Origin: Candidatus Thorarchaeota archaeon
Lineage (GTDB): Archaea > Asgardarchaeota > Thorarchaeia > Thorarchaeales > Thorarchaeaceae
Direction: 5' to 3'
Assembly: GCA_021498125.1 (NCBI GenBank)
Contig: JAIZWL010000001.1
Coordinates: forward strand, 385,434-449,433
DNA length: 64,000 nucleotides
In this document: positions 1-64,000 of the stretch, piece after piece
How positions within the stretch are numbered: position 1 is the first letter of the stretch
How the letters are laid out: every line of letters starts with the position of its first letter
Made by a program: the position numbers and the translations under genes
Notes under the pieces: generated by a model
What the model was told of the DNA's origin: nothing
Database searches by the model: none
What the model saw: only the letters and a program-made list of their open reading frames with translations

Positions 1-78
1 TTGATTCTGCAAGCCCTCATAATTCGCAATTATGTGATCTTAGTAATCCGCTGTATTCTACATGTTCTCACTTGCTGC

Positions 79-531
79 TTAATAGTGATGGTGATCAATC
101 TCGTGATCATCATCCGGCAGTGAGAATGTAAATAGCCGTGCATACTCTATACCTGTGAGCCCCTCAATTTTATTTGCGAGGTCTTCGATGTCCTTTCTAT
201 CTCCACGAATAGTGAGTGCTTCAAAGCAATGACTATGTGTCAGGTGGACATGAACGGTCGAGATCACATGTGCCTTTGAGCTATGCTGGACCCGGATCAG
301 CTCGGCCATCAGTCTGGGCTGGTGATTGTACACTATGTTCAGTGTCGCAAGATGTCCCTCTTGTTTGGACTCCCACTCGCACTGATTAATGAACACTCTC
401 ATAGCATCTCTGATCGCCTCGGATCGCCCAACATATCCACGAGCACGTACAATCTCGTCAAAACGTTCCAAAAGATCTTCCGGGATGGAGACTCCAAATC
501 TCTTCAGGTCTTTACTCTCTTGTTCGGTCAT
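79..531 (-). CDS. nikR: Nickel-responsive regulator NikR
   Basis: Ribbon-helix-helix repressor with a C-terminal ACT-like nickel-binding domain; NikR proteins repress nickel uptake genes when Ni(II) is plentiful. The N-terminal 45 residues form the DNA-binding fold (SIPEDLLERFDEI, then RSEAIRDAMR). The high-affinity nickel ligands of E. coli NikR (His76, His87, His89, Cys95) are matched with exactly the same spacing by His83, His94, His96 and Cys102. The tail ends in a short His cluster (DHEIDHHHY). Length 150 aa is normal for the family. It lies divergent to nikMNQO, which fits a role as its regulator and also autoregulation from the shared 129-bp intergenic region. ATG start. Confidence 0.96.
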   Translation of the reverse strand: MTEQESKDLKRFGVSIPEDLLERFDEIVRARGYVGRSEAIRDAMRVFINQCEWESKQEGHLATLNIVYNHQPRLMAELIRVQHSSKAHVISTVHVHLTHSHCFEALTIRGDRKDIEDLANKIEGLTGIEYARLFTFSLPDDDHEIDHHHY

Positions 532-572
532 TGCATTTTCTCTCGCGGTAGGTTACTAGTGACACAACCGTG

Positions 573-597
573 TTGTAATCGTAGCACAAATTTACAA
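573..597. promoter_or_regulatory. Candidate NikR operator between nikR and nikM
   Basis: The divergent intergenic region carries an inverted repeat TTGTAA-N13-TTACAA (573-578 and 592-597). A smaller palindrome, ACAAC-cgt-GTTGT, overlaps its left side at 564-576. NikR tetramers bind long dyads with widely spaced half-sites, so the geometry is plausible. The half-site differs from the E. coli sequence, so the assignment is inference from position and symmetry only. Confidence 0.4.
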
Positions 598-660
598 TAA
601 GTAACACTCTTAAGTAGCTTTGGTTTGGCCCGACTTGACGAACACTTGGAGTAACTAACT

Positions 661-1356
661 TTGCATGTACCTGATGGCGTATTTCCATTATGGCTGCAGA
701 TCCTGATGTGGATTGTGAGCGGTAGTATGATTGTCATATCCGTTCGGCAGCTGAACAAAAAATTCGACGAGCGGACAGTACCCTACCTTGGGGTCTTAGC
801 GGCTGTGATCTTCGCAGCACAGTATGTCAACTTTCCAGTGCCCCCCTCGAGTGGGCATCTCGTTGGGACAACACTGATTGCGGTGATGCTCGGGCCTTGG
901 GCGGGTATCTTGGTCATTGCCCTTGTGCTCTTTGTGCAGGCATTATACGGTGATGGCGGAATGCTGACCTACGGCATCAATCTGTTCAATATGGGCGTCT
1001 TTTCCAGTTTCTTTGGCTGGTTCCTAGCGATAGTATTGTTCAAGGCTCTCAAAAAGAAGATGAGCGAGAAGAATGCGGTTCTCATTGGTGCATCGGTCGC
1101 ATCCTACATCACGGTCGTTGTTGCAGCGATGATTCTTGGTCTTGAATTGCAGACAGTACCCGGCTTCGGAGTGGCCGGTCTGGTCGCAATCACTGGCATT
1201 CATGCACTGATCGGGATTGGTGAGGCGATTCTGACCTTTGTCATACTGCTGTACTTTGTGAAGGCGCATCCACAGGTCATCTCATTTTTGACCGGAAGCG
1301 AGGTCTCGGAGATGGCAAGTGTGACTGAGGCACCATGGGCAAAGCCTGCGGAATAG
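661..1356 (+). CDS. nikM: Nickel ECF transporter substrate-binding subunit NikM/CbiM
   Basis: Polytopic membrane S component of the group I ECF nickel/cobalt transporters. The TTG start at 661 is fixed by the family's invariant N-terminus: Met-His followed by VPDG, where the second-residue His and the amino group bind the metal. Further family marks are the PPSSGHLVGT segment near residue 60 and GINLFNMG near residue 110. Six or so hydrophobic helices are visible in 231 aa. CbiM and NikM cannot be separated by sequence alone here, but the divergent nikR favours nickel. First gene of a tight operon; the next ORF begins 12 bases after the stop. Confidence 0.93.
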   Translation: MHVPDGVFPLWLQILMWIVSGSMIVISVRQLNKKFDERTVPYLGVLAAVIFAAQYVNFPVPPSSGHLVGTTLIAVMLGPWAGILVIALVLFVQALYGDGGMLTYGINLFNMGVFSSFFGWFLAIVLFKALKKKMSEKNAVLIGASVASYITVVVAAMILGLELQTVPGFGVAGLVAITGIHALIGIGEAILTFVILLYFVKAHPQVISFLTGSEVSEMASVTEAPWAKPAE

Positions 1357-1367
1357 GAGGTCTAAGA

Positions 1368-1655
1368 ATGGAGAAAGATGAACTCACTAAATTTGTACTT
1401 CCTGTTGTAGTCGTTGTGATTGTGATTCTTGCTGTGGTGATTCTAGCTGGTCTTGCTTCAAGCAATCCCGATGGCTTTGAATGGGCACTGTTCGTCTTTG
1501 CTGGCGCGCCCGAGCCCTCGGGTGGCTTCGAGGGGATCTGGACCTTTTTGGGAGAGGGCCCAATCATAGAGGCTATAACCGGAATCATCGGCGTCGTGAT
1601 TGTATTGGTTATCGGTATGTTGTGCTTCAAGGTCCTCTCTCGCCAGAGCGCATAA
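1368..1655 (+). CDS. nikN: Nickel ECF transporter accessory subunit NikN/CbiN-like
   Basis: Small membrane protein of 95 aa with two transmembrane helices (about residues 9-32 and 67-88) joined by an extracellular loop holding PDGFEWAL, the PDGLEW-type signature of CbiN/NikN/PDGLE proteins, which are needed for metal loading of the M subunit. The start is set at 1368 because AGGAGG lies at 1355-1360 with ideal spacing; a longer frame from 1335 would overlap nikM. Position between nikM and nikQ matches the usual operon order. Confidence 0.85.
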   Translation: MEKDELTKFVLPVVVVVIVILAVVILAGLASSNPDGFEWALFVFAGAPEPSGGFEGIWTFLGEGPIIEAITGIIGVVIVLVIGMLCFKVLSRQSA

Positions 1656-1714
1656 TGCCTACCGAAACCATCACTATGAATTGAGTCTACTGAAATGTAA
1701 TGGAGCTTGGACAG

Positions 1715-2512
1715 ATGAGTAAGTTTCTCCTCCCGTTTGCCGAGGGACAAATACAAGCATCGGTCTTTTCGCCTGCTGCAATGCTTGTGGCGGCGGTAGT
1801 CACTGGTGCGCTCATATCTGTCCAAGGCTCCCCCACTATTGTTGCAACACTACTTCTCTTCATATTCATCGGCGGTTCTCTTGTGAGGACTCGTTGGAGA
1901 GTGGTGCTATCTCTTGCAGCTCGCTTTGAGTTTGTCATTCTATTTTGGATCTTTCTCGAGCCCTTTCTGTATGGTTCTACTGTAGTCACTACACTTGTGA
2001 CTCCCTTTGGTTCTCTCAACATCTATGCTGAGGGGATCACCATGGGGCTTCTGCTTGGGCTCAGGATGATGGGGCTTCTGCTGCTCTTTCTAGTGACTCT
2101 CTCGCATATGACGCTGGCCGACTTTACTGATGCTCTTCGAACACTGCATGTGCCCTCGGTCTTGATCGGTTCACTAATGGTGATGTTACGGTATATCCCC
2201 CTCTTTTTGGAGGAGAGGTTTCGGATGCAGGAGGCTCAGATCTTGCGTGGTTATCACTGTGCCTCTCGGAGAGAAAAAATCACGTCGCTTGGCTATTTAG
2301 TTGGTTCTACTATAGACCGGGCCTTTGACCGGAGTATAGCTGTCTATGAGGCTATGGCCCTGCGTGGTTTTGGTGCCTCCGTCGATCATAGAGCTCACGG
2401 ATTTCGCCGTGCTGATCTTCTCCTTCTTTCAATACTTGCCCTCATCATCTTTACAGTACAATGTCTTCTGTTTCAAATCTTAGGAGTGATACTATCATGG
2501 AGCCCGCTATAG
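1715..2512 (+). CDS. nikQ: ECF transporter transmembrane subunit NikQ/CbiQ (EcfT)
   Basis: Energy-coupling transmembrane subunit that couples NikM to the ATPase. Several hydrophobic helices fill the N-terminal half. The two cytoplasmic coupling-helix motifs of EcfT, of the Ala-Arg-Gly type, appear as ILRGYH and ALRGFG in the second half. ATG 1715 is preferred over ATG 1700 because GGAG at 1702-1705 is suitably spaced to it. The 3' end overlaps the start of the ATPase gene by 16 bases, implying translational coupling. Besides nickel uptake it could also serve solitary S components such as the one at 46146-46736, which is inference. Confidence 0.9.
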   Translation: MSKFLLPFAEGQIQASVFSPAAMLVAAVVTGALISVQGSPTIVATLLLFIFIGGSLVRTRWRVVLSLAARFEFVILFWIFLEPFLYGSTVVTTLVTPFGSLNIYAEGITMGLLLGLRMMGLLLLFLVTLSHMTLADFTDALRTLHVPSVLIGSLMVMLRYIPLFLEERFRMQEAQILRGYHCASRREKITSLGYLVGSTIDRAFDRSIAVYEAMALRGFGASVDHRAHGFRRADLLLLSILALIIFTVQCLLFQILGVILSWSPL

Positions 2513-3267
2513 AATTAGAGAAAGTAAATTTCAGGTATCCGAAGTTTGCCCTTCGCGATATCTCTCTCTCATTAATGAACGGAGAGCAGAAGGTTCTCGT
2601 AGGGCTCAACGGTTCTGGAAAGACCACCTTATTTCGGCTTATCTTGGGTCTATTGAGACCCACCTCCGGAAAGATTCGTGTTCTTGGAACTCCCGTAGTG
2701 CAGGAGAACCTGTGGGTAATCAGACAACAAGTTGGTTTTCTCTTTCAGAATCCCTCTGATCAGCTCTTTGCCCCAACCGTATGGGAAGATGTGGCATTTG
2801 GCCCGAAAAATTTGGGACTGAGCGAAGAGGAGATCCGGCATCGTGTCGAATGGGCTCTTGATGTTGTCGGCATGAAGGATTTTCTCGAGCGCTCTGTGAA
2901 CAAACTAAGTCATGGGCAGGCCAAACGTGTTGCACTTGCTGGAATTGTAGCAATGCGCCCCAAAGTGTTACTGTTAGATGAACCATTTACGGGTCTTGAC
3001 TTCCCAATGGTCGAGTCTATGATTGACATCATAAATCAGCTGCGCGCAGATGGTGCCAGTGTCATGTTTACCACACACAATCGCATCTTTATCGAGAATT
3101 GGGCGGATTCTATTGCGATAATGGATAATGGAATGCTTGTCTATGATGGCCCTGTGGAAGAGGCGTTTGACCGTCCAGAACTAGTCACACTCATGGGGGA
3201 TTGGTCCTGCCTCAAAAAGAAGATGAAAGGTCTAGACTGTTTGACTGGTGTTGTCCGTTATGGTTAA
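2497..3267 (+). CDS. nikO: ECF transporter ATP-binding subunit NikO/CbiO
   Basis: ABC ATPase of the ECF class. Visible motifs: Walker A GLNGSGKTT, Q-loop FQNPSDQLF (the NPSDQ form is typical of EcfA/CbiO), signature LSHGQAKRVA, Walker B VLLLDEP, and the switch His in TTHN. The start is set at ATG 2497, preceded by TAGGAGTGA, rather than at 2461. It is the last gene of nikMNQO, followed by a 57-base stretch before a strong TATA box for the downstream RNA unit. The 257-aa length is ordinary. Confidence 0.93.
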   Translation: MEPAIELEKVNFRYPKFALRDISLSLMNGEQKVLVGLNGSGKTTLFRLILGLLRPTSGKIRVLGTPVVQENLWVIRQQVGFLFQNPSDQLFAPTVWEDVAFGPKNLGLSEEEIRHRVEWALDVVGMKDFLERSVNKLSHGQAKRVALAGIVAMRPKVLLLDEPFTGLDFPMVESMIDIINQLRADGASVMFTTHNRIFIENWADSIAIMDNGMLVYDGPVEEAFDRPELVTLMGDWSCLKKKMKGLDCLTGVVRYG

Positions 3268-3324
3268 AAGGTTGTAAACTGCAACAATGCATGTGGCCAA
3301 TCTTGGATAGGTGAACTGTAATAG

Positions 3325-3332
3325 TTTAAATA
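3325..3332 (+). promoter_or_regulatory. Archaeal TATA box before the ncRNA/tRNA-Leu unit
   Basis: TTTAAATA is a near-consensus archaeal TATA element. With the usual 25-base offset, transcription would start near 3355. That is about 115 bases upstream of the mature tRNA, so the transcript would carry a long structured leader or an independent RNA. Confidence 0.6.
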
Positions 3333-3353
3333 AATCCGTCTGGAGTCGTCCAA

Positions 3354-3458
3354 GGTTGTTCCAATCATGGTGTGAACCTATAGTTCACGGATGTGCCTAC
3401 TATCAATGGTAGGTGGACTGGGCCCTACAGCCACGAACAGTCCAACTATCGACCAACG
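3354..3458 (+). ncRNA. Candidate structured RNA upstream of tRNA-Leu
   Basis: Three hairpins follow each other: GTGAAC/GTTCAC (3372-3377, 3383-3388), CCTAC/GTAGG (3396-3400, 3409-3413) and GGACTG/CAGTCC (3415-3420, 3438-3443, with an inner GGC/GCC). GTTG near 3354 can pair with CAAC at 3454-3457 to close the set into a multibranched fold. A strong TATA box sits about 25-30 bases before the predicted 5' end. There is no convincing ORF. I do not recognise the family; SRP RNA, RNase P RNA and 5S rRNA landmarks are absent. Confidence 0.4.
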
Positions 3459-3471
3459 GCATGATGATCAA

Positions 3472-3559
3472 GCGGAGGTTGCCAAGCCAGGTCAAAGGCG
3501 CGAGGTTCAGATCCTCGTCTTGTAGGAGTTCGCGAGTTCAAATCTCGCCCTCCGCACCA
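3472..3559 (+). tRNA. tRNA-Leu(CAG)
   Basis: Full cloverleaf: 7-bp acceptor stem GCGGAGG/CCTCCGC, D stem GCC/GGC, anticodon stem CGAGG/CCTCG with loop TTCAGAT (anticodon CAG), a long class II variable arm of about 14 nt, T arm GCGAG-TTCAAAT-CTCGC, discriminator A and an encoded CCA. The long variable arm and discriminator A agree with leucine. There is no intron. Confidence 0.97.
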
Positions 3560-3579
3560 TTCTTTATTCCATTTTTCTA

Positions 3580-4035
3580 TTATTTTGATGCTATGCCTTC
3601 GGGTCGTGGCATGAGGAAAATAGTATCTACTTTTTCAACACTATCCAAGCTTTCAATACTTGCTGACATAAACTTGGATAACTCAGTCATATTCTTGACT
3701 CGAACAATGCACACAAAGTTTGCAGGCCCAGCAGTCCAAAATATTTCCGAGACCTCCTCGTAACTGGAGAGGGTTTGATAGAGTGATTCAGATGAACCTG
3801 GTTTTGCTCTGATCATGACGAGGACATGTATTTCATAGCCTATCCTGCGGTAGTCCACCTCAATAGTGAAACGTTTTATGACTCCAATCTCGTGAAGTCT
3901 GTTGATTCTCTTGCGTACCGAACTTGCTCCCAGCTTGACTCGTTCTCCTATTTTTCTGAGAGAGGTCCGGGCGTTCTCCCTAAGAATCTTGATGATTGCA
4001 AGATCTCGTGCATCTATTCTATCCTCTGCGGTCAA
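3580..4035 (-). CDS. Lrp/AsnC family transcription regulator
   Basis: 151-aa feast/famine regulator. The N-terminal helix-turn-helix (about residues 8-55: LAIIKILRENARTSLRKIG then SSVRKRINRL) is followed by the RAM ligand-binding and oligomerisation domain (about 65-140), with the usual beta-strand pattern and FWTAGPANFVCIVRV. Such proteins form octameric discs and sense amino acids. The start is a TTG at 4035; no in-frame ATG fits the family's N-terminus. It is convergent with tRNA-Leu, 20 bases from its 3' end. The effector cannot be deduced, and the adjacent translation genes do not identify a regulon. Confidence 0.92.
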   Translation of the reverse strand: MTAEDRIDARDLAIIKILRENARTSLRKIGERVKLGASSVRKRINRLHEIGVIKRFTIEVDYRRIGYEIHVLVMIRAKPGSSESLYQTLSSYEEVSEIFWTAGPANFVCIVRVKNMTELSKFMSASIESLDSVEKVDTIFLMPRPEGIASK

Positions 4036-4118
4036 CTAACATCCACACTCATCTAAATCGCACTACAATATGATAGCATTGCCCACAGATTAGAGTTGTG
4101 GGCATGGCGCGAAATATA

Positions 4119-4517
4119 TTATGACTTGACCCGGGTAATGATCTTCCGTCCCATTAGGTCCCATACTTCGACTTCTGCGTTGAGGGCGCATTTTGATGCG
4201 ATCTCATCGTCTGTTGGTTTGGGAACTTCGTAGGTCTCGTATGTTTCAGCATCCATCAGCTGGTAGGTTTCTCCCATGTCGGCAATAATTGTCGCACTTC
4301 TCTTGTCTATGACCGGAACATCGACCATTCTATCTGCTGGCATGATCGTGTTACGTTTACGACCATCAAAGAAGCCTATTGCAACAATATTGGCCTTTGC
4401 GGCTCCGTGCTTGCCCGGCTTCGACTTCTCAATCGATACTACTCGGCAAGGCTCTCCATCAATCAGAAAATAGCTCCCCGGTTTTAGGGTCTTCGCTTCG
4501 GTCTTCCGGATACTCAA
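4119..4517 (-). CDS. eif5A: Translation initiation factor aIF5A
   Basis: 132-aa two-domain factor that relieves ribosome stalling. The hypusine loop KPGKHGAAK is intact, with the modified lysine at K36. An N-terminal SH3-like domain is followed by an OB-fold domain. TTG start with GGTGA just upstream. Deoxyhypusine synthase is not in this window. The gene is a single transcript, with the NAD kinase gene divergent from it. Confidence 0.97.
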   Translation of the reverse strand: MSIRKTEAKTLKPGSYFLIDGEPCRVVSIEKSKPGKHGAAKANIVAIGFFDGRKRNTIMPADRMVDVPVIDKRSATIIADMGETYQLMDAETYETYEVPKPTDDEIASKCALNAEVEVWDLMGRKIITRVKS

Positions 4518-4651
4518 TACGTTTCACCAACTGATACCAAGTGTGAATTGGCTCTAGAGGCCTCTCTCATATACCTTATGGTCCTCAGTCACTGGTCATG
4601 TGGCAAGAGTAAAATGCAATCCTGTACCTGATTTGAGTGGTGTGCCGTCAT

Positions 4652-5521
4652 ATGATAGAAGAGAAACCAAAGATTCTGACAGACCGACGGCGAGTCGGAC
4701 TTGTCTGCAAGCCCGGACGGGTCGATATGGAGCACGTGGCTGCTAAGGTCACAGATTTTCTCACATCTGCGGGGCTTGAGGTGTTAGTTGATCCCGGTTC
4801 TTGTAATGTGGCCCAGCGCGGAGCTATCCCTACCCTGATTGAAGACTTTGATGTTGACTTTGTAGTGACAATAGGTGGCGACGGCACGATCCTTCATACG
4901 CTCAGCCTGCTACGTGATCGGGAGACCCCTCTCTTTTGCATCAATCGTGGGACTGTCGGGTTTCTCACAGAGAGTAGTACAACCGATGCGCTGGATGCGC
5001 TCAGGCAGGTCATAGATGGGAACTGCATTATTGAACGCTGTGTCAATATCTCTTCAGGAGTCGGAGATCTCCGTTTTGATGATGCTCTGAATGAGGTATA
5101 TGTGACCTCTCGATTACCCGGAAGACTGTTGACCTTCCAAGTCTATATTGATGGCACTAAGGTTGACTACGGTCGGGCGGATGGCGCAATGCTCTCTACG
5201 CCCTGTGGATCCACCGCCTATGCACTGGCCGCTGGCGGGTCTATCTTGACCCCTAATGTGCACGGTCTTATCTTTGTGCCAGTCTGTCCGCCTCGCTTCG
5301 AACTGAAGTCGCTGGTCATCCCCGATTCTAGTATGCTTGAACTGGAACTGACTAAACCTGGTGCTGGAGCACTTGCTGTCATTGATGGACAGACCCGCTG
5401 GGAGGTGGAACCGGGAAGTATGGTCTGGCTCCGCAAGTCTGACACAGTCACACGATTCATTCGTCTCTATGACAATTACTTTGATCGACTCAACACCCGT
5501 CTTGTGCCACGTACGCTCTAG
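4652..5521 (+). CDS. nadK: NAD kinase
   Basis: Phosphorylates NAD to NADP. Diagnostic motifs are present: TIGGDGTILH near residue 80, INRGTVGFLTE near residue 100, the NE pair in LNEVYV, and STPCGSTAYALAAGGSI, the conserved substrate-binding stretch. About 289 aa, normal for archaeal PpnK. The start is uncertain: ATG 4652 is given, while GTG 4637 in the same frame would add five residues. The next gene (Nob1) begins 9 bases after the stop, so the two are likely cotranscribed. Confidence 0.95.
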   Translation: MIEEKPKILTDRRRVGLVCKPGRVDMEHVAAKVTDFLTSAGLEVLVDPGSCNVAQRGAIPTLIEDFDVDFVVTIGGDGTILHTLSLLRDRETPLFCINRGTVGFLTESSTTDALDALRQVIDGNCIIERCVNISSGVGDLRFDDALNEVYVTSRLPGRLLTFQVYIDGTKVDYGRADGAMLSTPCGSTAYALAAGGSILTPNVHGLIFVPVCPPRFELKSLVIPDSSMLELELTKPGAGALAVIDGQTRWEVEPGSMVWLRKSDTVTRFIRLYDNYFDRLNTRLVPRTL

Positions 5522-5530
5522 GTGGTATAC

Positions 5531-6043
5531 ATGGGGGCGATCTTTGTCGTTGATGCCGGGGTCTTGTTTACGAAGTGGGTGGACAAAAATCCCGATGCGA
5601 AATTTGTGACGACAGACGAGATCGTACAAGAAGTCAGAAATCGTCCGAGCAAGCAACGTATTGATTTTCTCTTGTCCACAGGTCGCTTGAGGGTGGAGAG
5701 TTACGATCCACGAACAATTGTATCGGTCAAAAAGGCCGGGGCGATCACAGGAGACCGCCGAGTTCTCTCTGAGGTGGACACGAGTCTACTTGCACTGGCC
5801 CTGACCCGACAGCAGAATGGTCTTCCGGCAATTGTGGTCTCGAAGGACCTAGCTCTTCTTAATACTGCACTTGCTCTTGATCTCAAGGTCGTGGATCCCT
5901 CTGGTCGCCTGAAACGTAAGATCACTTGGGGGTATCGATGTCCTTCTTGCAAACATATCAAGTCGACTGCACCACCCGATCTTCTATGTCCTATCTGTGG
6001 AACGCAGATGCGACGTACTGCACTGAAGAGCAGACCTCTTTGA
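5531..6043 (+). CDS. nob1: Ribosome maturation endonuclease Nob1
   Basis: PIN-domain endonuclease that cleaves the 3' end of 16S rRNA (D site). The PIN fold starts with VVDAGVLF and continues with acidic residues in TTDEIVQEV and DTSLLALAL, followed by VVSKDLALLN. The C-terminus is a zinc ribbon, CPSC...CPIC, which separates Nob1 from toxin VapC proteins. ATG 5531 is preferred, with GGTGG upstream. 170 aa. Placed directly after nadK, as part of a housekeeping run with aIF5A and the tRNA. Confidence 0.93.
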   Translation: MGAIFVVDAGVLFTKWVDKNPDAKFVTTDEIVQEVRNRPSKQRIDFLLSTGRLRVESYDPRTIVSVKKAGAITGDRRVLSEVDTSLLALALTRQQNGLPAIVVSKDLALLNTALALDLKVVDPSGRLKRKITWGYRCPSCKHIKSTAPPDLLCPICGTQMRRTALKSRPL

Positions 6044-6129
6044 CACTGGACTTGAAATATTCCACAGTATTTCGTAGGTAATACCATATGTTATGTTCTA
6101 TGTAGATTCATACTGTCATGTGATTAGAC

Positions 6130-6384
6130 ATGGCAGAAGTGGGACTGACTATTAATCGTGAGATCGAAGATGTGAAGGCGCAAGTGCGTCAGGAACTTAA
6201 CACCATTCGTGAGTTACTTGACGAGTTCGGATATCGAGACAGTTCTCCCGGGTGGGATACGCCGTTCCAACTGTTCAAACTAAGGCGCGCAATGCGAGTT
6301 CACTATATGGCACTTCGGATGCGTGATGTCTCCGCCTCTCCTTTGGCCGAACCGGATATGATCTGGGAACTAAAGCACGAATAG
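6130..6384 (+). CDS. Small hypothetical protein, 84 aa
   Basis: Not recognised. Soluble, charged, predicted mostly helical: residues 1-35 look like a heptad-rich amphipathic helix (EIEDVKAQVRQELNTIRELLDEFG) and residues 45-70 carry several Arg and Met. No Cys or His motif, no signal peptide. Codon use resembles its neighbours, and ATG 6130 stands 86 bases after nob1. It converges on the YjbQ gene with a 9-base gap. Probably a real but lineage-restricted gene. Confidence 0.65.
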   Translation: MAEVGLTINREIEDVKAQVRQELNTIRELLDEFGYRDSSPGWDTPFQLFKLRRAMRVHYMALRMRDVSASPLAEPDMIWELKHE

Positions 6385-6393
6385 GAATTGTGA

Positions 6394-6813
6394 CTATTCA
6401 CCAAGAACCGTCACGTGTATCGCTCTGCTACGCGGTCGCACATCAAAGTCCACGAAGACGATCTGTTGCCATGTCCCCAGAGTTAGACGGCCTTCCTCTA
6501 TTGGTATAGTAAGACTAGGGCCAACCACCGATGCTCGCACATGAGAGTGTCCATTACCATCCCCCCATCTAAGGTGGTGTTCATAGACCGCATCTCTTGG
6601 TGCAATCCTCTCCATCGCTTCTGGAAAGTCCTTGAGGAGTCCTCCTTCATACTCGATGGTGGTCACTGCTCCTGTCGATCCCACACAAAAGACTGTACAG
6701 ATACCATTTCGAATCTCACTGTTACTGATCACTCTGTCAACTTGGCCAGTGATATCTATCATGTCACAGTGACCTTTTGTCTGGAACTTGATCTTCTCAT
6801 GATGTACCGCCAT
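6394..6813 (-). CDS. YjbQ/UPF0047 family protein
   Basis: 139-aa member of the UPF0047 fold (secondary thiamine-phosphate synthase YjbQ family). Conserved features: GICTVFCVGSTGAVTTIEYEGGL, a glutamate and histidine cluster in YEHHLRWGDGNGHSHVRAS, and the C-terminal GTWQQIVFVDFDVRPRSRAIHVTV. These His/Glu/Asp residues form the likely active site. ATG at 6813 with AGGAGG upstream. The physiological role in archaea is unclear; E. coli homologues only weakly complement thiE. Confidence 0.92.
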   Translation of the reverse strand: MAVHHEKIKFQTKGHCDMIDITGQVDRVISNSEIRNGICTVFCVGSTGAVTTIEYEGGLLKDFPEAMERIAPRDAVYEHHLRWGDGNGHSHVRASVVGPSLTIPIEEGRLTLGTWQQIVFVDFDVRPRSRAIHVTVLGE

Positions 6814-6875
6814 GATACAGTCATCCTCCTAATATAGCCGTCAGATCCAACTCACGATTGACGACGTGCCTCTAC

Positions 6876-8687
6876 CTATTCCGCGACTGCACGATAGTAT
6901 CTCTTTTGCGCCTCAATTAGGTCATGTAAGATTTTAGTCTTGTCACCAAGTATCTTTTCATTATCTTGGAGTGTCTGTTGAGCCTCAAGAGTCTCGGATC
7001 TATAGAGATGCCTTAGTATCGAAACTATTACGTTCATATATTCCTCGCCTGTGGTCAATGCAACTTCTTGCATCTCTCTAAGAACCTTATCTATCTCCTC
7101 AGACCCATTAGGGGTACGATTCCATAATGCATTGAATATTGTGAATAGATCCTCAAATGCTTCCTTTGGCTCGTTCATGTTTTTGAATCCCGTAAGTGAG
7201 TGCCTCAGGAGATCAATCGCTCTCCCCGTCAAGTCCTCTTCATCTGTCAGAAGGGCCTCTTTTCCAGCCGTTCTGTACCAAATCGTGGCCAGTTCTGCGA
7301 TTCCTGACTCTTCATACTTCTCAGCAGTTATTACTGCCTTTTCACAAGCCACCCAGTGGAATGATGAACTTCGCTCCATGTCTCCCATATTTCGTGCAGC
7401 CTCTGCGGCTTTACTGTATAGGCGTGACGCCTCGTCAATATTATCTGCATCAGTCTCATCTTCAGCCATTTGGATATAGAGTTCGATTGCCTGTTCAAGT
7501 AGTGCTCGTGCCTCGTCATCTGAACCTGCTTCATAGAGTACTGCTGATGCCTCCTCTAATGCAATGGCTTGGTTCTCTATTTCCCCTTCTTTTTCTCTAA
7601 GGGTTGCCTGATCCCGATAATGATCTATGACTTCACTGTAGACCCCAGTTGCAGCATCGTTGTCGCCCCAGTTCTTTAGACACATTGCCTGAAATCGAAG
7701 ATACCTGTTTGCAGTATCCATATCTCCCTCCGACTGTGCCTTTCTGGCCAAGTTCTCGAACAGTTCAGCAGCCCGCTTGAATGCCCAACGTGCCTTTATC
7801 GGACTTTGGACATCAACAAACATTTTCCCCGCCTTGACAAGTAGTGGGGCAACCACCTCGGCGGGGCCCTCCATCTGCATATACGCCTCGGAGGCCTTAA
7901 TCATTGCCTTCTTTCTCGCAGTAGTCAAACGCTCCTTATCGTATATTTCCTGAGCCGCATCATATGTGTTACCCGCCTTTTCGAATTGCCCTGCCTGTTC
8001 ATATAGACTTGCAGCTTCCATGAGCAAGCGGGTTGCCTCTGCATTGTTCCCTTCCTCTTGCAGTATTTGAGCAGCTTCAGCAAGAGCTGTAGCAGCCTCT
8101 TCAAAGTTCTGTTGGGACTTTGACTCATCTGCCCACTTCTTTGCTATACGAATTGCTCGCTGCAAAATCCTCTTGCCAAGTTCTCGGTTGTCGGTCGAAT
8201 TGTATAGACGCCCGACCTTTTTCAAAATCCGAACCGTTTCGGAATATTTGCCTTCCATCTCTCGCGAGTCGGCTTCATTCTCAAGTGCATCTGCTGCTTT
8301 GACTATCAATACGTTTCTCTTATCTGTGTCCTTTTCAAAGTCGGCCGCTCTAAAGAAGTACTCAGCGGCTTTCTTGTATTCCTTCGCTTCTTCAGCAATT
8401 GTTCCGGCAAGCTCGTTAATTCTTACAATCTCTTTTCTTGTCTGACCATTCTGTTCTACTCTGATCAGCATGACCATTGCTTTTTCTAGAATGTCAAAGC
8501 ACTCCGATGCCATGTACGCATCTCTGTATACTAATGCGGCCTCTTCATAGATCTTGGCTGCTCGTTCGTATCTCTTGTGTTTTTCTAGTGTTTCAGCCGC
8601 TTTTACGAAGAGCTTTGCTGCTGTCTTACGATCTCCCTTTTCGAGTTGACTCCTTGCAAGGTTGAGTACGTCTTGGAGTGTTGTCAG
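6876..8687 (-). CDS. Large TPR/SNAP-like helical repeat protein with apparent CTG start
   Basis: About 603 aa of tandem helix-hairpin repeats in the TPR/alpha-SNAP style: A-A-x-x-[YF] signatures such as AAEYFFRAADFEK, AAQILQEEGNNAEATRLLMEAASLYEQAG and AARNMGDMERSSSFHWVACEKA. No enzymatic motif; likely a scaffold. The first ATG in frame (8513) would cut into a repeat: 58 upstream codons continue the pattern (KLFVKAAETLEKHKRYERAAKIYEEAALVY). No ATG, GTG or TTG occurs in that extension, but a CTG at 8687-8685 sits 7 bases after AGGAGGT. Hence the start chosen here. The extent is strongly supported, the CTG itself less so. Confidence 0.75.
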   Translation of the reverse strand: MTTLQDVLNLARSQLEKGDRKTAAKLFVKAAETLEKHKRYERAAKIYEEAALVYRDAYMASECFDILEKAMVMLIRVEQNGQTRKEIVRINELAGTIAEEAKEYKKAAEYFFRAADFEKDTDKRNVLIVKAADALENEADSREMEGKYSETVRILKKVGRLYNSTDNRELGKRILQRAIRIAKKWADESKSQQNFEEAATALAEAAQILQEEGNNAEATRLLMEAASLYEQAGQFEKAGNTYDAAQEIYDKERLTTARKKAMIKASEAYMQMEGPAEVVAPLLVKAGKMFVDVQSPIKARWAFKRAAELFENLARKAQSEGDMDTANRYLRFQAMCLKNWGDNDAATGVYSEVIDHYRDQATLREKEGEIENQAIALEEASAVLYEAGSDDEARALLEQAIELYIQMAEDETDADNIDEASRLYSKAAEAARNMGDMERSSSFHWVACEKAVITAEKYEESGIAELATIWYRTAGKEALLTDEEDLTGRAIDLLRHSLTGFKNMNEPKEAFEDLFTIFNALWNRTPNGSEEIDKVLREMQEVALTTGEEYMNVIVSILRHLYRSETLEAQQTLQDNEKILGDKTKILHDLIEAQKRYYRAVAE

Positions 8688-8983
8688 TAGATGAACCTCC
8701 TCGCAGCGGCTCTGCGATGTTCGATTTTACAACATGACTCATTGATAATCGTTGCTGATATTCATTATGTCCAATCTTTTCCGGCGCTATTATTTTTATA
8801 TAACGTGACCATTTACGTGCCTATTATGAAACGTTGGTACGCTATCACCTGTTATTTATTATCAGTTGTTTATCCTTATATCCATGAAGAACAAGAATTT
8901 TCTAAAGTATTGGCTCGCAAATCAGCAAAGTTTATACGTATTTTGTCTATCAATTGTTAGAGGAAGGAATTCTCATAAGAGAA

Positions 8984-10042
8984 ATGGGGCTAGTTATTCG
9001 TGTATATGATACACGAGTTGATCTAGGTCGGTCGGTCGGTCGTCATAGACGTGATTTTTTGAAACTGAGGACTGCGCTGCTTGTGATTGCAGTGTTGTCA
9101 CCATTGTGGGTTATGCCGCTCTCGGCACCTGTGGTTTCGGACGTTGTGGTGGTCATGCACCACGATAGTGCAGTGAGTACTGCTGTCCGGACTATTACGG
9201 CAAATGATCCGTCTGTGCAGGTTGTGGAATACGGTTCTTTGGAGTATGCTCTGACCATCTATCGGACGCTTGGAAGAGTTGTGTGGGTGTCACATGGTTC
9301 TGAGGACGGTATTCTAGCAGGTTCGCAGATGCTCAGTTGGCAAGCGTTCAGCAGTCGGACTCGGATGACTCCAGGGAAAGATATCGTATTGGCATGTGAT
9401 TCGGCTAAGATTAACCAATATGTGTCGATATCACAGGCAGTCGGAGTCAATGGGGCCATTGATGCGTCACTTGGCGGAATGTTTGCGGTTCTTCTTCTTA
9501 AGCCAACACAAGCAATTTTACATGATATGGCAAATCGGTTTTCCGATATTATTGCGGGATTTGTGTTGCCGCAGTTTCTTGGCACTATGCCAGCGTGGTG
9601 GATAGCAGTCAAGGCAGGATTAATGGTTCTATTTACAGGAATCTATTTCCTTTATGCTGAAGCAAAATTGCCTCAAGCAGTAGCCGAGCTCAATTATAGT
9701 CCACTTATGATTGTTACAATTGTAGCTGCAATTACAATTATATCAACAACATTATTTTACCTGCTTCAGTCTATCTATCAAAATCTTGCAGCATTTCTTG
9801 CGGTTGTTTCACCGCTTGTAAATGTTCTTGCAGGTTTGGCAATCCAACGGATAATAGGCGGTGCATTGCCTGGTGGCGCATACCTTCTTGGTCTGGCGGC
9901 TGGACGAGTTGCAGCTCTTGTTGGTTGCTCTGCATCAGTCGGGCAGCCGTGGATTCGAGCAGCTTTTGCGGCATCAGCAGCCCTATTTGCTGTAAGTATA
10001 GTAGACTTTGTAATCATTACCGTATATACATATTTGACCTAG
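8984..10042 (+). CDS. Membrane protein with caspase-like His/Cys domain
   Basis: 352 aa from ATG 8984. A hydrophobic helix near residues 28-50 is followed by an extracytoplasmic domain of about 140 aa, then five or so transmembrane helices to the C-terminus. The domain shows WVSHGSEDG (His104) and, 34 residues on, IVLACDSA (Cys138), each at the end of a hydrophobic strand. That is the His-Gly...Cys dyad pattern of the caspase fold (clan CD: CHAT, gingipain and metacaspase relatives). Protease activity is inferred, not shown. A TATA-like TTTATACG at 8931 agrees with this start. A GGTC tetranucleotide repeat lies in the N-terminal codons. Followed 22 bases later by another membrane gene. Confidence 0.7.
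   Translation: MGLVIRVYDTRVDLGRSVGRHRRDFLKLRTALLVIAVLSPLWVMPLSAPVVSDVVVVMHHDSAVSTAVRTITANDPSVQVVEYGSLEYALTIYRTLGRVVWVSHGSEDGILAGSQMLSWQAFSSRTRMTPGKDIVLACDSAKINQYVSISQAVGVNGAIDASLGGMFAVLLLKPTQAILHDMANRFSDIIAGFVLPQFLGTMPAWWIAVKAGLMVLFTGIYFLYAEAKLPQAVAELNYSPLMIVTIVAAITIISTTLFYLLQSIYQNLAAFLAVVSPLVNVLAGLAIQRIIGGALPGGAYLLGLAAGRVAALVGCSASVGQPWIRAAFAASAALFAVSIVDFVIITVYTYLT
9026..9041 (+). repeat. GGTC tetranucleotide repeat, four copies, in coding sequence
   Basis: Four perfect tandem copies of GGTC lie 14 codons inside the caspase-like membrane protein gene, before its first transmembrane helix. A 4-bp slippage here would change frame. Confidence 0.8.
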
Positions 10043-10064
10043 ACTATTATGAGGTGCAAGACTA

Positions 10065-10799
10065 ATGACCCCTACTAACCAAGAACAAATTCGGTTGGCA
10101 CTTCCAGTAGATAGTTGGTACATGGTACTAATTGCACAACTAGTGCTCCTGCACAGTGTAGGGGTCATTGTTCTTGCCATTATTGATCCGAGTGGAACTA
10201 CGACCGTGTTTGGTCTCTTGGTAGTCTTTCTGGAATTGTGTATATTTGCTGTTGTCTTAAAGTGGCTTGCACTACGCAATAAAGTCGCTATATGGGGCGG
10301 TACCGCCGTGTTGATGCTGGCCCAGACCGAACAGAGTGGTCCTGAACAGAGTAAAAATATCACGAGAGCTGCTCTTATTCCTCTTGAGAGATCACGAATT
10401 GGAATTCCAGCTGCGACTGTTCCATTGGTTGTTGCTCTAATCACATCTGTGGTTGTTGTTCTCAGGATCGGAATCACGGATGTTTCTGGGCCTGATGGAT
10501 TTTCTGTAATGTTGTTAGTATCGCTTGTCGGTCTGTTATTTTCTGCTGGTCTTGCTATTATGGAAAATTGGTATATTCGCACTAGTAAACGGATCAGGAG
10601 TCTTTCATCGGAACAGATAATCTCACGCTACAGTATGGGACATGGGATGTCAAGGTATATTCTTACTGACCTTGAAGAGCAACTAGAACAGCCAGATGGC
10701 ATGCAACAACGAGTTGGGTCATTACCACTACCTCTTGGACTGTTTCTGTTGCAGATGGTGGTATGGATCATTTTACTTGCTATTTTCCTACACGTGTGA
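10065..10799 (+). CDS. Hypothetical polytopic membrane protein
   Basis: 244 aa, not recognised. Five hydrophobic helices: two N-terminal (about 20-42 and 48-70), two central (about 122-142 and 152-173) and one at the C-terminus. Between them lie soluble loops, one with a charged RTSKRIRSLSSEQIISRYSMGHGMSRYIL stretch that could be a cytoplasmic arm. ATG 10065 lies 22 bases after the caspase-like gene, so the pair is probably one transcript and may work together. Codon use is AT-rich like that of its partner. No homologous family can be named. Confidence 0.6.
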   Translation: MTPTNQEQIRLALPVDSWYMVLIAQLVLLHSVGVIVLAIIDPSGTTTVFGLLVVFLELCIFAVVLKWLALRNKVAIWGGTAVLMLAQTEQSGPEQSKNITRAALIPLERSRIGIPAATVPLVVALITSVVVVLRIGITDVSGPDGFSVMLLVSLVGLLFSAGLAIMENWYIRTSKRIRSLSSEQIISRYSMGHGMSRYILTDLEEQLEQPDGMQQRVGSLPLPLGLFLLQMVVWIILLAIFLHV

Positions 10800-11283
10800 G
10801 GTATAAATGATTAGTACGTGGAAATCTTCGCGTATTATTGAATTACATGAGTTCAAATACTGGTAATTACGAGTCAAATATTGGTATATACAGCAGATGA
10901 AATGCATGTTACAGATGCAATGTTGATGTTTATTGATTGTTGTAGTCATTATCACTGATTTGTGATGGCAATTGAATGTGGGCTGATTACACGAGAAAAA
11001 ATAATAAACCGCGAACTAATATTCTGATATATTCGCACAAGCATCAATACTTTGAGTTTGTGGGATTTTGCTTGGTCAATAGGTTTTCTTTTGATAGGTA
11101 TGATTACTGAAAAAAGATTGACACGAGTTTCAGGAGAGTGTTATTTTCACAGATTATATGTTCTATTGTAATTCTCTGACAGCAGCAATATATTATTGTT
11201 ATTATTCCCAGAACAAGTTCTTAGGCTCAATACACTAAAATACCATTTCGTTGATAACATACCCACAGGCAAGGGAGCCCCAA
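10800..11283. other. AT-rich intergenic stretch with no recognisable gene
   Basis: About 480 bases with no ORF of convincing codon use on either strand and no stable RNA fold that I could follow. It is clearly AT-richer than the flanking genes. The right end holds a TATA-like CTAAAATA at 11234-11242 that suits the next gene. Confidence 0.6.
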
Positions 11284-12393
11284 TTGAGCGGAAGCGAAAA
11301 TCGAACTGGCTTGGGTCTAATAGGGACTGGTAACATTGGGAGAACTCACCTCATCGGGATTTCTTCTCTTATTGCTGCTGGACTTGTTGATGTTGATCTT
11401 GTAGCGCTCTGCGATACGGACAAGCAGTCTTTGAAATCCGCTGCTGAGTTATTTGAGGTCCCAACAACATATACCGATTATGCTAATCTTATTACCGATG
11501 ATAATGTCGATATAGTCTATGTCTGTACTCCCACCAATCGCCATCCGGATATTGTGAAGGCTGCGGCGCGTGCTGGCAAATCCGTCTTTTGTGAAAAACC
11601 ACTGGCTCATAGTTGTCCTCAAGCACGAGATATGTTGGCTGTGACTCAGGATGCTGGAGTCCATGCGGGTGTTGATCTAGTCCTTCGGTATGATCAGTAT
11701 CTGCTCTATGCGCGAGAGCTGCTGAAACAGCATGATTTTGGCAATCCTATGCTTGTTCACATACGCGATGATCAACGATTTCCCGTAGATTATATTTATT
11801 ATTCTCGATGGCGTGGGGACAAATCAATAGCCGGTGGTGGAACCCTCATCGAGCATAGTATCCATGATGTGGATCTGCTGGTCTGGTTGCTGGGTAAGGT
11901 CAGTGATGTGTATGCTCGTGTAGGTTTCTATGCAGGGCGTGAGGTCGAAGACATGGCCTCGCTGAGTCTTCACCACAAGAATGGAGCGATCAGTACTATT
12001 GACTCGATCTGGCATTGGGTTGAGCGACCTAATGAACGCTATATCGAGCTCTTCTACGAGAAGGGCTACATTGGGATTCGATTAGAGTCGGGACAGCGAT
12101 TTCTTGAATATCAACTTCAGGATTCTCCACCTATCAAGGTGAGCGCGGAAAAGGCTAATCATGCGCTTCTTCGTCAGCTCGGTCTCGATGGCACGGGTCT
12201 TTCAGCCGATGCTCTTGAAGCATTGACCGCGGTGGGGACTGAGAGGTATGCAGCATTGAGCTATGCATTTCTAAATGCGATTAAACACAATCAGCAACCG
12301 ACCCCAAGTTTTTTGGATGCGATCACTGCTCATAATATTGTGGACGCCGCATACGAGTCCGCAAATCTCGGACGGCCTGTTGACATACTATGA
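11284..12393 (+). CDS. Gfo/Idh/MocA family NAD(P)-dependent oxidoreductase
   Basis: Rossmann N-terminal domain with GLIGTGNIGRTHL (dinucleotide-binding GxGxxG-like turn), the family's EKPLA motif in VFCEKPLAHS, then the alpha/beta C-terminal domain with GGGTLIEHSIHDVDLLVWL, whose His-x-x-x-Asp is the usual catalytic/substrate site. About 370 aa, standard. Family members oxidise sugars, inositols or cyclitols; the substrate here is unknown. TTG 11284 is preferred over TTG 11251, because AGGGAG precedes it and the TATA-like element at 11234-11242 would start transcription after 11251. The following FAD enzyme is on the same strand. Confidence 0.92.
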   Translation: MSGSENRTGLGLIGTGNIGRTHLIGISSLIAAGLVDVDLVALCDTDKQSLKSAAELFEVPTTYTDYANLITDDNVDIVYVCTPTNRHPDIVKAAARAGKSVFCEKPLAHSCPQARDMLAVTQDAGVHAGVDLVLRYDQYLLYARELLKQHDFGNPMLVHIRDDQRFPVDYIYYSRWRGDKSIAGGGTLIEHSIHDVDLLVWLLGKVSDVYARVGFYAGREVEDMASLSLHHKNGAISTIDSIWHWVERPNERYIELFYEKGYIGIRLESGQRFLEYQLQDSPPIKVSAEKANHALLRQLGLDGTGLSADALEALTAVGTERYAALSYAFLNAIKHNQQPTPSFLDAITAHNIVDAAYESANLGRPVDIL

Positions 12394-12461
12394 TCTCCTG
12401 TCAGTTATTCCATGTCGCTATGCTTAAGAACAAACTAGAGCGTGTCAGGTAGGTTGTGGCC

Positions 12462-13829
12462 ATGCACGAAATCTTCATCGATCGAGTTGATCCTTCTGAC
12501 TATGACGTACTAGTCGCAGGCGGTGGCGCTGGTGGGCTTCTCACCTCTCTGGCCCTCTCGGCAGAGGGAAAGCGTGTTCTCATCATTGAGAAGGGTGATC
12601 GCCTTGGAGGTGTCTGGTATGGATACTGGGTCGATGGCTATCGCGTAGATCATGGTCTTCATGTCATCACTCGCGTCACTCGGGGGGCCTTCACTCAATT
12701 TATGCGGACCTATCTCCCGCAGCCTCCTGAATTTATCCTTCATGATGGATGGTTCTTCAGGGTTCATGATCGTGTGGGCACTATTCCCACAAGTGTTGGG
12801 CAGACTCTTCGATGGCCACTCACCGGTATGCGTGGGCGTCTTGGGCTGGCCAAGATCGGCGCGAAGATAAAGACCATGAAGCTTGAAGAGATGAAAAAGT
12901 ACAAGGATATTACATTTCTAGAATTCATGCGGCAAAAGAATGCTCTTTACCAGCCGATGCTTGATGTCATGCAGAGTGCGATCTATATGGCTGCTGGGGT
13001 GGGGGTTGATGAGGCCTCTGCATATGAAGCGCTCCGAACACTCAAAGACACCGACAAAGAGACCTCTAAACTCACAACCATCAAGAAACTGCTCTTTGGC
13101 TCTTCCGAATACGATGAAGGGTATGTTGTTGGTGGGATGGAGGCATTGGTGCAAAAAGTGGTCGATCAGATCAATGGCGACTACCTCTTGAACACACCTG
13201 TTGAGAAAATTACTGAGCGAGATGGTCATGTCGTCGGAGTCACCGCTGGTGGTGTTGATCTTGCTCATAATCGTGTTGTCAGTAATATTCCTCTCTGGTC
13301 CATGCCTTCTATCATCCAGTCTGATAACACTCATGTTCATGACTTCTTTGAGCGATGGAGCCACATGCGTGTTACTCGTGGTGTCACTCTCTGGTTAGGA
13401 CTTGATGAGGTAGTCATTGGCGATCGCAAGTCGCGTGTCATAGTCCATCCCAATCCAAATCGCTGGATCGTATCAGTCTCAAGTTTTGACCCATCTTGCG
13501 CTCCTGAAGGAAAAGAATTGGTGGCGATTGCCATGATGGCCTTGGAAGGAAAGAGCCTCCAAGAACATGTTGAGATCATGAAGAGCCATGGTTTTGAGAA
13601 GTATCATGGTGACGTGTTGGATCATATTGAGATGGAGCATCCACAGACCTCGTATGCTACTCGTGCCGCGCTCATCCCCGGGCAGACCGACCTTGACCGT
13701 CCTGGCCCCCGAACTCCTATCAAGGGTTTCTATATTGTGGGGACTGATACTGCTGGATCTGGTGTGGGATTGCAACAGGCCGCCAATTCGGCTCAAGGTG
13801 TAGTCACAGCATTGAAACAAGATACGTGA
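12462..13829 (+). CDS. Phytoene-desaturase-like FAD-dependent oxidoreductase
   Basis: 455-aa NAD(P)/FAD-dependent amine-oxidase-fold enzyme. The N-terminal dinucleotide-binding motif VLVAGGGAGGLLTSLALSAEGKRVLIIEK and the downstream GGVWYGYWVDGYRVDHGLHV resemble the CrtI/carotenoid isomerase group; the C-terminus has the second FAD contact in GFYIVGTDTAGSGVGLQQAANSAQ. Likely works on an isoprenoid or lipid double bond; geranylgeranyl side-chain chemistry is one possibility, but no carotenoid genes are nearby. ATG 12462 has AGGT 8-11 bases upstream. It may share a transcript with the preceding Gfo/Idh/MocA gene (68-base gap). Confidence 0.88.
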   Translation: MHEIFIDRVDPSDYDVLVAGGGAGGLLTSLALSAEGKRVLIIEKGDRLGGVWYGYWVDGYRVDHGLHVITRVTRGAFTQFMRTYLPQPPEFILHDGWFFRVHDRVGTIPTSVGQTLRWPLTGMRGRLGLAKIGAKIKTMKLEEMKKYKDITFLEFMRQKNALYQPMLDVMQSAIYMAAGVGVDEASAYEALRTLKDTDKETSKLTTIKKLLFGSSEYDEGYVVGGMEALVQKVVDQINGDYLLNTPVEKITERDGHVVGVTAGGVDLAHNRVVSNIPLWSMPSIIQSDNTHVHDFFERWSHMRVTRGVTLWLGLDEVVIGDRKSRVIVHPNPNRWIVSVSSFDPSCAPEGKELVAIAMMALEGKSLQEHVEIMKSHGFEKYHGDVLDHIEMEHPQTSYATRAALIPGQTDLDRPGPRTPIKGFYIVGTDTAGSGVGLQQAANSAQGVVTALKQDT

Positions 13830-13834
13830 TCTGG

Positions 13835-13843
13835 TTAAATATA
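13835..13843 (+). promoter_or_regulatory. TATA box of the porC gene
   Basis: TTAAATATA lies about 30 bases before a predicted start near 13867, leaving a 5' leader of about 70 bases that contains the large inverted repeat at 13897-13919. Confidence 0.5.
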
Positions 13844-13896
13844 CCGTCACTTTCTTAGACGCAACGAAAAGGTTTTACATCATGATATGCGTGTTG

Positions 13897-13919
13897 CAAT
13901 TGACCAAACTGGTCAATTG
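13897..13919. promoter_or_regulatory. Perfect 10-3-10 inverted repeat, candidate operator of porC
   Basis: CAATTGACCA-aac-TGGTCAATTG is a perfect 23-base dyad ending 16 bases before the porC start codon. It lies between the TATA box and the gene, where a bound repressor would block elongation or initiation; as RNA it would form a 10-bp hairpin near the ribosome binding site. The bound factor is unknown. Confidence 0.6.
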
Positions 13920-13935
13920 ACTAGGAGTCCTAATA

Positions 13936-14493
13936 ATGCCAGTTATTGAAATCCGATGGCACGGCAGAGGTGGACAAGGCGGAGTGACCTCCGCAGAGCT
14001 GTTGGCTAAGGCCGCCTATTATGACGGATACAAAGGTGTACAAGCGTTCCCCTACTTTGGTGCAGAACGTCGCGGGGCACCTGTAAAGGCCTTCACAAGA
14101 ATCTCAGACCGGGAAATCAATGTCCGGAGCCAGATCTACGAACCCGATATTGTTGCAGTATTAGACCCAGGAATTGTTGACCTCATTGATGTCACTGAGG
14201 GTCTCAAAGATGATGGGAAGATCATCATCAATACTCACAAACGCCCTGACGAATTTCATTTCGAGCGTGGTCATGTCTATACTTATGATGGAACTGGGAT
14301 TGCCCTCAAACATGGCCTTCTTGTTGCTGGTCTCCCTGTTGTTAATACTACTATGCTTGGTGCCTTTGCTAAGGCTACTGGCTTGGTCAAACTTGAGACC
14401 GTTCAAAAGGTGATCATGGAGAAATGGCCTGGCAAGGTTGGCGAGAAGAATGCGAAAGGTGCCAAGGAAGCCTATGACTTCTGCATAGATTAA
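13936..14493 (+). CDS. porC: 2-oxoacid:ferredoxin oxidoreductase gamma subunit (PorC-like)
   Basis: 185-aa gamma subunit of pyruvate (or a related 2-oxoacid) ferredoxin oxidoreductase. Clear motifs: IRWHGRGGQGGVTSAELLA at the N-terminus, FPYFGAERRGAPVKAFTRI near residue 40 and VNTTMLGAFAKATGLV near residue 135. The enzyme decarboxylates 2-oxoacids to acyl-CoA with reduction of ferredoxin. The alpha, beta and delta subunit genes that normally follow are absent: the next gene is on the opposite strand. ATG 13936 has AGGAG at 13922. The exact 2-oxoacid cannot be read from the gamma subunit. Confidence 0.92.
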   Translation: MPVIEIRWHGRGGQGGVTSAELLAKAAYYDGYKGVQAFPYFGAERRGAPVKAFTRISDREINVRSQIYEPDIVAVLDPGIVDLIDVTEGLKDDGKIIINTHKRPDEFHFERGHVYTYDGTGIALKHGLLVAGLPVVNTTMLGAFAKATGLVKLETVQKVIMEKWPGKVGEKNAKGAKEAYDFCID

Positions 14494-14509
14494 ATAAAAT
14501 ACGAGTCGT

Positions 14510-14536
14510 GTCGGAAGCAAGCAATTAGCCTCCGAC
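14510..14536 (+). terminator. Terminator-like hairpin after porC
   Basis: GTCGGA-a-GC ... GC-c-TCCGAC forms an 8-bp stem with one internal mismatch and a 9-base loop, 17 bases after the porC stop, followed by a pyrimidine-rich and then T-rich run. Confidence 0.5.
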
Positions 14537-14619
14537 GCAGGCTCTCTCTTTGGAATTTTATTTCATGGAAGATTTTTCTGTTACCTGTTTGTTATAGTGG
14601 TGTTTCTTGATTCCTTCTT

Positions 14620-15396
14620 TTATCCGTACATTCCCTCATAGCTTGGTGTTGAGGGTCCTACGGCCGGGCGTTTCATACCTTGTACCTGTTGGGCCATCTC
14701 TTCCATCTTCTTGCGGATTTGATCTGCACTCTCAACAAGTTCACTGACATCAATGTTGAATGCATATAGCCGGTTGAGTGCTTCAAGGAGTTGCACGGCG
14801 CCCTCTGGATCAGGAATGACCGCTATTGCTGGTGTCAGAAGCGCGAAACCTACCATATCCCTGCATAAGGTCTCTGAGAGAATGGACCCCGCAATTCCTG
14901 TTATGAGACCTTTTTTGAACATCTCAAGTTGCGAGTCCTTTGAGAGTTCTGCGATCTTCTCCTCCTCAGCCGCATAGAGAACCTTACGGTCCTTTGGGAG
15001 GCCTTGGACTGGAATGCCATCAAGAATAACGGTTTCCTTCACACCTATCTGTGCAGCCCAATCAAGAATGGCCGAGCTGACAGCATACATTCCGTTTTCC
15101 GCAACTGGTAACTCGGTCGTGACCACAATCAGGTTACGTTTCTCGTGACCATAGATGCGAAATGGGTGTCTCAGCCTGCCATCCATAAAAATCGCGGCGG
15201 ACGGAATGTACCTCGATCGCACATGCGCAATCTCGGTCATCTCAAATTGCTCAATGATGGTATTGGCAGCCATTATCCCGACAACACCTGCACTGGGGAA
15301 GCAGCACACAAGTAGGGGATTGTCGAGATCAATAGTTTTTGTTTGGACTACCTTCGCTTCGGGATATCCTAAGACACTGGAACTTTGTTCTTCCAT
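14620..15396 (-). CDS. PAC2 family proteasome assembly chaperone-like protein
   Basis: 258-aa PAC2-fold protein related to archaeal PbaB and eukaryotic PAC1/PAC2. Family features: LLVCCFPSAGVVGIMAANTII at residues 28-48, then VVTTELPVAENGMYAVSSAILDWA, ETVILDGIPV and a C-terminal helical coiled stretch (residues 215-245) before a flexible tail ending EGMYG. PbaB-type proteins bind the 20S proteasome through C-terminal residues; whether this tail does so is uncertain because it lacks a clean HbYX ending. ATG start at 15396. Single gene between convergent and divergent neighbours. Confidence 0.88.
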   Translation of the reverse strand: MEEQSSSVLGYPEAKVVQTKTIDLDNPLLVCCFPSAGVVGIMAANTIIEQFEMTEIAHVRSRYIPSAAIFMDGRLRHPFRIYGHEKRNLIVVTTELPVAENGMYAVSSAILDWAAQIGVKETVILDGIPVQGLPKDRKVLYAAEEEKIAELSKDSQLEMFKKGLITGIAGSILSETLCRDMVGFALLTPAIAVIPDPEGAVQLLEALNRLYAFNIDVSELVESADQIRKKMEEMAQQVQGMKRPAVGPSTPSYEGMYG

Positions 15397-15506
15397 TTTG
15401 ATACGCCCATCTCAGTGGTATGCATTTAGTCCGATATTAACATTGAGTCGTAGTCAATTAACGGTGAGTTTGTAAGGCTTCGTGTGCATCACTACTATTG
15501 ATTCTA

Positions 15507-16664
15507 ATGAGATTTCGCACGCACAAGATCATGCCCCCTCCCATCGTTGAGCTGATGGAGCTCGCACGAGATTATATTGCTTCACCAGACTTTCTCAACT
15601 TGGGCCAAGGTACATCGGGATATATACCTCCAAAGGAGGCTCTGAAGGTCCTTGGTGAGCAGGTATGGAATCCTTCTTTGCATGGATACTCCCCAGATCA
15701 GGGGATACTGGAACTACGTGAGGAACTGGCGCTCTATATGCGACGAGTTCATGGAATAGATGCTGATCCTCATGATGAGCTTGTCATAACCGCTGGTGCG
15801 AACCAAGCATTTGCTGGCATTGTCATGACTCTGGTAGAGCCCGGTGATAATGTGATAGTTCCCGATCCTTACTACTTCAATTCCATTATGGCGATTCAGA
15901 TGGCAGGAGGTCAAGAGCGACCCGTAGCCGTAGGATCCGGTTTTCAGATTGATGTTGATGGTATTCGTCAGGCCATCGATACACGGACAAAGGCCATTGT
16001 ATTGATCACACCTAACAATCCCACAGGTGCCGTCTACGAGGAAGACCTAATCAATGAAGTCGTAGACCTATGTATAGAACATGACATTATGCTCATCTCT
16101 GATGAGACCTATGCGCGGTTGATCTTTGATGGTGCTACTCATTATAGTCCACGCTCGCGACGAGATGCTGAAGAGCATGTTATAACTCTCGGAAGTTTCT
16201 CAAAAGATCTTGGAATGGCCGGATGGCGTGTCGGGTTCATTGTTGGTAGCCCCAACTACATCAAAGAGTACATGAAGATTCAAGATACGGTCACTATCTG
16301 TGCTCCAACCGCGGGGCAGATGCTTGCATTAGAAGTTCTTAGAAATGGGACAGAGTATGTGGATTTCGAGTTAGAACGTCTTGCTCTTCTCCGAGATCTG
16401 GCATATGCACGCATAGACGATATCGACCAGTTGGAAGTCACACGAACCGCGGGCACATTCTATCTCTTCCCTCGGGTGCGTGATTGTGCGAATTCCCGTG
16501 AACTTGCCATTGATCTCTTACGAAAGACCTCGACCTTTCTCCTTCCCGGAAGTGTCTTCGGGGCGGCAGGAGAGGGCCACATCCGGATCTCGATAGGCCC
16601 CCTCACCCCCGAGGCTGTGGACGAGGCATTTGATCGTCTTGAGATCTATTTTGCAGAAAACTAG
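15507..16664 (+). CDS. Class I/II PLP-dependent aminotransferase
   Basis: 385-aa fold type I aminotransferase of the AspC/Ala group. Visible: NLGQGTSGYIPP near residue 30, HGYSPDQGILELREEL, the NNPTG motif in ITPNNPTGAVY, SDETYARLIF, and the PLP lysine in GSFSKDLGMAGWRVGF. The C-terminal Arg that binds the substrate carboxylate is in GHIRISIG. ATG 15507 chosen over TTG 15498; ATG 15531 is also possible. Its 3' end overlaps that of convergent glutamine synthetase by 4 bases. The substrate is not certain, but aspartate or alanine type is likely, which suits the nitrogen-assimilation neighbour. Confidence 0.93.
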   Translation: MRFRTHKIMPPPIVELMELARDYIASPDFLNLGQGTSGYIPPKEALKVLGEQVWNPSLHGYSPDQGILELREELALYMRRVHGIDADPHDELVITAGANQAFAGIVMTLVEPGDNVIVPDPYYFNSIMAIQMAGGQERPVAVGSGFQIDVDGIRQAIDTRTKAIVLITPNNPTGAVYEEDLINEVVDLCIEHDIMLISDETYARLIFDGATHYSPRSRRDAEEHVITLGSFSKDLGMAGWRVGFIVGSPNYIKEYMKIQDTVTICAPTAGQMLALEVLRNGTEYVDFELERLALLRDLAYARIDDIDQLEVTRTAGTFYLFPRVRDCANSRELAIDLLRKTSTFLLPGSVFGAAGEGHIRISIGPLTPEAVDEAFDRLEIYFAEN

Positions 16665-17965
16665 GCTCCCGAGTATTTTTGCCATTCCCAGTCGGTGACT
16701 TTGTTGTTTATGTAGTCATCCCACTCATCGAATTTTAAGTCGATGTACGCATCCACGAGAGCAGGGCCAAGAGCCTCTTTGATCACCTCATCCTTATTGA
16801 GTTCGATAAGGGCATCATAGAGATTTTCTGGTAGTGTGGAGATTTCTAGTTCCTTGAGTTTATCAATGGACATCTCGAAGGCATCGCCCTTTAGATCTTC
16901 ATGAGGCATGAGCTTGCGTTTGATGCCATCCATCCCCGCCGCAATGAAACTTGTGAATAGCAGGTATGGGTTGGTCATTGGGTCTGGAGAACGAAACTCC
17001 ATTGCAGCCTTTTGTGGATCCGAAAAGAGTGGGATTCGGATTAGGGCGGTTCTGTTTCTGTAGCCCCAACATATGTAGACGGGGGCCTCTTGATACGGCA
17101 CAAGGCGTTTGTATGAGTTAATGGTTGGGTTTGCAATTGCAGTGATTGCTGGTGCATGTTCAAGGAGTCCTGCTAGAAAGTGTAGTGCAGTCTCCGAAAG
17201 TTTACCGGGTTCGTCACCACCGAATAGGTTCTTTTTCCCATCCCAGAGCTGGATGTGGCAGTGAAGCCCATTTCCTGCAAATCCCTCAAATGGTTTTGGC
17301 ATGAATGTCACATCATGACCGTTCTCTTGTGCAATATCGCGGGCGATATTCTTGAAGCGAAGAATGTTGTCAGCTATGGAGCGGCAATCATCAAAAGCGA
17401 GTTCGATTTCGTATTGTGCCTCTCCAACTTCGTGGTGCAATACTCTTAGTTGTACTCCCATCTTTTGGATGGCTGATCCTATCTCTAGTAATGTGTCCTG
17501 GCCTGCTGCATCAGGATAGATGTCTGCATATTGCCCCTTGTCAAAGGTGTCGCCTTCTGTTGTAATAAAGTAAAACTCAGGTTCGGTCTTGATTCTGAGT
17601 GAATACGATTCTGGCATGAGCTTTTGATGGGCCTTCCGTAAGACCCCTCTTCCATCTAGAGCATGATACTCTTCAGAATCAGCATCAATCCTCTTCTGGA
17701 CAAAACACATGGCTGCTGCGACTCGTTGACTGAAGAATGGAAGTTCGACAAGCGTATCAGGGTCAGGCCGTAATCTTAGATCCGATGCTTCAACCTGAGC
17801 GAGACCTGTGATGGAGCTCCCATCCACACTGGTCCCATTTTTCATAATTGCATCCGTCTTGATCTCTTCAAGAGTTTCCGCAGGGTTACAGGGAACAATC
17901 ATTGTCTTCATTCTGCCCAGCAGGTCGCTGAACTGGAATGCGACATAGTTTATCTTCTCAGACAT
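16661..17965 (-). CDS. glnA: Glutamine synthetase
   Basis: 434-aa type I glutamine synthetase that makes glutamine from glutamate, ammonia and ATP. The N-terminal beta-Grasp domain contains DGSSITGLAQVEASDLRLRPDPDT; the catalytic core has KTEPEFYF, EVGEAQYEIEL, GNGLHCHIQLWDGK, NPTINSYKRLVP, the Arg site NRTALIRIP and EFRSPDPMTNPYLLF, covering the metal, ammonium and glutamate sites. The adenylylation-loop tyrosine of GSI-beta is not evident, so regulation by feedback or PII-like proteins is more likely. Slightly short at both ends compared with bacterial enzymes. ATG 17965. Confidence 0.96.
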   Translation of the reverse strand: MSEKINYVAFQFSDLLGRMKTMIVPCNPAETLEEIKTDAIMKNGTSVDGSSITGLAQVEASDLRLRPDPDTLVELPFFSQRVAAAMCFVQKRIDADSEEYHALDGRGVLRKAHQKLMPESYSLRIKTEPEFYFITTEGDTFDKGQYADIYPDAAGQDTLLEIGSAIQKMGVQLRVLHHEVGEAQYEIELAFDDCRSIADNILRFKNIARDIAQENGHDVTFMPKPFEGFAGNGLHCHIQLWDGKKNLFGGDEPGKLSETALHFLAGLLEHAPAITAIANPTINSYKRLVPYQEAPVYICWGYRNRTALIRIPLFSDPQKAAMEFRSPDPMTNPYLLFTSFIAAGMDGIKRKLMPHEDLKGDAFEMSIDKLKELEISTLPENLYDALIELNKDEVIKEALGPALVDAYIDLKFDEWDDYINNKVTDWEWQKYSGA

Positions 17966-18059
17966 GGCACAGTACTCCGCACAGGGGTGCGCAGAATCGC
18001 CGCAGTAGTCCTATTTTAAGTCTGCTCTTTTGTCAATATCTAACGTGTGACGTAGTGAT

Positions 18060-18374
18060 CTATCCCCACACAGTACGATACCAGTCTTCTGCGTCTTTTC
18101 CGACCTCTATTCTGATCGACCCACTGACCACGCTTGGCTCTTCTTCTCCCTCTTGAATCTCAAAATTCATGGCTGAAACCCGGAACGCCTTTTTCTCGAG
18201 TGCAGCGTTTCCAATATTTCTAGCATGAAGTCTTACGATCTTCTTCCCATCTGTAAGGACGAGTAACGAGTCTTCATAGGTCACATCGCACTTCATTTTG
18301 AAGCTTGATCCTCTAAATGATCCCATATGTGTTTCAAGATTGGAAAACTCAGCCTTGACCTTTTCAGCTTTCAT
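18060..18374 (-). CDS. Hypothetical protein, 104 aa
   Basis: Not recognised. Predicted alternating beta strands ([28 protein letters not shown] and [26 protein letters not shown]) suggest a small all-beta domain ending in [11 protein letters not shown]. No signal peptide or metal ligands. ATG 18374; 94 bases upstream of glnA on the same strand, so it could be cotranscribed. Codon use is normal for the region. Confidence 0.65.
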
Positions 18375-18505
18375 CTTGCTTCACTGAATTGGTTGCTATT
18401 CTATTCACTTATGAATCTCATCATTGGTGGCAACACGTAATTGACTTTGGCTCTCTCGAAAATCTAATAAGAAAAATACAGTCATTCTTTAACCCGGTGA
18501 TATCT

Positions 18506-18739
18506 ATGGTTGACGTAGTAGACATTCCTATGGTCAAGTCGCCTGAGAATGCCAAGTGGCGACCCGGCCGGGGTTACAGTAAGGGTGAGCTCGAAAAGGC
18601 AGGACTCACAGTACGAGATGCACGACGGGCCGGATATCCCGTTGATGTTCGCAGGAAGAGTGTACACCCAGAGAATGTCAAGATTCTCCAAGATCTCCAC
18701 TCTGGTGGTAGTGGTCCTGGAACATCTACCGCAGCATAA
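18506..18739 (+). CDS. rpl13e: Ribosomal protein eL13 (L13e)
   Basis: 77-aa short form of the eukaryotic-type large-subunit protein L13e. The stretch [33 protein letters not shown] matches the family's core (WxxGRGFxxxELxxAG ... ARxxGIxVDxRR), followed by ENVKILQDL. Archaeal versions are shorter than those of eukaryotes. ATG 18506 is chosen, with GGTGAT upstream; the longer frame from 18389 is not supported. eL13 is known from eukaryotes, many Crenarchaeota and Asgard archaea, so it is a lineage clue. Confidence 0.9.
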
Positions 18740-18778
18740 TCTCCGGCATTTCTGTGTGTTGTTCTGGGAGGCCTTCTC

Positions 18779-19852
18779 GTGGACTGGCATGACCTACTTG
18801 CCATCCTCCGAGACCCTCCCAATCTTCCACGACCCGTTATCATGCCTGATTTTTTTGTGGATCATTTTGTTATTGGTGGTACGTTCGATGACCTCATCAG
18901 AGGGCTTGAGCAACTCGCCCATCAGGGTGGGGGCAATCTGATTGGTACACGTCATATGATCAAGAGGGGTGGAAACTCTGTAAATACCGCCTCTGCACTC
19001 TTGAGGTTGGGTGCCCATCCAGTATTGGTCGTTAAGACCAGTGTGCAAGGTCGCTTGCTCTTACAGACACTTGTTGATCCAGCTCTAGACCTCTCTCATG
19101 TTCATACTACTGGAGACCTCTCCTCAACTGTATCCATTGAGACCGAGTATCAGGGGCGCAGAGTCAATCTAATGATCAGTGATAGTGGGTCTGTTGCAGA
19201 CTTTACCGTTGATGACCTTAGCGAGGATGATGTTGAGGCAATTCGGCAATCAGGTCTTGTGGCTCTCCTCTGTCTAAATCATAATAATGACCCGGCTAAG
19301 ACTGCCCATGATGTATTTTCGTTGGTGCGACAAAACTCTGAGGCGCTCACATTTCTTGACATTGGCGATCCGTCGAGTAGGCCTCAGATCCTAAACTCAC
19401 TGGTTGGTACTGTGCTCCGTAAGGAATTAGTCGATGTCCTTAGTGTCAATGAAAATGAGGCGCAACGCATCGCTCATGTTGTGGAGGGTCGTACTGGTGA
19501 GATTGTCTATAGTACCCGACCAGGGGACTGGTTAGACTCGGCGCAAGTGATCGCGGAGTCAACTAGTGTTCAGGTCGATCTCCATACGCCTCTGTTTGCT
19601 GCAAGCATACAAGCAACTGACAAGGTGGTTGTCCCCACTTTTGTGGTCACTCCTGTAGTCACTTGTGGTGCCGGTGATGCGTGGAATGCTGGAGATGTTT
19701 TTGGACTACTATTAGGTGTCACGTCCGAGGATCGACTTATCTTGGCAAATGCGGTGGGAGCGCTCTATGTGACAAACCCCCAAGCTCTACATCCCTCTCC
19801 ACAGGATATCGAGAAGTTTCTTCGGTCATCTCCTCGTGTAAATCGTCTGTAA
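18779..19852 (+). CDS. PfkB family carbohydrate kinase
   Basis: 357-aa ribokinase-fold kinase. The N-terminal sugar-binding part has the KRGGNSVNTASALLRLGA segment typical of PfkB members, and the C-terminal anion-hole/catalytic motif is intact in TCGAGDAWNAGDVFGLL with the Asp that activates the acceptor hydroxyl. Substrate unknown: nucleoside, ribose or another sugar is possible. GTG 18779, with GGGAGG 8 bases upstream. A second, degenerate family member is at 30960-31856. Confidence 0.9.
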   Translation: MDWHDLLAILRDPPNLPRPVIMPDFFVDHFVIGGTFDDLIRGLEQLAHQGGGNLIGTRHMIKRGGNSVNTASALLRLGAHPVLVVKTSVQGRLLLQTLVDPALDLSHVHTTGDLSSTVSIETEYQGRRVNLMISDSGSVADFTVDDLSEDDVEAIRQSGLVALLCLNHNNDPAKTAHDVFSLVRQNSEALTFLDIGDPSSRPQILNSLVGTVLRKELVDVLSVNENEAQRIAHVVEGRTGEIVYSTRPGDWLDSAQVIAESTSVQVDLHTPLFAASIQATDKVVVPTFVVTPVVTCGAGDAWNAGDVFGLLLGVTSEDRLILANAVGALYVTNPQALHPSPQDIEKFLRSSPRVNRL

Positions 19853-19916
19853 TAACTTACTTAAGGTCGATTGCGTATTGGAAAATATTAGGCAATCATG
19901 GGAGAGGTCCCCTTAG

Positions 19917-20828
19917 ATGGATATCGATCGTGCTCTTAGCAAATTGAAGTTCGATGAATCTGTCGTAGGTTATACATTAATCACCAACGATGGTCAGCTC
20001 TTCCTCTCCTTTTCGATTCCCGATTCGGTCATTCCTCAGATCAAAGGTGTACTCAAAATTCACTCCACCTCGTTAAAGATGATGAATGTCATGAGCGAGC
20101 ATGGCGTTGTTGTTCTTGGGCGCATAAATCCTGATTGGATTCTTGCAGTGTTATTTGCAGAGTCTTCTCTTGGAATTGCGCTTCAGAAAACAAGTGATGT
20201 CATTCGTCTTTTGATGCAGGTGGATCTCCCTCCACCCCCTCAGCCATCCCCGTCGGAGGCAAAAGAACCTCCGTCTGAGGTGCCAGCAGATGAGGTTGCA
20301 GTAGAACCTACTCCACCGAGTATCCCTGATGAAACTATTCCCCTTGAAACAATTCGTGTTCAACATGGTTGTGTTGTCTTACGGGGGCCACGATTTACCA
20401 GTGCCATGACCATGGACTCGCAACTGAATCAAGAACTACGAAAATATGCAATGGTTGGTATGGACATCCTTCTCATGGTTGACGAACAACGTACGGTCTA
20501 CAAGATATCTGATGCATTAGATCGTCCGGTGGATGACATCATCAACGTAGTTCGGTGGTGTGTATCTCGACGCATAGTGGATGTTGAATGCCCCGAGGAA
20601 CAGGCGACTGGGGCACGTAAGATAATCGAGGTCCCGCTATTCGATGGTGACCTTGACAAGGTGAAGAAACAGCACCGACCTGTCCTCGAACTATGTGATG
20701 GCACACGCACGCTTAACGAGGTTGCTGATATTCTTGGGATCAAGTACTTTGAGGCACTTCAGGCGACACTCCCCTACAAAGGGAAGTCTCTCAAATTTGT
20801 TAAGACCGATAAAATATTGAAAAAATAG
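19917..20828 (+). CDS. Roadblock/longin-like plus winged-helix protein, copy 1
   Basis: 303 aa in three parts. Residues 1-100 (RALSKLKFDESVVGYTLITNDGQLFLSF...) have the alpha-beta pattern of roadblock/LC7 or longin-like domains. Residues 101-142 are a Pro/Glu-rich linker. Residues 155-303 hold two small helical/winged-helix units (YKISDALDRPVDDIINVVRWCVSRRIV and ELCDGTRTLNEVADILGIKYFEALQATL). A full-length paralogue lies at 22800-23762. A V4R/TRAPP-like gene follows 12 bases later, the same order as in the second copy. Roadblock domains regulate small GTPases, so a GTPase adaptor is the best guess. ATG start, preceded by GAGAGGT. Confidence 0.75.
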   Translation: MDIDRALSKLKFDESVVGYTLITNDGQLFLSFSIPDSVIPQIKGVLKIHSTSLKMMNVMSEHGVVVLGRINPDWILAVLFAESSLGIALQKTSDVIRLLMQVDLPPPPQPSPSEAKEPPSEVPADEVAVEPTPPSIPDETIPLETIRVQHGCVVLRGPRFTSAMTMDSQLNQELRKYAMVGMDILLMVDEQRTVYKISDALDRPVDDIINVVRWCVSRRIVDVECPEEQATGARKIIEVPLFDGDLDKVKKQHRPVLELCDGTRTLNEVADILGIKYFEALQATLPYKGKSLKFVKTDKILKK

Positions 20829-20840
20829 GAGGCACAACTC

Positions 20841-21347
20841 TTGGGTGTCAAAGGAAAGCTCGCATGGGCTTTAAAAATAGAAAAAGTTGCGAAACCACTG
20901 TTTCAGGCAACGTATCGCGAACTGATGAACATATTGATTCAGACGAGTGATACTGTGGATGAGATCAACGAAAAGATGAAGGCCATAGGCTTCAAGGTCG
21001 GCGAAGATCTCCTCATGGAATATGCGGATAAGATAGGCAAGCATGCTGGAACCTTCGCTGAGTTCTCATCAACGTTGCAACTGGCCTACAAAGTCAATTC
21101 GGGTCAGCCGTTCACTCGTATTGACATCAGTGAGGATGGTACTGTTGTACGCTTCACAGATGAGCACTGTGTTCTCTGCGAGGGCGTGGAGATTACTGAT
21201 ATGCCCGGTCTGCAATATTGCAATCTTATTAGCGGCGTCTTTCAAGCTGTCATGGATCTCAGAGGCTTTAATGCCGAGGCGTATCAAGAATCATGTAAGG
21301 CATTAGGGGATTCGGCCTGCACTTGGACCATCCGTCTAAAAGAATGA
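20841..21347 (+). CDS. V4R/TRAPP (Bet3-like) domain protein, copy 1
   Basis: 168 aa. The C-terminal two thirds fit the V4R/Bet3 fold shared by TRAPP subunits and archaeal small-molecule-sensing V4R domains: HCVLCEGVEI, GLQYCNLISGVFQAVMDLRGFNAEAYQESC and GDSACTWTIRL, with four Cys at positions common in V4R proteins. The N-terminal 60 residues are helical. TTG 20841 has AGGAGG at 20827. It is coupled to the roadblock-winged-helix gene (12-base gap). TRAPP is a eukaryotic vesicle-tethering GEF; Bet3-like homologues have been reported from Asgard genomes. Function here is unproven. Confidence 0.78.
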   Translation: MGVKGKLAWALKIEKVAKPLFQATYRELMNILIQTSDTVDEINEKMKAIGFKVGEDLLMEYADKIGKHAGTFAEFSSTLQLAYKVNSGQPFTRIDISEDGTVVRFTDEHCVLCEGVEITDMPGLQYCNLISGVFQAVMDLRGFNAEAYQESCKALGDSACTWTIRLKE

Positions 21348-21479
21348 TTTTCGCTCCACATTATCAACTTTGTTGCATTGCCATTGGAGAAAGGCCAAAC
21401 TCAAATACGGATTTGGTACATATGTATAAATGGTACTAATACAACACGAATGTGAACTTTGCATATTGGAGGTAACAAC

Positions 21480-21980
21480 ATGGGACAGGTCCTTGGAACG
21501 TTCGTCGGTCTGCTAATTGCTTTTGTCTTTACTTTTCTTATCTTGATGTTTGGAGGCTCTATTCATGAGGACCTCATAAATCCCGCAATCGTTGCAGATT
21601 TTATCAACCGTCCGGATCTGGAGTTCAAGCTCGCTATAGTCGGAACTGTCCTCTATCCTCCGTTCCTTGGAATGCAACTAGGTTTTGGTGCGCAGGGATC
21701 CACCATCCTCATGTTTCTGGCCTGGGGTGTTGGTGGGCTTATTGCTGGGCTTCTTGCACGAGATATTGTCCCTGGTATTCTTGCTGCTGTGTTGTCCGTT
21801 GTGATTGGCGCCTTTCTCATCTGGCTTCTTGTGTTCTTCATTGGGACTGTTGATTTTATGGCGTTATTTGGCGGAGAATCTATGCTTATCCTTCAGTTTG
21901 TCTTAGAGGGTGCACTCTATCCCGGAATTGCAGCAGCAATAGGTGGTCTTATCGGCGGGGCCATTATGCGTGATCGATAG
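21480..21980 (+). CDS. Hypothetical membrane protein with four or five helices
   Basis: 166 aa, very hydrophobic. Helices at about 5-25, 50-72, 78-95, 100-128 and 143-162; Gly-rich turns (GGLIAGLLARDIVPG, IAAAIGGLIGGAIM) resemble small membrane-regulatory or transporter-like proteins, but I recognise no family. ATG 21480 follows a clear GGAGGT at 21469. It separates the two copies of the roadblock/V4R pair and overlaps the 3' end of a convergent gene by 17 bases. Confidence 0.65.
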   Translation: MGQVLGTFVGLLIAFVFTFLILMFGGSIHEDLINPAIVADFINRPDLEFKLAIVGTVLYPPFLGMQLGFGAQGSTILMFLAWGVGGLIAGLLARDIVPGILAAVLSVVIGAFLIWLLVFFIGTVDFMALFGGESMLILQFVLEGALYPGIAAAIGGLIGGAIMRDR

Positions 21981-22599
21981 GCGTGATCTCTGACAGGTCG
22001 CCTAGTGGCTTGCCGCACGCCGAACAGATCAGCGGTCTTGATCTATACACTGCACCACAACTGCATATAGTTTCAATCTTTTCTGGAATCGGGGGATCGG
22101 CATGTGTGCGTGCCTGTTTCAATACGATTGCAACTGGTATTGCTGTGAGTAGGGAGCTCTGAGCCAAAAGGAGGCTGGTCGTGAAGATAAATAGCAACTG
22201 AAGGTTTCTATCAGGTTGATTCCAGAATGATGGAGTGGTGAATAATATCGAACTGGTGGCAACGATTGCCAGTATCGTGCCTAACCAGATACTGGAACGT
22301 ACAGTATTCCACCCCGGCTCTGAGAGCGGTCCAAGAGCCAGTCCTGCAATGAGCCATATTGGAAGGTATACTACTACTGATGTGATCATCTCGGAAACCG
22401 GCCCGATCTGAATCAGCGTGGAACTCGCCGAAAGCAGAAATGCGATCAACACGGGTAAACTAGAATATTGTGTGAGGCTCAAATGAACCATCATATGCAT
22501 CGTAATGGTCGTCAAAATAATGGCCACAATGGCACCCGTGATATTCTTCATCAGTCGCACTTGTCCTAGTGATGATGTTGTTTCTATCTCGTGCAGCAT
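21964..22599 (-). CDS. Hypothetical membrane protein with C-terminal zinc ribbon
   Basis: 211 aa. Four hydrophobic helices occupy residues 20-160, then the cytoplasmic tail carries a rubredoxin-like zinc ribbon, CSCGAVYRSRPLICSACGKPL (two Cys-x(1-2)-Cys knuckles). Such ribbons often mediate protein interaction in archaeal membrane proteins. ATG 22599 is used; TTG 22605 is in the same frame. It is convergent with the preceding membrane gene. Not recognised beyond this. Confidence 0.65.
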   Translation of the reverse strand: MLHEIETTSSLGQVRLMKNITGAIVAIILTTITMHMMVHLSLTQYSSLPVLIAFLLSASSTLIQIGPVSEMITSVVVYLPIWLIAGLALGPLSEPGWNTVRSSIWLGTILAIVATSSILFTTPSFWNQPDRNLQLLFIFTTSLLLAQSSLLTAIPVAIVLKQARTHADPPIPEKIETICSCGAVYRSRPLICSACGKPLGDLSEITPIDHA

Positions 22600-22799
22600 T
22601 AGCAATGCTCTTTATGATTTCCTATTGGTTCGTATGGTCTGTTTAGGCGGATGCTATTGCAGAGGCTAGTATTCTCTTATCAAAAGTTGTATATGATGGT
22701 CTGTACAATATCACCACAACGCTTTTCAGAACACTTTGAGTTTCATATAATTGTAGATGATAGACCAAGCATATCTCTGGGACTGTAAGGTGATTTAAC

Positions 22800-23762
22800 A
22801 TGGCTAGTGGCGACCTAGAACGAGCACTATCAAAACTAAGATTTGATGATCAAGTCATAGGTTACTCTCTAATGACAAAACAGGGTAGGCCTTTTGTGAG
22901 CTTTTCATTTCCGGATGACCTATTCCCTCGTGTTAAAGAGAGCATTGGCTTGTACAAGAGCGATCTGCGGTTAATGACCATTGACACAGATATGGGTCTA
23001 GTCGTACTAGCGCCAGTCGATGAGAACTGGATCTTGACAGTGTTGTATGTCCCTGAACTTCAGCTTGGTCTTGCAATTGCAAAAACTAAGAACGTCTTGC
23101 GTATGTTGGAAGGTGTTGAACTACCGCCTCCTCCCGAGGAGTTTGAAGAGGCCTCTGAGTCAAATCTTGAAGTCCTAGAAGAGATTGGAATGCAGGCCGC
23201 CTCCACTGAAGCAACACCCGTGACCGAGACTGCACCTGTTCCCGAGCCTGAGCCAGTTCGTGAGTTGACACCATCCGATTTTCTTGTTACTCTGTCAACC
23301 GTGCCAAAGAAGGGCGAGGCTTTCTCAACAGCTCTCTCACTGGACTCTGATCTGTACTCTGAGATGAAACGTGCCTATCGCAATTTTGGGTTTGACGTTC
23401 TGATGCTTGTGGATGGTAAACTGACGGTCAGTGCAATTGCCGAGTCGATGTTTCAACCCACTGAGCGTGTTATTGATCTTCTCAAGTGGGCAGCATCGAA
23501 GCGAATACTTGAGCTTCCTTTGGCCGACACCCTTGAAGGTGAGGCTAAGACTGGCATAGGTGGACGGTTCGTTAAATGTCCCAAGTACGAGGGTGATATG
23601 TCTAAAGTCGATTCTGAGCATCGTTCGATTGTTGAACTATGTGATGGGACCCGGACCACCGAAGATATAGCAGAAACGGTGAAGGTTCCCGTTCCGAGAG
23701 TCATTCAAGTGCTTGCAAAATATCGCAGATACGGAATGAAAATGGTCGGGAAAAAGATCTGA
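22800..23762 (+). CDS. Roadblock/longin-like plus winged-helix protein, copy 2
   Basis: 320-aa paralogue of the protein at 19917-20828. The N-termini align residue by residue (ERALSKLRFDDQVIGYSLMTKQGRPFVSFSFPDD), the Pro/Glu-rich linker is longer (about 105-165), and the C-terminal winged-helix units are preserved (MFQPTERVIDLLKWAASKRILELP and VELCDGTRTTEDIAETVKVPVPRVIQVL). ATG start with AGGTGAT upstream. Followed after 31 bases by a V4R protein, as in copy 1. The shared domain order implies that the two-gene unit was duplicated as a block. Confidence 0.77.
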   Translation: MASGDLERALSKLRFDDQVIGYSLMTKQGRPFVSFSFPDDLFPRVKESIGLYKSDLRLMTIDTDMGLVVLAPVDENWILTVLYVPELQLGLAIAKTKNVLRMLEGVELPPPPEEFEEASESNLEVLEEIGMQAASTEATPVTETAPVPEPEPVRELTPSDFLVTLSTVPKKGEAFSTALSLDSDLYSEMKRAYRNFGFDVLMLVDGKLTVSAIAESMFQPTERVIDLLKWAASKRILELPLADTLEGEAKTGIGGRFVKCPKYEGDMSKVDSEHRSIVELCDGTRTTEDIAETVKVPVPRVIQVLAKYRRYGMKMVGKKI

Positions 23763-23793
23763 TTTGTATATTCCCTACTGAGAGGTCAATGAC

Positions 23794-24267
23794 ATGGCAA
23801 GGATAGAGAATCCACTATTATTGAGTATCTATGGTCAACTAGTTGACAAGATCCTTGCAGAAACCAATAATATCGAAGAGGCTAATGAGCGTCTCAGGGA
23901 TCTTGGTAGAAGTATGGCTGAGCAAATCTATCTCACCACTGAGATAGTAGATAAGACTAAAGACACGATCATGACCCGCGAGGATGTGGCCAAGCTTATC
24001 GAGACTGTATACAAGACCCTTTTTGATCGCAAGCCCTCTGAGATTGACATGGAATCTGCCAGAGGTTCTGTTCGTGTGACAGACACATCGTGTGTATGGT
24101 GTCAGGATGTGAATCTTGAAGGAATGCGCGGTTTTGGGTATTGTGAGGTCTTCAGTGGTATACTTCAGGCAATTCTGGAGTACAAGGGCGTCGAGGCCAA
24201 AGTCTTTGAGGAGACCTGTAAAGCAACAGGCGGCGCAGCTTGTTCATGGAATGTTCGTCTGTCATAA
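23794..24267 (+). CDS. V4R/TRAPP (Bet3-like) domain protein, copy 2
   Basis: 157 aa, paralogous to 20841-21347 and with the same Cys framework: SCVWCQDVNLEGMRGFGYCEVFSGILQAILEYKGVEAKVFEETC and GAACSWNVRL. The N-terminal helix-rich half (LSIYGQLVDKILAETNNIEEANERLRDLGRSMAEQ) resembles Bet3/TRAPPC3 proteins, which begin with a helix pair. ATG 23794 with GAGGTCA upstream. A third family member starts 77 bases downstream, so the three proteins could form a hetero-oligomer; that is inference. Confidence 0.8.
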   Translation: MARIENPLLLSIYGQLVDKILAETNNIEEANERLRDLGRSMAEQIYLTTEIVDKTKDTIMTREDVAKLIETVYKTLFDRKPSEIDMESARGSVRVTDTSCVWCQDVNLEGMRGFGYCEVFSGILQAILEYKGVEAKVFEETCKATGGAACSWNVRLS

Positions 24268-24344
24268 ATAATAGACCACAGCAAAGCACTTAACGCGCCT
24301 TGCAGATTGCATTTACAGATTGCATATACTGGAGGAAACCGTTC

Positions 24345-24902
24345 GTGACAAAAGAGCCAGAGATAATCCCTTGGTGGCAAGGGAAACTTAAAGAGCGCGA
24401 ACTCATGCGTGCATTTTTCGCCAAGACATGGTCAAAGATTGGAAATAGGATTGCTGTTATGTTCCCGGATCGTGTGAGGGATCTCTATTACAGTGCAGGT
24501 AGACTTGCGGGTCTTGAGGCCCAGAAGGAGTACTTTAAGATTGGTAAGCAGAAACCTCCTGGTGATTTCAAGGGTATTGTTGAGTTCATCAAGACTGCTC
24601 TCTCAACACTGATCATACCCTTTGGTGATGTAAAAATCGAGAAGCTTTACAAGCTCTGGCTAGATGAAGAGGCAATTCTCGAGATTCACGATAACCCCTA
24701 TGCAGCCGGAGTACAGAGCGAAGAGCCATCATGCTATTTTCTCAAGGGTTTCATCGAGGCCATTCTCGAGTATCTTACAGATTTCAATAGAATCGAATAC
24801 GCAACCCTTGAAGTCGTTGAGCAGGAATGTATGTCCACTGGTGCTGATGTATGCCGTTTTCAATTGAAACTCAGTTATCCTGCCAAAGGCGGTGGAAACT
24901 GA
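24345..24902 (+). CDS. V4R/TRAPP-like protein, third and divergent member
   Basis: 185 aa. The C-terminal half keeps the V4R pattern (SCYFLKGFIEAILEYLTDFNRIEYATLEVVEQEC then GADVCRFQLKL), and the N-terminal half adds a longer helical region than in the other copies (IPWWQGKLKERELMRAFFAKTWSKIGNRIAVMFPDRVRDLYYSAGRLAG). GTG 24345 is chosen because GGAGG lies at 24331; a longer reading from TTG 24300 has no support. It closes the V4R cluster. Confidence 0.75.
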   Translation: MTKEPEIIPWWQGKLKERELMRAFFAKTWSKIGNRIAVMFPDRVRDLYYSAGRLAGLEAQKEYFKIGKQKPPGDFKGIVEFIKTALSTLIIPFGDVKIEKLYKLWLDEEAILEIHDNPYAAGVQSEEPSCYFLKGFIEAILEYLTDFNRIEYATLEVVEQECMSTGADVCRFQLKLSYPAKGGGN

Positions 24903-24930
24903 TAGTACAGACATTCCTCCAACAGAGCCC

Positions 24931-24938
24931 TTAATTAA
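24931..24938 (+). promoter_or_regulatory. TATA box of the membrane winged-helix gene
   Basis: TTAATTAA would place transcription start near 24960, at or within a few bases of the in-frame ATG codons at 24954, 24960 and 24966. The mRNA is therefore probably leaderless, which agrees with the lack of a Shine-Dalgarno sequence. Confidence 0.5.
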
Positions 24939-24953
24939 GCTCAACTGAAGATA

Positions 24954-25697
24954 ATGGTGATGTCAATGCGTCGAGCAGTCGTGCTAGTATCTCTTGTATT
25001 GGCCATGACCGGGTTACTAGCAGTACTGACAATCGAGGACCAATTAGGTCACAATGCATTGATCATTCAGGATCTTTCTTTCTCGGGCTCCCTCTCTAAT
25101 CCTGTAGAAACCTTTGGCATGAGCCTAGGCATCGGAACTATGGCTGTTGTACAAGGGGGTACTACTGGATTCCATTCCATGGCTCTATCAGGAATTCCTC
25201 TTGTCTTGGGGACGGTTGCTGTAGAGAAACGGTCTGAAAAGCAGACTTCACTTCGGTGTCGTATCGTCAACGAAATCTCGGAGAATCCCGGTATTCATCT
25301 ACGGGAACTCTTACGCAATGTTGGTTGTGCAATGGGTGCCCTTCAGTATCATCTAAAGAATCTCGAACAGGCGGGTGTAGTAGTTTCCATTCGCAACGGT
25401 AATAGTAAGCACTTTTTCATGGCGGATTTCTCTTCGAATCCGCAGGTGATGCAGCTTGCTGCTCTTCTCAGGAATCCAACCATTCATGCAATTATTGATG
25501 AGTGCAAAGCAAATGGCCGGGTCACACAGGCGCACCTGAGTCGAATGCTCTCGATTGACAAGAGTCTGATCTCATACTATGCAACGGCTCTTATTGACTC
25601 GGGATTTTTAAAGATCATCCCGGTCTTTGGACGCGAACGACCTCTTACTCTCACCGACTATGCTCTGTCCGCATTAGGTGAGCTTGGTGTATCTTAG
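24954..25697 (+). CDS. Membrane-anchored double winged-helix transcription regulator
   Basis: 247 aa. A signal-anchor helix at residues 6-26 and a second hydrophobic segment near 60-85 precede two winged-helix domains: one MarR/ArsR-like (EISENPGIHLRELLRNVGCAMGALQYHLKNLEQAGVV) and one closing HTH (ANGRVTQAHLSRMLSIDKSLISYYATALIDSGFL). Membrane-tethered regulators of this design are common in Euryarchaeota and Asgards. The start is leaderless-type, so 24954, 24960 or 24966 may be used. It precedes the ABC exporter genes and may sense envelope state. Confidence 0.82.
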   Translation: MVMSMRRAVVLVSLVLAMTGLLAVLTIEDQLGHNALIIQDLSFSGSLSNPVETFGMSLGIGTMAVVQGGTTGFHSMALSGIPLVLGTVAVEKRSEKQTSLRCRIVNEISENPGIHLRELLRNVGCAMGALQYHLKNLEQAGVVVSIRNGNSKHFFMADFSSNPQVMQLAALLRNPTIHAIIDECKANGRVTQAHLSRMLSIDKSLISYYATALIDSGFLKIIPVFGRERPLTLTDYALSALGELGVS

Positions 25698-25822
25698 GAT
25701 GTCAATAGTACAATAGTGACTGTAACTGTAAGCTTATCTTGCTAATTTCAGCAGTCTTTTTAGAAACCCGAAGATGTTTTCATCCGTGTGATGAATGGCC
25801 CTGGTCAAGGTTGAATGTTGCC

Positions 25823-26581
25823 ATGCCTGATGATATAGTCAATGACTCGGATTACGATATTGGTCTGTTGACCGAAGATGATGTTGATGAATCAGAAGAA
25901 GTCACATATGCGGTTCGTCTTGTTGATGTCCATCGGGAGTTTACCATTAGGGATCAAACCGTAAAGGCACTTAATGGAGTTTCTCTGGATGTTGCTCCTG
26001 GCGAGTTTGTTGTCGTAGATGGTCCCAGTGGGGCCGGAAAGACCACACTCCTTAATGTGATAGGGGCTCTCGATTATACTACCTCTGGTCGTGTAATCTT
26101 AATGGATGTTCCGATCAATGATTACGATGAGTCATTTAGGGCAACATTTCGTCTGACATATACTGGCTTTATCTTTCAGAGCTACAATCTCATCTCGACT
26201 CTGACCGCGCTTGAGAACATAATGTTCCCCATGCAACTTTCGGACAAGCCGATAAAGGACATTGAGGCTCAGGCTTTGAATCTCTTAACACAGGTCAGTC
26301 TTGCTGATAGGCAACATCATCTGCCATGGCAGTTGAGTTCGGGGGAACAGCAGCGCGTTGCGATTGCCCGAGCCATGGCAAACGATCCTCCACTGATCTT
26401 GGCTGATGAGCCTACTGCGAATCTTGACGACACAAGTGCAGATATTGTCAGAAAGTATCTTGTGGAACTGAATGGTCGGGGAAAGACCGTGATTGTAATG
26501 ACGCACGATGATAAGATCATTCAACTCGATGGTGTACGGCGTTTTCATATGGTTGATGGAGTGCTGAGTGAGGTTGAATGA
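25823..26581 (+). CDS. MacB/LolD-type ABC exporter ATPase
   Basis: 252-aa ATPase with Walker [12 protein letters not shown], signature [17 protein letters not shown], Walker [15 protein letters not shown] and the switch His in MTHDD. The [10 protein letters not shown] form is typical of the MacB/LolD/FtsE branch, which works with FtsX-type permeases. It has an unusual acidic N-terminal extension of about 30 residues ([24 protein letters not shown]). ATG 25823 chosen. It overlaps the permease gene by 14 bases. Confidence 0.93.
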
Positions 26582-28424
26582 GCGACAGGACTATGCATCT
26601 ACCGACTTGAAGCGTCGCCCCTTCAAGACCGCTATTATGATCACAGGCATGACCATTGTTGTTGCCTTTACCATGTTCTTGTTTCTATTCGCCAATACGC
26701 TTCTTGATGTGACGTTCTATATCACTTCAGCAAACTTCATGCATTCTCTCAGTATTTTCTTTGAAACCTTTATTGGGGCTATCCTGTTACTGGTCATGGT
26801 CCTCGGAGTAGTTATCTTCTCCAGCATGATCTCTCTTGAGATGGTAAGCCGTCGTAAGGACATTGGACTCATGAAGGCCATCGGAACCATGATCGATACT
26901 GTCTATGATCATTTTATGGCACAAGCGGTCATTCTCTTACTAGCAAGTGTCGTCTTGGGCACGAGTATCGGCACCCTTCTCTATTTTGCCGGAATGCTCT
27001 GGCTCTCCACTGTAATACCCAATCTTCAATTTGCTGGAGTATTTCCCATCCTTCCTGTTGCATTTCTGGCATTCCTCTACCTCTTTGTCGGATATTTTGC
27101 AGCCCAAAAACCAATCTATGATGCTGTTCATGAGTTGCCGCTCACTACATTGAATCCCGTCTTGGGGACTCGCGTGCGCAAGGTTGGCTATCTTGACTCA
27201 TTTGGACTCTCCTTTAAGATTGCTACAAAGGCGACTGGACGCAGGATTAAAGGGTCTCGCCGAACTCTTCTCTCTCTATTTCTGAGTATCACGCTTGCAT
27301 CTGTACTCTGGATTGGAGGAGGGGTCGTTCAGACCACAACAAGTTCATACATCAGCCGTTCTATGGGTACTAATATTGTGGCCATAGGGTCCTCTCAAGT
27401 CTTGAACAGTTATGAGGCTGCATACACCTTAGGGAACGGCCATCTTGCTAACCAGACACTTGTTAATGCAAGCAACCTCATCCCCTCTGATCTTCTTGAC
27501 GACCTTCAGGCAATACCCGCCATAAGCCATATTGAAGAACGCCTTATCGAAGAGACCACTATTCATGAGGGGCCCGCCATAGTATGGAATCCAACTCTTG
27601 AGCAGTGGGAACGGATCGGTCAGGACCGTGATGCAAGTGCTCTGGTCATGGGAATTGACTGGACGCATACGCTCTCGGACTGGTACTTTGAAGGCGATCC
27701 AATTAATGCGACAAATCAGGCATGGATTGGCGGAATGCTTGCAACAACAGCCTATGATGATCCTTTGGTGCAGACTCTTCAATTACAGGGGGCATCTCTT
27801 GATATTCGTGGGATTGCTTTTGATATTGCGAATGATGGGCTTGTTGCTCTAATGGACCTTGAGACCATGAAATCGCTCTGGAAGGTATCTCTGCCAAATC
27901 TTGTCCTTGTTCAGCTGGACTACTATACCAATGATACGATCGCACAGATCGCACAGGTTGCTCAGAATTATGGTCTGCAGGTCTTTGCCCAGCAGTATCT
28001 TCTTGACTCGAATATTGCAACCCTCAACGCGATCTGGTATCTGCTCCAGCCTCTCTCTGTCATGGCGCTTCTCAGTGCGTTTGTTGCATTGATGAATTAT
28101 CTCTTGGTGTCTGTGTTCAGTAGGTTCCGCGACTATGTCATCATGCGTTCCATAGGTGCTAAACCTTCCTTCCTTGCGAAGACCATAATTGCTGAGGGTC
28201 TCAGTACTGGGTTCACTGCTGGCATTCCCGGAATATTTGTAGCGATTCTTCTCAGTCTGTATGCACTGGTTCCAGAAGCAGCAATACCCGGGCTATTGTA
28301 TCTGCCAGTATCATTTGGTCTGATGATCGGTGCACTGGTAATCGTAACAGTCCTTGCAGCCCTCCCTGTGTATCTCCTCTTTTCCAGTAAAATGGAATTC
28401 CGAGTCTCAGAGTTTCAAGTCTGA
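26568..28424 (+). CDS. FtsX/MacB-type ABC transporter permease
   Basis: 618 aa with two FtsX-like units: helices near 22-45, 60-85, 120-145 and 160-185, then after an internal repeat start (FGLSFKIATKATGRRIKGSRRTL) an outer domain of about 210 aa (residues 265-475) and three C-terminal helices (480-505, 535-560, 575-602). This eight-helix duplicated form is more like LolC-type or antimicrobial-peptide exporters than the four-helix MacB. GTG 26568 overlaps the ATPase stop; TTG 26574 is an alternative. Substrate unknown. Confidence 0.88.
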   Translation: MRLNERQDYASTDLKRRPFKTAIMITGMTIVVAFTMFLFLFANTLLDVTFYITSANFMHSLSIFFETFIGAILLLVMVLGVVIFSSMISLEMVSRRKDIGLMKAIGTMIDTVYDHFMAQAVILLLASVVLGTSIGTLLYFAGMLWLSTVIPNLQFAGVFPILPVAFLAFLYLFVGYFAAQKPIYDAVHELPLTTLNPVLGTRVRKVGYLDSFGLSFKIATKATGRRIKGSRRTLLSLFLSITLASVLWIGGGVVQTTTSSYISRSMGTNIVAIGSSQVLNSYEAAYTLGNGHLANQTLVNASNLIPSDLLDDLQAIPAISHIEERLIEETTIHEGPAIVWNPTLEQWERIGQDRDASALVMGIDWTHTLSDWYFEGDPINATNQAWIGGMLATTAYDDPLVQTLQLQGASLDIRGIAFDIANDGLVALMDLETMKSLWKVSLPNLVLVQLDYYTNDTIAQIAQVAQNYGLQVFAQQYLLDSNIATLNAIWYLLQPLSVMALLSAFVALMNYLLVSVFSRFRDYVIMRSIGAKPSFLAKTIIAEGLSTGFTAGIPGIFVAILLSLYALVPEAAIPGLLYLPVSFGLMIGALVIVTVLAALPVYLLFSSKMEFRVSEFQV

Positions 28425-28473
28425 AGGTAATCCTCTTAAGATATTGGCTGTGTTCGAGGTTTGAGGTGTAAAG

Positions 28474-30144
28474 ATGCCTGAAATACCCCAAGAAGAGGAG
28501 ATTTCCATACACTGGATCCAAGATGTCTTGGACCGAGTCCTTGAACGCGATGTTGATGAATACCTGCTCTCAGCTGGTAAGAGTCCGAGTGGAAGCATAC
28601 ACATTGGTTTCCTACGGGAACTGATCATCTCGGATGTCATTAAGCGGAAACTTCTCGATATGGGTAAGAAGGCACGTACAATGTTCATCATTGATGACTA
28701 TGACCCCGTACGGTCTTTTCCCCCTGGCATCTCACTCTCGCTTGATGATTGGGCGGGAGTCCCCTATTCCGATGTGCCAGATGAGTTTGGGTGCTGTTCG
28801 AGTTTTGGGGCCCACTGGGGAAACGAACTCATCCGTGCGCTCCCCGAATATGGCCTTGACCCTGAGATAGTCTGGACCTCTGAGATCTACAAGATGCCCG
28901 AGATGGTGGAAGAGATCCGATTATGCCTGCGGAACACAGAGGTCATTCGAGAGATCATGATCGAGTTTGTCGCACGCGACTTTAGTCCCGAGCAACGTGC
29001 AGAGTATGTCGAGTCAATGAAGCAATGGTATCCGGGTTCGGTAATATGCCCCAAGTGTGGTCGTCTGCAAGCAGGGAAAAAGGGATCTATCCAACCTAAT
29101 AGAATCCTATCCTATGACCCTGATACGGATGAGGTCTCATTCAAGTGTCACTACTGTGGTCTTGAGGACAAGCGTCCTTTGAGTGAGCTTCGAATCAAGC
29201 TGACTTGGCGTATTGATTGGCCTGTCAAATGGCACATCTTCAATGTGACGTGCGAGCCCGCAGGGAAAGATCATGCCGTCAAGGGTGGTTCATACGATAC
29301 TGGTCTTGAGGTCTCACGGAGAGTCTTCGGATGGGAAGGGCCGGTTAAAGTCCCATATGAATGGGTTCAAATCGGCGGCAGAGACATGGCCACCTCTGAA
29401 GGTATTGTGTTCAGTCCTAAGGTCTGGTTAGATATTGCGCCGCCAGAACTGTACAGGTTCCTGATGCTCAAGACCGACATCTCACGTACCATCAATATAC
29501 AGCCGGATCGGATTCCCGACTTTGTAGACCAGTATGACCGTTTTGAACGGATATACTACGATCTCGAAGATGTGAACGAGGAGTCCAAAAAACTGGCCAA
29601 GCTGTTGTATCCATTGTGTGAGCCAAAGCCCGTTAATGACGAGTACGTTCCTAAATTGCCGTTCAAATATGCAGTCGTCATGTCACAGCTTGATGAGATT
29701 CTTGGACATGATGTTGTCATTGCAAACTGTGTAGCGGCTCTCAAGAAGCAGTTCTCTCTGTCCGAGGTCTCGGAGGAGTCCATGTATCATATCGAGCGTC
29801 GCCTTCGAATGGCCCGTAACTGGGTGCAAGAATATGGAACTGCACGTGATCGTGTTTCTATCCCACCAACAGTTCCGCCAGAGATTCGTCAGACGCTCAC
29901 TGACAAGGATAAGGACTTCCTCAAAGGTCTGCTTGAGCGACTTGAACAAACCGAACTGAGCGACGAGGAGATTCAGACAATTGTCTTCGAGACCGCTAAG
30001 GGCGTGGGCCTAAAAGATAAGCGTGCCTTTATTGTTCTCTATCGAATTCTCATCTCACGCAAATCCGGTCCTCGGCTTGGCCCATTTCTTAACCTTCTTG
30101 GGTTGGACTGGGTCCGAAAACGAATCGCAAGCGTGTTGGAATAG
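28474..30144 (+). CDS. lysK: Class I lysyl-tRNA synthetase
   Basis: 556-aa class I LysRS, the archaeal form. The HIGH-type motif is SIHIG at residues 41-45 within SAGKSPSGSIHIGF; a zinc-ribbon insert has CPKC (202-205) and CHYC (235-238). The KMSKS-equivalent loop reads GGRDMATSEG (311-320), a marked departure from the KMSSSKG-like sequence usual in class I LysRS; the catalytic lysine of that loop is missing. Charges tRNA-Lys. The C-terminal anticodon-binding helical domain runs from about 390. ATG 28474 with GAGGTG upstream. Confidence 0.94.
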   Translation: MPEIPQEEEISIHWIQDVLDRVLERDVDEYLLSAGKSPSGSIHIGFLRELIISDVIKRKLLDMGKKARTMFIIDDYDPVRSFPPGISLSLDDWAGVPYSDVPDEFGCCSSFGAHWGNELIRALPEYGLDPEIVWTSEIYKMPEMVEEIRLCLRNTEVIREIMIEFVARDFSPEQRAEYVESMKQWYPGSVICPKCGRLQAGKKGSIQPNRILSYDPDTDEVSFKCHYCGLEDKRPLSELRIKLTWRIDWPVKWHIFNVTCEPAGKDHAVKGGSYDTGLEVSRRVFGWEGPVKVPYEWVQIGGRDMATSEGIVFSPKVWLDIAPPELYRFLMLKTDISRTINIQPDRIPDFVDQYDRFERIYYDLEDVNEESKKLAKLLYPLCEPKPVNDEYVPKLPFKYAVVMSQLDEILGHDVVIANCVAALKKQFSLSEVSEESMYHIERRLRMARNWVQEYGTARDRVSIPPTVPPEIRQTLTDKDKDFLKGLLERLEQTELSDEEIQTIVFETAKGVGLKDKRAFIVLYRILISRKSGPRLGPFLNLLGLDWVRKRIASVLE

Positions 30145-30226
30145 ACATGAGGGGCCTTCAATGGCCTCTCACTACCTTTATTAGAGCCACCTTGACCGAC
30201 GGAGGCGGCCCCTGAGGTCAGGACAT

Positions 30227-30967
30227 GTGATAATTATGCTTGGTCGCCTACGGGAAAAATATCAAAAAGTCATGATGCCTATAGGCCGCGCTCTTGCGCG
30301 AACCGGGATTACGCCAAATGCGATTACAGTGCTCACGCTTATTGTAGCAATCATCAGTGCTTACTTCTTTTACATCGGCGATCTTCTCGTTGGCTTTGCC
30401 GTAATGGTCTTCACAGTTGTCCTGGACATGTTTGATGGGGCTGTTGCACGAGCTGCAAATCTCGGCTCAAAGTTTGGGGCCACTCTTGATCACACACTCG
30501 ACAGATATGCAGAGTTCTTTTTCATGTTGGGTCTCATGGCAGGACCTGTAGGTGCTGTCGCTATTCCATGGTGGCCCTATACTGCTGGTGACACTTTCAT
30601 TCCATGGTTCTGGGGCTTCGTTGCCTTGTTTGGTATGCTCATGGCTAGCTTTACTCGTGCAAAGGCTGAGTCTGTTGGAGGTATGGAGAGCTGTACCGTG
30701 GGAGTTGCTGAACGACAGGAGAAACTGATCCTTCAGTTTACAGGAATCCTTCTCCTTGCATTATGGCCTACCAATCTATGGGCTGACATGCTTGCATTCT
30801 TGCCTCCGATGGTCTGGCAGTTTTTTGTTGGTCTTCAGATCACAAACATACTCACCCTGCTTGTGGTCATAGTCGCAATACTCTCTCATATCACCGTTGC
30901 TCAACGACTTGCCTACGCCCGCAAAATCATACTTGGTACACAACAGGAAGATACGCACGATGTATGA
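30227..30967 (+). CDS. CDP-alcohol phosphatidyltransferase, probably archaetidylinositol phosphate synthase
   Basis: 246-aa membrane enzyme with the CDP-alcohol motif intact (DMFDGAVARAANLGSKFGATLDHTLDR; all four Asp and the DG..AR pair). Six hydrophobic helices. It moves a polar headgroup onto CDP-archaeol. Since the window also has an inositol-1-phosphate synthase (43492-44580), archaetidylinositol phosphate synthesis is the most attractive role, though serine or glycerol forms cannot be excluded. GTG 30227 has GAGGT 8 bases upstream; ATG 30236 is possible. Overlaps the next gene by 8 bases. Confidence 0.9.
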   Translation: MIIMLGRLREKYQKVMMPIGRALARTGITPNAITVLTLIVAIISAYFFYIGDLLVGFAVMVFTVVLDMFDGAVARAANLGSKFGATLDHTLDRYAEFFFMLGLMAGPVGAVAIPWWPYTAGDTFIPWFWGFVALFGMLMASFTRAKAESVGGMESCTVGVAERQEKLILQFTGILLLALWPTNLWADMLAFLPPMVWQFFVGLQITNILTLLVVIVAILSHITVAQRLAYARKIILGTQQEDTHDV

Positions 30968-31856
30968 TCTACTGGTCATTGGTAATCCCGTATCCCTCAT
31001 TAAAGAGGGCCATCTTCCCGGAGAAATAGTCCTTGGGCCAAGTGTGGTAGCAGCCTCTATTGCAGCGCGTCTTGGCGTCCTTGATATGGTCCTTGCTGGA
31101 AATGTCCCCCCTATGTGGCGTGAGCATCTTATCGCAGATCTTGACCGTTATACTATACCGGAGCACTATTTTGTTGATAGCCAAGCTTACAGAGAAGTCA
31201 GCGTTCCTACCCCAGATGGTGTTTCTGTCAGAATAGCGGTCTCTGATGAACGAATATCGATTCGTAATTTTCCAGAGGAATTCCTGACGGCCAAGGCCAT
31301 TGTTCTCGCACCATTCGGAGATGAGATCGATCCCGAATTAGCCGAATGGATCGCATCCTCAAGCACAGGTACAATCCTTTGGGATCCCGGCCTCTTCAGA
31401 CTTCGGCAAGATGAAGCGATTCCTCTCTCGCCAGAGCGTGGCGATCTTGTTCGATTTCTCAAGTCTGTTGATATAGTCTCAATAAACATCAAAGAAGGTG
31501 ACGCACTAGTTGGGGCGTCCGATCCTCACATTGCAGCGGAGTTGCTCGTCGAATGGGGCGCGACCACAAGCATAGTGACCGATGGCAGTAACGGGAGCAT
31601 CCTCTATGATGGGACCGACTTCATCAGTGTACCTGCATACCCTATTGAAAATGCTTGGCGATGTTGGACGGGTGCCGCATTTGTTGCAGGACTGACATAT
31701 GGTGTTATCCACGAAGAACGAATCACTGATAGTACAGCTCTCGCCTCAAGCGTGGCCAGTATCTTTATCGAGCAAGCTGACAGGTATGCTCCGATCGATT
31801 TCCGGACTGTGAAAGCACGGAAAGATGCGATCCTCGAAGGGGTATCATACAAATAG
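30960..31856 (+). CDS. PfkB-like protein lacking the catalytic Asp (possible pseudokinase)
   Basis: 298 aa with the overall ribokinase fold: N-terminal DLLVIGNPVSLI, central beta-alpha repeats, VSINIKEGDALVGA (the NExE region) and SIVTDGSNGSILYDG. The anion-hole/base motif, normally GAGD, reads CWTGAAFVAGL, so the catalytic Asp is Ala. It may be a dead kinase acting as a binding or regulatory subunit, or may use another base. ATG 30960 overlaps the phosphatidyltransferase stop, so translation is likely coupled and a link with headgroup metabolism is plausible. Confidence 0.8.
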   Translation: MYDLLVIGNPVSLIKEGHLPGEIVLGPSVVAASIAARLGVLDMVLAGNVPPMWREHLIADLDRYTIPEHYFVDSQAYREVSVPTPDGVSVRIAVSDERISIRNFPEEFLTAKAIVLAPFGDEIDPELAEWIASSSTGTILWDPGLFRLRQDEAIPLSPERGDLVRFLKSVDIVSINIKEGDALVGASDPHIAAELLVEWGATTSIVTDGSNGSILYDGTDFISVPAYPIENAWRCWTGAAFVAGLTYGVIHEERITDSTALASSVASIFIEQADRYAPIDFRTVKARKDAILEGVSYK

Positions 31857-31876
31857 TCGAGCTCTTAGTCGCTCGT

Positions 31877-32233
31877 CTATTCAGTGAGGTCGAAGACCTT
31901 TTCCATCGTGGTCACGAGAAACATTTTTGCCTCGTGCATAGCCCTTCTCCCTCGGTCAGTGATCCCATAGTATTTTCGTGGCGACCCATCCTCGTGTTGC
32001 TCTTCTATCAGGCCATCTTTGATCAGTCGATAGATGATCGCATATCCACTGACGGTGGCTGGTGCAAATCCAAACCTCTTGCTGACAAGCTCTTTCAGTT
32101 CATAGCCATAATGTGGTCGCTCTTGAAGAAGCCTGAGAATATAGATCCACAGCATCTCCTTTGTTAGCTTGTCAACAAGTCTCCCAATGGCCTTTGGTTT
32201 GTCCTTTTCCACGCTCGGTGCCTCATCAGGCAT
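31877..32233 (-). CDS. PadR family transcription regulator
   Basis: 118-aa winged-helix protein. PadR signatures are clear: ILRLLQERPHYGYELKELVSKRFGF, then VSGYAIIYRLIKDGLIEEQHEDGSPRKYYGITDRGRRAMHEA. The N-terminal 20 residues are charged and likely flexible. It converges on the PfkB-like gene and starts 3 bases after trmY's stop on the same strand, so the two may be one transcript. The ligand is unknown. Confidence 0.93.
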   Translation of the reverse strand: MPDEAPSVEKDKPKAIGRLVDKLTKEMLWIYILRLLQERPHYGYELKELVSKRFGFAPATVSGYAIIYRLIKDGLIEEQHEDGSPRKYYGITDRGRRAMHEAKMFLVTTMEKVFDLTE

Positions 32234-32236
32234 TTG

Positions 32237-32824
32237 TTATGACTCCCTTTCGGATGCTGAGATCACGTTTACAATGCAGTGGCTGCTTAGATAACTTGTC
32301 GCTCCGAGGGATACTCGTGGTACATCAAATTTTCTAATGGCCATCTGCGCACGCGAATCAAAGCCCACATGGTCTCCGAGCATAAAACTGTTCTGAGTAT
32401 GACACTCCCACAGCCTTTTCTCGGATAATGGGTCACCGCCCTCGTCCAAGACCCATATCTTCGAATCCGGGCGATCAATTATCTCTCCCACAATCTGTTC
32501 AATTGAGGACTCTTCAATAGTGATGTATGATGGAGGGTTTCCTCTCAATGATTGTTGAATGACCTCCGCCCAAGCTCGCTCACCCACTGGCAGTTTCTCT
32601 TTTGGATCTCTAAAAATCAGCACAATCTTGTTTGCTATCACAGCCAGCAGTTCCAGACCGTCCTTTGGCCAGCTCTCAGGCCCCCAGTCAAAGCATGCCG
32701 CGAGATCTCTACATAGAAGATCGACTCGTCCTCCTGATCCCGGGAGGTCCTTGAGTAAGAAATCACCATCCGCCGGAACTTTTGGTAGCAACTGAATGAA
32801 CTGTAGCAGTCTGGTAGGTGCCAT
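32237..32824 (-). CDS. trmY: tRNA (pseudouridine54-N1)-methyltransferase TrmY
   Basis: 195-aa SPOUT methyltransferase that makes N1-methylpseudouridine at tRNA position 54. Family landmarks: FLLKDLPGSGGRVDLLCRDL near the N-terminus, the SAM-binding knot with SKIWVLDEGGDPL and MLGDHVGFD, and the C-terminal RVSLGATSYLSSHCIVNVISA. ATG 32824. It lies in a short translation block with eS26 and near the CCA-adding enzyme. Confidence 0.94.
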   Translation of the reverse strand: MAPTRLLQFIQLLPKVPADGDFLLKDLPGSGGRVDLLCRDLAACFDWGPESWPKDGLELLAVIANKIVLIFRDPKEKLPVGERAWAEVIQQSLRGNPPSYITIEESSIEQIVGEIIDRPDSKIWVLDEGGDPLSEKRLWECHTQNSFMLGDHVGFDSRAQMAIRKFDVPRVSLGATSYLSSHCIVNVISASERES

Positions 32825-32897
32825 TTGGCGTGTCCTCTAAGGTGAGGTTCGAATGCTCTTCAGTACCTTTTTCTGGTCTGACATCGTGAAGTTGGAA

Positions 32898-33182
32898 TTA
32901 GCGGCGAGGCTTGGTTCTCCTATCGGCAGCGCTTCTTATCTGCACCTTGCCTGTGTGAACCGCGCAAGAAATACAATAGTATTCTGTGACCCTACGCGTA
33001 TGAATATAGCTGCCCTGCGCACGAAGTTCACGAGCGAGTTGTGGATCAACTGTTGATACTCGTCGAGTGTACTTCTTTGCTTTATCAGCAGGTACCATTC
33101 TTCCACACTTGGAACATTGAACCATTCCGGATCGACCTGAACCGCCCTTGGCTCGGCCGCCTGATTTTCGTTTTTTACCCAA
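32898..33182 (-). CDS. rps26e: Ribosomal protein eS26
   Basis: 94-aa small-subunit protein with the zinc-binding CSKCGRMVPADKAKKY and YYCISCAVHTGK pairs typical of S26e, basic N- and C-termini (GKKRKSGGRAKGGSGRSG and SAADRRTKPRR). TTG start with GGTGG upstream. eS26 occurs in eukaryotes, Crenarchaeota and Asgards, but not in most Euryarchaeota, supporting the lineage call. Confidence 0.93.
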   Translation of the reverse strand: MGKKRKSGGRAKGGSGRSGMVQCSKCGRMVPADKAKKYTRRVSTVDPQLARELRAQGSYIHTRRVTEYYCISCAVHTGKVQIRSAADRRTKPRR

Positions 33183-33254
33183 TTTTGTCCACCAGAACTG
33201 TGTCTTACTGGCGCCTTCTCCTCTGTCCTTAAAACCTTGTGGCTAGATGAGCTG

Positions 33255-34349
33255 TTACCACTTAGACCAATATTGATCCATGATATCAAGGACTTGGTCT
33301 ATGACCTGTTCATTAGCGTTCTCTATTGCTTTCATCGGCTCACGTGGAATCTGATCCTCAAGTCTGGGCATCTCTTCTCCCGCAAGACCCCTCAGACTTG
33401 CCTCTATTGACAATCCCAGCACAAACAGATTGTATCCACCTTCGAGAACCCAAAACGAGCCTCTTGCCCCAAGGTCTTCCACGAGTCTGCGGATACGATC
33501 CCCAAAGTACCAGAAGGTGGAACTATCGATATTCATATTGCCCACTGGATCTGCATAGTGCGCATCGAATCCCGCGGACACTGCAATGATCTCTGGTTGA
33601 AATGCTGTCACTGCTGGTACAATGATTCTATCGATGACTTGGCGATACGTGTTGTCAGAGGCATTGTCCACCAGTGGAATGTTGGTGTTTGTTCCGGCCC
33701 CCTCTGAAGCACCAGTTTCGGCATAGTGCCCCATTCCGTAGTTCTCATAATCATACTCATGGATCGAGATGTACTGTACATTCGGGTCACTGTAGAAGAT
33801 CTCCGCGGTGCCATTCCCAAAGTGGTCATCAAAATCAATAATCGAGACCTTGGTTATCTCGTGCTTTTTCTGCAATCGCCGGATTGCAATGGCAAGGTTG
33901 TTAAAATAACATAGGCCCATTGCTGTGGATGTTGATGCATGGTGTCCCGGAGGCCTCATTAATGAGAATGCGTGTCTTGTTTTCTTCGTGACGACTAGCT
34001 CTGCGGCTCGTATCGCGCCTCCTGCTGCAAGAAGTGCGGATCGATATACGACCGGGCTTGCATATGCAGCATCGCCGATCTCACCACTTCCAAGATCAGA
34101 CATTATCTGTGTCAGATCAATGAGGTATTCAGAATGGACACGGCGTACGTCACTGATTGCTGCCAAGCGTGCATTCTCTTTTTGTACGAGCTTCAGTATA
34201 CCATGCTCCTTAAGGAGTCGTCTTGCCAGTTGCACTCTAAGAGGGGTTTCAAAAGACTCCAAGTGCGGCTTTGGAAAAGGCATTACATGTTCGGATGACC
34301 CGGGATGTGTCACAAGCGCAATATCAGACCACGGCAAAGGACTCACCAA
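33255..34349 (-). CDS. Histone deacetylase/acetylpolyamine amidohydrolase family protein
   Basis: 364-aa arginase-fold deacetylase. The catalytic pieces are complete: RPPGHHAS (His136-His137 charge relay), IDFDDHFGNGTAEIF (zinc ligands Asp174 and His176), SAGFDAHYADP (third zinc ligand Asp) and the oxyanion Tyr in LEGGYNLF. Family members remove acetyl groups from histones, other proteins or polyamines. Whether this acts on chromatin, Alba-type proteins or polyamines cannot be told. TTG 34349 overlaps the CCA-enzyme stop by 7 bases; GTG 34346 is possible. Confidence 0.93.
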   Translation of the reverse strand: MVSPLPWSDIALVTHPGSSEHVMPFPKPHLESFETPLRVQLARRLLKEHGILKLVQKENARLAAISDVRRVHSEYLIDLTQIMSDLGSGEIGDAAYASPVVYRSALLAAGGAIRAAELVVTKKTRHAFSLMRPPGHHASTSTAMGLCYFNNLAIAIRRLQKKHEITKVSIIDFDDHFGNGTAEIFYSDPNVQYISIHEYDYENYGMGHYAETGASEGAGTNTNIPLVDNASDNTYRQVIDRIIVPAVTAFQPEIIAVSAGFDAHYADPVGNMNIDSSTFWYFGDRIRRLVEDLGARGSFWVLEGGYNLFVLGLSIEASLRGLAGEEMPRLEDQIPREPMKAIENANEQVIDQVLDIMDQYWSKW

Positions 34350-35851
34350 TCAAGAGTTCGTAGGGCTTCCTTATACTCTTGCCTCTTGGAGAGAGGGAAA
34401 TCCTGTTCGATACGCATGATGTAGCGGTAGAGCGTGTTGAGTACTCTTGCAGGAACCGGACCTGGGTCGGATGATCTCTCGAACCCCTCTGCCTCGATGT
34501 TCTTCACAAGATGATCAATCAGTTCTCTTGCATTAGTCCATCGCCGGGTGATGACTGCCCATAGGTGACCATCTTGCTCGATCAAGTCGGGATGGCTGTT
34601 CTTGAATTTCTCAGCAGCCTGTTCCAATCTGGTGGGCGGCCCTCGTCGCAGGAAGGACTCATTGATTGATGGATATTCAACTATGAACCCCACCGAGAAG
34701 ATCTCGCCCTCAAAATAAATCTCCCACAAGACATCTCCAAATCTTGTTTCTCCAGTAGTTTCCTGTCGCAAAGTGGATGCTATACGCCTGACCAGTCGAT
34801 ACAGTTTGTCTCGATATAGTGTGTAGTGTGCAGTCCCATCCACTCGAAAGCTCCTACTGATGCAGTGCGGTTGTAACCAGTCAGGTAGCTTGGAAGTTGG
34901 AATCGGGCTCTCGAGAAAGAGATCAATGATCTCGTCACTGTTCTCTTCTCTATCAAGCTCCCTCAGGTGTGAGAGCCTCTTCACGATCCACTGAACCGCG
35001 CGAGGTGAAAAGCTTGAAGCCACATTTCTTTGTGTATCTGTCGGATCGACAATGATAACATAGTCATCACGAAACCCCGGGATCTTCCGCAGTTCCTCTT
35101 CGGACCGATGGAGTGGGTCTACAGGCATGGTCTTCAGTTGGAGTAATCTATCAATTGCTCTGTCAATCCCGTTCTCAGATAGGACCAATAATTCAATGGC
35201 ATACCCTGTGACGCCCATCTGGCCTACGGCGCAAGCATCTCCATATGCATGGCTTGCCCGCACAAATGATTTCAGGATTCGAATGTCATCACGAAGTCTG
35301 TCGGTCAGACGGCTGGCAACATATTTAGTATGGTGAACTGTTCGGTCAACCGCTGTGATTGGGCCCTGTTCTGCAAGATACTCCTTGGATAAATCAAAGC
35401 AGCCGATTATATCGACATCCAGCCCGTTCATTACGAGGGAGAGATAAGGGTGCTGCGAATATGCCTTCATGACCTCCTTAGCGCCAATACCCTCTGCAGC
35501 GGGTCGAAACCACGAGTCCACTATGTCGTCAAAAAAGGCTGACAATTCCCGATTACGTTCAGCGCTCACAGTCTTTGGCTGACTGGCACGATCCGGACTT
35601 AGACCTACAAAGAGATCAATATCCGAGGCCCCACGTAGCTGAGTCTGCTTTGGTCCCGTAGATCCCTGTGCTTCAATGAACCTGTAATCTCTCCCGGTCT
35701 TTTCAGCCTCTTTGATGAGTGCCTGTCGCAATATCTCTATGACTCTCTGTTGCTTCGCTATCTCCTCTTCTGTGGGGCTGATCTTTTGAAGAATGGCGGT
35801 TCGGATTTTTTCATCTAAGTCTCTCATTCTTTGGTCGTACTCCGCAATCAC
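34343..35851 (-). CDS. cca: Class I CCA-adding enzyme (tRNA nucleotidyltransferase)
   Basis: 502-aa archaeal CCA enzyme. Nucleotidyltransferase motif GSTGPKQTQLRGASDIDLFV with the two catalytic Asp near residue 78, third Asp in LDVDIIGCFDL, then the archaeal central and tail domains (RILKSFVRASHAYGDACAVGQMGVTGYAIELL and YRDKLYRLVRRIA). Adds or repairs the CCA tail of tRNAs. Slightly longer than the typical 440-460 aa, through an N-terminal helix. GTG start. Precedes and overlaps the deacetylase gene. Confidence 0.95.
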   Translation of the reverse strand: MIAEYDQRMRDLDEKIRTAILQKISPTEEEIAKQQRVIEILRQALIKEAEKTGRDYRFIEAQGSTGPKQTQLRGASDIDLFVGLSPDRASQPKTVSAERNRELSAFFDDIVDSWFRPAAEGIGAKEVMKAYSQHPYLSLVMNGLDVDIIGCFDLSKEYLAEQGPITAVDRTVHHTKYVASRLTDRLRDDIRILKSFVRASHAYGDACAVGQMGVTGYAIELLVLSENGIDRAIDRLLQLKTMPVDPLHRSEEELRKIPGFRDDYVIIVDPTDTQRNVASSFSPRAVQWIVKRLSHLRELDREENSDEIIDLFLESPIPTSKLPDWLQPHCISRSFRVDGTAHYTLYRDKLYRLVRRIASTLRQETTGETRFGDVLWEIYFEGEIFSVGFIVEYPSINESFLRRGPPTRLEQAAEKFKNSHPDLIEQDGHLWAVITRRWTNARELIDHLVKNIEAEGFERSSDPGPVPARVLNTLYRYIMRIEQDFPLSKRQEYKEALRTLDW

Positions 35852-35943
35852 ATCTCGCGCTATGAATACTGGTCTTTAAGATGATTTAAGTCACATACCT
35901 CCTTCATACTTGTTGTCTAGGCCAATGTACGAGGTCTGATAGA

Positions 35944-36435
35944 GTGCCAGATATACTACCTATTGCAATCACAATTCTAGAGTGTCGTGGGAAGTATCTG
36001 TTCCTACAGCGCCACAATCCACCATACGAGAACCTCTGGAGTCTAGTTGGAGGAAAGATCGGTGCCGGTGAACATATTGCCTCAGCAGCCATACGTGAGG
36101 TAAAAGAGGAGACCGGAGCATCTGAGGTTCGTGATTACTCGTATCGAGGAGTTGTTTCAGAGCGACTGATCGATGAGACCGGTTCTCTGCTGCGCCATTT
36201 CATGATATTTGTCGGGCACGCAAGAATTGACGAGTTCCGGTCAGAACATAGGGAGGGTCATCTCGCGCTCTTTGAACTTGATGAAATACGTCAAAAACGG
36301 AGTCACTTTCTCCCCTCGGATTGGTACATGTTTGATAGTTTTCTTCAGCCTGCTAAATGTGGACTTTATGAGGCCGAGCTGGTACATAGACATGGAGTTT
36401 ACGACCTTAACTATTACCGGGTGACATCCTGTTGA
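35944..36435 (+). CDS. NUDIX hydrolase
   Basis: 163-aa nucleotide pyrophosphatase-fold protein. The Nudix box GKIGAGEHIASAAIREVKEETGA matches Gx5Ex7REUxEExGU. The upstream strand LQRHNPPYENLWSLVGG is typical of MutT/ADP-ribose-type members. The substrate is not deducible. GTG 35944 has GAGGT upstream. Stop overlaps the start of the UPF0282 gene by 4 bases, so the two are translationally coupled. Confidence 0.93.
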   Translation: MPDILPIAITILECRGKYLFLQRHNPPYENLWSLVGGKIGAGEHIASAAIREVKEETGASEVRDYSYRGVVSERLIDETGSLLRHFMIFVGHARIDEFRSEHREGHLALFELDEIRQKRSHFLPSDWYMFDSFLQPAKCGLYEAELVHRHGVYDLNYYRVTSC

Positions 36436-37403
36436 AGATCGGCGACATCATTATCACTCCAATTGGCGCAGAGAGTATGGGTGTGAGATCTCTCTGTGTA
36501 CGACTCTCTACACCTAATGTTCGAATTCTCTTTGATCCCTCTGCTGCACTGGCTCGTAGATATCGTCTGGAGCCTCATCCCTTAGAATATCGAAGATTGC
36601 GTGAGACCCTTGATCGAATCCATGTTGAGGCCAAAGCTGCTGATATCCTCTCGATATCACACTATCACTATGATCATGTACGACCCCGGTTTACGGACTT
36701 TCGATACACGTTCGGTTCACTTGAAGACCTGAGAGCAATGTTTGCCGACAAGCAAATTCTTGCAAAGGACTATCGTGATCACATTAATGCCTCTCAGAGG
36801 CGGAGAGGTTATTATTTTGAAAAAGACCTTCGTGGAGTCGCTAAGGAGATCATCTATGCTGACGGCCGATCGTTCGATTTTGATGACACCCAGGTAGTCT
36901 ATTCGTCACCAGTGCCACATGGCCCAGAGGGGACGCGGTTAGGGTTCGTGCTCATCACAACCGTCACATATCAGGGGTTTCGATTCATCTTTGCCCCCGA
37001 TGTTCAGGGGCCGATAAGCACATCCACAACCGATTATATTCTCTCCCTCAAACCCGATCTTGTTATTGTTGGTGGCCCCCCGACCTATCTTGATAGGCTT
37101 CGAGAGCATATGGGGAATGCAGCCCGTAATCTCCGACGCCTGGTCACGTCCATACCTATAGTCGTTGTTGATCATCATCTTCTCCGCTCATTATCATGGC
37201 ATGAATGGTTATCGCCAATCGAACAAGCAGCAATTGAAGCGGATCATCAGCTCATGACCATGGCAACGATGGGTGGAGTGGATCCCTCTTATCTGGAAGC
37301 GAGCCGAAAGAGTCTCTATCGCGAGATGCCCCCCTCAGCGGAGTTCATTGACTGGACCAATGCCACCGACACCTACAAGACAAGGAATCCTCCGCCTCTA
37401 TAG
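36432..37403 (+). CDS. UPF0282 family metallo-beta-lactamase-fold protein
   Basis: 323 aa. The metal-binding signature is SISHYHYDHVRP (HxHxDH), followed by the downstream His of SSPVPHGPEGTRLG, the Asp of FIFAPDVQGPIS and the late His pair in VVVDHHLLR. UPF0282 proteins are conserved in archaea; substrate and role are undefined, a nuclease or phosphodiesterase being likely. TTG 36432 overlaps the NUDIX stop codon. Confidence 0.9.
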   Translation: MKIGDIIITPIGAESMGVRSLCVRLSTPNVRILFDPSAALARRYRLEPHPLEYRRLRETLDRIHVEAKAADILSISHYHYDHVRPRFTDFRYTFGSLEDLRAMFADKQILAKDYRDHINASQRRRGYYFEKDLRGVAKEIIYADGRSFDFDDTQVVYSSPVPHGPEGTRLGFVLITTVTYQGFRFIFAPDVQGPISTSTTDYILSLKPDLVIVGGPPTYLDRLREHMGNAARNLRRLVTSIPIVVVDHHLLRSLSWHEWLSPIEQAAIEADHQLMTMATMGGVDPSYLEASRKSLYREMPPSAEFIDWTNATDTYKTRNPPPL

Positions 37404-37467
37404 ATTGATTATGTGTCCCATACGTCGTAGACAGCTTTTAGTTCATAAAATACTGGTCTACATTGTG

Positions 37468-37740
37468 ATGAAAAAGCATATTGACCCCCCACAACAACAA
37501 CAGTTCGAACTCACGACAATCAAGTATCTAGTGGGTAGTATAGGCCTTCAAATACTAGCTCTGATAGATCAAGGTTGTGCCGACATTGATGAGATCAAAC
37601 AGTTTACCTCCTTCAGTATGACCTGCATAACTATTAAGCTAGAGCTCCTTAGAACTCTCGGATTGATTTTAGGTCATGATGGGGCCTATACTGTGACCCC
37701 TAATGGTGTTTGCATCCTCGACGAACTTTACGGGTGGTAA
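37468..37740 (+). CDS. Small winged-helix-like hypothetical protein
   Basis: 90 aa. A likely winged-helix/HTH: IKYLVGSIGLQILALIDQGCADIDEIKQFTSFSMTCITIKLELLRTLGLILGHDGAYTVTPNG gives helix-turn-helix then wing with the common TPNG ending. ATG 37468 is preferred; a TATA-like CATAAAATA at 37443 would start the RNA near there, suggesting a leaderless message, but longer in-frame starts (such as 37411) exist. Followed 3 bases later by another unknown gene. Confidence 0.6.
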   Translation: MKKHIDPPQQQQFELTTIKYLVGSIGLQILALIDQGCADIDEIKQFTSFSMTCITIKLELLRTLGLILGHDGAYTVTPNGVCILDELYGW

Positions 37741-37743
37741 AGA

Positions 37744-38145
37744 TTGAAATCCCTTACAACAGCCAAGGTTTCAACAATCAAAGACGGCGCTATCCACCTC
37801 AAGGGTCTTGAACAGGTCTTGGGGATCGGCGCCGAAAACAAAGTTCTCCTCATAGGCACGGCCAGCAAATTCATTCGTGTGATCCCCCTTAAAGGGCCTC
37901 GTGTCATTCAGATCCATGCATCCTTCTCCAGTAGCGACTTCTCAGATGCTGCGCGAAGTGTACTTCAAAAGTTGAAAGCCCTCGGTATGAGCATGGTCCA
38001 TTCTACAGGTTTCTGTCCAATTGATGATGCTTGTTTCTGGGAAGGCTTCTTTGAGGATGTGTATGGAGATAGGATTGATGAGTTTGTGAACTGGTTACGA
38101 GAGCAGAACGCTGTACTTGAAGTTACGATCAACACTTTGACCTGA
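37744..38145 (+). CDS. Hypothetical protein, 133 aa
   Basis: Not recognised. Begins with a beta-rich SpoVT/MraZ-like stretch (KVSTIKDGAIHLKGLEQVLGIGAENKVLLIGTASKFIRVIPLKG), followed by an alpha/beta part resembling an ACT/ferredoxin-like ligand domain (VIQIHASFSSSDFSDAARSVLQKLKALGMSMVHSTGFC...AVLEVTINTL). The same beta-domain plus sensor layout occurs in archaeal amino-acid-linked regulators, so a regulator is possible. TTG 37744. In a run of three small genes with 37468-37740 and 38177-38716. Confidence 0.65.
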   Translation: MKSLTTAKVSTIKDGAIHLKGLEQVLGIGAENKVLLIGTASKFIRVIPLKGPRVIQIHASFSSSDFSDAARSVLQKLKALGMSMVHSTGFCPIDDACFWEGFFEDVYGDRIDEFVNWLREQNAVLEVTINTLT

Positions 38146-38176
38146 TTGGTCAATTCAAGTGGGAGTTGTCACAGAG

Positions 38177-38716
38177 ATGGCCGAACGAAACTCCACAAAG
38201 GCAATACTTGAACGATTCAAGAACGCAACGGATGAGGCTGACAAGTCCCTCTACTCGCAAGAATTTCAGCAGGCTATGGCACTCTACTACGATGCCAGTC
38301 AATCTGCTGATGAGATGTTTGGGAAGTTCATCTCTCTCCTTATGAAGACCGCCCCTAGTAATGCATATCGTGTTCTGCTTATTGAGATCCTCAGTTGGCG
38401 CCTACGATATTATACCACCCAATATGACTATCATCTCGCAGTGGCCCAGACCCTAAATGGCCTGCCCCGTGAAGAATGGCTTGCGCGTCTTGAGACCATT
38501 CTCATTCTGTCACAGAGTCTTGTTGACAAGCTTCTTCCGCTACAGAACGAAGTGGCTGATTCAAGTATTCGGCATAGAATTCGTAAGGTCCTTGTCGATT
38601 GGGTGACAGGAATTGCTGAACTCGTCACAAAACTAAAGACTTGGAACATGTCTAGCGTAGAGGCTGCAAGGGTGCTTGAATGGGCTCTTGATAATGACCT
38701 TCGACCAAAAATGTAG
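38177..38716 (+). CDS. Hypothetical helical protein, 179 aa
   Basis: Not recognised. Almost entirely helical, with charged helix pairs (ILERFKNATDEADKSLYSQEFQQAMALYYDASQSADEMFGKFISLL, WRLRYYTTQYDYHLAVAQTLNGL) and Trp-rich C-terminus (LKTWNMSSVEAARVLEWALDNDLRP). No signal peptide or Cys motif. ATG 38177 is chosen; GTG 38159 is possible. Last of the three-gene run. Converges on a small zinc-binding ORF. Confidence 0.65.
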   Translation: MAERNSTKAILERFKNATDEADKSLYSQEFQQAMALYYDASQSADEMFGKFISLLMKTAPSNAYRVLLIEILSWRLRYYTTQYDYHLAVAQTLNGLPREEWLARLETILILSQSLVDKLLPLQNEVADSSIRHRIRKVLVDWVTGIAELVTKLKTWNMSSVEAARVLEWALDNDLRPKM

Positions 38717-38721
38717 TTTGA

Positions 38722-38934
38722 TTATTTCGACCCCGCCTCAATGAAAACGGATGCGATCTCCGTGTCTGCTAGCTGGTTATGGCTATCGACGTAACAAACC
38801 AAATAGTGGTCGTGATGCTTGATTACAATCGCTGCTGGGAATCTCTCTACATCTTTCAATGCATCCTTTGGTATCTCCCAGCTTATAGTTTCTTTACAGA
38901 CGGGGCATTGCATCCATCTAGGACCATTCGACAT
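38722..38934 (-). CDS. Small protein with CPxC motif, 70 aa
   Basis: A short protein with MQCPVCKETISWEIP at the start and IKHHDHYLVCYVDSHNQ in the middle: Cys and His pairs that could bind one zinc ion. Ends in a charged tail. ATG 38934 has AGGTGG 6 bases upstream. Not assigned to a family. Confidence 0.65.
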   Translation of the reverse strand: MSNGPRWMQCPVCKETISWEIPKDALKDVERFPAAIVIKHHDHYLVCYVDSHNQLADTEIASVFIEAGSK

Positions 38935-39067
38935 CAAGAACCACCTGTTATATCTGAGAATGAAAGAAAGGTACTAAAAACGTTTTCCGCTATCTTTAGG
39001 TTGGCCTTTTATTCCAGTTCTTCCCATTAAAATGCTATTCTCATAGCACTTGAAATAGTTTACCGAA

Positions 39068-39898
39068 TTAATCTTCTGAGTCGATGGTCCATGCACCGGG
39101 ATCTTTGAGGTCTCTACTTAAAATTGGTCGTTTTCTTCGAGCTAATGTGGATATATCTGTCCTGTCTGGGTCCACAACGATCTCTTGGGTCTCGGGATCA
39201 AATGACCCTGGAACTATTCCTTCGTCAATTCCCTCTTTGATGAGCTTCTCAATCTTCTTTTCAGGTAGTCCTGTACTATCTGAGAGACTTCTCAGTGATA
39301 TTGCAACTTCCGATTCAAGTATTGTTCTCACAAAGCCAAGGAATGCCAACTTGAACAGCTGATGTACCTCTTTCATGCCCTCCCTGTCCATGATCCGAGT
39401 CACTGCAGCCTCAATATACATGTCTGCATCTCCAAATTGATACTCACTCAGCATGAGTGCAAGATTGATCATCTCCTTTGCCTCACCTCGGGTCGTCTCA
39501 GCGGCTGCGTGAATTAAGTGTCGCGCCATATCGATATCGCCCCCTAGAATGGCGCAAAATGCTCCATCCACGAAATAGCGCGGATTATGATCCTCCTCTG
39601 CTGCCATGATATATGCCTCAGATGCGATTTGGCAGTCGATCTCGAACTTTTCATGTTCTCCCTGTTTTGTCCATGCAAGGCTGGCCTGTTTCATGGCCTC
39701 TGCAGCCTCGAAGTATCTGTGAGCCAGCATACCATGTTCATACGCACGTTCAAGACATCCTGCGACCTTTGCAAAAGATTCCCATCTTCTCCAGCACATA
39801 GCCGCATCAATAAAGAGGTCCATGGCCTCCGAATTATGTCCTTCCGAGGCCATGTCTTCAGCCAATTGCTGACGAGCTTGGCAATCACCTGTTGGCAT
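39068..39898 (-). CDS. TPR protein with C-terminal winged helix (PCI-like)
   Basis: 276 aa. Residues 1-180 form helix-hairpin repeats (MDLFIDAAMCWRRWESFAKVAGCLERAYEHGMLAHRYFEAAEAMKQASLAW). Residues 190-245 form a winged helix: SEVAISLRSLSDSTGLPEKKIEKLIKEGIDEGIVPGSFDPETQEIVV. This order, TPR-like solenoid then winged helix, is the architecture of PCI domains in the proteasome lid, COP9 and eIF3. The resemblance is architectural; homology needs a profile search. ATG 39898 with GGAGAAG upstream. 56 bases before the ABC ATPase gene. Confidence 0.7.
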   Translation of the reverse strand: MPTGDCQARQQLAEDMASEGHNSEAMDLFIDAAMCWRRWESFAKVAGCLERAYEHGMLAHRYFEAAEAMKQASLAWTKQGEHEKFEIDCQIASEAYIMAAEEDHNPRYFVDGAFCAILGGDIDMARHLIHAAAETTRGEAKEMINLALMLSEYQFGDADMYIEAAVTRIMDREGMKEVHQLFKLAFLGFVRTILESEVAISLRSLSDSTGLPEKKIEKLIKEGIDEGIVPGSFDPETQEIVVDPDRTDISTLARRKRPILSRDLKDPGAWTIDSED

Positions 39899-39954
39899 AG
39901 TTGGTTCTTCTCCTTTGCAGACTGGTTGACCCAGCTGCAGTGATCGCCATGTGG

Positions 39955-40641
39955 CTATTTGTCTGAAGTGATTCTGCCGTCTTTCATTCGCAGAACGCGT
40001 TTGGCAAATTTGACAAGATCCTCGTTGTGCGTGACAAGTACCACCGTCATTCCGCGCTCTTTGTTGAGCTTGGCAATGATCTTCATGATATTGTCGCCCG
40101 TCTTCGAGTCTAGATTCCCAGTTGGTTCATCGCAGAAGAGGACTGGCGGATTGTTCACAAGAGCGCGTGCAATGGCGACACGTTGTTGTTCGCCCCCGCT
40201 CATCTGTCGCGGGAAATGATCTTTGCGTTCAAGCATATCGACCTCTCGAAGAACTTCGAGGGTCATTGCCTCCTGTTTTTCCTTGGTCAATTCTTTACTT
40301 GGCCACAGGACCGCTTCCACATTCTCGTATGCAGTGAGGTCTTCAATGAGCAAAAATGCCTGAAAGACGAACCCGATTTTTTGAGCTCTAAGCTTTGGCA
40401 TATCACGTTCACTGATAAGGGTCACATCCACGCCATCAAGTAATACCCTACCTGAGGTGGGGGCCTCGAGACCTGAGAGCACATGAAGAAGTGTTGACTT
40501 ACCACAACCAGAGGGCCCAACAACTGCCACAAACTCGCCCGGTCTGATCTCTAAGTCTACATCTTTCAAGGCGGCAACGGTCTTTTTTCCGCGTCCGTAT
40601 TCTTTGTTGACGTCTTGAGCCTGGATTATTGGATTTGCCAT
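39955..40641 (-). CDS. LolD/MacB-type ABC transporter ATPase
   Basis: 228 aa. Walker A GPSGCGKSTL, Q-loop FVFQAFLLIEDLTAYENV, signature [17 protein letters not shown], Walker B VLFCDEPTGNLDSKTG and switch VTHNEDL. The DEPTGNLDSKTG form marks the LolD/MacB/FtsE group. It lies 2 bases downstream of the short FtsX-like gene. The partner permease is unusually small, so the complex may be a two-subunit mechanotransducer. Confidence 0.94.
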   Translation of the reverse strand: MANPIIQAQDVNKEYGRGKKTVAALKDVDLEIRPGEFVAVVGPSGCGKSTLLHVLSGLEAPTSGRVLLDGVDVTLISERDMPKLRAQKIGFVFQAFLLIEDLTAYENVEAVLWPSKELTKEKQEAMTLEVLREVDMLERKDHFPRQMSGGEQQRVAIARALVNNPPVLFCDEPTGNLDSKTGDNIMKIIAKLNKERGMTVVLVTHNEDLVKFAKRVLRMKDGRITSDK

Positions 40642-40643
40642 GT

Positions 40644-41171
40644 TTACTCCTCCCTAAGTGCCTTCATTGGCGGAATCTTCATAGCTCTCCATCTTGCTAA
40701 GGCAAGACCCGGAAGCTGTAGTACGATAATGTAGAATAATGTCCATGCCATTGCCAAAGGTTCAACAACAACTAGTTGTTGTACTTGGGTAAGAACACCA
40801 AAGTCCGTCTGCATATAGGCAACTATTCCCAGAATCTCTATGGCGAGTTCGACCACGACAATACATGCAACAGCAGCCACTATGATGACCTCTCCTATTA
40901 GTAGGAGTAGAATCTCCGAGTTTCCCCAAGATACACATTTTAGAATGGCGATATCGCGCGCTCTAAACTGACTGATTAGTATCGCATATACAGTGGCCAC
41001 AATGAATGCCATCATCAACCAAGGCCATTCGGCACCGCTCGTTGTGAGAGCCTCTTGGAGACCCTTCCCAACAGCAACAAAAAGGACTGCATAGATGATG
41101 ATGAACGCCGTAACTCGCTTTTTTGCTCGAAATGCAAGTCTAAATCCCTTGAAGAGAATCCTAAAATTCAA
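40644..41171 (-). CDS. Minimal FtsX-like permease
   Basis: 175 aa with four hydrophobic helices (about residues 18-38, 48-68, 84-112 and 138-162) and ending in ARWRAMKIPPMKALREE, the cytosolic coupling tail found at the end of FtsX/MacB permeases. It holds one FtsX unit only and no large outer domain, far below the usual 300-400 or 800 aa. TTG 41171 is chosen because GGAGGA lies just upstream; TTG 41189 is in the same frame. Pairs with the ATPase on the same transcript. Confidence 0.78.
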   Translation of the reverse strand: MNFRILFKGFRLAFRAKKRVTAFIIIYAVLFVAVGKGLQEALTTSGAEWPWLMMAFIVATVYAILISQFRARDIAILKCVSWGNSEILLLLIGEVIIVAAVACIVVVELAIEILGIVAYMQTDFGVLTQVQQLVVVEPLAMAWTLFYIIVLQLPGLALARWRAMKIPPMKALREE

Positions 41172-41262
41172 GGATGTCGTTTCCTCCAAATAGTGATGGC
41201 ATGTTTGAGGGTCAACTGTTGCTTAATGTGTCTTGTGGCTATGTTTTCTTAAAATCTCCGTT

Positions 41263-41445
41263 TTAGCCACTCTCTTGTTCACTGTGTGCAAATGGTGGAA
41301 TGCCATCAATCCATAGCTCCCGCATTAACAGATCACGAATGGCAACCCGAATGACCTCACTACGTGAAGGGTAATGTCCCATCTCGACGAGCTTGTCGAT
41401 TCCATTGACGTAGAGCTCGCTCATTTTTACGGTTATGAGTCGCAT
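41263..41445 (-). CDS. Ribbon-helix-helix regulator, 60 aa
   Basis: Short CopG/Arc-type DNA-binding protein: ITVKMSELYVNGIDKLVEMGHYPSRSEVIRVAIRDLLMRE is a full ribbon-helix-helix unit with the NYPSRSE-like turn. No partner toxin or effector domain. ATG 41445. A TATA-like run lies at about 41482-41491. Upstream of the FtsX-like gene on the same strand, and so may regulate it. Confidence 0.88.
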   Translation of the reverse strand: MRLITVKMSELYVNGIDKLVEMGHYPSRSEVIRVAIRDLLMRELWIDGIPPFAHSEQESG

Positions 41446-41654
41446 CTTAACTATCTCCCGGCATGCGGTTTTCCGCCCTGCCTATTATAATATCTTCGAA
41501 GTTTACAGCAAATTGGCGCCGCTCTTATGAATGACTTGATGTGAAAAAGGCTTAATACACCATATTCCCGCAAAGTCCTAGACTAGTCATTAACTATGTA
41601 GGGACTATTCTCCACGATATACATTAGATACCAGAACCATTACGAGGTGACACT

Positions 41655-42191
41655 GTGTCTGAAACATTTGATCTTATGCGCAAGGTTGTCATGATTGGTG
41701 CAGGGGGGAGCGGGAAGACTGCTCTTGTCAATCGCTTTCTAACACAAAAATTTACGGAACAATATATTGTCACCATTGGTTCGCAGTTTGCAGTAAAGAC
41801 TGTTACAGTGCAAGATTCGAATGGGAAAGATGTGACGGTCAAGCTACTTGTCTGGGATCTTGCTGGTCAAGAACGGTTTGATTTCATTCGTACCAGTTAT
41901 TACAAAGGTGCGAAAGGAGCTCTGCTTGTCTTTGATGTCACACGAAAGAGCACTTTTGTAGAACTCTCTAAATGGATCGATGAGACCGAGAATGCATTAG
42001 GGGCTCGAATCCCCATTATTCTTCTTGCAAACAAGGTCGATCTCGAGGCCGAGCGCGTCATTACTACAGAGATGGGTCAACAGTTCGTGCAAGAGTATGG
42101 ATTACAAGGCTATCTTGAAACAAGTGCACTGACAGGAACAAATGTCGAAGAGGCATTCCATTTGTTGGCTCGTGAAGCAATCAGTAATTGA
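41655..42191 (+). CDS. Ras/Rab-like small GTPase
   Basis: 178 aa. All G boxes are visible: P-loop GAGGSGKT (15-22), G2 Thr near residue 40 (TIGSQF), G3 DLAGQER (68-74), G4 NKVD (126-129) and G5 ETSAL (155-159). The Gln of the WDLAGQE motif, needed for hydrolysis, is present. No C-terminal prenylation Cys; the protein ends soon after the last helix. Eukaryotic-like small GTPases of this type are hallmark genes of Asgard archaea. GTG 41655 follows GAGGTGA. Confidence 0.93.
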   Translation: MSETFDLMRKVVMIGAGGSGKTALVNRFLTQKFTEQYIVTIGSQFAVKTVTVQDSNGKDVTVKLLVWDLAGQERFDFIRTSYYKGAKGALLVFDVTRKSTFVELSKWIDETENALGARIPIILLANKVDLEAERVITTEMGQQFVQEYGLQGYLETSALTGTNVEEAFHLLAREAISN

Positions 42192-42292
42192 ACTATGGCC
42201 TCCTGAGGCTCTTAACAGCATAATTCGGTATGCTTATTGGGTGATGTTGGTGCAGCACCTACTATAATTCTTCATAGCAATTGGGGATTAAT

Positions 42293-43435
42293 ATGTCCGA
42301 TAATAAATTAGATTTAAAGTTTTTAGAAACACTGTGTAATGCTTTTGGTCCAAGTGGTCATGAACATGAGATCCAGACACTGGTTCGTGACTATGGATCC
42401 AAATTTGCTGATGAGGTGACCTATGATCGCCTAGGCTCAGTCATCTTCCGCAAGGGCAATGCTGGTCCCAAAATAATGCTCGCAGGGCATGCAGATGAGG
42501 TTGGCTTTGTGATAACCGATATCGACAAGAACGGTTTCCTTCGTTTCCATCAACTGGGTGGTTGGTGGGATCAAACACTTTTGACACAGGAGGTTCTAAT
42601 TCGCCCCTCTAAAAGCGATAAAAAAGTCATTGGCGTGATCGGTGCTCCCCCACCGCACATCCTTCCAGCAGAGATGCGGAACAAGGTTGTCACCAAGGAC
42701 AAGATGTACATCGATATAGGTTGCAGCTCGGAAGAGGAGGTCAAAGAGCTAGGAATTCGTGTTGGTGATCCAGCCGTCCCCTATGCCACGTTCAGGACTA
42801 TGGAGCGTATCCGAAAAGAGAAGAAGGACCCGAAGGACGAAAAGTCTGAGACGGTAGAACGTAATGTGACGGTGGCTGTATCAAAGGCATTTGATGATCG
42901 AGTTGGTGTCTTTATAGCTCTAGAGGCTCTCCGAAGGATCTCTGAGCAAGGTATCTCGTTGCCCAATACTGTCTACTTTGTATCTACAGTCCAAGAAGAG
43001 GTCGGTCTCAGAGGAGCTCGAACAGCCGCCCAAAAGATTCTGCCTGATGTTGGGTTCTCACTGGATGTTGATATCTCCGGAGATGTTCCTGGCGCAGAGG
43101 GTCTTGTGCAAAAGATGGGTAAAGGGGTTTCCATCTCGGCCGGTGATGGCTCAATGATCCCAAATCCACGTCTAAGAAACTTTGTTCTGAGTATTGCAGA
43201 GGACAAGAATATTCGTCATCAACCTGCCTTTTTGAAAGCAGGTGGGACTGATGCGGGAATTATCCATCTCACCGGAATGGGTGCGCCCTCACTCTTTATT
43301 GGTATACCCACTCGACATATTCACTCGCATCACTCAATACTTGATCTCAGCGATGTTGAGGCTGCCGTTGATCTTCTTGTTGAAGTCTTGCAGAAGCTTG
43401 ACGAGTCAACTGTCAAAGGCTTTACCGAATTGTAA
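42293..43435 (+). CDS. M42 family aminopeptidase
   Basis: 380-aa dinuclear zinc peptidase, related to TET and glutamyl aminopeptidases. Motifs: LAGHADEVGFVI (metal His), AFDDRVGVF (bridging Asp), TVQEEVGLRGAR (catalytic Glu pair), SLDVDISGDVPG and TRHIHSHHSI (final metal His). Such peptidases form large tetrahedral particles that degrade peptides from the proteasome. ATG 42293. No operon partner; a terminator hairpin follows. Confidence 0.93.
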   Translation: MSDNKLDLKFLETLCNAFGPSGHEHEIQTLVRDYGSKFADEVTYDRLGSVIFRKGNAGPKIMLAGHADEVGFVITDIDKNGFLRFHQLGGWWDQTLLTQEVLIRPSKSDKKVIGVIGAPPPHILPAEMRNKVVTKDKMYIDIGCSSEEEVKELGIRVGDPAVPYATFRTMERIRKEKKDPKDEKSETVERNVTVAVSKAFDDRVGVFIALEALRRISEQGISLPNTVYFVSTVQEEVGLRGARTAAQKILPDVGFSLDVDISGDVPGAEGLVQKMGKGVSISAGDGSMIPNPRLRNFVLSIAEDKNIRHQPAFLKAGGTDAGIIHLTGMGAPSLFIGIPTRHIHSHHSILDLSDVEAAVDLLVEVLQKLDESTVKGFTEL

Positions 43436-43447
43436 AAATAAGAGAAA

Positions 43448-43477
43448 CCTGCACTTAGCCGTGCAGGTCCTTTTTTT
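43448..43477 (+). terminator. Intrinsic terminator-like hairpin after the M42 peptidase gene
   Basis: CCTGCAC-ttagcc-GTGCAGG, a 7-bp perfect stem, is followed by cc and seven Ts. It lies between two convergent genes and could serve as a terminator for the left one; the facing gene ends 15 bases beyond the T-run. Confidence 0.75.
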
Positions 43478-43491
43478 ATCATACGAGCAGA

Positions 43492-44580
43492 CTAGCGCTC
43501 ACGTTTTCCTTCAATAAATTCGTCTACTCTCTTTCTGGCCTCAAAGTCATCAATCTGATAGCGTGGATGTTTGAAGCTGTACGAACTGATGCTTGAGAGT
43601 TCTCCGCCAATACCACGGTCAAGGGCGATCTTGACGGCTCTGACAACATCGATGATTACTCCACCGCTATTCGGTGAGTCTTGGACTGAGAGTTTCAGAC
43701 TAAGGTCTAATGGGAGATCCCCAAATGCCTTGGCACGCATACTGATGTAACAGACTTTGTTGTCACCGAGGAATGGTACATAGTCGCTCGGGCCAATTTT
43801 GGTGGGGAGCTCATAGTCTACGCAACTGGTGACTGCCTCAGTCTTACTGACTCTCTTTGTCTTGAGCCGCTCTTCCACCTGCATATTCTCAAAGTCTGTA
43901 TTGCCACCAATATTGAGCTGATATGTATTCTCGATGATCAGTCCACGTTTATCGTACAGTTGGGCAAGGACTCTGTGAAGAATAGTTGCACCCAGTTGGC
44001 TCTTGACATCATCCCCTGCACATGGGATGCCTCTCTTTGCGAACTCGCGGGCATATTCACTGGTGGGGTCGGAGACAATGAACTCCGGAATCGCATTGAT
44101 GAATGCAATACCCGCATCTAGTGCCGCCTGTGCATATATCCGGGATCCCTCTCGACTGCCAACAGGAAGATAATTGATGAGAACATCTGCCTTCGTGCGC
44201 CTGAGTTCTTCGGCCACATCGACTGGTTCAATCTCACTCTCATCGTATGTGTAGAACGACTCTCTCATATGAGGTGCTACGCCGTCTGAGATAGGTCCTG
44301 GCAAAACCTTAGCTCCGGTCTTTGGAACATCAGGAGCAAATTTCCAACACTTGTTAGGCTCAATCCATATCGCGTCTGCGATATCTTTTCCTATCTTGTG
44401 TTTGTTCACCTCAAAGGCCGCGACGAATTTCAGGTCCTTTGGGAAGTATCCACCAAAATCAACATGCATCAGACCTGGGACTTCTTCGTCAGTCTTTGCA
44501 TCTCTATAATAATGCACTCCTTGGATAAGTGCAGAGGCACAATTCCCAAGTCCTGCAATTGCAACACGAATCTCACCCAT
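43492..44580 (-). CDS. ino1: myo-Inositol-1-phosphate synthase
   Basis: 362-aa NAD-dependent synthase turning glucose-6-phosphate into inositol-1-phosphate. Motifs: RVAIAGLGNCASALIQGVHYY (NAD binding), LINYLPVGSREGSRIYAQAAL, PCAGDDVKSQLGATILHR, YQLNIGGNTDFENMQ and the catalytic SVQDSPNSGGVIIDVVRA. It supplies headgroups for inositol phospholipids, fitting with the CDP-alcohol transferase at 30227-30967. ATG 44580 with GGTGA upstream. Confidence 0.96.
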   Translation of the reverse strand: MGEIRVAIAGLGNCASALIQGVHYYRDAKTDEEVPGLMHVDFGGYFPKDLKFVAAFEVNKHKIGKDIADAIWIEPNKCWKFAPDVPKTGAKVLPGPISDGVAPHMRESFYTYDESEIEPVDVAEELRRTKADVLINYLPVGSREGSRIYAQAALDAGIAFINAIPEFIVSDPTSEYAREFAKRGIPCAGDDVKSQLGATILHRVLAQLYDKRGLIIENTYQLNIGGNTDFENMQVEERLKTKRVSKTEAVTSCVDYELPTKIGPSDYVPFLGDNKVCYISMRAKAFGDLPLDLSLKLSVQDSPNSGGVIIDVVRAVKIALDRGIGGELSSISSYSFKHPRYQIDDFEARKRVDEFIEGKRER

Positions 44581-44653
44581 GAGGTTTCACCATCATAAAG
44601 TATTCTCTGGTCATAGAATAGTTCATTCTTTTAAAACTATCGAGGTGGTCATT

Positions 44654-45472
44654 TTAGTCTGATTCTTCAGTTTCGGGAGCAACATACTTGGAATAGAGCA
44701 TCTTTCGTGCAGTACTCACGGTCTTTGGACCTATGCCGGGGATTTCTGTCCACTCGTCAGTGCGAGTGATAACTTCTATGGGGCCACCGAATTTTTTCAG
44801 TAGGCTTCTTGCACGGACCACATTGATCCCTGTGATTCCAGCAATGAAGAACTCTTGCTCCTCAGAAAAATTATCTCTACTCTTTCGTGTACGGATGACT
44901 GGCAGGCGTTTGCCCTTCGGATGTGATTTCTCATCCCTTGGGAACAGAACGTTGAACAGCAGTCCCGCAGAATGTAAAGCGTTGTAGCCTTCAATCACCT
45001 CAATCCCCTGTTCTCTTATGGACTCGATCAGTGCATCCAGAGAGGAGGGGTGAATGTAGTTGACGGTTTCCATGGTGACGACGTATGGCCTGCCTTTTGT
45101 CTGGGTTGTTTTGAATGGCACGTAAATGCAGCCTTTTACAGGATCTCTTCGAATTGAGAGGATGTTTTCTATGAGCAGGTATGGCCGCTCATAGACCAAG
45201 AGACCTTCAATCTGTCTTGTCAGGCGTGGTGCGCCTGTCGAGCTTCCCTTTAATGTGTTGACGAGATCGCTGACGGTCTTTCTCTCGATTGCCACCCCCT
45301 CTGGACCAAGAATATCCCCGATTGGGATCTGTTCTACAACATATTTGATGCTTTCCTTGTCCAACATGGCCATGAGATGCTTAACCGAGTTTTGTCGCTT
45401 CCCCTTTAATTCGTGCACATCGATCACGATTTCGGGGATGTTCCCAAAGAGATCCGATTGCATTCTACTCAT
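44654..45472 (-). CDS. ERCC4-type (XPF/Hef-like) nuclease with helix-hairpin-helix
   Basis: 272 aa. Nuclease domain: VIDVHELKGKRQNSVKHL, then IGDILGPEGVAIERKTVSDLVNTLKG with the ERKxxxDL motif of XPF/MUS81/Hef. The C-terminus has two HhH units (AGITGINVVRARSLLKKFG and IPGIGPKTVSTARKML). No helicase domain is present, so it is the crenarchaeal/Asgard short XPF. Acts on branched DNA, usually with PCNA. ATG 45472 lies inside the stop region of the upstream gene (8-base overlap); ATG 45463 is an alternative. Confidence 0.93.
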   Translation of the reverse strand: MSRMQSDLFGNIPEIVIDVHELKGKRQNSVKHLMAMLDKESIKYVVEQIPIGDILGPEGVAIERKTVSDLVNTLKGSSTGAPRLTRQIEGLLVYERPYLLIENILSIRRDPVKGCIYVPFKTTQTKGRPYVVTMETVNYIHPSSLDALIESIREQGIEVIEGYNALHSAGLLFNVLFPRDEKSHPKGKRLPVIRTRKSRDNFSEEQEFFIAGITGINVVRARSLLKKFGGPIEVITRTDEWTEIPGIGPKTVSTARKMLYSKYVAPETEESD

Positions 45473-46106
45473 CTTCAAACAAAGTCATTACTGCGGCCAT
45501 GGAGACCTCTCTGGCAAGATTTTGGTCGTCAGATGATCCAATGACAATGACATCACTGTCTTTTGGCCGAAGGCTCTCTAATATCAGAAGGGTCTCCTTT
45601 TCGTTTGATAATAGAATATTGAAATCATCCGGAGGCATGGTCAAGAGGCCTCCTCTCATTACGAGTGTGGTGGCTCCTGCTTTACCTCTCCCTCCTTGGA
45701 TAATGGCCTCATCACGTTGATGAATCCCATCACTTACCTTCGACGCTCTCCCCCTGACAAGATTGGCATAGTCGTATTTGTAGACAGTGAGGTCTCCAAG
45801 ATCGAGAAAGAGTCCCAATGGAATATCTCTGATCATTGCCTCGAATATCTCATTTCCTCTCTTGGTCAGACGTTGACCACGGCGCCCCTCAGCTGTAATA
45901 AGACCTCCCTCGGTCAGTCGTTTCAGTAGCGTGCGTACACTCCCCTCGCCTATCGATATGTTCTGGCACATCTCATAGCGTCCTAAGGGCTGTTGGCGGC
46001 CGATCATGACAAGTACGACGGCAACATGGTACGGTTTGAAGACTGGAGGAACCCTTCCATCTGCTGGTTGTGCCAGTGTTTCAATAATTTTTTTCCATGT
46101 CGCCAC
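45465..46106 (-). CDS. Winged-helix protein with C-terminal sensor domain (DUF4443-like)
   Basis: 213 aa. N-terminal winged helix: KPYHVAVVLVMIGRQQPLGRYEMCQNISIGEGSVRTLLKRLTEGGLITAEGRRGQRLTKRGNEIF. C-terminal alpha/beta domain of about 120 residues with DEAIIQGGRGKAGATTLVMRGGLL and DSDVIVIGSSDDQNLARE, resembling archaeal DUF4443 proteins. The family match is from memory of the layout. ATG 46106. Overlaps the ERCC4 gene; upstream lies the ECF S-component cluster. Confidence 0.75.
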   Translation of the reverse strand: MATWKKIIETLAQPADGRVPPVFKPYHVAVVLVMIGRQQPLGRYEMCQNISIGEGSVRTLLKRLTEGGLITAEGRRGQRLTKRGNEIFEAMIRDIPLGLFLDLGDLTVYKYDYANLVRGRASKVSDGIHQRDEAIIQGGRGKAGATTLVMRGGLLTMPPDDFNILLSNEKETLLILESLRPKDSDVIVIGSSDDQNLAREVSMAAVMTLFEDE

Positions 46107-46145
46107 AGTGATAACCTCTCTCTAATGTGACTTCGACTGTGCTTT

Positions 46146-46736
46146 TTATTCTTCGGTCTTAAGTTCTAGAACCCCCTGTCGGTTCCAGATCTGATCTATA
46201 AACTGAAGAATGACCCCATGCTCGAGTCTTGGAATCACCAGACCAAAGAGAAGCCCATTTGAGATGACGTGCACGACCATGAATGGAGTGCCCCCAATCA
46301 TTGCTAGCAAAAAGGGTATGTTGAACGTGACTGAGAATCCAATGTTTGTAATCAGGTCAAAGATCAATGTAACGAATGCCCCAGTGACCATGAGGGTGAG
46401 TGTTGACACAGAATCTTCCCCGACCGTCTTTGGTCTAAGAAGGTGTGCCGCAAAGACAATGTATGTCCAGCCGATAACTTGGGAGAACCAGATCTGAGGA
46501 ATGAATGCGCCCCATGGATTTATTGAGCCAAATATTAATGCCATCAATAACACACAAGGAAGCGCGATCTGGAATCCGAAGATGTACCCTGTGAAAAATA
46601 AAATAGTTGATCCCAGTTCGACATTTGGAACTGCGACCAATGCATAGTTGCCTACAAGTGCAAGAGCGGTCATGATCGCAATTAGGGACACCCTCTTGCT
46701 AGGTTGAATTGACTCTCCTGCATTGTAGGACTTCAT
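46146..46736 (-). CDS. ECF transporter S component, solitary
   Basis: 196 aa with five to six hydrophobic helices. The N-terminal SLIAIMTALALVGNYALVAVPNVELGSTILFFTGYIFGF is the usual ECF S-component opening (A-x-x-x-A helix, then the loop to helix 2), and GSINPWGAFIPQIW is like vitamin-type (cobalamin or riboflavin) S units. It has no own EcfT/EcfA nearby. ATG 46736 follows AAGGTG. Encoded after two anchored surface proteins, the first of them DUF4430-bearing, so the cargo may be cobalamin; that is inference. Confidence 0.82.
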   Translation of the reverse strand: MKSYNAGESIQPSKRVSLIAIMTALALVGNYALVAVPNVELGSTILFFTGYIFGFQIALPCVLLMALIFGSINPWGAFIPQIWFSQVIGWTYIVFAAHLLRPKTVGEDSVSTLTLMVTGAFVTLIFDLITNIGFSVTFNIPFLLAMIGGTPFMVVHVISNGLLFGLVIPRLEHGVILQFIDQIWNRQGVLELKTEE

Positions 46737-46753
46737 GTTACGCACCTTCGCGA

Positions 46754-47509
46754 TTAGCGTTTCTTTACAGCAATGACAATGATCAGCAGAATCACAATAG
46801 CTCCCGCTGATGCTCCAGCGACCACTAACGGGCTGAGTGGCTCAGCTGTTGTGGTTATCTGACTGAGTTCTACGGTCAGAATATACGGAGTTCCAAAAGA
46901 GTAGCTTGTGTTTGCCCACACTAGTATTCCTGTATCAAGATCATACGCCAGAGTGGTCTTCTGCGGCTCTCCATATGCTGATGGATCCTGTTCGTATTCA
47001 AAGACAATGCATTGGAACGTTCCAGCAATCACAGTCATGCTCTTGTAACTTGACTTCATTGTCCCATTAAGATAATTTCCCTTTACATGAGCTGCTGAGG
47101 CGTATGCGGTCGCATTGAGATCTGCAATACTTGTATCATTGACCTCAATAACAAGCCCCGGAAAGAAGTGGGTCTTCCCCCAGACGCCTAAGACAAGTTC
47201 CCTAGCTATGTCTGTATCATTTGCATAGATGGAAAAGTTGCCTAAATGCAATTCCCCTTCAACATCCGTGTGTGTACGATTGATGGCAAAGGTCATTGCA
47301 TCTCCCGGTTCGGCCAACCACTTTCCTTCATCTGTCCATCCCCACGCAAAGGGCATGTCCGGGCAATCTGTGATGTTCCACGAGATTGTAGTCTGTTTCT
47401 CATGCCCATTTAGAATCACGGGATTAAATGACATGAGGGCGTTCACCTGTGTGACTCCCATTGCGAGTAATAGCGTGATTACAAATCCAAGTCTGTAGTT
47501 GATGTTCAT
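46754..47509 (-). CDS. Secreted, C-terminally anchored protein of the DUF4430/S-component cluster
   Basis: 251 aa. Signal peptide MNINYRLGFVITLLLAMGVTQVNA; an extracellular domain of beta strands with many Asn-x-Ser/Thr sequons; and a C-terminal transmembrane helix (about 225-247) with KKR. The middle has WGWTDEGKWLAEPGDAMTF, YKSMTVIAGTFQCIVFEYEQDPS and LAYDLDTGILVWAN, the last reminding of archaeal lipid- or ligand-binding beta domains. ATG 47509 is set by AGGAGA and a 4-base ATGA overlap with the DUF4430 gene. No named family. Confidence 0.72.
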   Translation of the reverse strand: MNINYRLGFVITLLLAMGVTQVNALMSFNPVILNGHEKQTTISWNITDCPDMPFAWGWTDEGKWLAEPGDAMTFAINRTHTDVEGELHLGNFSIYANDTDIARELVLGVWGKTHFFPGLVIEVNDTSIADLNATAYASAAHVKGNYLNGTMKSSYKSMTVIAGTFQCIVFEYEQDPSAYGEPQKTTLAYDLDTGILVWANTSYSFGTPYILTVELSQITTTAEPLSPLVVAGASAGAIVILLIIVIAVKKR

Positions 47510-48018
47510 AACGTTCTCCTCCTGATGGAAAGGACTATCAAAAAGCCGATTCCAAGCGCAGCCGTCATTGTCGTTCCTATGACTAATGACGAATCTGTTT
47601 CTGATTCTGTCATCGGAGTTGTCTTTGTGGTTGTATTCTGAGGTGAGAGCCGCCATTCGACAACGTTCCCATTTTCAAGATTGTATTTGTTGGCAGCGAC
47701 CGGGCCAAGAATTCCGTCTACCCAGTATTGCCACCACAGACCTCTAGATGGATCGTTGGCAACTCCTGCTATGCTTGTGACGAATACAAGATCTCCATAC
47801 CAGTCCGCCTCTACTGACGTGACCTCTCTTGTAGCGTTATAGACAGTGTCAGCAGTAATCTCTTCGAATGTAAGAACTGTGCCATTACCAAAGTCCAGTA
47901 TGACTGAGACCCCAGTAGCAATCTGAACTGTCTCAGTTCCACTGGTCACAGGTGGAGTGGCCAATAGAAACGTCGAGATGATCAGCGCGATTGCAATAGT
48001 CTTACTCACAGCAACCAA
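47506..48018 (-). CDS. DUF4430 (transcobalamin-like) anchored surface protein
   Basis: 170 aa. Signal peptide at the N-terminus, one DUF4430 domain and a C-terminal transmembrane helix (145-165) before RRRTL. The domain shows RGLWWQYWVDGILGPVAANKYNLENGNVVEWRL, matching the W-x-YW-x-[NV]G ... A-x-x-Y-x-[LI]-x-x-G-[DN]-x-V-x-[WF] pattern of DUF4430, found in transcobalamin/intrinsic factor and in cell-wall proteins. Start TTG 48018 or GTG 48009. Overlaps the next gene by 4 bases. Confidence 0.82.
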   Translation of the reverse strand: MVAVSKTIAIALIISTFLLATPPVTSGTETVQIATGVSVILDFGNGTVLTFEEITADTVYNATREVTSVEADWYGDLVFVTSIAGVANDPSRGLWWQYWVDGILGPVAANKYNLENGNVVEWRLSPQNTTTKTTPMTESETDSSLVIGTTMTAALGIGFLIVLSIRRRTL

Positions 48019-48116
48019 CTTCTCCGTATAGGACAGGTTAACCTATCCCACTAAGTTCGAGATTTAAGGTTTGCTCTCAGTTCTGCGCGGCCGACACATC
48101 TAAAACACGGACCTAG

Positions 48117-48824
48117 ATGACGAACATACCACATGCTGAGGCGTATTTTCCGGTGAGCGAAAACGAGAGGAAGAACTGGACTGGTTTTCTCTTTGTCTTG
48201 GAAGGAATCGATGGTGCTGGTAAGACTGTTGCTACCGAGCATTTGGAAGAACAGCTTCGCAATCGTGGCTATGATGTCTTGCGACTGCGAGAACCGACAA
48301 GTGAGAGCCCATGGGGGCAAGAGATCCGTGAACGTTCACCACGCGGGGAGTTGACCCCGCAAGAGGAGCTTGACCTCTTTCTCAAAGACAGAGAATGGCA
48401 CGTACAGAATAAGATTCTTCCAGCATTGAGATCAGGAAAGGTGATCCTCCTCGATAGATACTTTTTCGCCTCAGGGGCTTATCAGAGCACAAGTACGGGG
48501 TTACACTGGTCTGAGATATTGCGGCGAAACCGTGAAGTGATCCATGCACCTGAACCCGATATTGTATTTATTTTAGATATTCCTGTTGAAGTAGGACTTG
48601 AACGATTGGGGAACCGTCACGATACTAGGAATTTGCAATTCGAGATCAAGGAACGTTTGCAACAAGTGCGTCAGGCGTATCTTGAGATGATTGCACAAGA
48701 TATTGGTCACTTTGTTCTCATTGATGCCACTCGCCCATTGGAAACGGTAGTGGAAGAAATTCTCTTCCGAATTCTGAAGGAGATAGCACGCAAACGCGCT
48801 CCAGAGGGCAATTTTAGGCGATGA
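48117..48824 (+). CDS. tmk: Thymidylate kinase
   Basis: 235-aa dTMP kinase. P-loop LEGIDGAGKTVATEHL, the TMK signature LDRYFFASGAYQSTST, LREPTSESPWG and the LID region with RLGNRHDTRNLQF. N-terminal extension of about 20 residues compared with bacterial enzymes. Makes dTDP for DNA synthesis. ATG 48117, 98 bases from the divergent DUF4430 gene. The next gene, of unknown role, starts 42 bases later. Confidence 0.94.
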   Translation: MTNIPHAEAYFPVSENERKNWTGFLFVLEGIDGAGKTVATEHLEEQLRNRGYDVLRLREPTSESPWGQEIRERSPRGELTPQEELDLFLKDREWHVQNKILPALRSGKVILLDRYFFASGAYQSTSTGLHWSEILRRNREVIHAPEPDIVFILDIPVEVGLERLGNRHDTRNLQFEIKERLQQVRQAYLEMIAQDIGHFVLIDATRPLETVVEEILFRILKEIARKRAPEGNFRR

Positions 48825-48866
48825 AAGATGTGACAAGGTTTTTTAGTCACGTGACGGAAGGGGGTT

Positions 48867-50057
48867 GTGAAAACTATCAGATTAGCCACCTTTGATGGTA
48901 TTTTGGAGACCGAAACAATGCCTGTTGCCTTGCTATTAATTGATTGGGATTCCAAAATCGGCGCTGTTCTTAAAGCAAAGGTCCCTGCGGATTTCGCCGA
49001 TTATTATCGAGAAGATCTTAATACTGAGATTATGCGAATATTCACTTCTCATGCTATGGGTGATGCAACAGCGGGTTTTGCTTCACTAAGTGTCAGAATC
49101 GGCGGTGAAGAGTATAATGTTGCCTCCTATTATACTGGTGTAGTTCGCGAAGAGGAACAATACTGTGTGTCTTTGCTCCTCTCTACATCTGAAGATCCTA
49201 AAGCCTATGAGGGTGCAATTACGTCGGTCGTGTCGCATCTGACGAGTGCAGTTGTGTCGATGACTGACTCCGAGATTCAAGAAGAACTTGAAAACACATA
49301 TCGCCGAATTATTCGTCTTGCCGGTATGACAGATGAGAGTCGTCTGGCCCGTCTGTTTGCTGATGAGATCACCCGCGCAGTGTTTCCAAAATTATGGAGA
49401 GGTGGCGTTTCCAAGGAAGACCTTGAAGAGTGGCTAAAGATGGTGACAGGTCTCCCGAGTGTGAGTGTTGATTCGGTCATTGCGCCATTTGAAGAACTGG
49501 GCATTGTCAAGACTGAATGGGTTGATGAGATAGGGCGAACTTGCGTCTTTATGATCAAGGACCTAGAGATCTTTCGAGCACCTCCACTCATGGCGATGGA
49601 GGCCGCAAGTTCAATGCTTGACCCAGAACTGGCAGCCGAATACAAGTCAGAGGTCCTAGAGTTCCTCACAGAATGGCAAAAGACTCCAGATGATACTGTG
49701 GCAATTGCAGAGGTACTTGCAGATCCTGACTGTTATGATATTCTTAACGAGTTGCGTCGTCGGCCCGTCAATGTGGCCGAACTTGAGGCTTCACTCAGTA
49801 TTCCTCCAAAAGACCTTCGTACGGCCATTCAGACGCTCAAGAAGTATCGTGTCATTACTGAGAAGCGTAGAAAGGGGCCATCTGGTGAATACGATAAGTG
49901 GCTCTTCTTGCTCAATGATATTCGAGTCCGTCTGTTCTTCCCCGAGTACTTCCTCCAGACACTAGTGACAGATCTGGAGAAGAATCCCGAAGATACACGG
50001 GCACGACAGATGGTCGAGCATCATCTTCGTCTTTTAAGAGACAATTTCCCACGATAG
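48867..50057 (+). CDS. Longin/roadblock-like domain plus winged-helix protein
   Basis: 396 aa. Residues 1-130 have a longin-type profilin-like pattern (PVALLLIDWDSKIGAVLKAKVPADFADYYREDLNTEIMRIFTSH; ASLSVRIGGEEYNVASYYTGVV; YCVSLLLSTSEDPKAYEGAI). Then two winged-helix units: about 175-245 (ELGIVKTEWVDEIGRTCVFMI) and 285-345 (DPDCYDILNELRRRPVNVAELEASLSIPPKDLRTAIQTLKKYRVI). The layout resembles the two proteins at 19917 and 22800 but the sequence is different. GTG start. A GTPase-related adaptor or regulator is likely. Confidence 0.72.
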   Translation: MKTIRLATFDGILETETMPVALLLIDWDSKIGAVLKAKVPADFADYYREDLNTEIMRIFTSHAMGDATAGFASLSVRIGGEEYNVASYYTGVVREEEQYCVSLLLSTSEDPKAYEGAITSVVSHLTSAVVSMTDSEIQEELENTYRRIIRLAGMTDESRLARLFADEITRAVFPKLWRGGVSKEDLEEWLKMVTGLPSVSVDSVIAPFEELGIVKTEWVDEIGRTCVFMIKDLEIFRAPPLMAMEAASSMLDPELAAEYKSEVLEFLTEWQKTPDDTVAIAEVLADPDCYDILNELRRRPVNVAELEASLSIPPKDLRTAIQTLKKYRVITEKRRKGPSGEYDKWLFLLNDIRVRLFFPEYFLQTLVTDLEKNPEDTRARQMVEHHLRLLRDNFPR

Positions 50058-50403
50058 GTCATATCCCCCTCGAAAAATCGCACCTCCTGCTGAATCGTCT
50101 TCCAGTTCAGGTGCGATACCTATTATTTGAGCCAATATACTGGACAAGTAATGTTCATATGGGGTTTTGTAATCTGAAGACACGTAGACTCATTAAGTTG
50201 AGTTTCACAAGGGCTCACTGGCAAGATACGCGAACTCCCCGTCGGAAACTCGCATATCTAACTTGGTCCCTACACTGAGTTTCTAGCATTGGTCCCCTTG
50301 CAATACTTGCGCATACTGAGTTTTGCGCGTGTCTTGGCTGAGAGCTGGTCCACGTGACCTGCGGATGCGGAAGGTTCGCTTTTAGCGGACCCCGCTTCCT
50401 TAC
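50058..50403. other. 346-base intergenic region rich in RNA-like secondary structure
   Basis: No ORF. A 9-bp stem ATCGCACCT/AGGTGCGAT (50077-50085, 50109-50117) sits just after the preceding gene. Further stems: AGATA-c-GCGA/TCGC-a-TATCT (50224-50259), GCGCA/TGCGC (50309-50328), GGTC/GACC (50347-50359) and GCGG-aa-GGTTCGCT/AGCGGACC-CCGC (50367-50395). Two short direct repeats, TTGGTCCC and ACTGAGTTT, occur twice each (50263-50323). A TATA-like run is near 50121-50140. It could encode a plus-strand RNA of about 240 nt. No match to SRP or RNase P landmarks was seen. Confidence 0.45.
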
Positions 50404-51384
50404 CTACTCTTTATTCTTGAACAACTGAGAGGCTTCCTCTCTGCTTAGATCTTTGGAGTACCAGATTCTTCCATAGTGTTCCTCATATCCGATTGACTCA
50501 TACATTTTACGAGCGGGCATTGCAGACTCATTTACCACAAGTTCGGAAATTTCAATTCCTTTTTTGTATGCTCGCCAAAGTACTTCTTCAAGGATAGTCT
50601 TCCCAAACCCATGGCCACGGTATTCCGGAAGTACTCCTATTCCCTGTATTAGTACACGACGTTTTTGATCTTCTGTTGACGGTGCAAACACCAGGCCAAG
50701 GCAATATGCCGCAGGTCTTCCGTCTACAAGTCCCAAGAGAAAGAGCTCTGGATCATAATCGGGTCTATTTCTTATAGTTGTAAAGTCGGCCTCTGATGCA
50801 TCCTGATATTGATAATTCCCATGAAATATCAGATTCTGCATATCCGCCCAAATTTTGGCGTCTGTGTTCTTCATCTCTCTCAGAGTAAAGCCTTCAACGG
50901 TGTCAGGTCTTTTTATTCTGCTCAGGTCGGGGTGAGAGAGCTTGAGCCATTCGCTTATGCGTTTGAATCCTCTATGTGCAATGAATGATATACTGTATTC
51001 CTGATACGATGGGATATTACAGGTCATGATTTTGATTGCGTTTTTACTTGATAGACGTTCAAGTTCCCCAAGCAGTTTAGTGCCTATACCTCTCTCTCGG
51101 AACTCGGGATGAACCATTCCGGTAATGTATGCCTCTTCCGGATTAGACCTCTCAGGGCGCCATGTAGCAATTCCAATCAACATACCATCAATAGTTCGGG
51201 CTGTGATCACATTTTCTTTGAGATCAAGTCTAAGGTGATGATAACTATTCCTAAAGAACTCCCCGTCTAAATCGGCATGATCCGGATTATCCCAACCACT
51301 TACGGCATTGTACAACTTTGCCATATCATCATACATATCTTGATATCCTGTCTCTATAGAGATATTCTCGTTATGTATCATCAA
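50404..51384 (-). CDS. Tandem GNAT acetyltransferase
   Basis: 326 aa with two GNAT domains. The N-terminal one has the acetyl-CoA loop HPEFRERGIGTKLLGELE (motif A), the C-terminal one LPEYRGHGFGKTILEEVLWRAYKKG followed by the Asn-x-x-A...YxxxGY ending (NESAMPARKMYESIGYEEHYGRIWY). The tandem layout recalls mycothiol synthase MshD, but the substrate is unknown. ATG 51384. Single gene, facing the RNA-like region. Confidence 0.92.
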   Translation of the reverse strand: MMIHNENISIETGYQDMYDDMAKLYNAVSGWDNPDHADLDGEFFRNSYHHLRLDLKENVITARTIDGMLIGIATWRPERSNPEEAYITGMVHPEFRERGIGTKLLGELERLSSKNAIKIMTCNIPSYQEYSISFIAHRGFKRISEWLKLSHPDLSRIKRPDTVEGFTLREMKNTDAKIWADMQNLIFHGNYQYQDASEADFTTIRNRPDYDPELFLLGLVDGRPAAYCLGLVFAPSTEDQKRRVLIQGIGVLPEYRGHGFGKTILEEVLWRAYKKGIEISELVVNESAMPARKMYESIGYEEHYGRIWYSKDLSREEASQLFKNKE

Positions 51385-51469
51385 ACAGCCTCATCTATTT
51401 TCTTTCTATTGTCCTCTAATAACCTCGTCAGTTTCTCGAGAATACCGTACATAAATGATTAATTAGGGG

Positions 51470-53152
51470 ATGAATCAAGAGTATTCTGACAGTATTTCTA
51501 AGGTGGCCCTCTTGATACACAATACCTTTCTAGTCCGCGAATCAACTAATGAGATACTTGCAACAACTCAATATTGGCCAATTACTGTTGATTTGAAGGA
51601 TCTAGAAGAATTTGTTACAACAAGGGCCGATCTGAAAAAGTCAGATGCGACGATTCAAGAAATCCCACTTGTCATTGGAGATCACAAGTATCATGGGTGG
51701 ACCGTTCTTCCTGATTATCTTCTTGTGTTCGTTACTGATGCTCAAGAAGACGAATCTGCTATTTTTGAGCGCATGAGCAAAGCCGCATCTGCACTTAAAA
51801 AACGCATTAAGAAAGTTGGATTAGAAAAGACGATAGATGAGTATGTCTCCCTTATTGAGCCATCCATTATCACACGTCTGAAGATTGCCTTAGTAGGTGA
51901 AGGTGGTGTGGGAAAGACAACCACACTCCATCTGCTCCTTGGTGATACACCGCCAACTCAGTACGTTCCAACGATTGCACTTAACCTTGAAACCGTTGAG
52001 AACATACGCTTTGGAAATTACTCCTTGGTCCTCTGGGACTTTGCAGGACAAGAGCGTTTCCGGAACCTCTGGAAATTCTATTTTCATGGTGCTGATGTTA
52101 TCTTCTTGGTCTGTGACTCTTCCTTGCGAAACATACTGATCAGTAAAGATATTCTCAAACTCATCCGGCGTGACGCTCCGAAGGTCCCCGTTTTTGCTTT
52201 GGCAAATAAGCAAGATTTGCCTAATGCAATGAAGCCCGAGGTCGTTCAAAAGATCCTCGGAGTACCCACGTATCCGATGGTGGCTATCGACAAAGAGCGT
52301 CGTGATGAGATGCTCCGGATTCTGATGAACGCTGCTGCGCAATATGTCGGAATTGCACTTCCCGACCTGCCCGCGTCGGAACTTCTACGGTTCAGTAATG
52401 AGGCCGCCAGTGCAGCATCTAAGATGGAACATCTTGGAAGCATGGCTGCTGAAGAATCAGATGAAGTTGAAGAAGATGAAGATGCTATCTTAGTTGATGA
52501 CGAAGATATTGAAATTGATGATTATGAGACCATTGAGATTGTTGAAGAAGTACTTGTTGATGAAGACGGTCACATTATAGAGGACGGCGAAGATTACGAA
52601 ATCGTCGAAATTGTTGAAGAGGTCATTGAGGACGACTCTGAAGAACCCGGGGAGGCATCTGCAACTGTCGAGGAAGAGCAACCTGAGGTTGTGACCGATT
52701 CTACAACCCCTGCCGTTGCCAGTGAACCTTCTGTTGAGTCCTCTCCCAGTAAAGATGCTGGCGGATTGGAAGAACCATCTACTTCGGCCCCTGACGAATT
52801 GGCCCAAGGAATTGCTGATGTGCTCATCTCTGACAGGACTGCTGCTGCTGAAGATGTTGTTGATGAATCACATGAGGCCACTCAAGTGTCTGATGAGATA
52901 CTACAGATTCTAGACTCCGATGATATAACAGTTGATGAGAGTGAAATGAGTGACGTTCCGTCTCCTGAAATTAAAGAAGAGGAGGCAACCGATCTGGACA
53001 AGATTCTGGGATCTCTTGATGACAAGCTAAATGACATTCTGCGTGAGGTCTCGGAAGATGAGGATGATACAGCTGACGCCGAAAGCCCCGATGAGGTCGA
53101 TAGTGAGACTATTGAACATATAAAACGGATAATTGACTCAGATGGCGATTGA
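51470..53152 (+). CDS. Longin-Arf-like GTPase fusion with acidic tail
   Basis: 560 aa in three parts. Residues 8-120 look like a longin/profilin-like domain (SKVALLIHNTFLVRES..., YHGWTVLPDYLLVFVTDAQEDESAIFERM, then helix). Residues 137-295 are an Arf/SRbeta-like GTPase: P-loop GEGGVGKTT (143-151), Thr of switch I in YVPTIALN, DFAGQER (190-196), NKQD (246-249). Residues 325-560 are a disordered, very acidic tail with a repeated YE(T/I)(I/V)EIVEEV unit and Glu-rich helices. Longin domains in eukaryotes control vesicle GTPases in trans; here they are joined. ATG 51470, preceded by GGGGATG. Confidence 0.85.
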   Translation: MNQEYSDSISKVALLIHNTFLVRESTNEILATTQYWPITVDLKDLEEFVTTRADLKKSDATIQEIPLVIGDHKYHGWTVLPDYLLVFVTDAQEDESAIFERMSKAASALKKRIKKVGLEKTIDEYVSLIEPSIITRLKIALVGEGGVGKTTTLHLLLGDTPPTQYVPTIALNLETVENIRFGNYSLVLWDFAGQERFRNLWKFYFHGADVIFLVCDSSLRNILISKDILKLIRRDAPKVPVFALANKQDLPNAMKPEVVQKILGVPTYPMVAIDKERRDEMLRILMNAAAQYVGIALPDLPASELLRFSNEAASAASKMEHLGSMAAEESDEVEEDEDAILVDDEDIEIDDYETIEIVEEVLVDEDGHIIEDGEDYEIVEIVEEVIEDDSEEPGEASATVEEEQPEVVTDSTTPAVASEPSVESSPSKDAGGLEEPSTSAPDELAQGIADVLISDRTAAAEDVVDESHEATQVSDEILQILDSDDITVDESEMSDVPSPEIKEEEATDLDKILGSLDDKLNDILREVSEDEDDTADAESPDEVDSETIEHIKRIIDSDGD

Positions 53153-53228
53153 GTCGGTTGCTGTTCGTGCTTTTCGTAACACTGATACGTAGAACTGTAA
53201 TTGATGTTCAGAGGCGTTTCAAGTGAAA

Positions 53229-53573
53229 ATGTCAGATGTTGAAATAGGTAAGAATGTTGAAGAGTTGACTGTCAGAATTATCTCTGTAGCACCTCCACGA
53301 ATGATGAGCACACGTTCCGGGCGTAAGACACAATTGACAGAAGTCTTGGTCGGTGATGAAACTGGTACGGCCATCCTAAGTCTTTGGGGTTTTGGAGAGG
53401 CCAACAATCTCTCGGCTGGAAAAGTGATTAAGATCACAAATGGTTGGGCCAAGGAATGGCAGGGGAAGATGCAGTTATCACTTGGGCGTTCGGGAAAGCT
53501 TGAGGAGGTCCCAGATGATGGAACTCTTCCTGAGATAACCGCGCTGCTCAATAGGGGTGGTTCACAAAAATAG
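53229..53573 (+). CDS. OB-fold single-stranded nucleic acid-binding protein (SOSS-B/RPA-like)
   Basis: 114 aa. Single OB-fold: VEELTVRIISVAPPRMMSTRSGRKTQLTEVLVGDETGTAILSLWG, then KVIKITNGWAKEWQGKMQLSLGRSGKLEEVP. The VGDETGTAxLxLW segment is typical of archaeal SSB and of SOSS-B1. Lacks a long acidic tail. ATG 53229. Stands between the GTPase and deoxyribosyltransferase genes; DNA-repair role by family. Confidence 0.88.
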   Translation: MSDVEIGKNVEELTVRIISVAPPRMMSTRSGRKTQLTEVLVGDETGTAILSLWGFGEANNLSAGKVIKITNGWAKEWQGKMQLSLGRSGKLEEVPDDGTLPEITALLNRGGSQK

Positions 53574-53603
53574 ACGGAACTCTCTCAAGAGGCAGTGGAC
53601 GTA

Positions 53604-54101
53604 ATGACAAAGGCATATCTCTCAGGGCCTATCATCCACGATGATTTACGTAAAGACGATTTTTATAGGATTGTTGTGGAAACACTGGAATCTGTTGGTA
53701 TTGAGGTGTTTGCCCCGCAATTCCTACCCCGTGATTCCCCTAAGAGGATTTATGCTCGTGATGTTGCTGCTGTTCGTCTAAGTAACTTTCTGGTGGCTGA
53801 GGTCAGTAATCCCTCATTGGGGGTGGGAATGGAGATCATGCTGGCAATTGAGCATATGATCCCAGTTCTGCTCTTCCGGGACTCACGAGCTTCCACGCTC
53901 TCATATATGGTTCAAGGTGCCGATGGTACTGTACTATTTGATTACTCTTCGCTTGATGAGGTTCGCGCAATTCTCTCCAGAATGCATCTTGATGCGCTCT
54001 TGGTAAAGAGATGTGAAAAGTGTGAATCCCAAGTTGCAGAGGTTGATGAGGTAGGCCTCCACTGTGTGAAGTGCGGTTACTATTTTCAAGTTGAGGAATG
54101 A
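53604..54101 (+). CDS. Nucleoside 2-deoxyribosyltransferase-like protein with zinc ribbon
   Basis: 165 aa. N-terminal NDT/RCL fold: KAYLSGPIIHDD, FAPQFLPRDSP, IYARDVAAVRLSNFLVAEVSNPSLGVGMEIMLAIE with catalytic Glu, and IPVLLFRDS. The C-terminus adds CEKCESQ...CVKCGYYF, a zinc ribbon not found in the usual enzymes. Acts on N-glycosidic bonds of deoxynucleosides or as a 5-hydroxymethyl-dUMP hydrolase (DNPH1-like). ATG 53604. Overlaps the next gene by 4 bases (ATGA). Confidence 0.86.
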   Translation: MTKAYLSGPIIHDDLRKDDFYRIVVETLESVGIEVFAPQFLPRDSPKRIYARDVAAVRLSNFLVAEVSNPSLGVGMEIMLAIEHMIPVLLFRDSRASTLSYMVQGADGTVLFDYSSLDEVRAILSRMHLDALLVKRCEKCESQVAEVDEVGLHCVKCGYYFQVEE

Positions 54102-55060
54102 TCCCAATGCTCTCAACCCAGTTACGTACTGGTGTAAATCTACGTGTTGTTCTCTTACTGCTCTTGTCAGTGTCTATGGTTTCAAGTGCCAGTATTCTGA
54201 TCCGATTTAGCACCTCTCCACCACTTGTCATCGTCTTTTGGCGGACTCTTCTTGGGGCCGCTGTGATGGGCGGTATTGGACTTGCTCGTGGAGATCACAG
54301 AACATATTCTTCTGACTTGTTGCATGATAACTGGAAGTGGCTGATCTTTATTGGTGTGGTTCTCTCACTTCACTTCTCAACATGGTTTACCTCACTGTTT
54401 ATGACAACGGTGGCCGCCAGTGTCGTTCTTGTTAATACCTCTCCTATTCTCACTGGTGTTCTCTCCACACTACTTCTTGGTGAATCTCTCAGGCGGCGTT
54501 CGTGGATCGGGATTATCATTGCTGTTTCCGGGGCTATATTCCTTGCATGGAGCGATCTTGTGCAGTCCGGATTTGGAGCTCTTCAAGGTGATCTCCTTGC
54601 GCTCCTCTCAGCACTGTTTCTTGCGATTTATTTTATTGGTGGCAGGCGCTATGCAATAGGTCTCCCGATCACAGTATACACATCTATAGTCTATCTGACC
54701 GCTGCATTCTGTACATTAATGATATGTCTTGTTGCAGGACTCAGTATAGTTGTTCTCGAACCGACCGAGATTGTGATCTTTATTGCTCTTGCAGTATTCC
54801 CTACAGCACTCGGGCACTCTGTGAATAACTATCTTCTCACGATCGTACCTGCACATGTGGTCTCATCGGCAGTTCTTGGTGAGCCTGTAGGCGCTACACT
54901 TCTTGCAGCAGTGTTTTTGCAGGAGACTCCTCGGCCAATCACAATAGTATGGTTTAGTGTCATCCTACTGGGTATTGGTGTTGTCATCTCCGATCTCGCA
55001 TCACAACAACGAGATTTCGATGCTGCTCTTTTATCCCTTGATGACCCCGATGGGCCGTAG
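54098..55060 (+). CDS. EamA/DMT family transporter
   Basis: 320 aa, ten hydrophobic helices arranged as two EamA repeats: VSSASILIRFSTSPPLVIVFWRTLLGA and its counterpart FLAIYFIGGRRYAIGLPITVYTSIVYLTAA; ends of repeats at TSPILTGVLSTLLLGESL and LGEPVGATLLAAVFLQETP. Exports or imports small metabolites; cargo unknown. ATG 54098 overlaps the preceding stop codon. Its 3' end overlaps convergent rtcB by 30 bases. Confidence 0.92.
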   Translation: MIPMLSTQLRTGVNLRVVLLLLLSVSMVSSASILIRFSTSPPLVIVFWRTLLGAAVMGGIGLARGDHRTYSSDLLHDNWKWLIFIGVVLSLHFSTWFTSLFMTTVAASVVLVNTSPILTGVLSTLLLGESLRRRSWIGIIIAVSGAIFLAWSDLVQSGFGALQGDLLALLSALFLAIYFIGGRRYAIGLPITVYTSIVYLTAAFCTLMICLVAGLSIVVLEPTEIVIFIALAVFPTALGHSVNNYLLTIVPAHVVSSAVLGEPVGATLLAAVFLQETPRPITIVWFSVILLGIGVVISDLASQQRDFDAALLSLDDPDGP

Positions 55061-56485
55061 TCGTACGACCTTCGTTGCGATCCCCACCGAGTCTGAGACC
55101 TTGACTACCTCGTCAACGTCCTTGTAAGCGCCAGGAGCTTCTTCAGCAATACCGATTGCTTTTGGAGATTTCACAATAATTCCTTCACCTGCAAGCTTTC
55201 TTTGGACTTCGCGACCGTGATAGATTGATTTGGCCTTTCTTCGGCTCATGAATCTTCCAGCACCATGAGCTGTTGAACCAAAGGAGAGTTCCATAGACTT
55301 CTCATTGCCCACCAAGATGTATGAGGCGGTACCCATAGTTCCCGGAATTAGGACTGGTTGTCCAATATGCTTGTACTTGGCCGGGGTCTCAGGATGATTG
55401 GGTGGGAATGCCCTTGTGGCTCCTTTTCTATGAACTACGACCTTTCTACGTTTGCCATCTATAGTGTGTTCCTCGACCTTGCCCATATTGTGAGCTACAT
55501 CATAAATCAGTTGCATATCAAGATCTTCTGGAGATTGGCCATACACCTTTCCGAACACTTCTCGGGCCCAGTGCATCATTGCCTGTCTGTTGGCCCACGC
55601 AAAGTTCGCTGCAGCACTCATTGCAGCCAGATAATCTTGTCCTTCGGGAGAGGTGGTTGGAGTACTGCATAGTTCTCTATCTGGGACTTCTACTCTGTAC
55701 TTTCTCATGGCCTGTGTCATGACCTTGATGTAATCACTACAGACTTGATGCCCTAATCCTCGCGAGCCGCTATGGATCATTACTGTGACCTGTCCCACAT
55801 GGTCAAGACCCATTGCCTTTGCTGCTCTCTCGTCATAGATTTCGTCTACCATCTGGATCTCTAGAAAATGGTTACCAGACCCAAGTGTGCCGACCTGGCC
55901 ACGCCCGCGCGCCTTTGCCTGAGCCGAGACCTTTGTTGGATCCGCAAATTGTAGATTTCCTCCCGCCTCTGTGTGTTCCAGATCCGACTCCCAACCCAGG
56001 CCTTGCTCTATTGCCCATTTTGCTCCGGATCGGAGTACCTCGTCCACGCCACGATTGCCTTGCAGATTGATCTTGCCAGTCCGACCAACTCCGGTTGGAA
56101 CGTCGGTGAATAACTGATCAATGAGTTCGTGGATCTTCGGGCGGATATCATCGACATCGAGATTGGTCCTCATGACTCGGACTCCACAATTGATATCGTA
56201 TCCCACACCACCTGGTGAGATCACTCCCTCTTCGTAATCGGTGGCTGCAACCCCACCAATTGGAAATCCGTATCCTTGATGGCCATCTGGTAAAATAATG
56301 CTCCGCGTGTAAATCCCGGGGAGGCAGGCAACGTTCGTTCCCTGTTGGAATGTTGCATCCTGTCCCATCTTTTTGATGAGCGCATCTGATGCGTAGATTC
56401 TGACTGGGACCCTCATACATTCTTGCGTACCCTTGGGGATCTCGTAGATGTTGTCGTCAATCTTTTTGATTTCCACACGCTTCAC
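55031..56485 (-). CDS. rtcB: RNA ligase RtcB
   Basis: 484-aa GTP-dependent 3'-phosphate RNA ligase, the archaeal tRNA-splicing and repair ligase. Motifs: LPDGHQGYGFPIGGVAA, GGVGYDINCGVR (metal Cys), GTLGSGNHFLE (nucleotide site), MIHSGSRGLGHQV and the guanylylated His in GSTAHGAGRFMSRRKAK. No intein interrupts it, although rtcB is a common intein site. GTG start. Confidence 0.97.
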   Translation of the reverse strand: MKRVEIKKIDDNIYEIPKGTQECMRVPVRIYASDALIKKMGQDATFQQGTNVACLPGIYTRSIILPDGHQGYGFPIGGVAATDYEEGVISPGGVGYDINCGVRVMRTNLDVDDIRPKIHELIDQLFTDVPTGVGRTGKINLQGNRGVDEVLRSGAKWAIEQGLGWESDLEHTEAGGNLQFADPTKVSAQAKARGRGQVGTLGSGNHFLEIQMVDEIYDERAAKAMGLDHVGQVTVMIHSGSRGLGHQVCSDYIKVMTQAMRKYRVEVPDRELCSTPTTSPEGQDYLAAMSAAANFAWANRQAMMHWAREVFGKVYGQSPEDLDMQLIYDVAHNMGKVEEHTIDGKRRKVVVHRKGATRAFPPNHPETPAKYKHIGQPVLIPGTMGTASYILVGNEKSMELSFGSTAHGAGRFMSRRKAKSIYHGREVQRKLAGEGIIVKSPKAIGIAEEAPGAYKDVDEVVKVSDSVGIATKVVRLRPIGVIKG

Positions 56486-56521
56486 ATCCTGATTAAGCCA
56501 AGCGCTATAGTGTCATAATTG

Positions 56522-56529
56522 CTATAAGG
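56522..56529 (+). promoter_or_regulatory. TATA box and 5' hairpin of selD
   Basis: CTATAAGG would start transcription near 56550, right at a perfect hairpin GAGCTC-gtca-GAGCTC (56550-56565). GGGAGGT follows at 56578-56584, then the GTG start at 56595. Confidence 0.45.
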
Positions 56530-56594
56530 CTTATGACCCGTCCCTCGTCGAGCTCGTCAGAGCTCTCACAACTGAAAGGGAGGTAGATTACCAG

Positions 56595-57629
56595 GTGCCG
56601 AATGTAAGGCTCACTGCAATGGTCACAACACACGGCTGAAGCTGCAAGGTCAAGCAGGATGATCTCACACGCCTTCTTCAGGCTGCGGGTCTATTGCCAC
56701 CAGATGCCTCGCGCCATGGCGATATCGGGGATGATGCAATGGTTCGTATCATCAATGACAACATGGCCGTTGTTGAAAATGTTGATGTCTTCACACCGAT
56801 ATATGACGATCCCTACATACAAGGTAAGATTGTGGCTTGCAATGCCACCAATGATCTCTTTGCAATGGGCGTCACTAACATTGTGTCCCTTCAGGCCTTT
56901 CTTGCCTTTCCGAAAGACATGCCGCAAGACATCATTGTCGGTGTGTTGAAGGGAATGAACGATTTCATGAAAGTCTTTGGTGTAGGCATCACTGGCGGTC
57001 AAACGATAACTAACCCCTGTCCCGTTCTTGGTGGAATATGTTTGGGTGTGACGCATCCTCGTCATCTCATTCATTCATCAGGAGCTCGTCCCGGTGACGC
57101 CGTTCTTCTCACAAAGCCGTTAGGGATTCAACCAGCAATGCGTTCCTATCGTGATCTCCAGAACGAAAAGAGGGATGCGTTACTTGCGCGCTTTGATGAG
57201 TCCGAACTTCGCTGGATGCAAGAGGTTTCGGTTCGAATTATGACCCACAGTAACTTAGAGGTCGCTGAGGCAATGCGTTCGGTGGGTGTCGATGCGGCCA
57301 CCGATGTCACAGGATTCGGTCTACTGGGCCATGCAACAAATGTTGCTGTGCTCAGCGAAGTGGATATTCTCATTCACCGAGTCCCTGTCATCCGTGGAAC
57401 GCTTGAATTGGCGCGTTTCTTCGGTCATCGCCTGTCTGAAGGATTTGGCGCTGAAACTGCCGGGGGTATGCTGGTATTTCTGCCAAAGGACCGTGTGGGT
57501 CAGTTTGTAGATCTCTTGGCCGAAGATGGTCTACCCTGTTGGCCTATTGGAGAGGTTGTTCCTACTACTGGATCACCTCATGCACGACTTGCCGATGATG
57601 TAGAGTATATTGAGACCGAGTTCCCGTGA
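56595..57629 (+). CDS. selD: Selenophosphate synthetase SelD, selenoprotein with in-frame UGA
   Basis: 344 aa if TGA at 56637-56639 is read as selenocysteine (residue 15). The reading frame upstream of the obvious SelD body runs GTG 56595 (GGGAGGT 10 bases before) through TTHG-U-SCKVKQ, and the Sec falls at the catalytic Cys/Sec position of SelD (HGxGC in E. coli; HGUxCK in selenoprotein SelD). Downstream parts are typical: HGDIGDDAMV, VDVFTPIYDDPYIQGKIVACNATNDLFAMG, GITGGQT and DVTGFGLLGHA. SelD makes selenophosphate from ATP and selenide, so the cell should have selenocysteine machinery. A stop-only reading would give an N-terminally cut, inactive protein. Confidence 0.9.
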
Positions 57630-57641
57630 AACTATCTTAAA

Positions 57642-57721
57642 CCAGTTGGCCGGATGGTTGAGGATTTCCGCCGCAAGCGGACGGTCTCTCTCTGATTGCC
57701 TGATTCTCTTCTGTCTGCTGG
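57642..57721 (+). promoter_or_regulatory. Candidate SECIS-bearing hairpin in the selD 3' region
   Basis: Twelve bases after the selD stop, nested pairings CCAG/CTGG, GGC/GCC, GAGG/TCTC and TCCGC-cgcaa-GCGGA can form a long irregular hairpin with an internal loop. Archaeal SECIS elements sit in the 3' UTR and consist of an interrupted stem with a GC-rich apical part. The canonical GAA...A internal loop is not evident, so this is a weak call based on position and the need for such an element. Confidence 0.25.
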
Positions 57722-57728
57722 CACGAGG

Positions 57729-57893
57729 CTATTGTTTGAGGAGATGGTATATCCGGTTAATGAGTTCGTCAATGCCTCTCAATGGAGTCAGGTCTATCTC
57801 TGGATCGATGAATTTACGAAGCACTTCTTTTTCTTCTTCGCCAAGATCGTGAAACAGTCTAAATTCCTGTTCAGAGGTCTGTATTTCAGCCAC
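57729..57893 (-). CDS. Small ORF, 54 aa, helical
   Basis: GTG 57893 to TAG 57731-57729. The product is acidic and helical: EIQTSEQEFRLFHDLGEEEKEVLRKFIDPEIDLTPLRGIDELINRIYHLLKQ region, with coherent amphipathic helices. A TATA-like TATATTATA on the minus strand (57921-57930 on the plus strand) lies about 33 bases upstream, fitting a leaderless or short-leader message. The opposite-strand reading frames here look like shadows. Family unknown; coding is likely but not certain. Confidence 0.5.
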   Translation of the reverse strand: MAEIQTSEQEFRLFHDLGEEEKEVLRKFIDPEIDLTPLRGIDELINRIYHLLKQ

Positions 57894-58094
57894 ATAACTT
57901 CGCCTTATGACGATATCTTGTTATAATATACGCTATTTGACGATTTAACTTCTTGCATTTGAAGTTGACGAGTTTCTTTTCGACGCAATTTTTGGGGCGA
58001 AGATGATTCATGAACTATACAAGGGCAAATCATTTAACACTGGATGGATTAGCAAGAGTAACTAAACATAGTGCAGCAATGCAGGTGCAGGCGA
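57894..58094. promoter_or_regulatory. Divergent promoter region with inverted repeat
   Basis: Between the 54-aa minus-strand ORF and the plus-strand GTPase gene. Minus TATA at 57921-57930; a dyad AACTTC-ttgcattt-GAAGTT (57947-57966) lies between the two promoters; a plus-strand TATA-like CATTTAACA is near 58031. Position suggests shared control. Confidence 0.4.
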
Positions 58095-58799
58095 ATGAAG
58101 ATAGTTGTAACGGGACCTTATGCTGCTGGGAAGAGTCTGTTGATTCACAATATCACAGAGGGTGCATGCATTAATATTGAGAGGAACGGTACGACCATTG
58201 CAATGGATCATGGAGTTGCCAATGTTGACGGGATGAGTGTATTCCTTTTTGGTACCCCGGGTCTCTTGCGTTTTCGTACAATGCGCAAGATTTTGAGCGA
58301 GGGTGCTGATGGCATCATCTTTGTTGTTGACTCGGCAGATAAGGAATCAGATGCCCGTGCAAAGTTGTTCTTTAGAGAGATTGCATTTTTCCTCCCGGGA
58401 GTGCCATGTGTTGTTGCAGCAAATAAGCAAGATCTTGACGAGGCTCGTGCTGTTGACAAGATGCGGGCGGATATGCGATTTCTGGCAGGCGTTCCGGTCA
58501 TCCCATGCTCGGCCGAGACTGGTCATAATGTGGATAATATGCTGCGCACATTGCTCTATTTGGCAATGATGCAATGGAGCTCGGTCTTTGTCAAATTTGC
58601 AGAGTATAGTGGAAAACGCGATGGTCTCAAGAGGTTAATGGACGATCTCAACATGGATCGCGCACAGGCAGTTGGCTATCTTCGACGATTCGAGCTTCGA
58701 AAGCTATTGGAAGTCCAGCTGGGTGATGAACAATTTACAGTCTTTGATGATGTCAAGCCGCTCATGGAGAATCCAACTCTTCTCATGAGGCGTACATGA
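58095..58799 (+). CDS. MglA/SRbeta-like small GTPase
   Basis: 234 aa. GTPase domain of the MglA/Rup group: P-loop GPYAAGKS (8-15), switch I region TTIAMDHG, G3 FGTPGLLRFR (in place of DxxGQ: the catalytic Gln is Leu), G4 ANKQDL and G5 PCSAETG. The last 70 residues form an extra helical domain (FVKFAEYSGKRDGLKRLMDDLNMDRAQAVGYLRRFELRKLL). The missing Gln suggests that hydrolysis relies on a partner, as with MglA and its roadblock MglB. ATG 58095 with AGGTG upstream. The next gene encodes a TPR protein, and a roadblock gene starts at 63832. Confidence 0.9.
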   Translation: MKIVVTGPYAAGKSLLIHNITEGACINIERNGTTIAMDHGVANVDGMSVFLFGTPGLLRFRTMRKILSEGADGIIFVVDSADKESDARAKLFFREIAFFLPGVPCVVAANKQDLDEARAVDKMRADMRFLAGVPVIPCSAETGHNVDNMLRTLLYLAMMQWSSVFVKFAEYSGKRDGLKRLMDDLNMDRAQAVGYLRRFELRKLLEVQLGDEQFTVFDDVKPLMENPTLLMRRT

Positions 58800-58861
58800 G
58801 GTCAAGTAGAAAGAATCAAAAGCCAGCCACATTGCCTCTGCACCATACTGAGGTGAGTGCT

Positions 58862-59719
58862 ATGTCCGAAAATGAAATGGTTGACCTCGATCCCACAGAA
58901 CTGTTGGAGCATGCAACGGCCGCCAAAGAGGCTGGCGAACTGTCTGAGGCAGCTAAGTTGTTCAATGCTGCTGGTAATGTCTATATGTCAGTGGCTGAGT
59001 ACGAAGAGGCTCTACATGCCTTTGAAACATCACTTGATCTCTATCGACAGCTTGAGGACGGAGCTGGCGTGGGTGATGCATTGTATAATATCGGCCTGGC
59101 ACAGATCAATCTAGAGAAGTGGGATGAGGCAGTCAAGACCTGTGAAGAGGCAGTGAATCTCTTCAAGAGTGCCTCAAACAATGAGGGTTCGGCGGATGCA
59201 CTCTATGCACTTGCACTTGCTAAGCTTGGGCAAGGAGAATTTGACGAGGCTCTTGATCTCTTCAAGAAAGCACAAAGGGCGTACAAGACTCTTGGCAATC
59301 AGCAGGGTGTTGTGAGCACGATCGTTGACATTGGTAACGCCTATGCCGAACGTGAAGACTGGGTGAATGCTGAAAAGATGTTCAAGAAGGCTCTCAAGAT
59401 TTATCAGGAGTTGGACGATGCCGCAGGGATCGCAGACATCTATTCTCTTCTAGGTGATATTGCTGAAGTCGGCAATAATCAAAAGAAGGCGGCCGAATAC
59501 TTTGTCGAAGCCGCAGAGCAGTATGTCCGTGCTGAAATTCTTGATGTTGCCCGTGAGGTTGTAGAACGTGCCGAGAGCAAGCTCTGGGACATTCCTAAGG
59601 CGACACGTCGGCGTCTCAGAAAACGGGTTGATGATATCATTGACAACCTGCCAGAAGAGACCATGACCGATGATGATGATGAGTTTGATGAGGACTTGCT
59701 CGGGATCACCGATGTATGA
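58862..59719 (+). CDS. TPR repeat protein
   Basis: 285 aa. At least six canonical TPRs: EAAKLFNAAGNVYMSVAEYEEALHAFETSLDLYRQL, ALYNIGLAQINLEKWDEAVKTCEEAVNLF, ALYALALAKLGQGEFDEALDLFKKAQRAY, VDIGNAYAEREDWVNAEKMFKKALKIY and DIYSLLGDIAEVGNNQKKAAEYFVEAAEQY. Ends in an acidic tail (TDDDDEFDEDLLG). Resembles LGN/kinesin light chain type scaffolds. ATG 58862 with AGGTGA 11 bases upstream is preferred over ATG 58796, which overlaps the GTPase stop. Confidence 0.9.
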   Translation: MSENEMVDLDPTELLEHATAAKEAGELSEAAKLFNAAGNVYMSVAEYEEALHAFETSLDLYRQLEDGAGVGDALYNIGLAQINLEKWDEAVKTCEEAVNLFKSASNNEGSADALYALALAKLGQGEFDEALDLFKKAQRAYKTLGNQQGVVSTIVDIGNAYAEREDWVNAEKMFKKALKIYQELDDAAGIADIYSLLGDIAEVGNNQKKAAEYFVEAAEQYVRAEILDVAREVVERAESKLWDIPKATRRRLRKRVDDIIDNLPEETMTDDDDEFDEDLLGITDV

Positions 59720-59748
59720 TCTTTTGCATTGACAACTCGGTGGTCTTC

Positions 59749-59783
59749 GCGGCCGACTGACTGATTGGCCGGCTGGCTAGCTG
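59749..59783 (+). repeat. Short tetranucleotide-rich stretch upstream of the C25-like gene
   Basis: GGCCGACTGACTGATTGGCCGGCTGGCTAGCTGG consists of degenerate CTGA/CTGG tetranucleotides and a GGCC pair. It lies in the 139-base gap before the 1292-aa gene. No function assigned. Confidence 0.5.
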
Positions 59784-59858
59784 GCACCTTCATCGTGGAA
59801 AACTCTATTTGAATAGGGTGGACATTGGGATTATTCCCCTAGGAAGGAGTGCCACGGA

Positions 59859-62800
59859 ATGAAACCCTCTATTGCCATGACCACTAGTATACTTCTCGTA
59901 TTTGTCATTCTCTCTCAGACAATGATGATTGCTGGTTACCACAATAACGATGATCTCTCACGCAGTACGATGGGGACACCACTGATCTCGGGGATTCCCG
60001 CGGCAAATCAGACCCCTCTTCAAATGGTCACAGTAGTAGCCTCTGATCCGGCCTCCTATCTCGACGAGTTCTCATACATGGCCGCAGTTCCCTCCGCAGT
60101 GTTCTATGATGGCAGTACTCAGTACCTCTCTCCTCTCATCTTGAGTGATGGTTCGCAATCCGAAAAGTGGTTGCTTGAAGACTGGGCAGAATATCTTGGA
60201 CCCGATGGTGGGACCAAACAGCTGCGCATAATCGGCGATGTTCCGTCCTCTCGTGTTGCGGATTTTCGTAAGACTCTGGGCACTTCGGTCTTTCCATATA
60301 TTCCTAGCAAGGACCCTGATGAGGTTGCAGCAATGCTGGCGGTGTCAGACTGGCAGTCCTCCGACATTGCGGTATTTGCGCTTTCGAGATTGGCTATAAC
60401 TTCTCCTTCGTCCTTGACGGGTAGCTCCTCTTTTTCCTTCCAGAACGACCCGATGCAAATTGAAAGTAAGACCGTGACTGTGAGTTCGACTAATCCAGTC
60501 ACACTCAACTTTACGCCACCTGCTGGAACTGGTTGGATCGAGGGGTCTTTTGACTGGCCAAGTTCGTCACTCTATTTTACGCATATCCTCACAGATCCAC
60601 AGGGTCACATTGTTGATTATTCAGTTCGGAGCCAGACCTATCAAGAGCGTTTCTCTTCCTATGTTAGCAGCCCCGTCCCCCTCAAGTTCTGGCTTCCAAA
60701 TACTAATGCCGGAGAATGGAAACTGACCCTTTTCCCCGAGGCAAGTGTTAGCTCACCCGTGACCGTCACTGGATCACTCATCTATCATCCAGGTCATACC
60801 GAAACCGTCGTCGTCCCTGCGAATGCCAAGTCCCTGTCCCTAAATGTCAGCTGGGACAATAGCGCCACTGATCTCAATGTTGCACTGATTGATCCGACTG
60901 GTAGGCTTGGAGCTTGGGCGCCAGCCGGAAGTATAATTGCCAATCCGGGTTTTGAGAGTGTGCATGTTCCGTATCCCATGGAGGGTACGTGGACTGCAAT
61001 AGTGTCTTGGATGAATGCGACCTCTGAGCATAACGGTGTGGAGATGGTCTGGGACGTTACCACGATCTCCCCTGAAGTAACACCGTATTTGGAGTCAGCT
61101 GCGAATGGAGCAGTTCTTGCCTCCCTTCTCAATGCGCCTCTTCTCTATGTCACTCCCGATTCAATTCCTGAAGTGACCCAGTGGGCTATCGATCATCTTG
61201 GTGTCACTACCAGTTTTCTTGTTGATCCGGCATCACTGCATACTTCAAGTCTTACCTCTGCATTAGATGCGTTCTCCTTTGTCAATAACCTCAACAATTA
61301 CAAACTTGTGTCCCAGTGGATCCAAGCTCTCTCGAAGAGCCATGATGTTGTCGTCACGGTCCCTCATGGTAATGGCGACGAGCTCTTTGCTCCAGCTGCC
61401 TATTCCGGTGCTGTCCATGGGGCGCCTGTATTCTCTCTGTGTGGGGACAACAATCAACTGACATCATATGCGGAGGCGACATGGGCTCCTTATCTCATTG
61501 GTCCCGAGATTGATATCTACGTGACCAGTCGTTATACTACTCGCACAGAAAACGGATGGTATGATGAGCGAATCCCCAACCGTTATACTATGCAACATAC
61601 TGCGAGCAGCTTTGAGACCTTTTTGGATGATCGTGGTGCCTACAATGCAACCGCGCCGCAATCAGTAGTGGTTCTTGCCTCAGTGGATGAGATCAAACCG
61701 AGTTTTGATAGATCTATCCAGTCCCATTTCGCACCGGGACGCATTCCCGCCAAGACCGCGGCATTGGCCTCGACAATGGTCACACGGGCCGCACTTCATA
61801 GATTCCTGTTCCGTGTTGCTGATTCCGCTGATGATGCGCTTGTCTCTATGTACGCCTATACTGAAGATGCTGGATTTGTGGACAATAATTTCGATTACTA
61901 TATTGTTGATCAGTACGAGAATTCCACCAGCATGATGGAGGACGCGGGGTTCAATGTGGAGACTCACATTGGATATCAGGAGGTCTTCTCGACTATAGCA
62001 TCTCAGGTTGCGCTCTGGACCTTTAGTACCCATGGTAGTCTTACCCGGTATCCCACCGACCCCCCTGATCGACCTGATGGCGCTGGTCTCTTCTCTCTCC
62101 GCGACATTGATGCACCTTATGGTATGGAGACCTCAACAGCCCGTGATGCTAATGGGGATCATCTTGTTAATCCTGTTCTCTATGAAGAGGAGAGTACCCA
62201 CCATCGTATCGAGAGCACCGAGAACCTTGAAGCGGCCATCGGAGATATCGGGTCGCCAATCGTAATCATAACGGCATGTCTTCTAGGGGGGACACGTCTT
62301 CCTAGTATGATGATGGAACATGGTGCAGTTGCAGTCATGGCATCTCCTAGGACAGTCTATTTCCAGCCAGCGGCGATGCTCTCCCTTCTCGTGATGAAGA
62401 GTCTGACAGAGGGAACAGATACTGGGTACGCACTCAGTCACGCTCTGTCAACAATATCTACTGACTATACTGATCCATTCCCCAGTGGTGACCCACGCGA
62501 TTATGCGAACCAACACATACTCTATGGTGATCCCGGTGTCCATCTCTACGAGCCTGGCTCTACACCACGAGTGACTGCTCTCAATCCCAACACACTGTCC
62601 ATCAATGGTCATGTTCCCAGCCATGGTCTTCCCGATGTTGCCGCATTGGGCTCGACCGACTATCTTCCCACAGCATTAGAACATAATGCGATCAGTTTTG
62701 ATTTTTACAATGCCGCTAACTTTTCAGAGTTTGTCCGGTTCATAAGCCTCCGCCGGACGGTCATTATTGAACCCGGCACTATTAGTTCATTTTCTACTCT

Positions 62801-63737
62801 TCTCGCACAAAACCGTGACGCATTAAGTTCCTTTGTCACGAGTGGCGGCACACTCGTTGCATTGGGGGTGACCTCTTCAATTACTTGGCTCCCGTGGTCT
62901 GTGACCTATAATTCAACATCGACCAGTCAAAATGTCACAATTCTTGATCCGGGCCATCCACTAGTATCAGTTCCGAATGTATTGTCAACCGGGCTTTCTT
63001 ACAGTGGGATGTTCACACGATTCTGGGCAAACTTCACAGTATTAGCCGAGTCACCCTCCGGTGATCCCGTGCTCATCGCTTCCACAATTGGATTTGGTAA
63101 GGTGGCATTGACCACAATTAATCCTTCCACCTCATTGCGTGACTCATTTATTGAGAATGTAGTATCTTGGAGTAGCCAACCATCCATCATACTTGAAAAG
63201 ATAACCCTGAGCGAATATGTGATCTGGGGTGGCGATCACTTTACCATCACTCTCTATCTCGATGATGGTCGTGGTCATGGGCTCTCTGGTGCGACTCTTC
63301 GTGTCCTGATCAATGATACTGATGTATCGACCATGATCCATGAGGAAGGATCTGGTATCTACACCATTGCCATATCATCCGACTGGACCAATCAGCACCA
63401 AGGTATCTTCTGTCTGGAGGTTTATGCATCTAAGACCGGATATGATACACTTACTGCATTTCTTCCAAAGTTTGTCTATATCCGTCCCTCTCCATGGTTG
63501 GCCATTGGTGTCGTGGGTGGAGTCTTTGCACTCTTCGTGGGATTGTATGTATACAGGAAACGTAAACTCGGTGAGCCCCTCTTCGAACTCAGGCGTCCGA
63601 AAAAGCCTAAGCCGCGCCGCACCTCAGGATTTGTTTCCTCTTCCCGTCCTATCTCAAAAGAGGAGGCCGAGCGTTTAAGGAAAGAACGTGAGAAGAAAGA
63701 ACGCGAACGCGATCTCAAAGACTATTTTGGAGTGTGA
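59859..63737 (+). CDS. Giant C25 (gingipain-like) surface protein, 1292 aa
   Basis: Signal peptide at the N-terminus (hydrophobic helix about residues 8-28), a long extracellular region and a C-terminal transmembrane helix (about 1222-1243) before a basic cytoplasmic tail (RRPKKPKPRRTSG...). Peptidase C25-like catalytic region at residues 640-900: ALWTFSTHGSL (His725), VIITACLLGGTRLP (Cys807), VMASPRTVYFQ and ILYGDPGVHLYEPG, the GDP motif after the Cys. Residues 240-400 look like beta-sandwich modules. A glutamine-amidotransferase-like fold may exist at 930-1080 and a beta domain at 1150-1210. ATG 59859 after AGGAAGGAG. Protease function is inferred. Confidence 0.85.
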   Translation: MKPSIAMTTSILLVFVILSQTMMIAGYHNNDDLSRSTMGTPLISGIPAANQTPLQMVTVVASDPASYLDEFSYMAAVPSAVFYDGSTQYLSPLILSDGSQSEKWLLEDWAEYLGPDGGTKQLRIIGDVPSSRVADFRKTLGTSVFPYIPSKDPDEVAAMLAVSDWQSSDIAVFALSRLAITSPSSLTGSSSFSFQNDPMQIESKTVTVSSTNPVTLNFTPPAGTGWIEGSFDWPSSSLYFTHILTDPQGHIVDYSVRSQTYQERFSSYVSSPVPLKFWLPNTNAGEWKLTLFPEASVSSPVTVTGSLIYHPGHTETVVVPANAKSLSLNVSWDNSATDLNVALIDPTGRLGAWAPAGSIIANPGFESVHVPYPMEGTWTAIVSWMNATSEHNGVEMVWDVTTISPEVTPYLESAANGAVLASLLNAPLLYVTPDSIPEVTQWAIDHLGVTTSFLVDPASLHTSSLTSALDAFSFVNNLNNYKLVSQWIQALSKSHDVVVTVPHGNGDELFAPAAYSGAVHGAPVFSLCGDNNQLTSYAEATWAPYLIGPEIDIYVTSRYTTRTENGWYDERIPNRYTMQHTASSFETFLDDRGAYNATAPQSVVVLASVDEIKPSFDRSIQSHFAPGRIPAKTAALASTMVTRAALHRFLFRVADSADDALVSMYAYTEDAGFVDNNFDYYIVDQYENSTSMMEDAGFNVETHIGYQEVFSTIASQVALWTFSTHGSLTRYPTDPPDRPDGAGLFSLRDIDAPYGMETSTARDANGDHLVNPVLYEEESTHHRIESTENLEAAIGDIGSPIVIITACLLGGTRLPSMMMEHGAVAVMASPRTVYFQPAAMLSLLVMKSLTEGTDTGYALSHALSTISTDYTDPFPSGDPRDYANQHILYGDPGVHLYEPGSTPRVTALNPNTLSINGHVPSHGLPDVAALGSTDYLPTALEHNAISFDFYNAANFSEFVRFISLRRTVIIEPGTISSFSTLLAQNRDALSSFVTSGGTLVALGVTSSITWLPWSVTYNSTSTSQNVTILDPGHPLVSVPNVLSTGLSYSGMFTRFWANFTVLAESPSGDPVLIASTIGFGKVALTTINPSTSLRDSFIENVVSWSSQPSIILEKITLSEYVIWGGDHFTITLYLDDGRGHGLSGATLRVLINDTDVSTMIHEEGSGIYTIAISSDWTNQHQGIFCLEVYASKTGYDTLTAFLPKFVYIRPSPWLAIGVVGGVFALFVGLYVYRKRKLGEPLFELRRPKKPKPRRTSGFVSSSRPISKEEAERLRKEREKKERERDLKDYFGV

Positions 63738-63831
63738 AATGCGCAATTTAGCTATAGATTAGACCCTAAATGACAACAAGATTTTATAGCATCGCAAAAC
63801 GACTAATCATTACTCCAAGAGGGTTCTAGTA

Positions 63832-64000
63832 ATGTCGAGTCGTGTCGAACGAATCAATGCAGCAATCCGGGACTTTGACACCGTGCCGGGTGTTGAGGGT
63901 GCCGCTCTTGTATCAATTGATGGACTGATGATTGCCTCAGCTCTTCCAGAGAGCGAAGAGGGGCGAGTCGCTGCAATTAGTGCTGCAATGTTATCACTTG
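63832..64000 (+). CDS. Roadblock/LC7 domain protein, partial at window end
   Basis: Runs off the window after 56 codons. MSSRVERINAAIRDFDTVPG...EGAALVSIDGLMIASALPESEEGRVAAISAAMLSL is the first half of a canonical roadblock/LC7 (MglB) domain: the helix, then VSxDGLxIAS strand and the RVAAISAAMLSL helix. ATG 63832 after AGAGGG; a TATA-like TTTTATA is near 63782. MglB-type proteins are GAPs for MglA-like GTPases, one of which is encoded 5 kb upstream. Confidence 0.88.
   Translation, partial: MSSRVERINAAIRDFDTVPGVEGAALVSIDGLMIASALPESEEGRVAAISAAMLSL

Follow-up and report, generated by a model that had tools for sequence, protein, structure and literature searches.

A recurrent gene pair of a TRAPPC3-like protein and a platform–winged-helix partner in Asgard archaea

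In a Thorarchaeota genome, a protein (hereafter R) with the build of a eukaryotic small-GTPase regulator, a platform-type N-terminal domain followed by winged helices (wHTH), almost always has its gene beside that of an archaeal TRAPPC3, and the pair is found again in other Asgard archaea. The folds of both partners are recognizable, the genes occur as paralogous pairs, their co-occurrence is tight and phylogenetically broad, and in two lineages they are linked to GTPases in operons. In our preferred reading, to which we assign a probability of roughly 0.55, R and its V4R partner (V) would form a ligand-binding, GTPase-linked two-component platform, with the complex, the ligand and the action as GEF or GAP all presumptive.

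Ras-like GTPases and roadblock/longin proteins number in the dozens in Asgard genomes, and hardly any of them, to our knowledge, have assigned partners. In eukaryotes, TRAPP is the machine (GEF) that switches on Rab GTPases, and TRAPPC3, one of its core parts, flanks the longins TRAPPC1 and TRAPPC4; NPRL2 is a subunit of the Rag GAP GATOR1. Operons have been considered of no help in matching Asgard GTPases to their partners (PMC10933270). Gene order in the present case assigns to a TRAPPC3-like protein a specific platform partner and, for two lineages, a specific GTPase as well.

Two R/V pairs in a Thorarchaeota contig

The window is a stretch of 64,000 nucleotides from contig JAIZWL010000001.1 of Candidatus Thorarchaeota archaeon, and the genes considered here are the following:

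19917..20828, + strand: R-A, roadblock (residues 1-103), Pro-rich linker and winged helices at ~160-224 and ~251-300 (ORF; AF2 with high pLDDT per domain)
20841..21347, + strand: V-A, TRAPPC3-like V4R protein, TTG start with GGAGG ahead (ORF, PF04051, profile, fold)
21459..21980, + strand: TM1, conserved membrane protein encoded between the two pairs, possible member of the module (ORF, conservation)
21964..22605, - strand: TM2, membrane protein from a convergent gene, CxxC motifs of zinc-ribbon-like type at the C-terminus (position conserved, low identity)
22800..23762, + strand: R-B, paralogue of R-A with roadblock and two winged helices (ORF, AF2, Foldseek)
23794..24267, + strand: V-B, orthologue of the crystallised Thor-TRAPPC3 (ORF, PF04051 at 31.9 bits, E 3e-74, profile)
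24300..24902, + strand: V-C, third V4R gene, PF02830, weak MJ1460 match (ORF, Pfam)

The sequence-only reading had described two paralogous R/V pairs plus a third V4R gene, organized as a duplicated module. The open reading frames were confirmed and the duplication stands, although the pairs are not in tandem, as TM1 (+) and the convergent TM2 (-) lie between them. R-A and R-B are 34% identical over 315 aa (E 6e-58), V-A and V-B 29% identical with their cysteines aligned (E 5e-32). V-C, which passes the Pfam V4R model (44.9 bits), starts 32 nt past V-B in the same direction and is conserved at 67-88% in Thorarchaeota.

We compared 22 Thorarchaeota loci, most of which keep the order of all these genes, and the neighbourhood from PfkB to LysRS is syntenic throughout the group. 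Pair A is absent as a unit, both genes together, from two loci (L039 and L056); another (L040) retains R-A whole, its V-A having shrunk to 31 residues, and in L052 a frameshift splits R-A.

The V proteins are TRAPPC3-like

The assignment of the second gene of each unit as V4R/Bet3-like holds, as both proteins pass the 27-bit cut-off of the Pfam TRAPP family (PF04051; V-A 32.0 bits, V-B 31.9) and the AF2 model of V-A has the TRAPPC3 fold, with Foldseek TM scores of 0.82-0.88 to mouse, human and Naegleria TRAPPC3. The V-A profile detected eukaryotic TRAPPC3 from Naegleria (E 1e-17), human (1e-11) and yeast (Bet3, 1e-9), and a separate comparison of V-A with the Naegleria protein gave E 1e-11. 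V proteins share the V4R fold with PoxR, but they are stand-alone (157-168 aa), with no fusion to an AAA+ activator or HTH domain. Cysteines 110, 113, 127, 152 and 160 of V-A are invariant across the family alignment, and V-A has a Phe where eukaryotic TRAPPC3 carries its buried acylated Cys (Cys68 in human), a residue limited to eukaryotic sequences at that position.

The V-B part of the locus is already published: Tran et al. 2024 (PMC10933270) solved crystal structures of its orthologues under the name Thor-TRAPPC3 (7YH2, 7YH3), and V-B matches the crystallised protein at ~70% over its whole length (E 3e-74). V-A, a paralogue, shares the fold and the Cys-rich site, and by profile comparison it is nearer to eukaryotic TRAPPC3 than the crystallised V-B orthologue is. 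The R neighbour, the V-A paralogue and the duplication are not described in that study (PMC10933270), and we found no description of V-A in the papers searched. Since the deep branches of the V4R tree lack resolution and its long branches (V-B, eukaryotes, V-D) attract, we make no claim about direct descent of TRAPPC3 or the date of the V-B split.

The R proteins combine a roadblock with winged helices

In the AF2 model of R-A, the N-terminal domain follows the order a-b-b-a-b-b-b-a, that of a roadblock, and is followed by a disordered Pro-rich linker and two winged helices; R-B has the same architecture. Both N-domains consist of an N-terminal helix, five strands and a C-terminal helix, a roadblock rather than a longin order. 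The description of these proteins as roadblock/longin-like with a Pro-rich linker and winged helices is thus retained except for the longin, versions of which occur in other Asgard lineages. Overall, structure prediction yielded roadblock, winged helices and TRAPPC3, not the unrelated folds that would speak against the earlier proposal.

A fold comparison was needed for R, as its profile gave no significant match to PDB sequences; the roadblock Pfam match reached only E 0.12. With R-A, Foldseek returned roadblocks (9jue/7f8m) and the NPRL2 chains of 9o5a and 9o5d; with R-B, the top match was Npr2 (8adl_S), followed by NPRL2 and then by roadblocks and Ragulator p14/MP1. The roadblock fold of R-B is matched by Thor, MK-D1, Ragulator and MglB roadblocks at TMt ~0.55-0.73. 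R resembles MglB in this fold (6izw, Foldseek) and differs in having no MglA neighbour here. R8, in the N-terminal helix, is the only invariant Arg of the roadblock domain, and the R alignment contains no obvious invariant loop Arg that could act as an Arg finger.

Among solved structures, and on the basis of the model, the nearest full-length relative of R-B is probably Npr2/NPRL2 of SEACIT/GATOR1, with which R-B shares a roadblock/longin-class N-domain followed by tandem winged helices (for the Npr2/Npr3 architecture, see PMC3521125). The R wHTH profile scored 11.1 bits on NPRL2 (best domain, residues 187-239), compared with 5.8 for the best of 2000 shuffles; an hhalign comparison of R with a two-sequence NPRL2 template was not significant. 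The N-domain of R is, however, a roadblock and not a longin, the inter-domain superposition is poor (rmsd ~20 Å), and no DEPDC5 or NPRL3 partner was seen. Several Pfam transcription-factor models match the winged helices weakly. Some of the recognition helices are very hydrophobic, but overall the hydropathy statistic favors neither DNA nor protein binding. Tentatively, the winged helices look more like the constant part of R through which a partner is bound than like a DNA-binding unit.

The AF2 model of R-A and V-A was obtained as one chain, by reading through the intervening stop. In this artificial construct the domains were good and the pTM was only 0.44, so no interface between the two proteins is predicted with confidence.

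The pairing is conserved across Asgard archaea

In at least eight Asgard families the gene immediately upstream of V is of the platform-wHTH type, and the lack of conserved adjacency in related genomes that would speak against the earlier proposal is therefore not borne out. In total, 73 V genes have such a partner no more than 149 nt away, at a median distance of 15 nt. The upstream gene is of this type in 61 of 71 V cases versus 16 of 718 other genes, most of these 16 being V4R-adjacent as well. The wHTH is constant among lineages and the N-domain is swapped, being a roadblock, a TRAPPC1/Sybindin-like longin or a CxxC domain; profiles of the roadblock-wHTH and longin-wHTH forms match each other at E 5.9e-9. 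One locus (L058) encodes a longin-V4R fusion, and two Asgard families (f4 and f6) have tandem V4R genes with no R partner. Mere synteny was rejected as the cause of the adjacency because, outside Thorarchaeota, the flanks differ and the wHTH partner stays upstream.

Sister loci include small GTPases

In Borrarchaeum (L099), three Ras-family GTPase genes are followed by a Sybindin-like longin-wHTH gene and TRAPPC3. The longin profile has TRAPPC1 as its best PDB match (E 0.006), and the Sybindin match, seen only in Borrarchaeum/f10, is weak (E 0.03-0.05). In the genome under study, a third copy is a compact operon that runs from a small GTPase (L156:5047-5592) through CxxC-wHTH to V4R, an order kept in 9/9 loci found in this genome and its relatives. 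No GTPase gene lies next to pair A or B, the nearest being ~17 kb away; the genome has roughly 26 Ras-like GTPases. The earlier interpretation is thus partly supported: its guessed link to small GTPases gains independent backing from the sister loci, and a biochemical role in GTPase regulation or sensing is putative. In MK-D1, GTPase genes generally lie outside operons with roadblock, longin or TRAPPC3 genes (PMC10933270); the GTPase/wHTH/V4R operons described above depart from this pattern, though in lineages other than MK-D1.

The module resembles the TRAPP core in tying a TRAPPC3-type gene to a roadblock/longin gene and, in Borrarchaeum, to a TRAPPC1-like longin and Ras-family GTPases. It differs in that V-A has Zn cysteines and lacks the acyl-Cys, and in that the partner in the window carries winged helices, which are not described in TRAPP small subunits. 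In the window the partner is a roadblock according to AF2 and Foldseek, not a TRAPPC1/TRAPPC4-type longin.

Discussion

According to the platform reading, V would be a TRAPPC3-type V4R dimer, whose fold is assigned from homologous solved structures and whose internal cavity would take up a putative hydrophobic ligand. R would dock on V through its conserved C-terminal winged helix, as this is the only portion of R common to every lineage. The interchangeable N-domain (roadblock, longin or CxxC) may provide the contact surface for a Ras/Rab/Arf-like GTPase, as suggested by roadblock/longin biology and the GTPase genes of the sister operons. Whether the GTPase is recruited, or its nucleotide state changed by GEF or GAP action, would then depend on whether V has a ligand bound, and the duplicate platforms A and B would differ in their GTPases or ligands. 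We counted in favor of this reading the joint absence of both A genes from two loci, NPRL2 as the best structural match of R-B and the longin-V4R fusion. Counted against it were the lack of a GTPase beside A or B, the low pTM, the intact R-A with a V-A remnant, f4 and f6 without R, the Phe at the acyl-Cys position and the diffuse distribution in HeLa cells of GFP fusions of Asgard proteins, Thor-TRAPPC3 included (PMC10933270).

The V4R domain is also the ligand sensor of bacterial activators such as PoxR (PMC10933270), and winged helices usually bind DNA; transcription-factor models match those of R weakly. The pair could accordingly be a split ligand-responsive transcription regulator in which V4R senses a hydrophobic molecule, as in PoxR/DmpR, the winged helices of R bind DNA and the roadblock merely dimerises. 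We consider this unlikely: the N-domain is swapped among GTPase-platform folds, two lineages have GTPases in the operon, and in the best full-length structural match, Npr2/NPRL2, the winged helices lie within a protein complex. A scaffold similar to Ragulator/GATOR, in which dimers of R anchor a Rag/Arf-like GTPase at a membrane or the cytoskeleton with no GEF or GAP activity of their own and V merely stabilises R, would fit the absence of an evident Arg finger, the presence of LAMTOR2/3 among the roadblock matches and the proposal that Thor-RB, which lacks a basic membrane patch, is a scaffold (PMC10933270). Such an arrangement leaves the cavity-type fold and Zn site of V unexplained, and eukaryotic TRAPPC3 belongs to a GEF, making it a distinctly improbable solution. 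We give equally little credence to co-transcription through lineage history only, with products that act apart and V as a free lipid or ligand carrier. Ligand binding or transport is the function that Tran et al. favor for Thor-TRAPPC3 (PMC10933270), and the PfkB-LysRS synteny agrees with such a history; yet the wHTH partner remains directly upstream where the flanks differ, the pair itself is duplicated, and an extra GTPase/wHTH/V4R copy exists elsewhere in the genome.

The locus supplies a TRAPPC3 (V-A) that is by profile closer to the eukaryotic protein than the crystallised one, and a roadblock-wHTH partner resembling NPRL2. Because this gene pair is found repeatedly in Asgard archaea, in some cases next to Ras/Rab-like GTPase genes, a possible forerunner of eukaryotic membrane-traffic control becomes directly testable; if the complex forms, the pre-eukaryotic origin of Rab GEFs (TRAPP) and of the Rag GAP (GATOR1) could be approached with three small purified proteins. 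More speculatively, and in our view quite unlikely, the platform-wHTH/TRAPPC3 pair may be a lipid-sensing GTPase regulator ancestral both to the TRAPP core (TRAPPC1/C4 plus TRAPPC3) and to the longin-wHTH arm of GATOR1 (NPRL2/3), with the isoprenoid or lipid state read through the V4R cavity. This sensing is proposed because two lineages place the pair beside isoprenoid-lipid genes, HMG-CoA reductase in Hermodarchaeota and a geranylgeranyl-reductase-like enzyme at the third Thor copy.

Two paralogous R/V gene pairs in a Thorarchaeota genome

All five genes that the sequence-only reading had proposed, two pairs and a third V4R gene, are present as open reading frames in the window (C1:385434-449433 of a 3.1 Mb source genome, 98% complete). 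Each pair comprises R, a roadblock protein with winged helices (wHTH), and V, a TRAPPC3-like V4R protein:

19917-20828, +, R-A, 303 aa
20841-21347, +, V-A, 168 aa, exceeds the Pfam TRAPP threshold
22800-23762, +, R-B, 320 aa
23794-24267, +, V-B, 157 aa, exceeds the Pfam TRAPP threshold
24300-24902, +, V-C, third gene, V4R protein by Pfam

The suggested paralogy likewise holds, R-A and R-B being 34% identical end to end and V-A and V-B 29%. R-A is separated by 12 nt from V-A, whose TTG start is preceded by GGAGG, and the R-B/V-B and V-B/V-C gaps are ~30 nt each. At this locus, the close relatives that carry names are Candidatus Thorarchaeota MAGs, among them SMTZ1-45 and AB_25. A syntenic PAC2-family gene (proteasome assembly chaperone-like, 14620-15396) lies upstream of the block. 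On the 3' side of V-C, 24954-30144 encodes a regulator with two wHTHs and a hydrophobic stretch at its N terminus, an ABC ATPase and FtsX-like permease, and a class I lysyl-tRNA synthetase, in an order kept in Thorarchaeota.

V proteins are TRAPP-domain proteins and R proteins are predicted roadblock proteins

By threshold and fold, the V proteins are members of the TRAPP-domain family, an assignment of family and not of the R/V pair as a TRAPP complex; they do not show the acyl-cysteine of TRAPPC3. In Foldseek comparisons, the V-A model matches the crystallised Thor-TRAPPC3 with TMt 0.84-0.87 and eukaryotic TRAPPC3 with 0.82-0.88 (best rmsd 1.5 Å), and sequence search places V-B as the orthologue of Thor-TRAPPC3 (PMC10933270). 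V-A is the more eukaryote-like paralogue: single-sequence searches (Naegleria TRAPPC3 E 1e-11 and human 1e-5, versus ~0.4 for V-B against human) and profile searches point the same way. The V-A family profile reaches Naegleria (1e-17), fly (3e-13), human (1e-11) and Bet3 (1e-9), and that of V-B reaches TRAPPC3 at only 0.007-0.08, a difference that the more diverse rows of the V-A profile may partly explain. In the alignment, eukaryotic TRAPPC3 has Asn and Ser at positions of the Asgard zinc cysteines (CxxC...YC...C), in agreement with the mouse comparison published for Thor-TRAPPC3 (PMC10933270).

R-A and V-A were modelled with AF2 as one artificial chain, reading through the stop (the genes share a frame; 39 aligned rows; mean pLDDT 85.9, pTM 0.44). 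This model bears out the proposed domains: a roadblock, a disordered Pro/Glu linker and two winged helices are predicted for R-A, and a TRAPPC3 fold for V-A. The modelled N-terminal order, helix-two strands-helix-three strands-helix, is that of a roadblock, and Foldseek matches it to MK-D1 and Thorarchaeota roadblocks; by predicted fold, the R proteins are roadblock proteins. R-B, modelled alone (pLDDT 82.9), has 8adl_S as its top PDB match (E 4e-7), followed by 9o5a_H and 9o5d_D, with roadblocks, Ragulator p14/MP1 and MglB interspersed among its matches. Sequence search identified 8adl_S as yeast Npr2 and found NPRL2 in 9o5a, 9o5d, 7t3a and 9v0j. In Npr2/Npr3, three successive wHTH domains come after a longin (PMC3521125); R proteins resemble NPRL2 in domain architecture but have a roadblock in place of the longin. 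Because the global superposition of R-B on Npr2/NPRL2 is poor (rmsd 20 Å), the likeness is one of domain order, not arrangement, and sequence support for a relation is suggestive only.

The wHTH-V4R linkage recurs across Asgard archaea

Within Thorarchaeota, all genes between PfkB and LysRS stay together as one conserved block, so that R/V adjacency there is weak evidence, except for the joint loss of both A genes at two loci (L039 and L056). V-A has matches in 71 of 228 Asgard genomes, Thorarchaeota included, and relatives in eleven families beyond Thorarchaeota. The conserved adjacency expected of the pair is found among these relatives: a same-strand wHTH gene lies directly upstream of V in families f5, f9 (Hermodarchaeota), f11, f12 (Baldrarchaeota), f13 (Borrarchaeum), f14 (Njordarchaeota) and f16, with unrelated flanks. 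The upstream proteins share a C-terminal wHTH motif, ILxLCDGxxTxxEIAxxLG, and on inspection their N-terminal domain is roadblock-like in f1, f5, f11, f12 and f16, a longin in f13, a second f16 locus and (partial) f14, and a CxxC domain in f9. Profiles of the roadblock-wHTH and longin-wHTH proteins have the wHTH in common (E 5.9e-9). At one f7 locus (L058), longin and V4R are fused in a single protein, and tandem V4Rs with no R partner occur in f4 and f6.

In the fetched loci, a wHTH profile, built partly from the sequences counted and applied to related, non-independent genomes, detects 61/71 genes upstream of V versus 16/718 others, nearly all of these 16 also adjoining V4R genes. A partner lies within 149 nt of 73 V genes (median gap 15 nt). 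Similar partners occur in reversed order at L063:5216-6975 and L065:6817-8545, where two tandem V4R genes precede a longin (FUZ/MON1-like, E 0.0015) plus wHTH gene. In genome G025, a V-A remnant of 31 residues adjoins an intact R-A (L040:9205-9319), and several more genomes from the genus of G025 (g4) lack a V-A match. The pairing is not described in the open-access literature searched, so its novelty is provisional.

Linkage to small GTPases and lipid genes

The most TRAPP-like string encountered is that of Candidatus Borrarchaeum weybense (locus L099):

3893-4453, 4666-5244 and 5270-6043, three Ras-family genes (PF00071, E ~1e-40)
6222-6851, Sybindin-like longin-wHTH, after the Ras-family genes
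7001-7513, TRAPPC3, after the longin-wHTH

Its longin matches Sybindin (TRAPPC1/C4 family) weakly yet over near full length (E 0.03); that of a close Borrarchaeum relative (L139) has no Sybindin match. The longin profile has TRAPPC1 as its best PDB match (E 0.006), then Bet5 and sigma-adaptins. A MoxR-AAA/VWA protein gene follows TRAPPC3 in L099:3893-7513.

A third copy lies elsewhere in the source genome (contig C4, locus L156), its genes overlapping or nearly so:

5047-5592, small GTPase
5614-6063, CxxC-wHTH
6063-6677, V4R

This order is kept in 9/9 related loci, from eight Thorarchaeota genomes, and the module is doubled in one relative (L166). Pairs A and B have no adjoining GTPase gene, the window's nearest Ras-like gene being at 41655-42191. 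The source genome has 26 Ras-profile matches, some of which belong to different classes of GTPase, and its roadblock matches that reach the cut-off number 16; such abundance is insufficient to explain the recurrent gene order.

The wHTH-V4R linkage is invariant and the GTPase-platform domain is the variable part. We propose that the wHTH would dock on the V4R/TRAPPC3 dimer, that the roadblock, longin or CxxC part would contact the GTPase, and that the V4R cavity could serve as a ligand sensor; alternatively, the winged helices of R may bind DNA. For a sensor of this kind, an isoprenoid or lipid ligand is a reasonable guess, plausible because lipid genes adjoin two versions. In the Thorarchaeota third copy, a convergent geranylgeranyl-reductase-like FAD enzyme follows V4R; in Hermodarchaeota (L061:5480-9379, L096, L098 and L102), the CxxC-wHTH/TRAPPC3 pair has a lactate-racemase-like (LarA) gene on one side and HMG-CoA reductase on the other.

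What the first reader, a model, noticed from the sequence alone, without database searches (positions are those of the whole stretch)
51470..53152. Longin-like domain fused to an Arf-like GTPase with a long acidic repeat tail
A profilin/longin-like domain precedes a full Arf/SRbeta-type G domain in one chain, and 230 disordered acidic residues with an internal YExxEIVEEV duplication follow. In eukaryotes longin and GTPase act in trans (SRX/SRbeta, Mon1-Ccz1/Rab). A cis fusion would be an instructive evolutionary intermediate or a self-regulating switch.
Basis: partly seen in the sequence, partly recalled or inferred. Interest (0 to 1): 0.75.

Follow-up and report, generated by a model that had tools for sequence, protein, structure and literature searches.

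The report
Asgard longin-GTPase paired with longin regulator
This Thorarchaeota gene encodes a molecular switch with a regulator-type domain (longin) built into the same chain, a kind of fusion already reported from related archaea; what seems new is that relatives of this switch sit again and again directly behind a second longin protein that is probably its control partner.

Summary
The ORF encodes a longin domain (residues 1-118), an intact Arf/Rag-like G domain (about 119-283) and a long acidic tail. The true start is probably TTG 51512, not ATG 51470. AlphaFold gives the longin topology at high confidence, and profiles of the family's N-domains match longins (Fuz/MON1, AP sigma/mu).

The fusion is not new: longin-Arf-like GTPase fusions were reported in Lokiarchaeum (2016) and MK-D1 (2024). 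Here the G domains of 38 longin-GTPases fall in one Asgard clade. The tailed form occurs in 34 of 37 genomes searched from the window's own family (Thorarchaeota).

Two things go beyond the finding. The tail keeps conserved blocks, including the duplicated YEIVEEV-VDEDGH-YEIVEEV element (28 of 32 orthologues). And longin-GTPases recurrently lie just downstream of a separate longin-winged-helix protein (window 48918-50057), overlapping it or within 40 bp in several Asgard lineages. Its longin fold is closest to NPRL2 (GATOR1), a Lokiarchaeota longin and AP sigma.

I propose a GTPase switch whose cis longin pairs with this trans longin. That pairing is inferred; GAP or GEF is open. An Arf-type or SRX/SRbeta-type reading is not supported.

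The parts
51512..53152 (+). LG gene: longin + Arf/Rag-like G domain + acidic tail, 546 aa, start TTG
   Evidence: 33/33 orthologues have a start codon at this position; conserved in 34 of 37 same-family genomes
51512..51865 (+). longin domain, residues 1-118
   Evidence: AF2 topology and pLDDT; longin profiles match members of the family
51866..52360 (+). Arf/Rag-like G domain, about residues 119-283
   Evidence: Pfam Arf 5.9e-22; structural matches Z about 20-21 to Rab, Arf and Arl
51896..51922 (+). P-loop GEGGVGKTT, residues 129-137
   Evidence: most residues invariant in 71 relatives
52382..53149 (+). acidic tail, residues 291-546, mostly disordered with conserved blocks and predicted short helices
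52523..52624 (+). duplicated tail element YETIEIVEEV-LVDEDGHIIEDGED-YEIVEIVEEV
   Evidence: both copies in 28 of 32 orthologues; no other copy in the own genome
48918..50057 (+). probable partner: longin-winged-helix protein, 379 aa, start ATG (the mechanical ORF starts at GTG 48867)
   Evidence: 80-90% identical and adjacent in 20 of 20 syntenic loci, incomplete in L051; homologues upstream of LG genes in other Asgard lineages
48918..49328 (+). longin domain of the partner
   Evidence: AF2; VIA Z 11.2 to 9o5d_D (GATOR1 complex) and to 8yqg_B (Lokiarchaeota longin)
49677..49934 (+). winged-helix domain of the partner
   Evidence: VIA Z about 10 to ArsR-type regulators; NCBIfam HTH_metalloreg 1.6e-5, below its cut-off

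Best explanation
The gene encodes a GTP-dependent switch of an old Asgard family (LG: longin plus Arf/Rag-like G domain in one chain). The cis longin is a docking platform next to the G domain. It probably pairs with the longin of a separate longin-winged-helix protein encoded upstream, and this pair sets the nucleotide state of the G domain, as longin pairs do in eukaryotes (NPRL2/NPRL3 on Rag, Mon1/Ccz1 on Rab; own knowledge). The Thorarchaeota-specific acidic tail carries conserved short motifs that probably recruit effectors. Shown here: both longin folds as predictions, intact GTPase motifs, conserved tail motifs, distribution, recurrent gene pairing. Inferred: the longin-longin pairing, control of the G domain by the partner, and effector binding by the tail. 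Whether the partner is a GAP or a GEF is not decided.
For: Longin fold of the N-domain. Intact G motifs with the catalytic Gln. Partner with a longin and a winged helix. 66 of 123 partner-family hits lie within 4.5 kb of an LG-like match, 64 on the same strand, 62 upstream; overlaps or gaps under 40 bp in type D (L032, L041), L178, L179, L180, L181 and L050. Type B LG has its own upstream double-longin protein. Tail blocks conserved in orthologues of very different tail length.
Against: No complex prediction or assay was possible. In Thorarchaeota type A the pair is 419-1733 bp apart, 1454 bp in the window with an opposite-strand gene between, and the whole neighbourhood is conserved, so adjacency there is weak evidence. 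Many partner-family genes in Lokiarchaeota-like and other families lie next to large, probably surface, proteins instead. PMC10933270 found that MK-D1 GTPases are generally not in operons with longins.
Confidence: 0.5

Rival explanations
1. Self-contained switch: the cis longin regulates its own G domain, or LG homodimerises through it, and the upstream longin protein has an unrelated role.
For: Longin and G domain are joined by a very short linker (helix to 118, strand from 121). Tail-less LG genes without a detected partner nearby exist (types C and several LG loci). MK-D1 LG homodimers have been modelled (PMC10933270).
Against: Recurrent tight pairing with a free longin protein in several lineages has no role in this model.
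Confidence: 0.28
2. The longin-winged-helix protein is mainly a DNA-binding regulator, and LG is a signalling subunit that controls its transcriptional activity.
For: ArsR-type winged-helix matches.
Against: Winged helices also serve protein contacts; the DNA-binding surface was not tested, and Pfam scores are below cut-off.
Confidence: 0.12
3. A true Arf/SRbeta-type membrane switch in which the longin replaces the Arf N-terminal helix and is displaced by the interswitch toggle.
For: Best Pfam and PDB sequence matches of the G domain are Arfs; the longin sits where the Arf N-helix would be.
Against: Interswitch 3 residues longer than in Arf (alignments), no Gly2, no C-terminal Cys motif, SRPRB E 0.0056 below its cut-off.
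Confidence: 0.05

Closest known systems
Longin-Arf-like and Rag-like GTPase fusions of Lokiarchaeum and MK-D1 (PMC4917890, PMC10933270)
   Same: Longin and G domain in one chain in an Asgard archaeon; Arf by annotation, Rag/Arf by structure
   Different: Conserved acidic tail with a duplicated element in Thorarchaeota; recurrent pairing with an upstream longin-winged-helix gene, which the MK-D1 study did not see
GATOR1 (NPRL2/NPRL3) acting on Rag GTPases
   Same: Free longin protein next to a Rag/Arf-like GTPase; the partner longin is structurally close to NPRL2 and yeast Npr2 (chains named)
   Different: No sequence-level match to NPRL2; the Arg in the b4-b5 loop is not conserved across lineages; the archaeal GTPase has a longin of its own
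Mon1-Ccz1 and related longin GEFs for Rabs
   Same: Fuz_longin_1 (FUZ, MON1, HPS1) is the best Pfam match of LG N-domains
   Different: In eukaryotes the longins are separate from the GTPase; here one is fused to it
Asgard ArfR GTPases (PDB 8oum, 8ouk)
   Same: G-domain fold (Foldseek E about 1e-11, 25-27% identity)
   Different: Solved chains of about 170-175 residues, little more than a G domain; here a longin precedes it and a tail follows

Membership tests
Longin domain (N-domain of LG) | b-b-a-b-b-b-a-a topology | tested here: met
   AF2, residues 1-118, pLDDT 88-98
Longin domain (N-domain of LG) | match to longin sequence profiles | tested here: met
   For the family: 11 of 33 members match Fuz_longin_1, best 1.6e-8, L037 above the gathering score; the window sequence alone matches none
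Longin-GTPase fusions of Asgard archaea | N-terminal longin fused to an Arf/Rag-like G domain | tested here: met
   G-domain clade of 38 LG rows with 3 unlabelled rows
Arf family | G domain closest to Arf profile | tested here: met
   PF00025 5.9e-22, best of 11
Arf family | N-terminal amphipathic helix, usually with Gly2 | tested here: not met
   Residue 2 is Ile and a longin occupies the N-terminus
Arf family | short interswitch that allows the toggle | tested here: not met
   3 more residues than Arf between switch I and DxxG (alignments)
SRbeta | match to SRPRB profile | tested here: not met
   E 0.0056, 16.5 bits against a cut-off of 25
NPRL2 / GATOR1 (partner gene) | N-terminal longin of NPRL2 type | tested here: inconclusive
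   Z 11.2 to 9o5d_D, tied with a Lokiarchaeota longin and AP sigma
NPRL2 / GATOR1 (partner gene) | sequence match to NPRL2 | tested here: not met
   No NPRL2 among PDB or Pfam matches
NPRL2 / GATOR1 (partner gene) | catalytic Arg in the b4-b5 loop | tested here: inconclusive
   Arg present in Thorarchaeota and Hermodarchaeota, absent from most other lineages
NPRL2 / GATOR1 (partner gene) | GAP activity on the paired GTPase | not testable with these tools
   needs a biochemical assay

The most novel reading that the evidence does not exclude
LG and its upstream longin-winged-helix partner are a two-gene Asgard regulatory system in which a cis and a trans longin form a heterodimer on a Rag/Arf-like GTPase: a prokaryotic forerunner of GATOR1-Rag and Mon1-Ccz1-Rab control, with the Thorarchaeota tail as an added effector scaffold.
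Probability: 0.3. Interest if true: 0.8.

Novelty: new variant of a known kind. Interest (0 to 1): 0.5.

Why it matters
Longin-based regulators control Rag, Rab and Arf GTPases in eukaryotes, and how such regulation arose is open. Finding longin-GTPase fusions coupled in tight gene pairs to a free longin protein gives concrete pairs for binding and GTPase assays. PMC10933270 called matching individual Asgard GTPases to their regulators difficult because it saw no such operons in MK-D1; in other Asgard lineages the genome itself may name the partner.

Tried and rejected
Rosetta-stone idea, that the C-terminus of the 640-aa type B paralogue is a fused copy of the 396-aa partner: hhalign probability 0.8%, rejected. 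Significance of the tail duplication by shuffling one sequence: not significant. A second copy of the duplicated tail element in the own genome: none. Sequence match of the partner longin to a PDB longin: none; profile comparison of partner longin and LG longin is colinear but weak (probability 43%). A universal catalytic Arg in the partner: not conserved. Literature: no held paper found that describes the gene pairing; one paper on Asgard origins of Arf GTPases is not held, so prior description there cannot be excluded. The match list is cut off and contains some plain GTPases, so the pairing counts are approximate.

Full report
What is there. The frame 51470-53152 (+) is a real gene. Its start is most likely TTG 51512: all 33 orthologues have a start codon there (12 ATG, 11 GTG, 10 TTG), many have no in-frame start further upstream, and AAGGTGG stands before it in the window. 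The protein then has 546 aa.

N-domain. AlphaFold2 on a 71-row alignment gives residues 1-118 at pLDDT 88-98 with the order b-b-a-b-b-b-a-a, a longin layout: no N-terminal helix, two C-terminal helices, as described in PMC10933270. The window sequence alone hits no longin profile, but the family does: 11 of 33 N-domains match Pfam Fuz_longin_1 (best 1.6e-8), 7 the clathrin adaptor small chain, 4 Longin, 3 Sybindin. A profile of the N-domains finds AP-3 and AP-2 sigma/mu, delta-COP and MON1 among PDB sequences (best 9.4e-5).

G domain. Pfam Arf 5.9e-22, with Roc and Ras next; best PDB sequences are Arfs and best folds Rab, Arf and Arl at Z about 20-21. Catalytic motifs are invariant in 71 rows. 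Two Arf-defining traits fail: Ile2 with no N-helix, and an interswitch 3 residues longer than in Arf. PMC10933270 places many 'Arf-annotated' MK-D1 GTPases closest to Rag.

Tail. 256 aa with 92 acidic and 10 basic residues. Among 32 orthologues the tail length runs from 214 to 393 aa and the net charge from -46 to -140, while blocks persist: the duplicated YE-[IV]-[IV]-EEV / VDEDGHIIED / DYEIIEEV element (both copies in 28 of 32), a helix-like AKDIISEALEADDIIAAEID...ALEALSSDE block, and L.EL..ILG.LD. The duplicated element occurs nowhere else in the own genome. AF2 gives five short helices in the tail at low to middling confidence.

Family. Orthologues at 66-83% identity over longin and G domain occur in 34 of 37 genomes of the same family, the three without being incomplete ones; the named records of the close orthologues are nearly all Thorarchaeota. 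Paralogues: type B (about 640 aa, extra C-terminal domain), type C (no tail), type D (about 285 aa). Longin-GTPases also occur in Hermodarchaeota, Helarchaeota and further families of the phylum. In a G-domain tree all 38 LG rows lie with 3 unlabelled rows on one side of a 98/99 branch, apart from 24 other GTPases. That is compatible with one old fusion and some losses; it does not prove it.

Partner. The gene at 48918-50057 is 80-90% identical and adjacent in 20 of 20 syntenic loci (only 101 residues of it are present in L051). Its model has a longin domain followed by helical and winged-helix parts. VIA puts 9o5d_D (GATOR1 complex) and a Lokiarchaeota longin first at Z 11.2, with AP sigma, yeast Npr2 (8adl_S) and ArsR-type winged helices close behind; 9o5d and 8adl hold NPRL2 and Npr2. 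There is no sequence-level match to NPRL2.

Pairing. Searching 59 genomes with the partner profile and comparing positions: 66 of 123 hits lie within 4.5 kb of an LG-like match, 64 on the same strand, 62 upstream. Thorarchaeota synteny makes many of these non-independent. The independent support is the tight arrangement in type D (L032, L041: the ORFs overlap), L178 and L179 (29 and 36 bp), L180 (12 bp), L181 (overlap) and L050 (6 bp). Type B LG has its own upstream double-longin protein. In the window the pair is 1454 bp apart with an opposite-strand GNAT gene between. Other partner-family genes are not near LG and stand beside large, probably surface, proteins.

Mechanism. I infer that cis and trans longins pair and set the nucleotide state of the G domain, with the tail as an effector scaffold. 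An Arg in the partner's b4-b5 loop, the loop where NPRL2 carries its catalytic Arg78 (own knowledge), is present in Thorarchaeota and Hermodarchaeota but absent from most other lineages, so a GAP role is open.

Known or new. The cis fusion is known (PMC4917890; PMC10933270), and NPRL2-like longins have been named in Asgards (PMC9834061). I found no held paper on the recurrent LG-partner pairing or on the conserved tail; PMC10933270 reports that MK-D1 GTPase genes are generally not in operons with longins. One relevant paper was not held.

Noticed in passing
window 56553-57629 (+): SelD (selenophosphate synthase) frame with an in-frame TGA in the context HG-TGA-SCK (codon 29 of the translated stretch), so SelD is probably itself a selenoprotein; the mechanical ORF at 56694 starts too late.
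   Followed up: partly
L187 (own genome C1:1220000-1236500), L184, L185, L186: Members of the partner's longin-winged-helix family stand next to very large open frames (843 to 2199 aa), probably surface proteins: a second recurrent context.
   Followed up: partly
L031 4236-6179 and L188 4451-6145: Type B longin-GTPase of about 640 aa has an extra C-terminal domain related to that of its upstream 564-aa double-longin neighbour.
   Followed up: partly
window 41655-42191 and 58071-58799 (+): Two further small GTPases in the window: a Ras-family one (1.3e-50) and a 242-aa one with a C-terminal extension, followed by a TPR protein.
   Followed up: no
window 59859-63737 (+): A 1292-aa protein with a C25 peptidase match, 3.8e-6.
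   Followed up: no
window 50404-51384 (-): A two-domain GNAT acetyltransferase gene lies between partner and LG here and in some relatives, but is missing in others.
   Followed up: partly

Follow-up and report, generated by a model that had tools for sequence, protein, structure and literature searches.

The selD gene of the window (the whole stretch of 64,000 nucleotides of Thorarchaeota DNA that was analyzed) contains two in-frame UGA codons, one at residue 15 and one at its end, and the locus therefore raises the question of how one UGA of an mRNA could be read as selenocysteine (Sec) and another as stop. The original prediction, made from the sequence alone, was that this SelD is itself a selenoprotein. 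The elements on which it was based were all recovered, including the frame open through the internal TGA from a GTG start that is preceded by a Shine-Dalgarno sequence, and the position of this TGA at the catalytic Cys/Sec site (Table 1). As had also been predicted, the bacterial-code ORF list shows only 56694-57629 (311 aa, TTG start) at selD, which means that a standard gene caller would lose the active site of the protein.

With Cys put for Sec, the predicted protein matched NF010705 with 302.7 bits (cut-off 291; residues 3-340) and TIGR00476 with 217.4 bits (cut-off 125); both curated SelD equivalog cut-offs were exceeded and nearly the whole protein length was covered. Solved selenophosphate synthetases were matched as well (Selenide, water dikinase 1, E 4e-47) and, as judged from these sequence matches, the SelD fold is secure. 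The catalytic G-U/C-x-C-K motif is present as HG-U-SCK at residues 13-18 and is kept in the orthologs, one of which has Ser for the second Cys; this thorarchaeal SelD (L016) reads U-S-S-K instead of U-S-C-K and has thus lost the second conserved cysteine. Relatives with 77% and 67% identity are from Thorarchaeota MAGs, and the source assembly itself comprises 3.1 Mb with an estimated completeness of 98%. In the neighborhood (50404-63737), RtcB adjoins selD divergently, and two GTPases of the Arf/Ras type, a TPR protein and a protein of 1292 aa that weakly matches C25 peptidase are encoded around these two genes.

The internal TGA could be a true stop that breaks the gene, or a sequencing or assembly error for TGC or TGT, given that a standard ORF caller stops at this codon and that the assembly is in 14 contigs. 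Among 47 genomes of the order, however, 35 full-length SelD orthologs (63-100% identity, the one in the window included) each have exactly one internal stop, which is TGA at codon 15, and a further selD that is split over two contigs has the same single TGA. Since this TGA recurs in every full-length ortholog of the other assemblies (63-78% identity), sequencing error, which the original prediction had named as a possible refutation, is excluded; the orthologs thus already refute this explanation, which retains a negligible probability. The frame and the start upstream of the TGA are also conserved, and the genome encodes a Sec machinery. Among the matches listed from 227 Asgard genomes, all full-length SelD that are free-standing have TGA at this site and none has Cys. 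The third positions of the codons around UGA-15 (56634-56655; GGC UGA AGC UGY AAG GUC) are unusually conserved, in the orthologs too, and RNAalifold found no structure next to UGA-15 of the kind seen in bacterial SECIS; these conserved codons perhaps represent a local recoding context. In many lokiarchaeal genomes (G156-G192), two Sec selD genes were found close together; multiple selD copies have been reported earlier (Huang 2024, PMC11227280).

The TGA had been taken to imply a working Sec system, and a search of the rest of the genome found all four components looked for, tRNA-Sec (with anticodon TCA), PSTK, SepSecS and EFSec, clustered in approximately 4.3 kb of another contig (C3). The genome thus combines these components, with PSTK under its curated cut-off, with an in-frame UGA that lies at the Cys/Sec site and is conserved in orthologs, as is characteristic of archaeal selenoproteins. 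A gene for L7Ae is present in the genome as well (159.7 bits). A second selenoprotein, a 52-aa VhuU with the motif YDC-U-LSCGAH (C5:53274-53429; about 2706-2864 of L132, genome G000), was found by a strict Sec motif, while a looser pattern over hydrogenase and FlpD loci was uninformative. This VhuU is a separate small subunit, as in Methanococcus voltae.

Table 1. Features of the selD locus (positions in the window) and of the Sec gene cluster on contig C3 of the same genome.
Feature	Position	Strand	Remarks
Shine-Dalgarno-like GGGAGG	56578..56583	+	11 nt before GTG start; from sequence; GGAGG-type motif also upstream in orthologs
selD CDS	56595..57629	+	344 residues, Sec at residue 15, GTG start, TGA stop
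In-frame TGA, predicted to be read as selenocysteine	56637..56639	+	residue 15, HG-U-SCK; TGA in 35/35 full-length orthologs of the order
Basal stem P1, 5' strand GAGACCG	57612..57618	+	in last codons (GAG ACC G); pairs with 57682-57688
Kink-turn C-stem, 5' strand TCC	57622..57624	+	last codons; RNAalifold on 36 sequences; invariant but for one cell, no covariation
SECIS core GUGA	57626..57629	+	57627-57629 doubles as terminal stop; TGA in 36/36 thorarchaeal selD
SECIS hairpin	57630..57659	+	single-sequence fold agrees
SECIS NC stem	57630-57636 / 57653-57659	+	both-sided changes at 7/7 pairs
A-rich bulge (UUAAA) of SECIS hairpin	57637-57641	+	
Ministem (CC/GG) of SECIS hairpin	57642-57643 / 57648-57649	+	
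SECIS core GA	57660..57661	+	sheared-pair partner of G57628 A57629; GA 35/36, AA 1/36
Kink-turn C-stem, 3' strand GGA	57662..57664	+	RNAalifold
Hairpin B, CCGC-CGCAA-GCGG, NGYRA-type loop	57668..57680	+	100% of cells paired; shared by lokiarchaeal selD and thorarchaeal vhuU
Basal stem P1, 3' strand CGGTCTC	57682..57688	+	3' UTR; covariation, RNAalifold, single-sequence fold
PSTK	C3 128889-129560		131.4 bits, below curated cut-off of 290.5; sole match, inside cluster
tRNA-Sec, anticodon TCA	C3 129645-129731		62.4 bits, Rfam cut-off 47
SepSecS	C3 130465-131733		454.7 bits
EFSec	C3, ORF of 466 aa		283.8 bits

The SECIS element of selD, for which the original prediction had suggested a covariance search, is present at the 3' end of the gene and covaries. 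It forms a three-way junction that consists of a basal stem (P1), a kink-turn SECIS hairpin and a second hairpin (hairpin B), and in thorarchaeal selD the terminal UGA supplies half of the sheared G.A core. RNAalifold predicted this junction from the alignment alone in three separate sets, comprising 36 thorarchaeal selD, 29 lokiarchaeal selD and 21 thorarchaeal vhuU sequences. In the thorarchaeal selD set, where cells are counted by sequence and do not represent independent events, 91.1% of the cells of the whole element are paired, compared to 30-43% when the partners are slid by 1-3 columns. Compensatory changes occur at 14 of the 20 pairs, including all four pairs of hairpin B and 3/7 pairs of P1 (99.6% of cells paired), and the covariation score was reached by none of 500 shuffles. 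Compensation in P1 links coding sequence and UTR (ACC/GGT to ACT/AGT, ACC/GGT to GCC/GGC and GAG/CTC to GAA/TTC), and the Phe codon preceding the last SelD residue is TTC in 35/35 sequences. The near-invariant UCC/GGA stem with a 3-nt bulge reads as a compact, canonical kink-turn, a reading that, because the C-stem is invariant, is based on conservation, with the full geometry lying outside the covariation support.

The minimum free energy fold of the element in the window is also the three-way junction (-27.5 kcal/mol), with a shuffle z of -1.86 that is modest for this sequence alone, as 10 of 200 shuffles fold as well. The P1 pairs form in the minimum free energy fold of each of the 36 sequences. 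Folds of the 3' UTR only, from 57630 or 57642, gave a different structure without significance, which indicates that the fold depends on the 5' strand of P1, a part of the coding region. No Rfam family matched in the window at gathering thresholds. A strict junction descriptor matched 26 of 40 selD genes from outside the thorarchaeal set and none of 800 simple base shuffles; as inspection by eye traced one of the misses to the strict stem rules, covariation was used instead.

The identity of the residue inserted at UGA-15 cannot be read from sequence alone, and a reassigned or near-cognate tRNA could insert another amino acid, such as Cys or Trp. This alternative is nevertheless very improbable in view of the presence of tRNA-Sec(TCA), SepSecS and EFSec and of a SECIS at the 3' end of the gene. 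Moreover, selD itself ends in TGA, as do 36/36 of its orthologs, and UGA is thus not a general sense codon in these organisms. The kink-turn could also serve another purpose than Sec insertion. Archaeal mRNAs are regulated by L7Ae through kink-turns, and as L7Ae is present in this genome, the motif could mediate feedback control by this or another RNA-binding protein while a different determinant directs Sec insertion. We consider this highly unlikely since the module ends two unrelated selenoprotein genes, and the selD covariance model (R1) finds no other gene in 227 genomes. This model identified one site per genome, at selD, in 36/36 genomes with Sec-SelD, in addition to a selD remnant in G029; because the 36 selD sequences are its training set, only the absence of other sites and the G029 site are independent results. 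The G029 genome (L054; G029:C381, about 14029-14114), in which full selD and SepSecS matches were not found, keeps the last selD codons and an intact SECIS, which represent either a vestige of Sec use that has been lost or a join made in assembly.

Hairpin B could likewise be a separate element unrelated to Sec insertion, for example a transcription terminator or a processing site; hairpins end many genes, and T-rich tracts are often found 5-20 nt after the element in the orthologs. Against this, P1 encloses both hairpin B and the SECIS hairpin, and the position of hairpin B within the junction and its loop are kept across selD and vhuU and across the thorarchaeal and lokiarchaeal genomes while the stem sequences differ, which makes a separate element improbable, though less so than the two alternatives above. 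In the lokiarchaeal selD set, 94.0% of cells are paired (25-48% when slid) with compensatory changes at 15/20 pairs. The corresponding values for thorarchaeal vhuU are 92.1% and 9/28; P1 shows one-sided changes only in this set, and its support there is hence from pairing and not from covariation. The loop of hairpin B has five bases, which are of NGYRA type in many members of all three sets (CGCAA, TGCGA, CGCGA and TGCAA); exceptions exist, among them the TGCTC of some vhuU. The vhuU genes resemble thorarchaeal selD in that the stop UGA lies inside the SECIS core, and hairpin B follows in the vhuU of the window genome. By comparison, the lokiarchaeal selD element is located wholly after a TAA or TAG stop, indicating that function does not generally require the terminal UGA arrangement.

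Taken together, it is very probable that selD encodes a Sec-containing selenophosphate synthetase in which UGA-15 is decoded via the archaeal/eukaryal route, directed by the three-way junction at the 3' end, while the terminal UGA acts as stop by melting of this structure. The reading frame, the components of the Sec machinery, and the RNA structure with its covariation and its breadth are read from the sequence; from them we infer that Sec is inserted, that a protein binds the element and that melting decides between the two UGAs. The catalytic residue of the enzyme would be Sec, and SelD, as the selenium-donor enzyme, would then need its own product. tRNA-Sec charged with serine would be converted to Sec-tRNA by PSTK and SepSecS and delivered by EFSec, and the signal for UGA-15 would be the RNA at the 3' end, approximately 1 kb downstream. 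We know of no SECIS-binding protein in archaea. As suggested by the motif, a kink-turn binder would recruit EFSec; L7Ae is plausible in this role because Asgard archaea reportedly lack SBP2 (PMC11227280). By the time a ribosome reaches the terminal UGA, it must presumably have melted P1 and the core, and the terminal UGA would consequently be read as stop and UGA-15 as Sec. The position of the stop codon within the SECIS core would thus provide a testable answer to how one UGA specifies Sec and another stop in the same mRNA. The second arm, which is shared by thorarchaeal and lokiarchaeal genomes and by selenoprotein genes as unrelated as selD and vhuU, is a specific candidate for the site that the missing factor, or the ribosome, would contact.

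The function of the protein, synthesis of selenophosphate from selenide and ATP, is a prediction that receives indirect support from genomes in which a Cys form may take its place. Sec-SelD is missing in 11 of the 47 genomes of the order. Six of these (G018, G026, G032, G036, G038 and G039) retain SepSecS and encode a fusion of cysteine desulfurase and SelD with Cys at the catalytic site; among the 36 genomes with Sec-SelD, the fusion was found in G004 only. This imbalance (6/11 vs 1/36; Fisher one-sided about 2.7e-4, with kinship ignored) is unlikely to be due to chance, and the Cys fusion is likely a replacement of the selenoprotein SelD. The fusions (L118-L124) have a NifS-like cysteine desulfurase part and a length of approximately 750 aa; their hosts mostly lack Sec-SelD and keep SepSecS.

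A different interruption was observed in the selD genes of six genomes (G120-G125; L061, L063, L070, L073, L114 and L115), which have an insert with an in-frame TAA after the codons for NDVY; this insert explains the TAA that is found in addition to the TGA in five of the full-length free-standing Asgard SelD listed. The insert is 30-31 nt long in the four genes in which it was measured (two of the six were read by eye), with 31 nt and a shifted frame in G121. It folds as a bulge-helix-bulge (BHB) with 3-nt bulges, a 4-bp helix (GUGU/GCAU) and a covarying stem. When it is cut within the bulges, the sequence NDVYA(I/K)G is restored, in agreement with other SelD. The insert probably represents an intron of the tRNA type (BHB) within a protein gene, as has been described for cbf5 in Crenarchaeota (PMC2738675).

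The original prediction was right that Sec-SelD and Asgard selenoproteins were already known (PMC11227280). SelD is the commonest selenoprotein of Sec-using Asgard archaea, Sec-SelD of Thorarchaeia has been published, and the SECIS of thorarchaeal selD has been assigned to type II, its core being GUGA_GA (Huang et al. 2024, PMC11227280). These features agree with our results. The element described here, with its GUGA/GA core, 7-8 bp stem, CC/GG ministem and UUAAA bulge, corresponds to the eSECIS-like type II of Asgard archaea, defined by a GA_[G/A]A core, an upper stem of 7-15 bp, a ministem of at least 2 bp and an A-rich bulge (Huang 2024). The published model consists of the core, the upper stem and the apical part, with G[A/U]G_C[U/A]C lower-stem pairs noted in selD, whereas the second hairpin is not mentioned in the main text (PMC11227280). 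A stop UGA that overlaps the SECIS core has been reported for Lokiarchaeia, with Mariotti 2016 as the cited source. Neither a second hairpin nor a three-way junction was found for Asgard SECIS in the main texts and the literature search covered here, and within this scope both appear to be new.

Other known systems share parts of this arrangement. The NifS-SelD and NADH dehydrogenase-SelD fusions (Mariotti et al. 2015, PMC4561486) have the SelD domain in common with the gene in the window, which is free-standing and has Sec, whereas the cysteine desulfurase fusion carries Cys at the catalytic site. The euryarchaeal SECIS (eaSECIS) of Methanococcus also lies in the 3' UTR of archaeal selenoprotein genes, selD among them, but its GAA_A internal loop is absent from the consensus of the 36 thorarchaeal sequences.

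The SECIS of Asgard archaea is a proposed link to that of eukaryotes. Our results somewhat favor the view that Asgard SECIS were ancestrally three-way junctions, with a compact kink-turn hairpin and a conserved hairpin with an NGYRA-type loop on a basal stem; that in thorarchaeal selD and vhuU the stem extends into the coding region and the core contains the stop codon, such that the terminating ribosome would unfold the recoder of the upstream UGA, an arrangement that would be undescribed; and that the eukaryotic SECIS, which has one arm fewer, could descend from this structure. The type II SECIS of eukaryotes shares the tandem sheared G.A core (kink-turn), the A-rich bulge, the ministem and the action from the 3' end. 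SBP2, in contrast, is reported absent from Asgard archaea, and while a eukaryotic SECIS lies wholly in the 3' UTR, the coding sequence of thorarchaeal selD includes the 5' strand of P1 and half of the core. The element of thorarchaeal selD thus differs from its eukaryotic counterpart by a stop codon in the core, a partly coding basal stem, a compact kink-turn with a 3-nt bulge and a second hairpin that turns the structure into a three-way junction.
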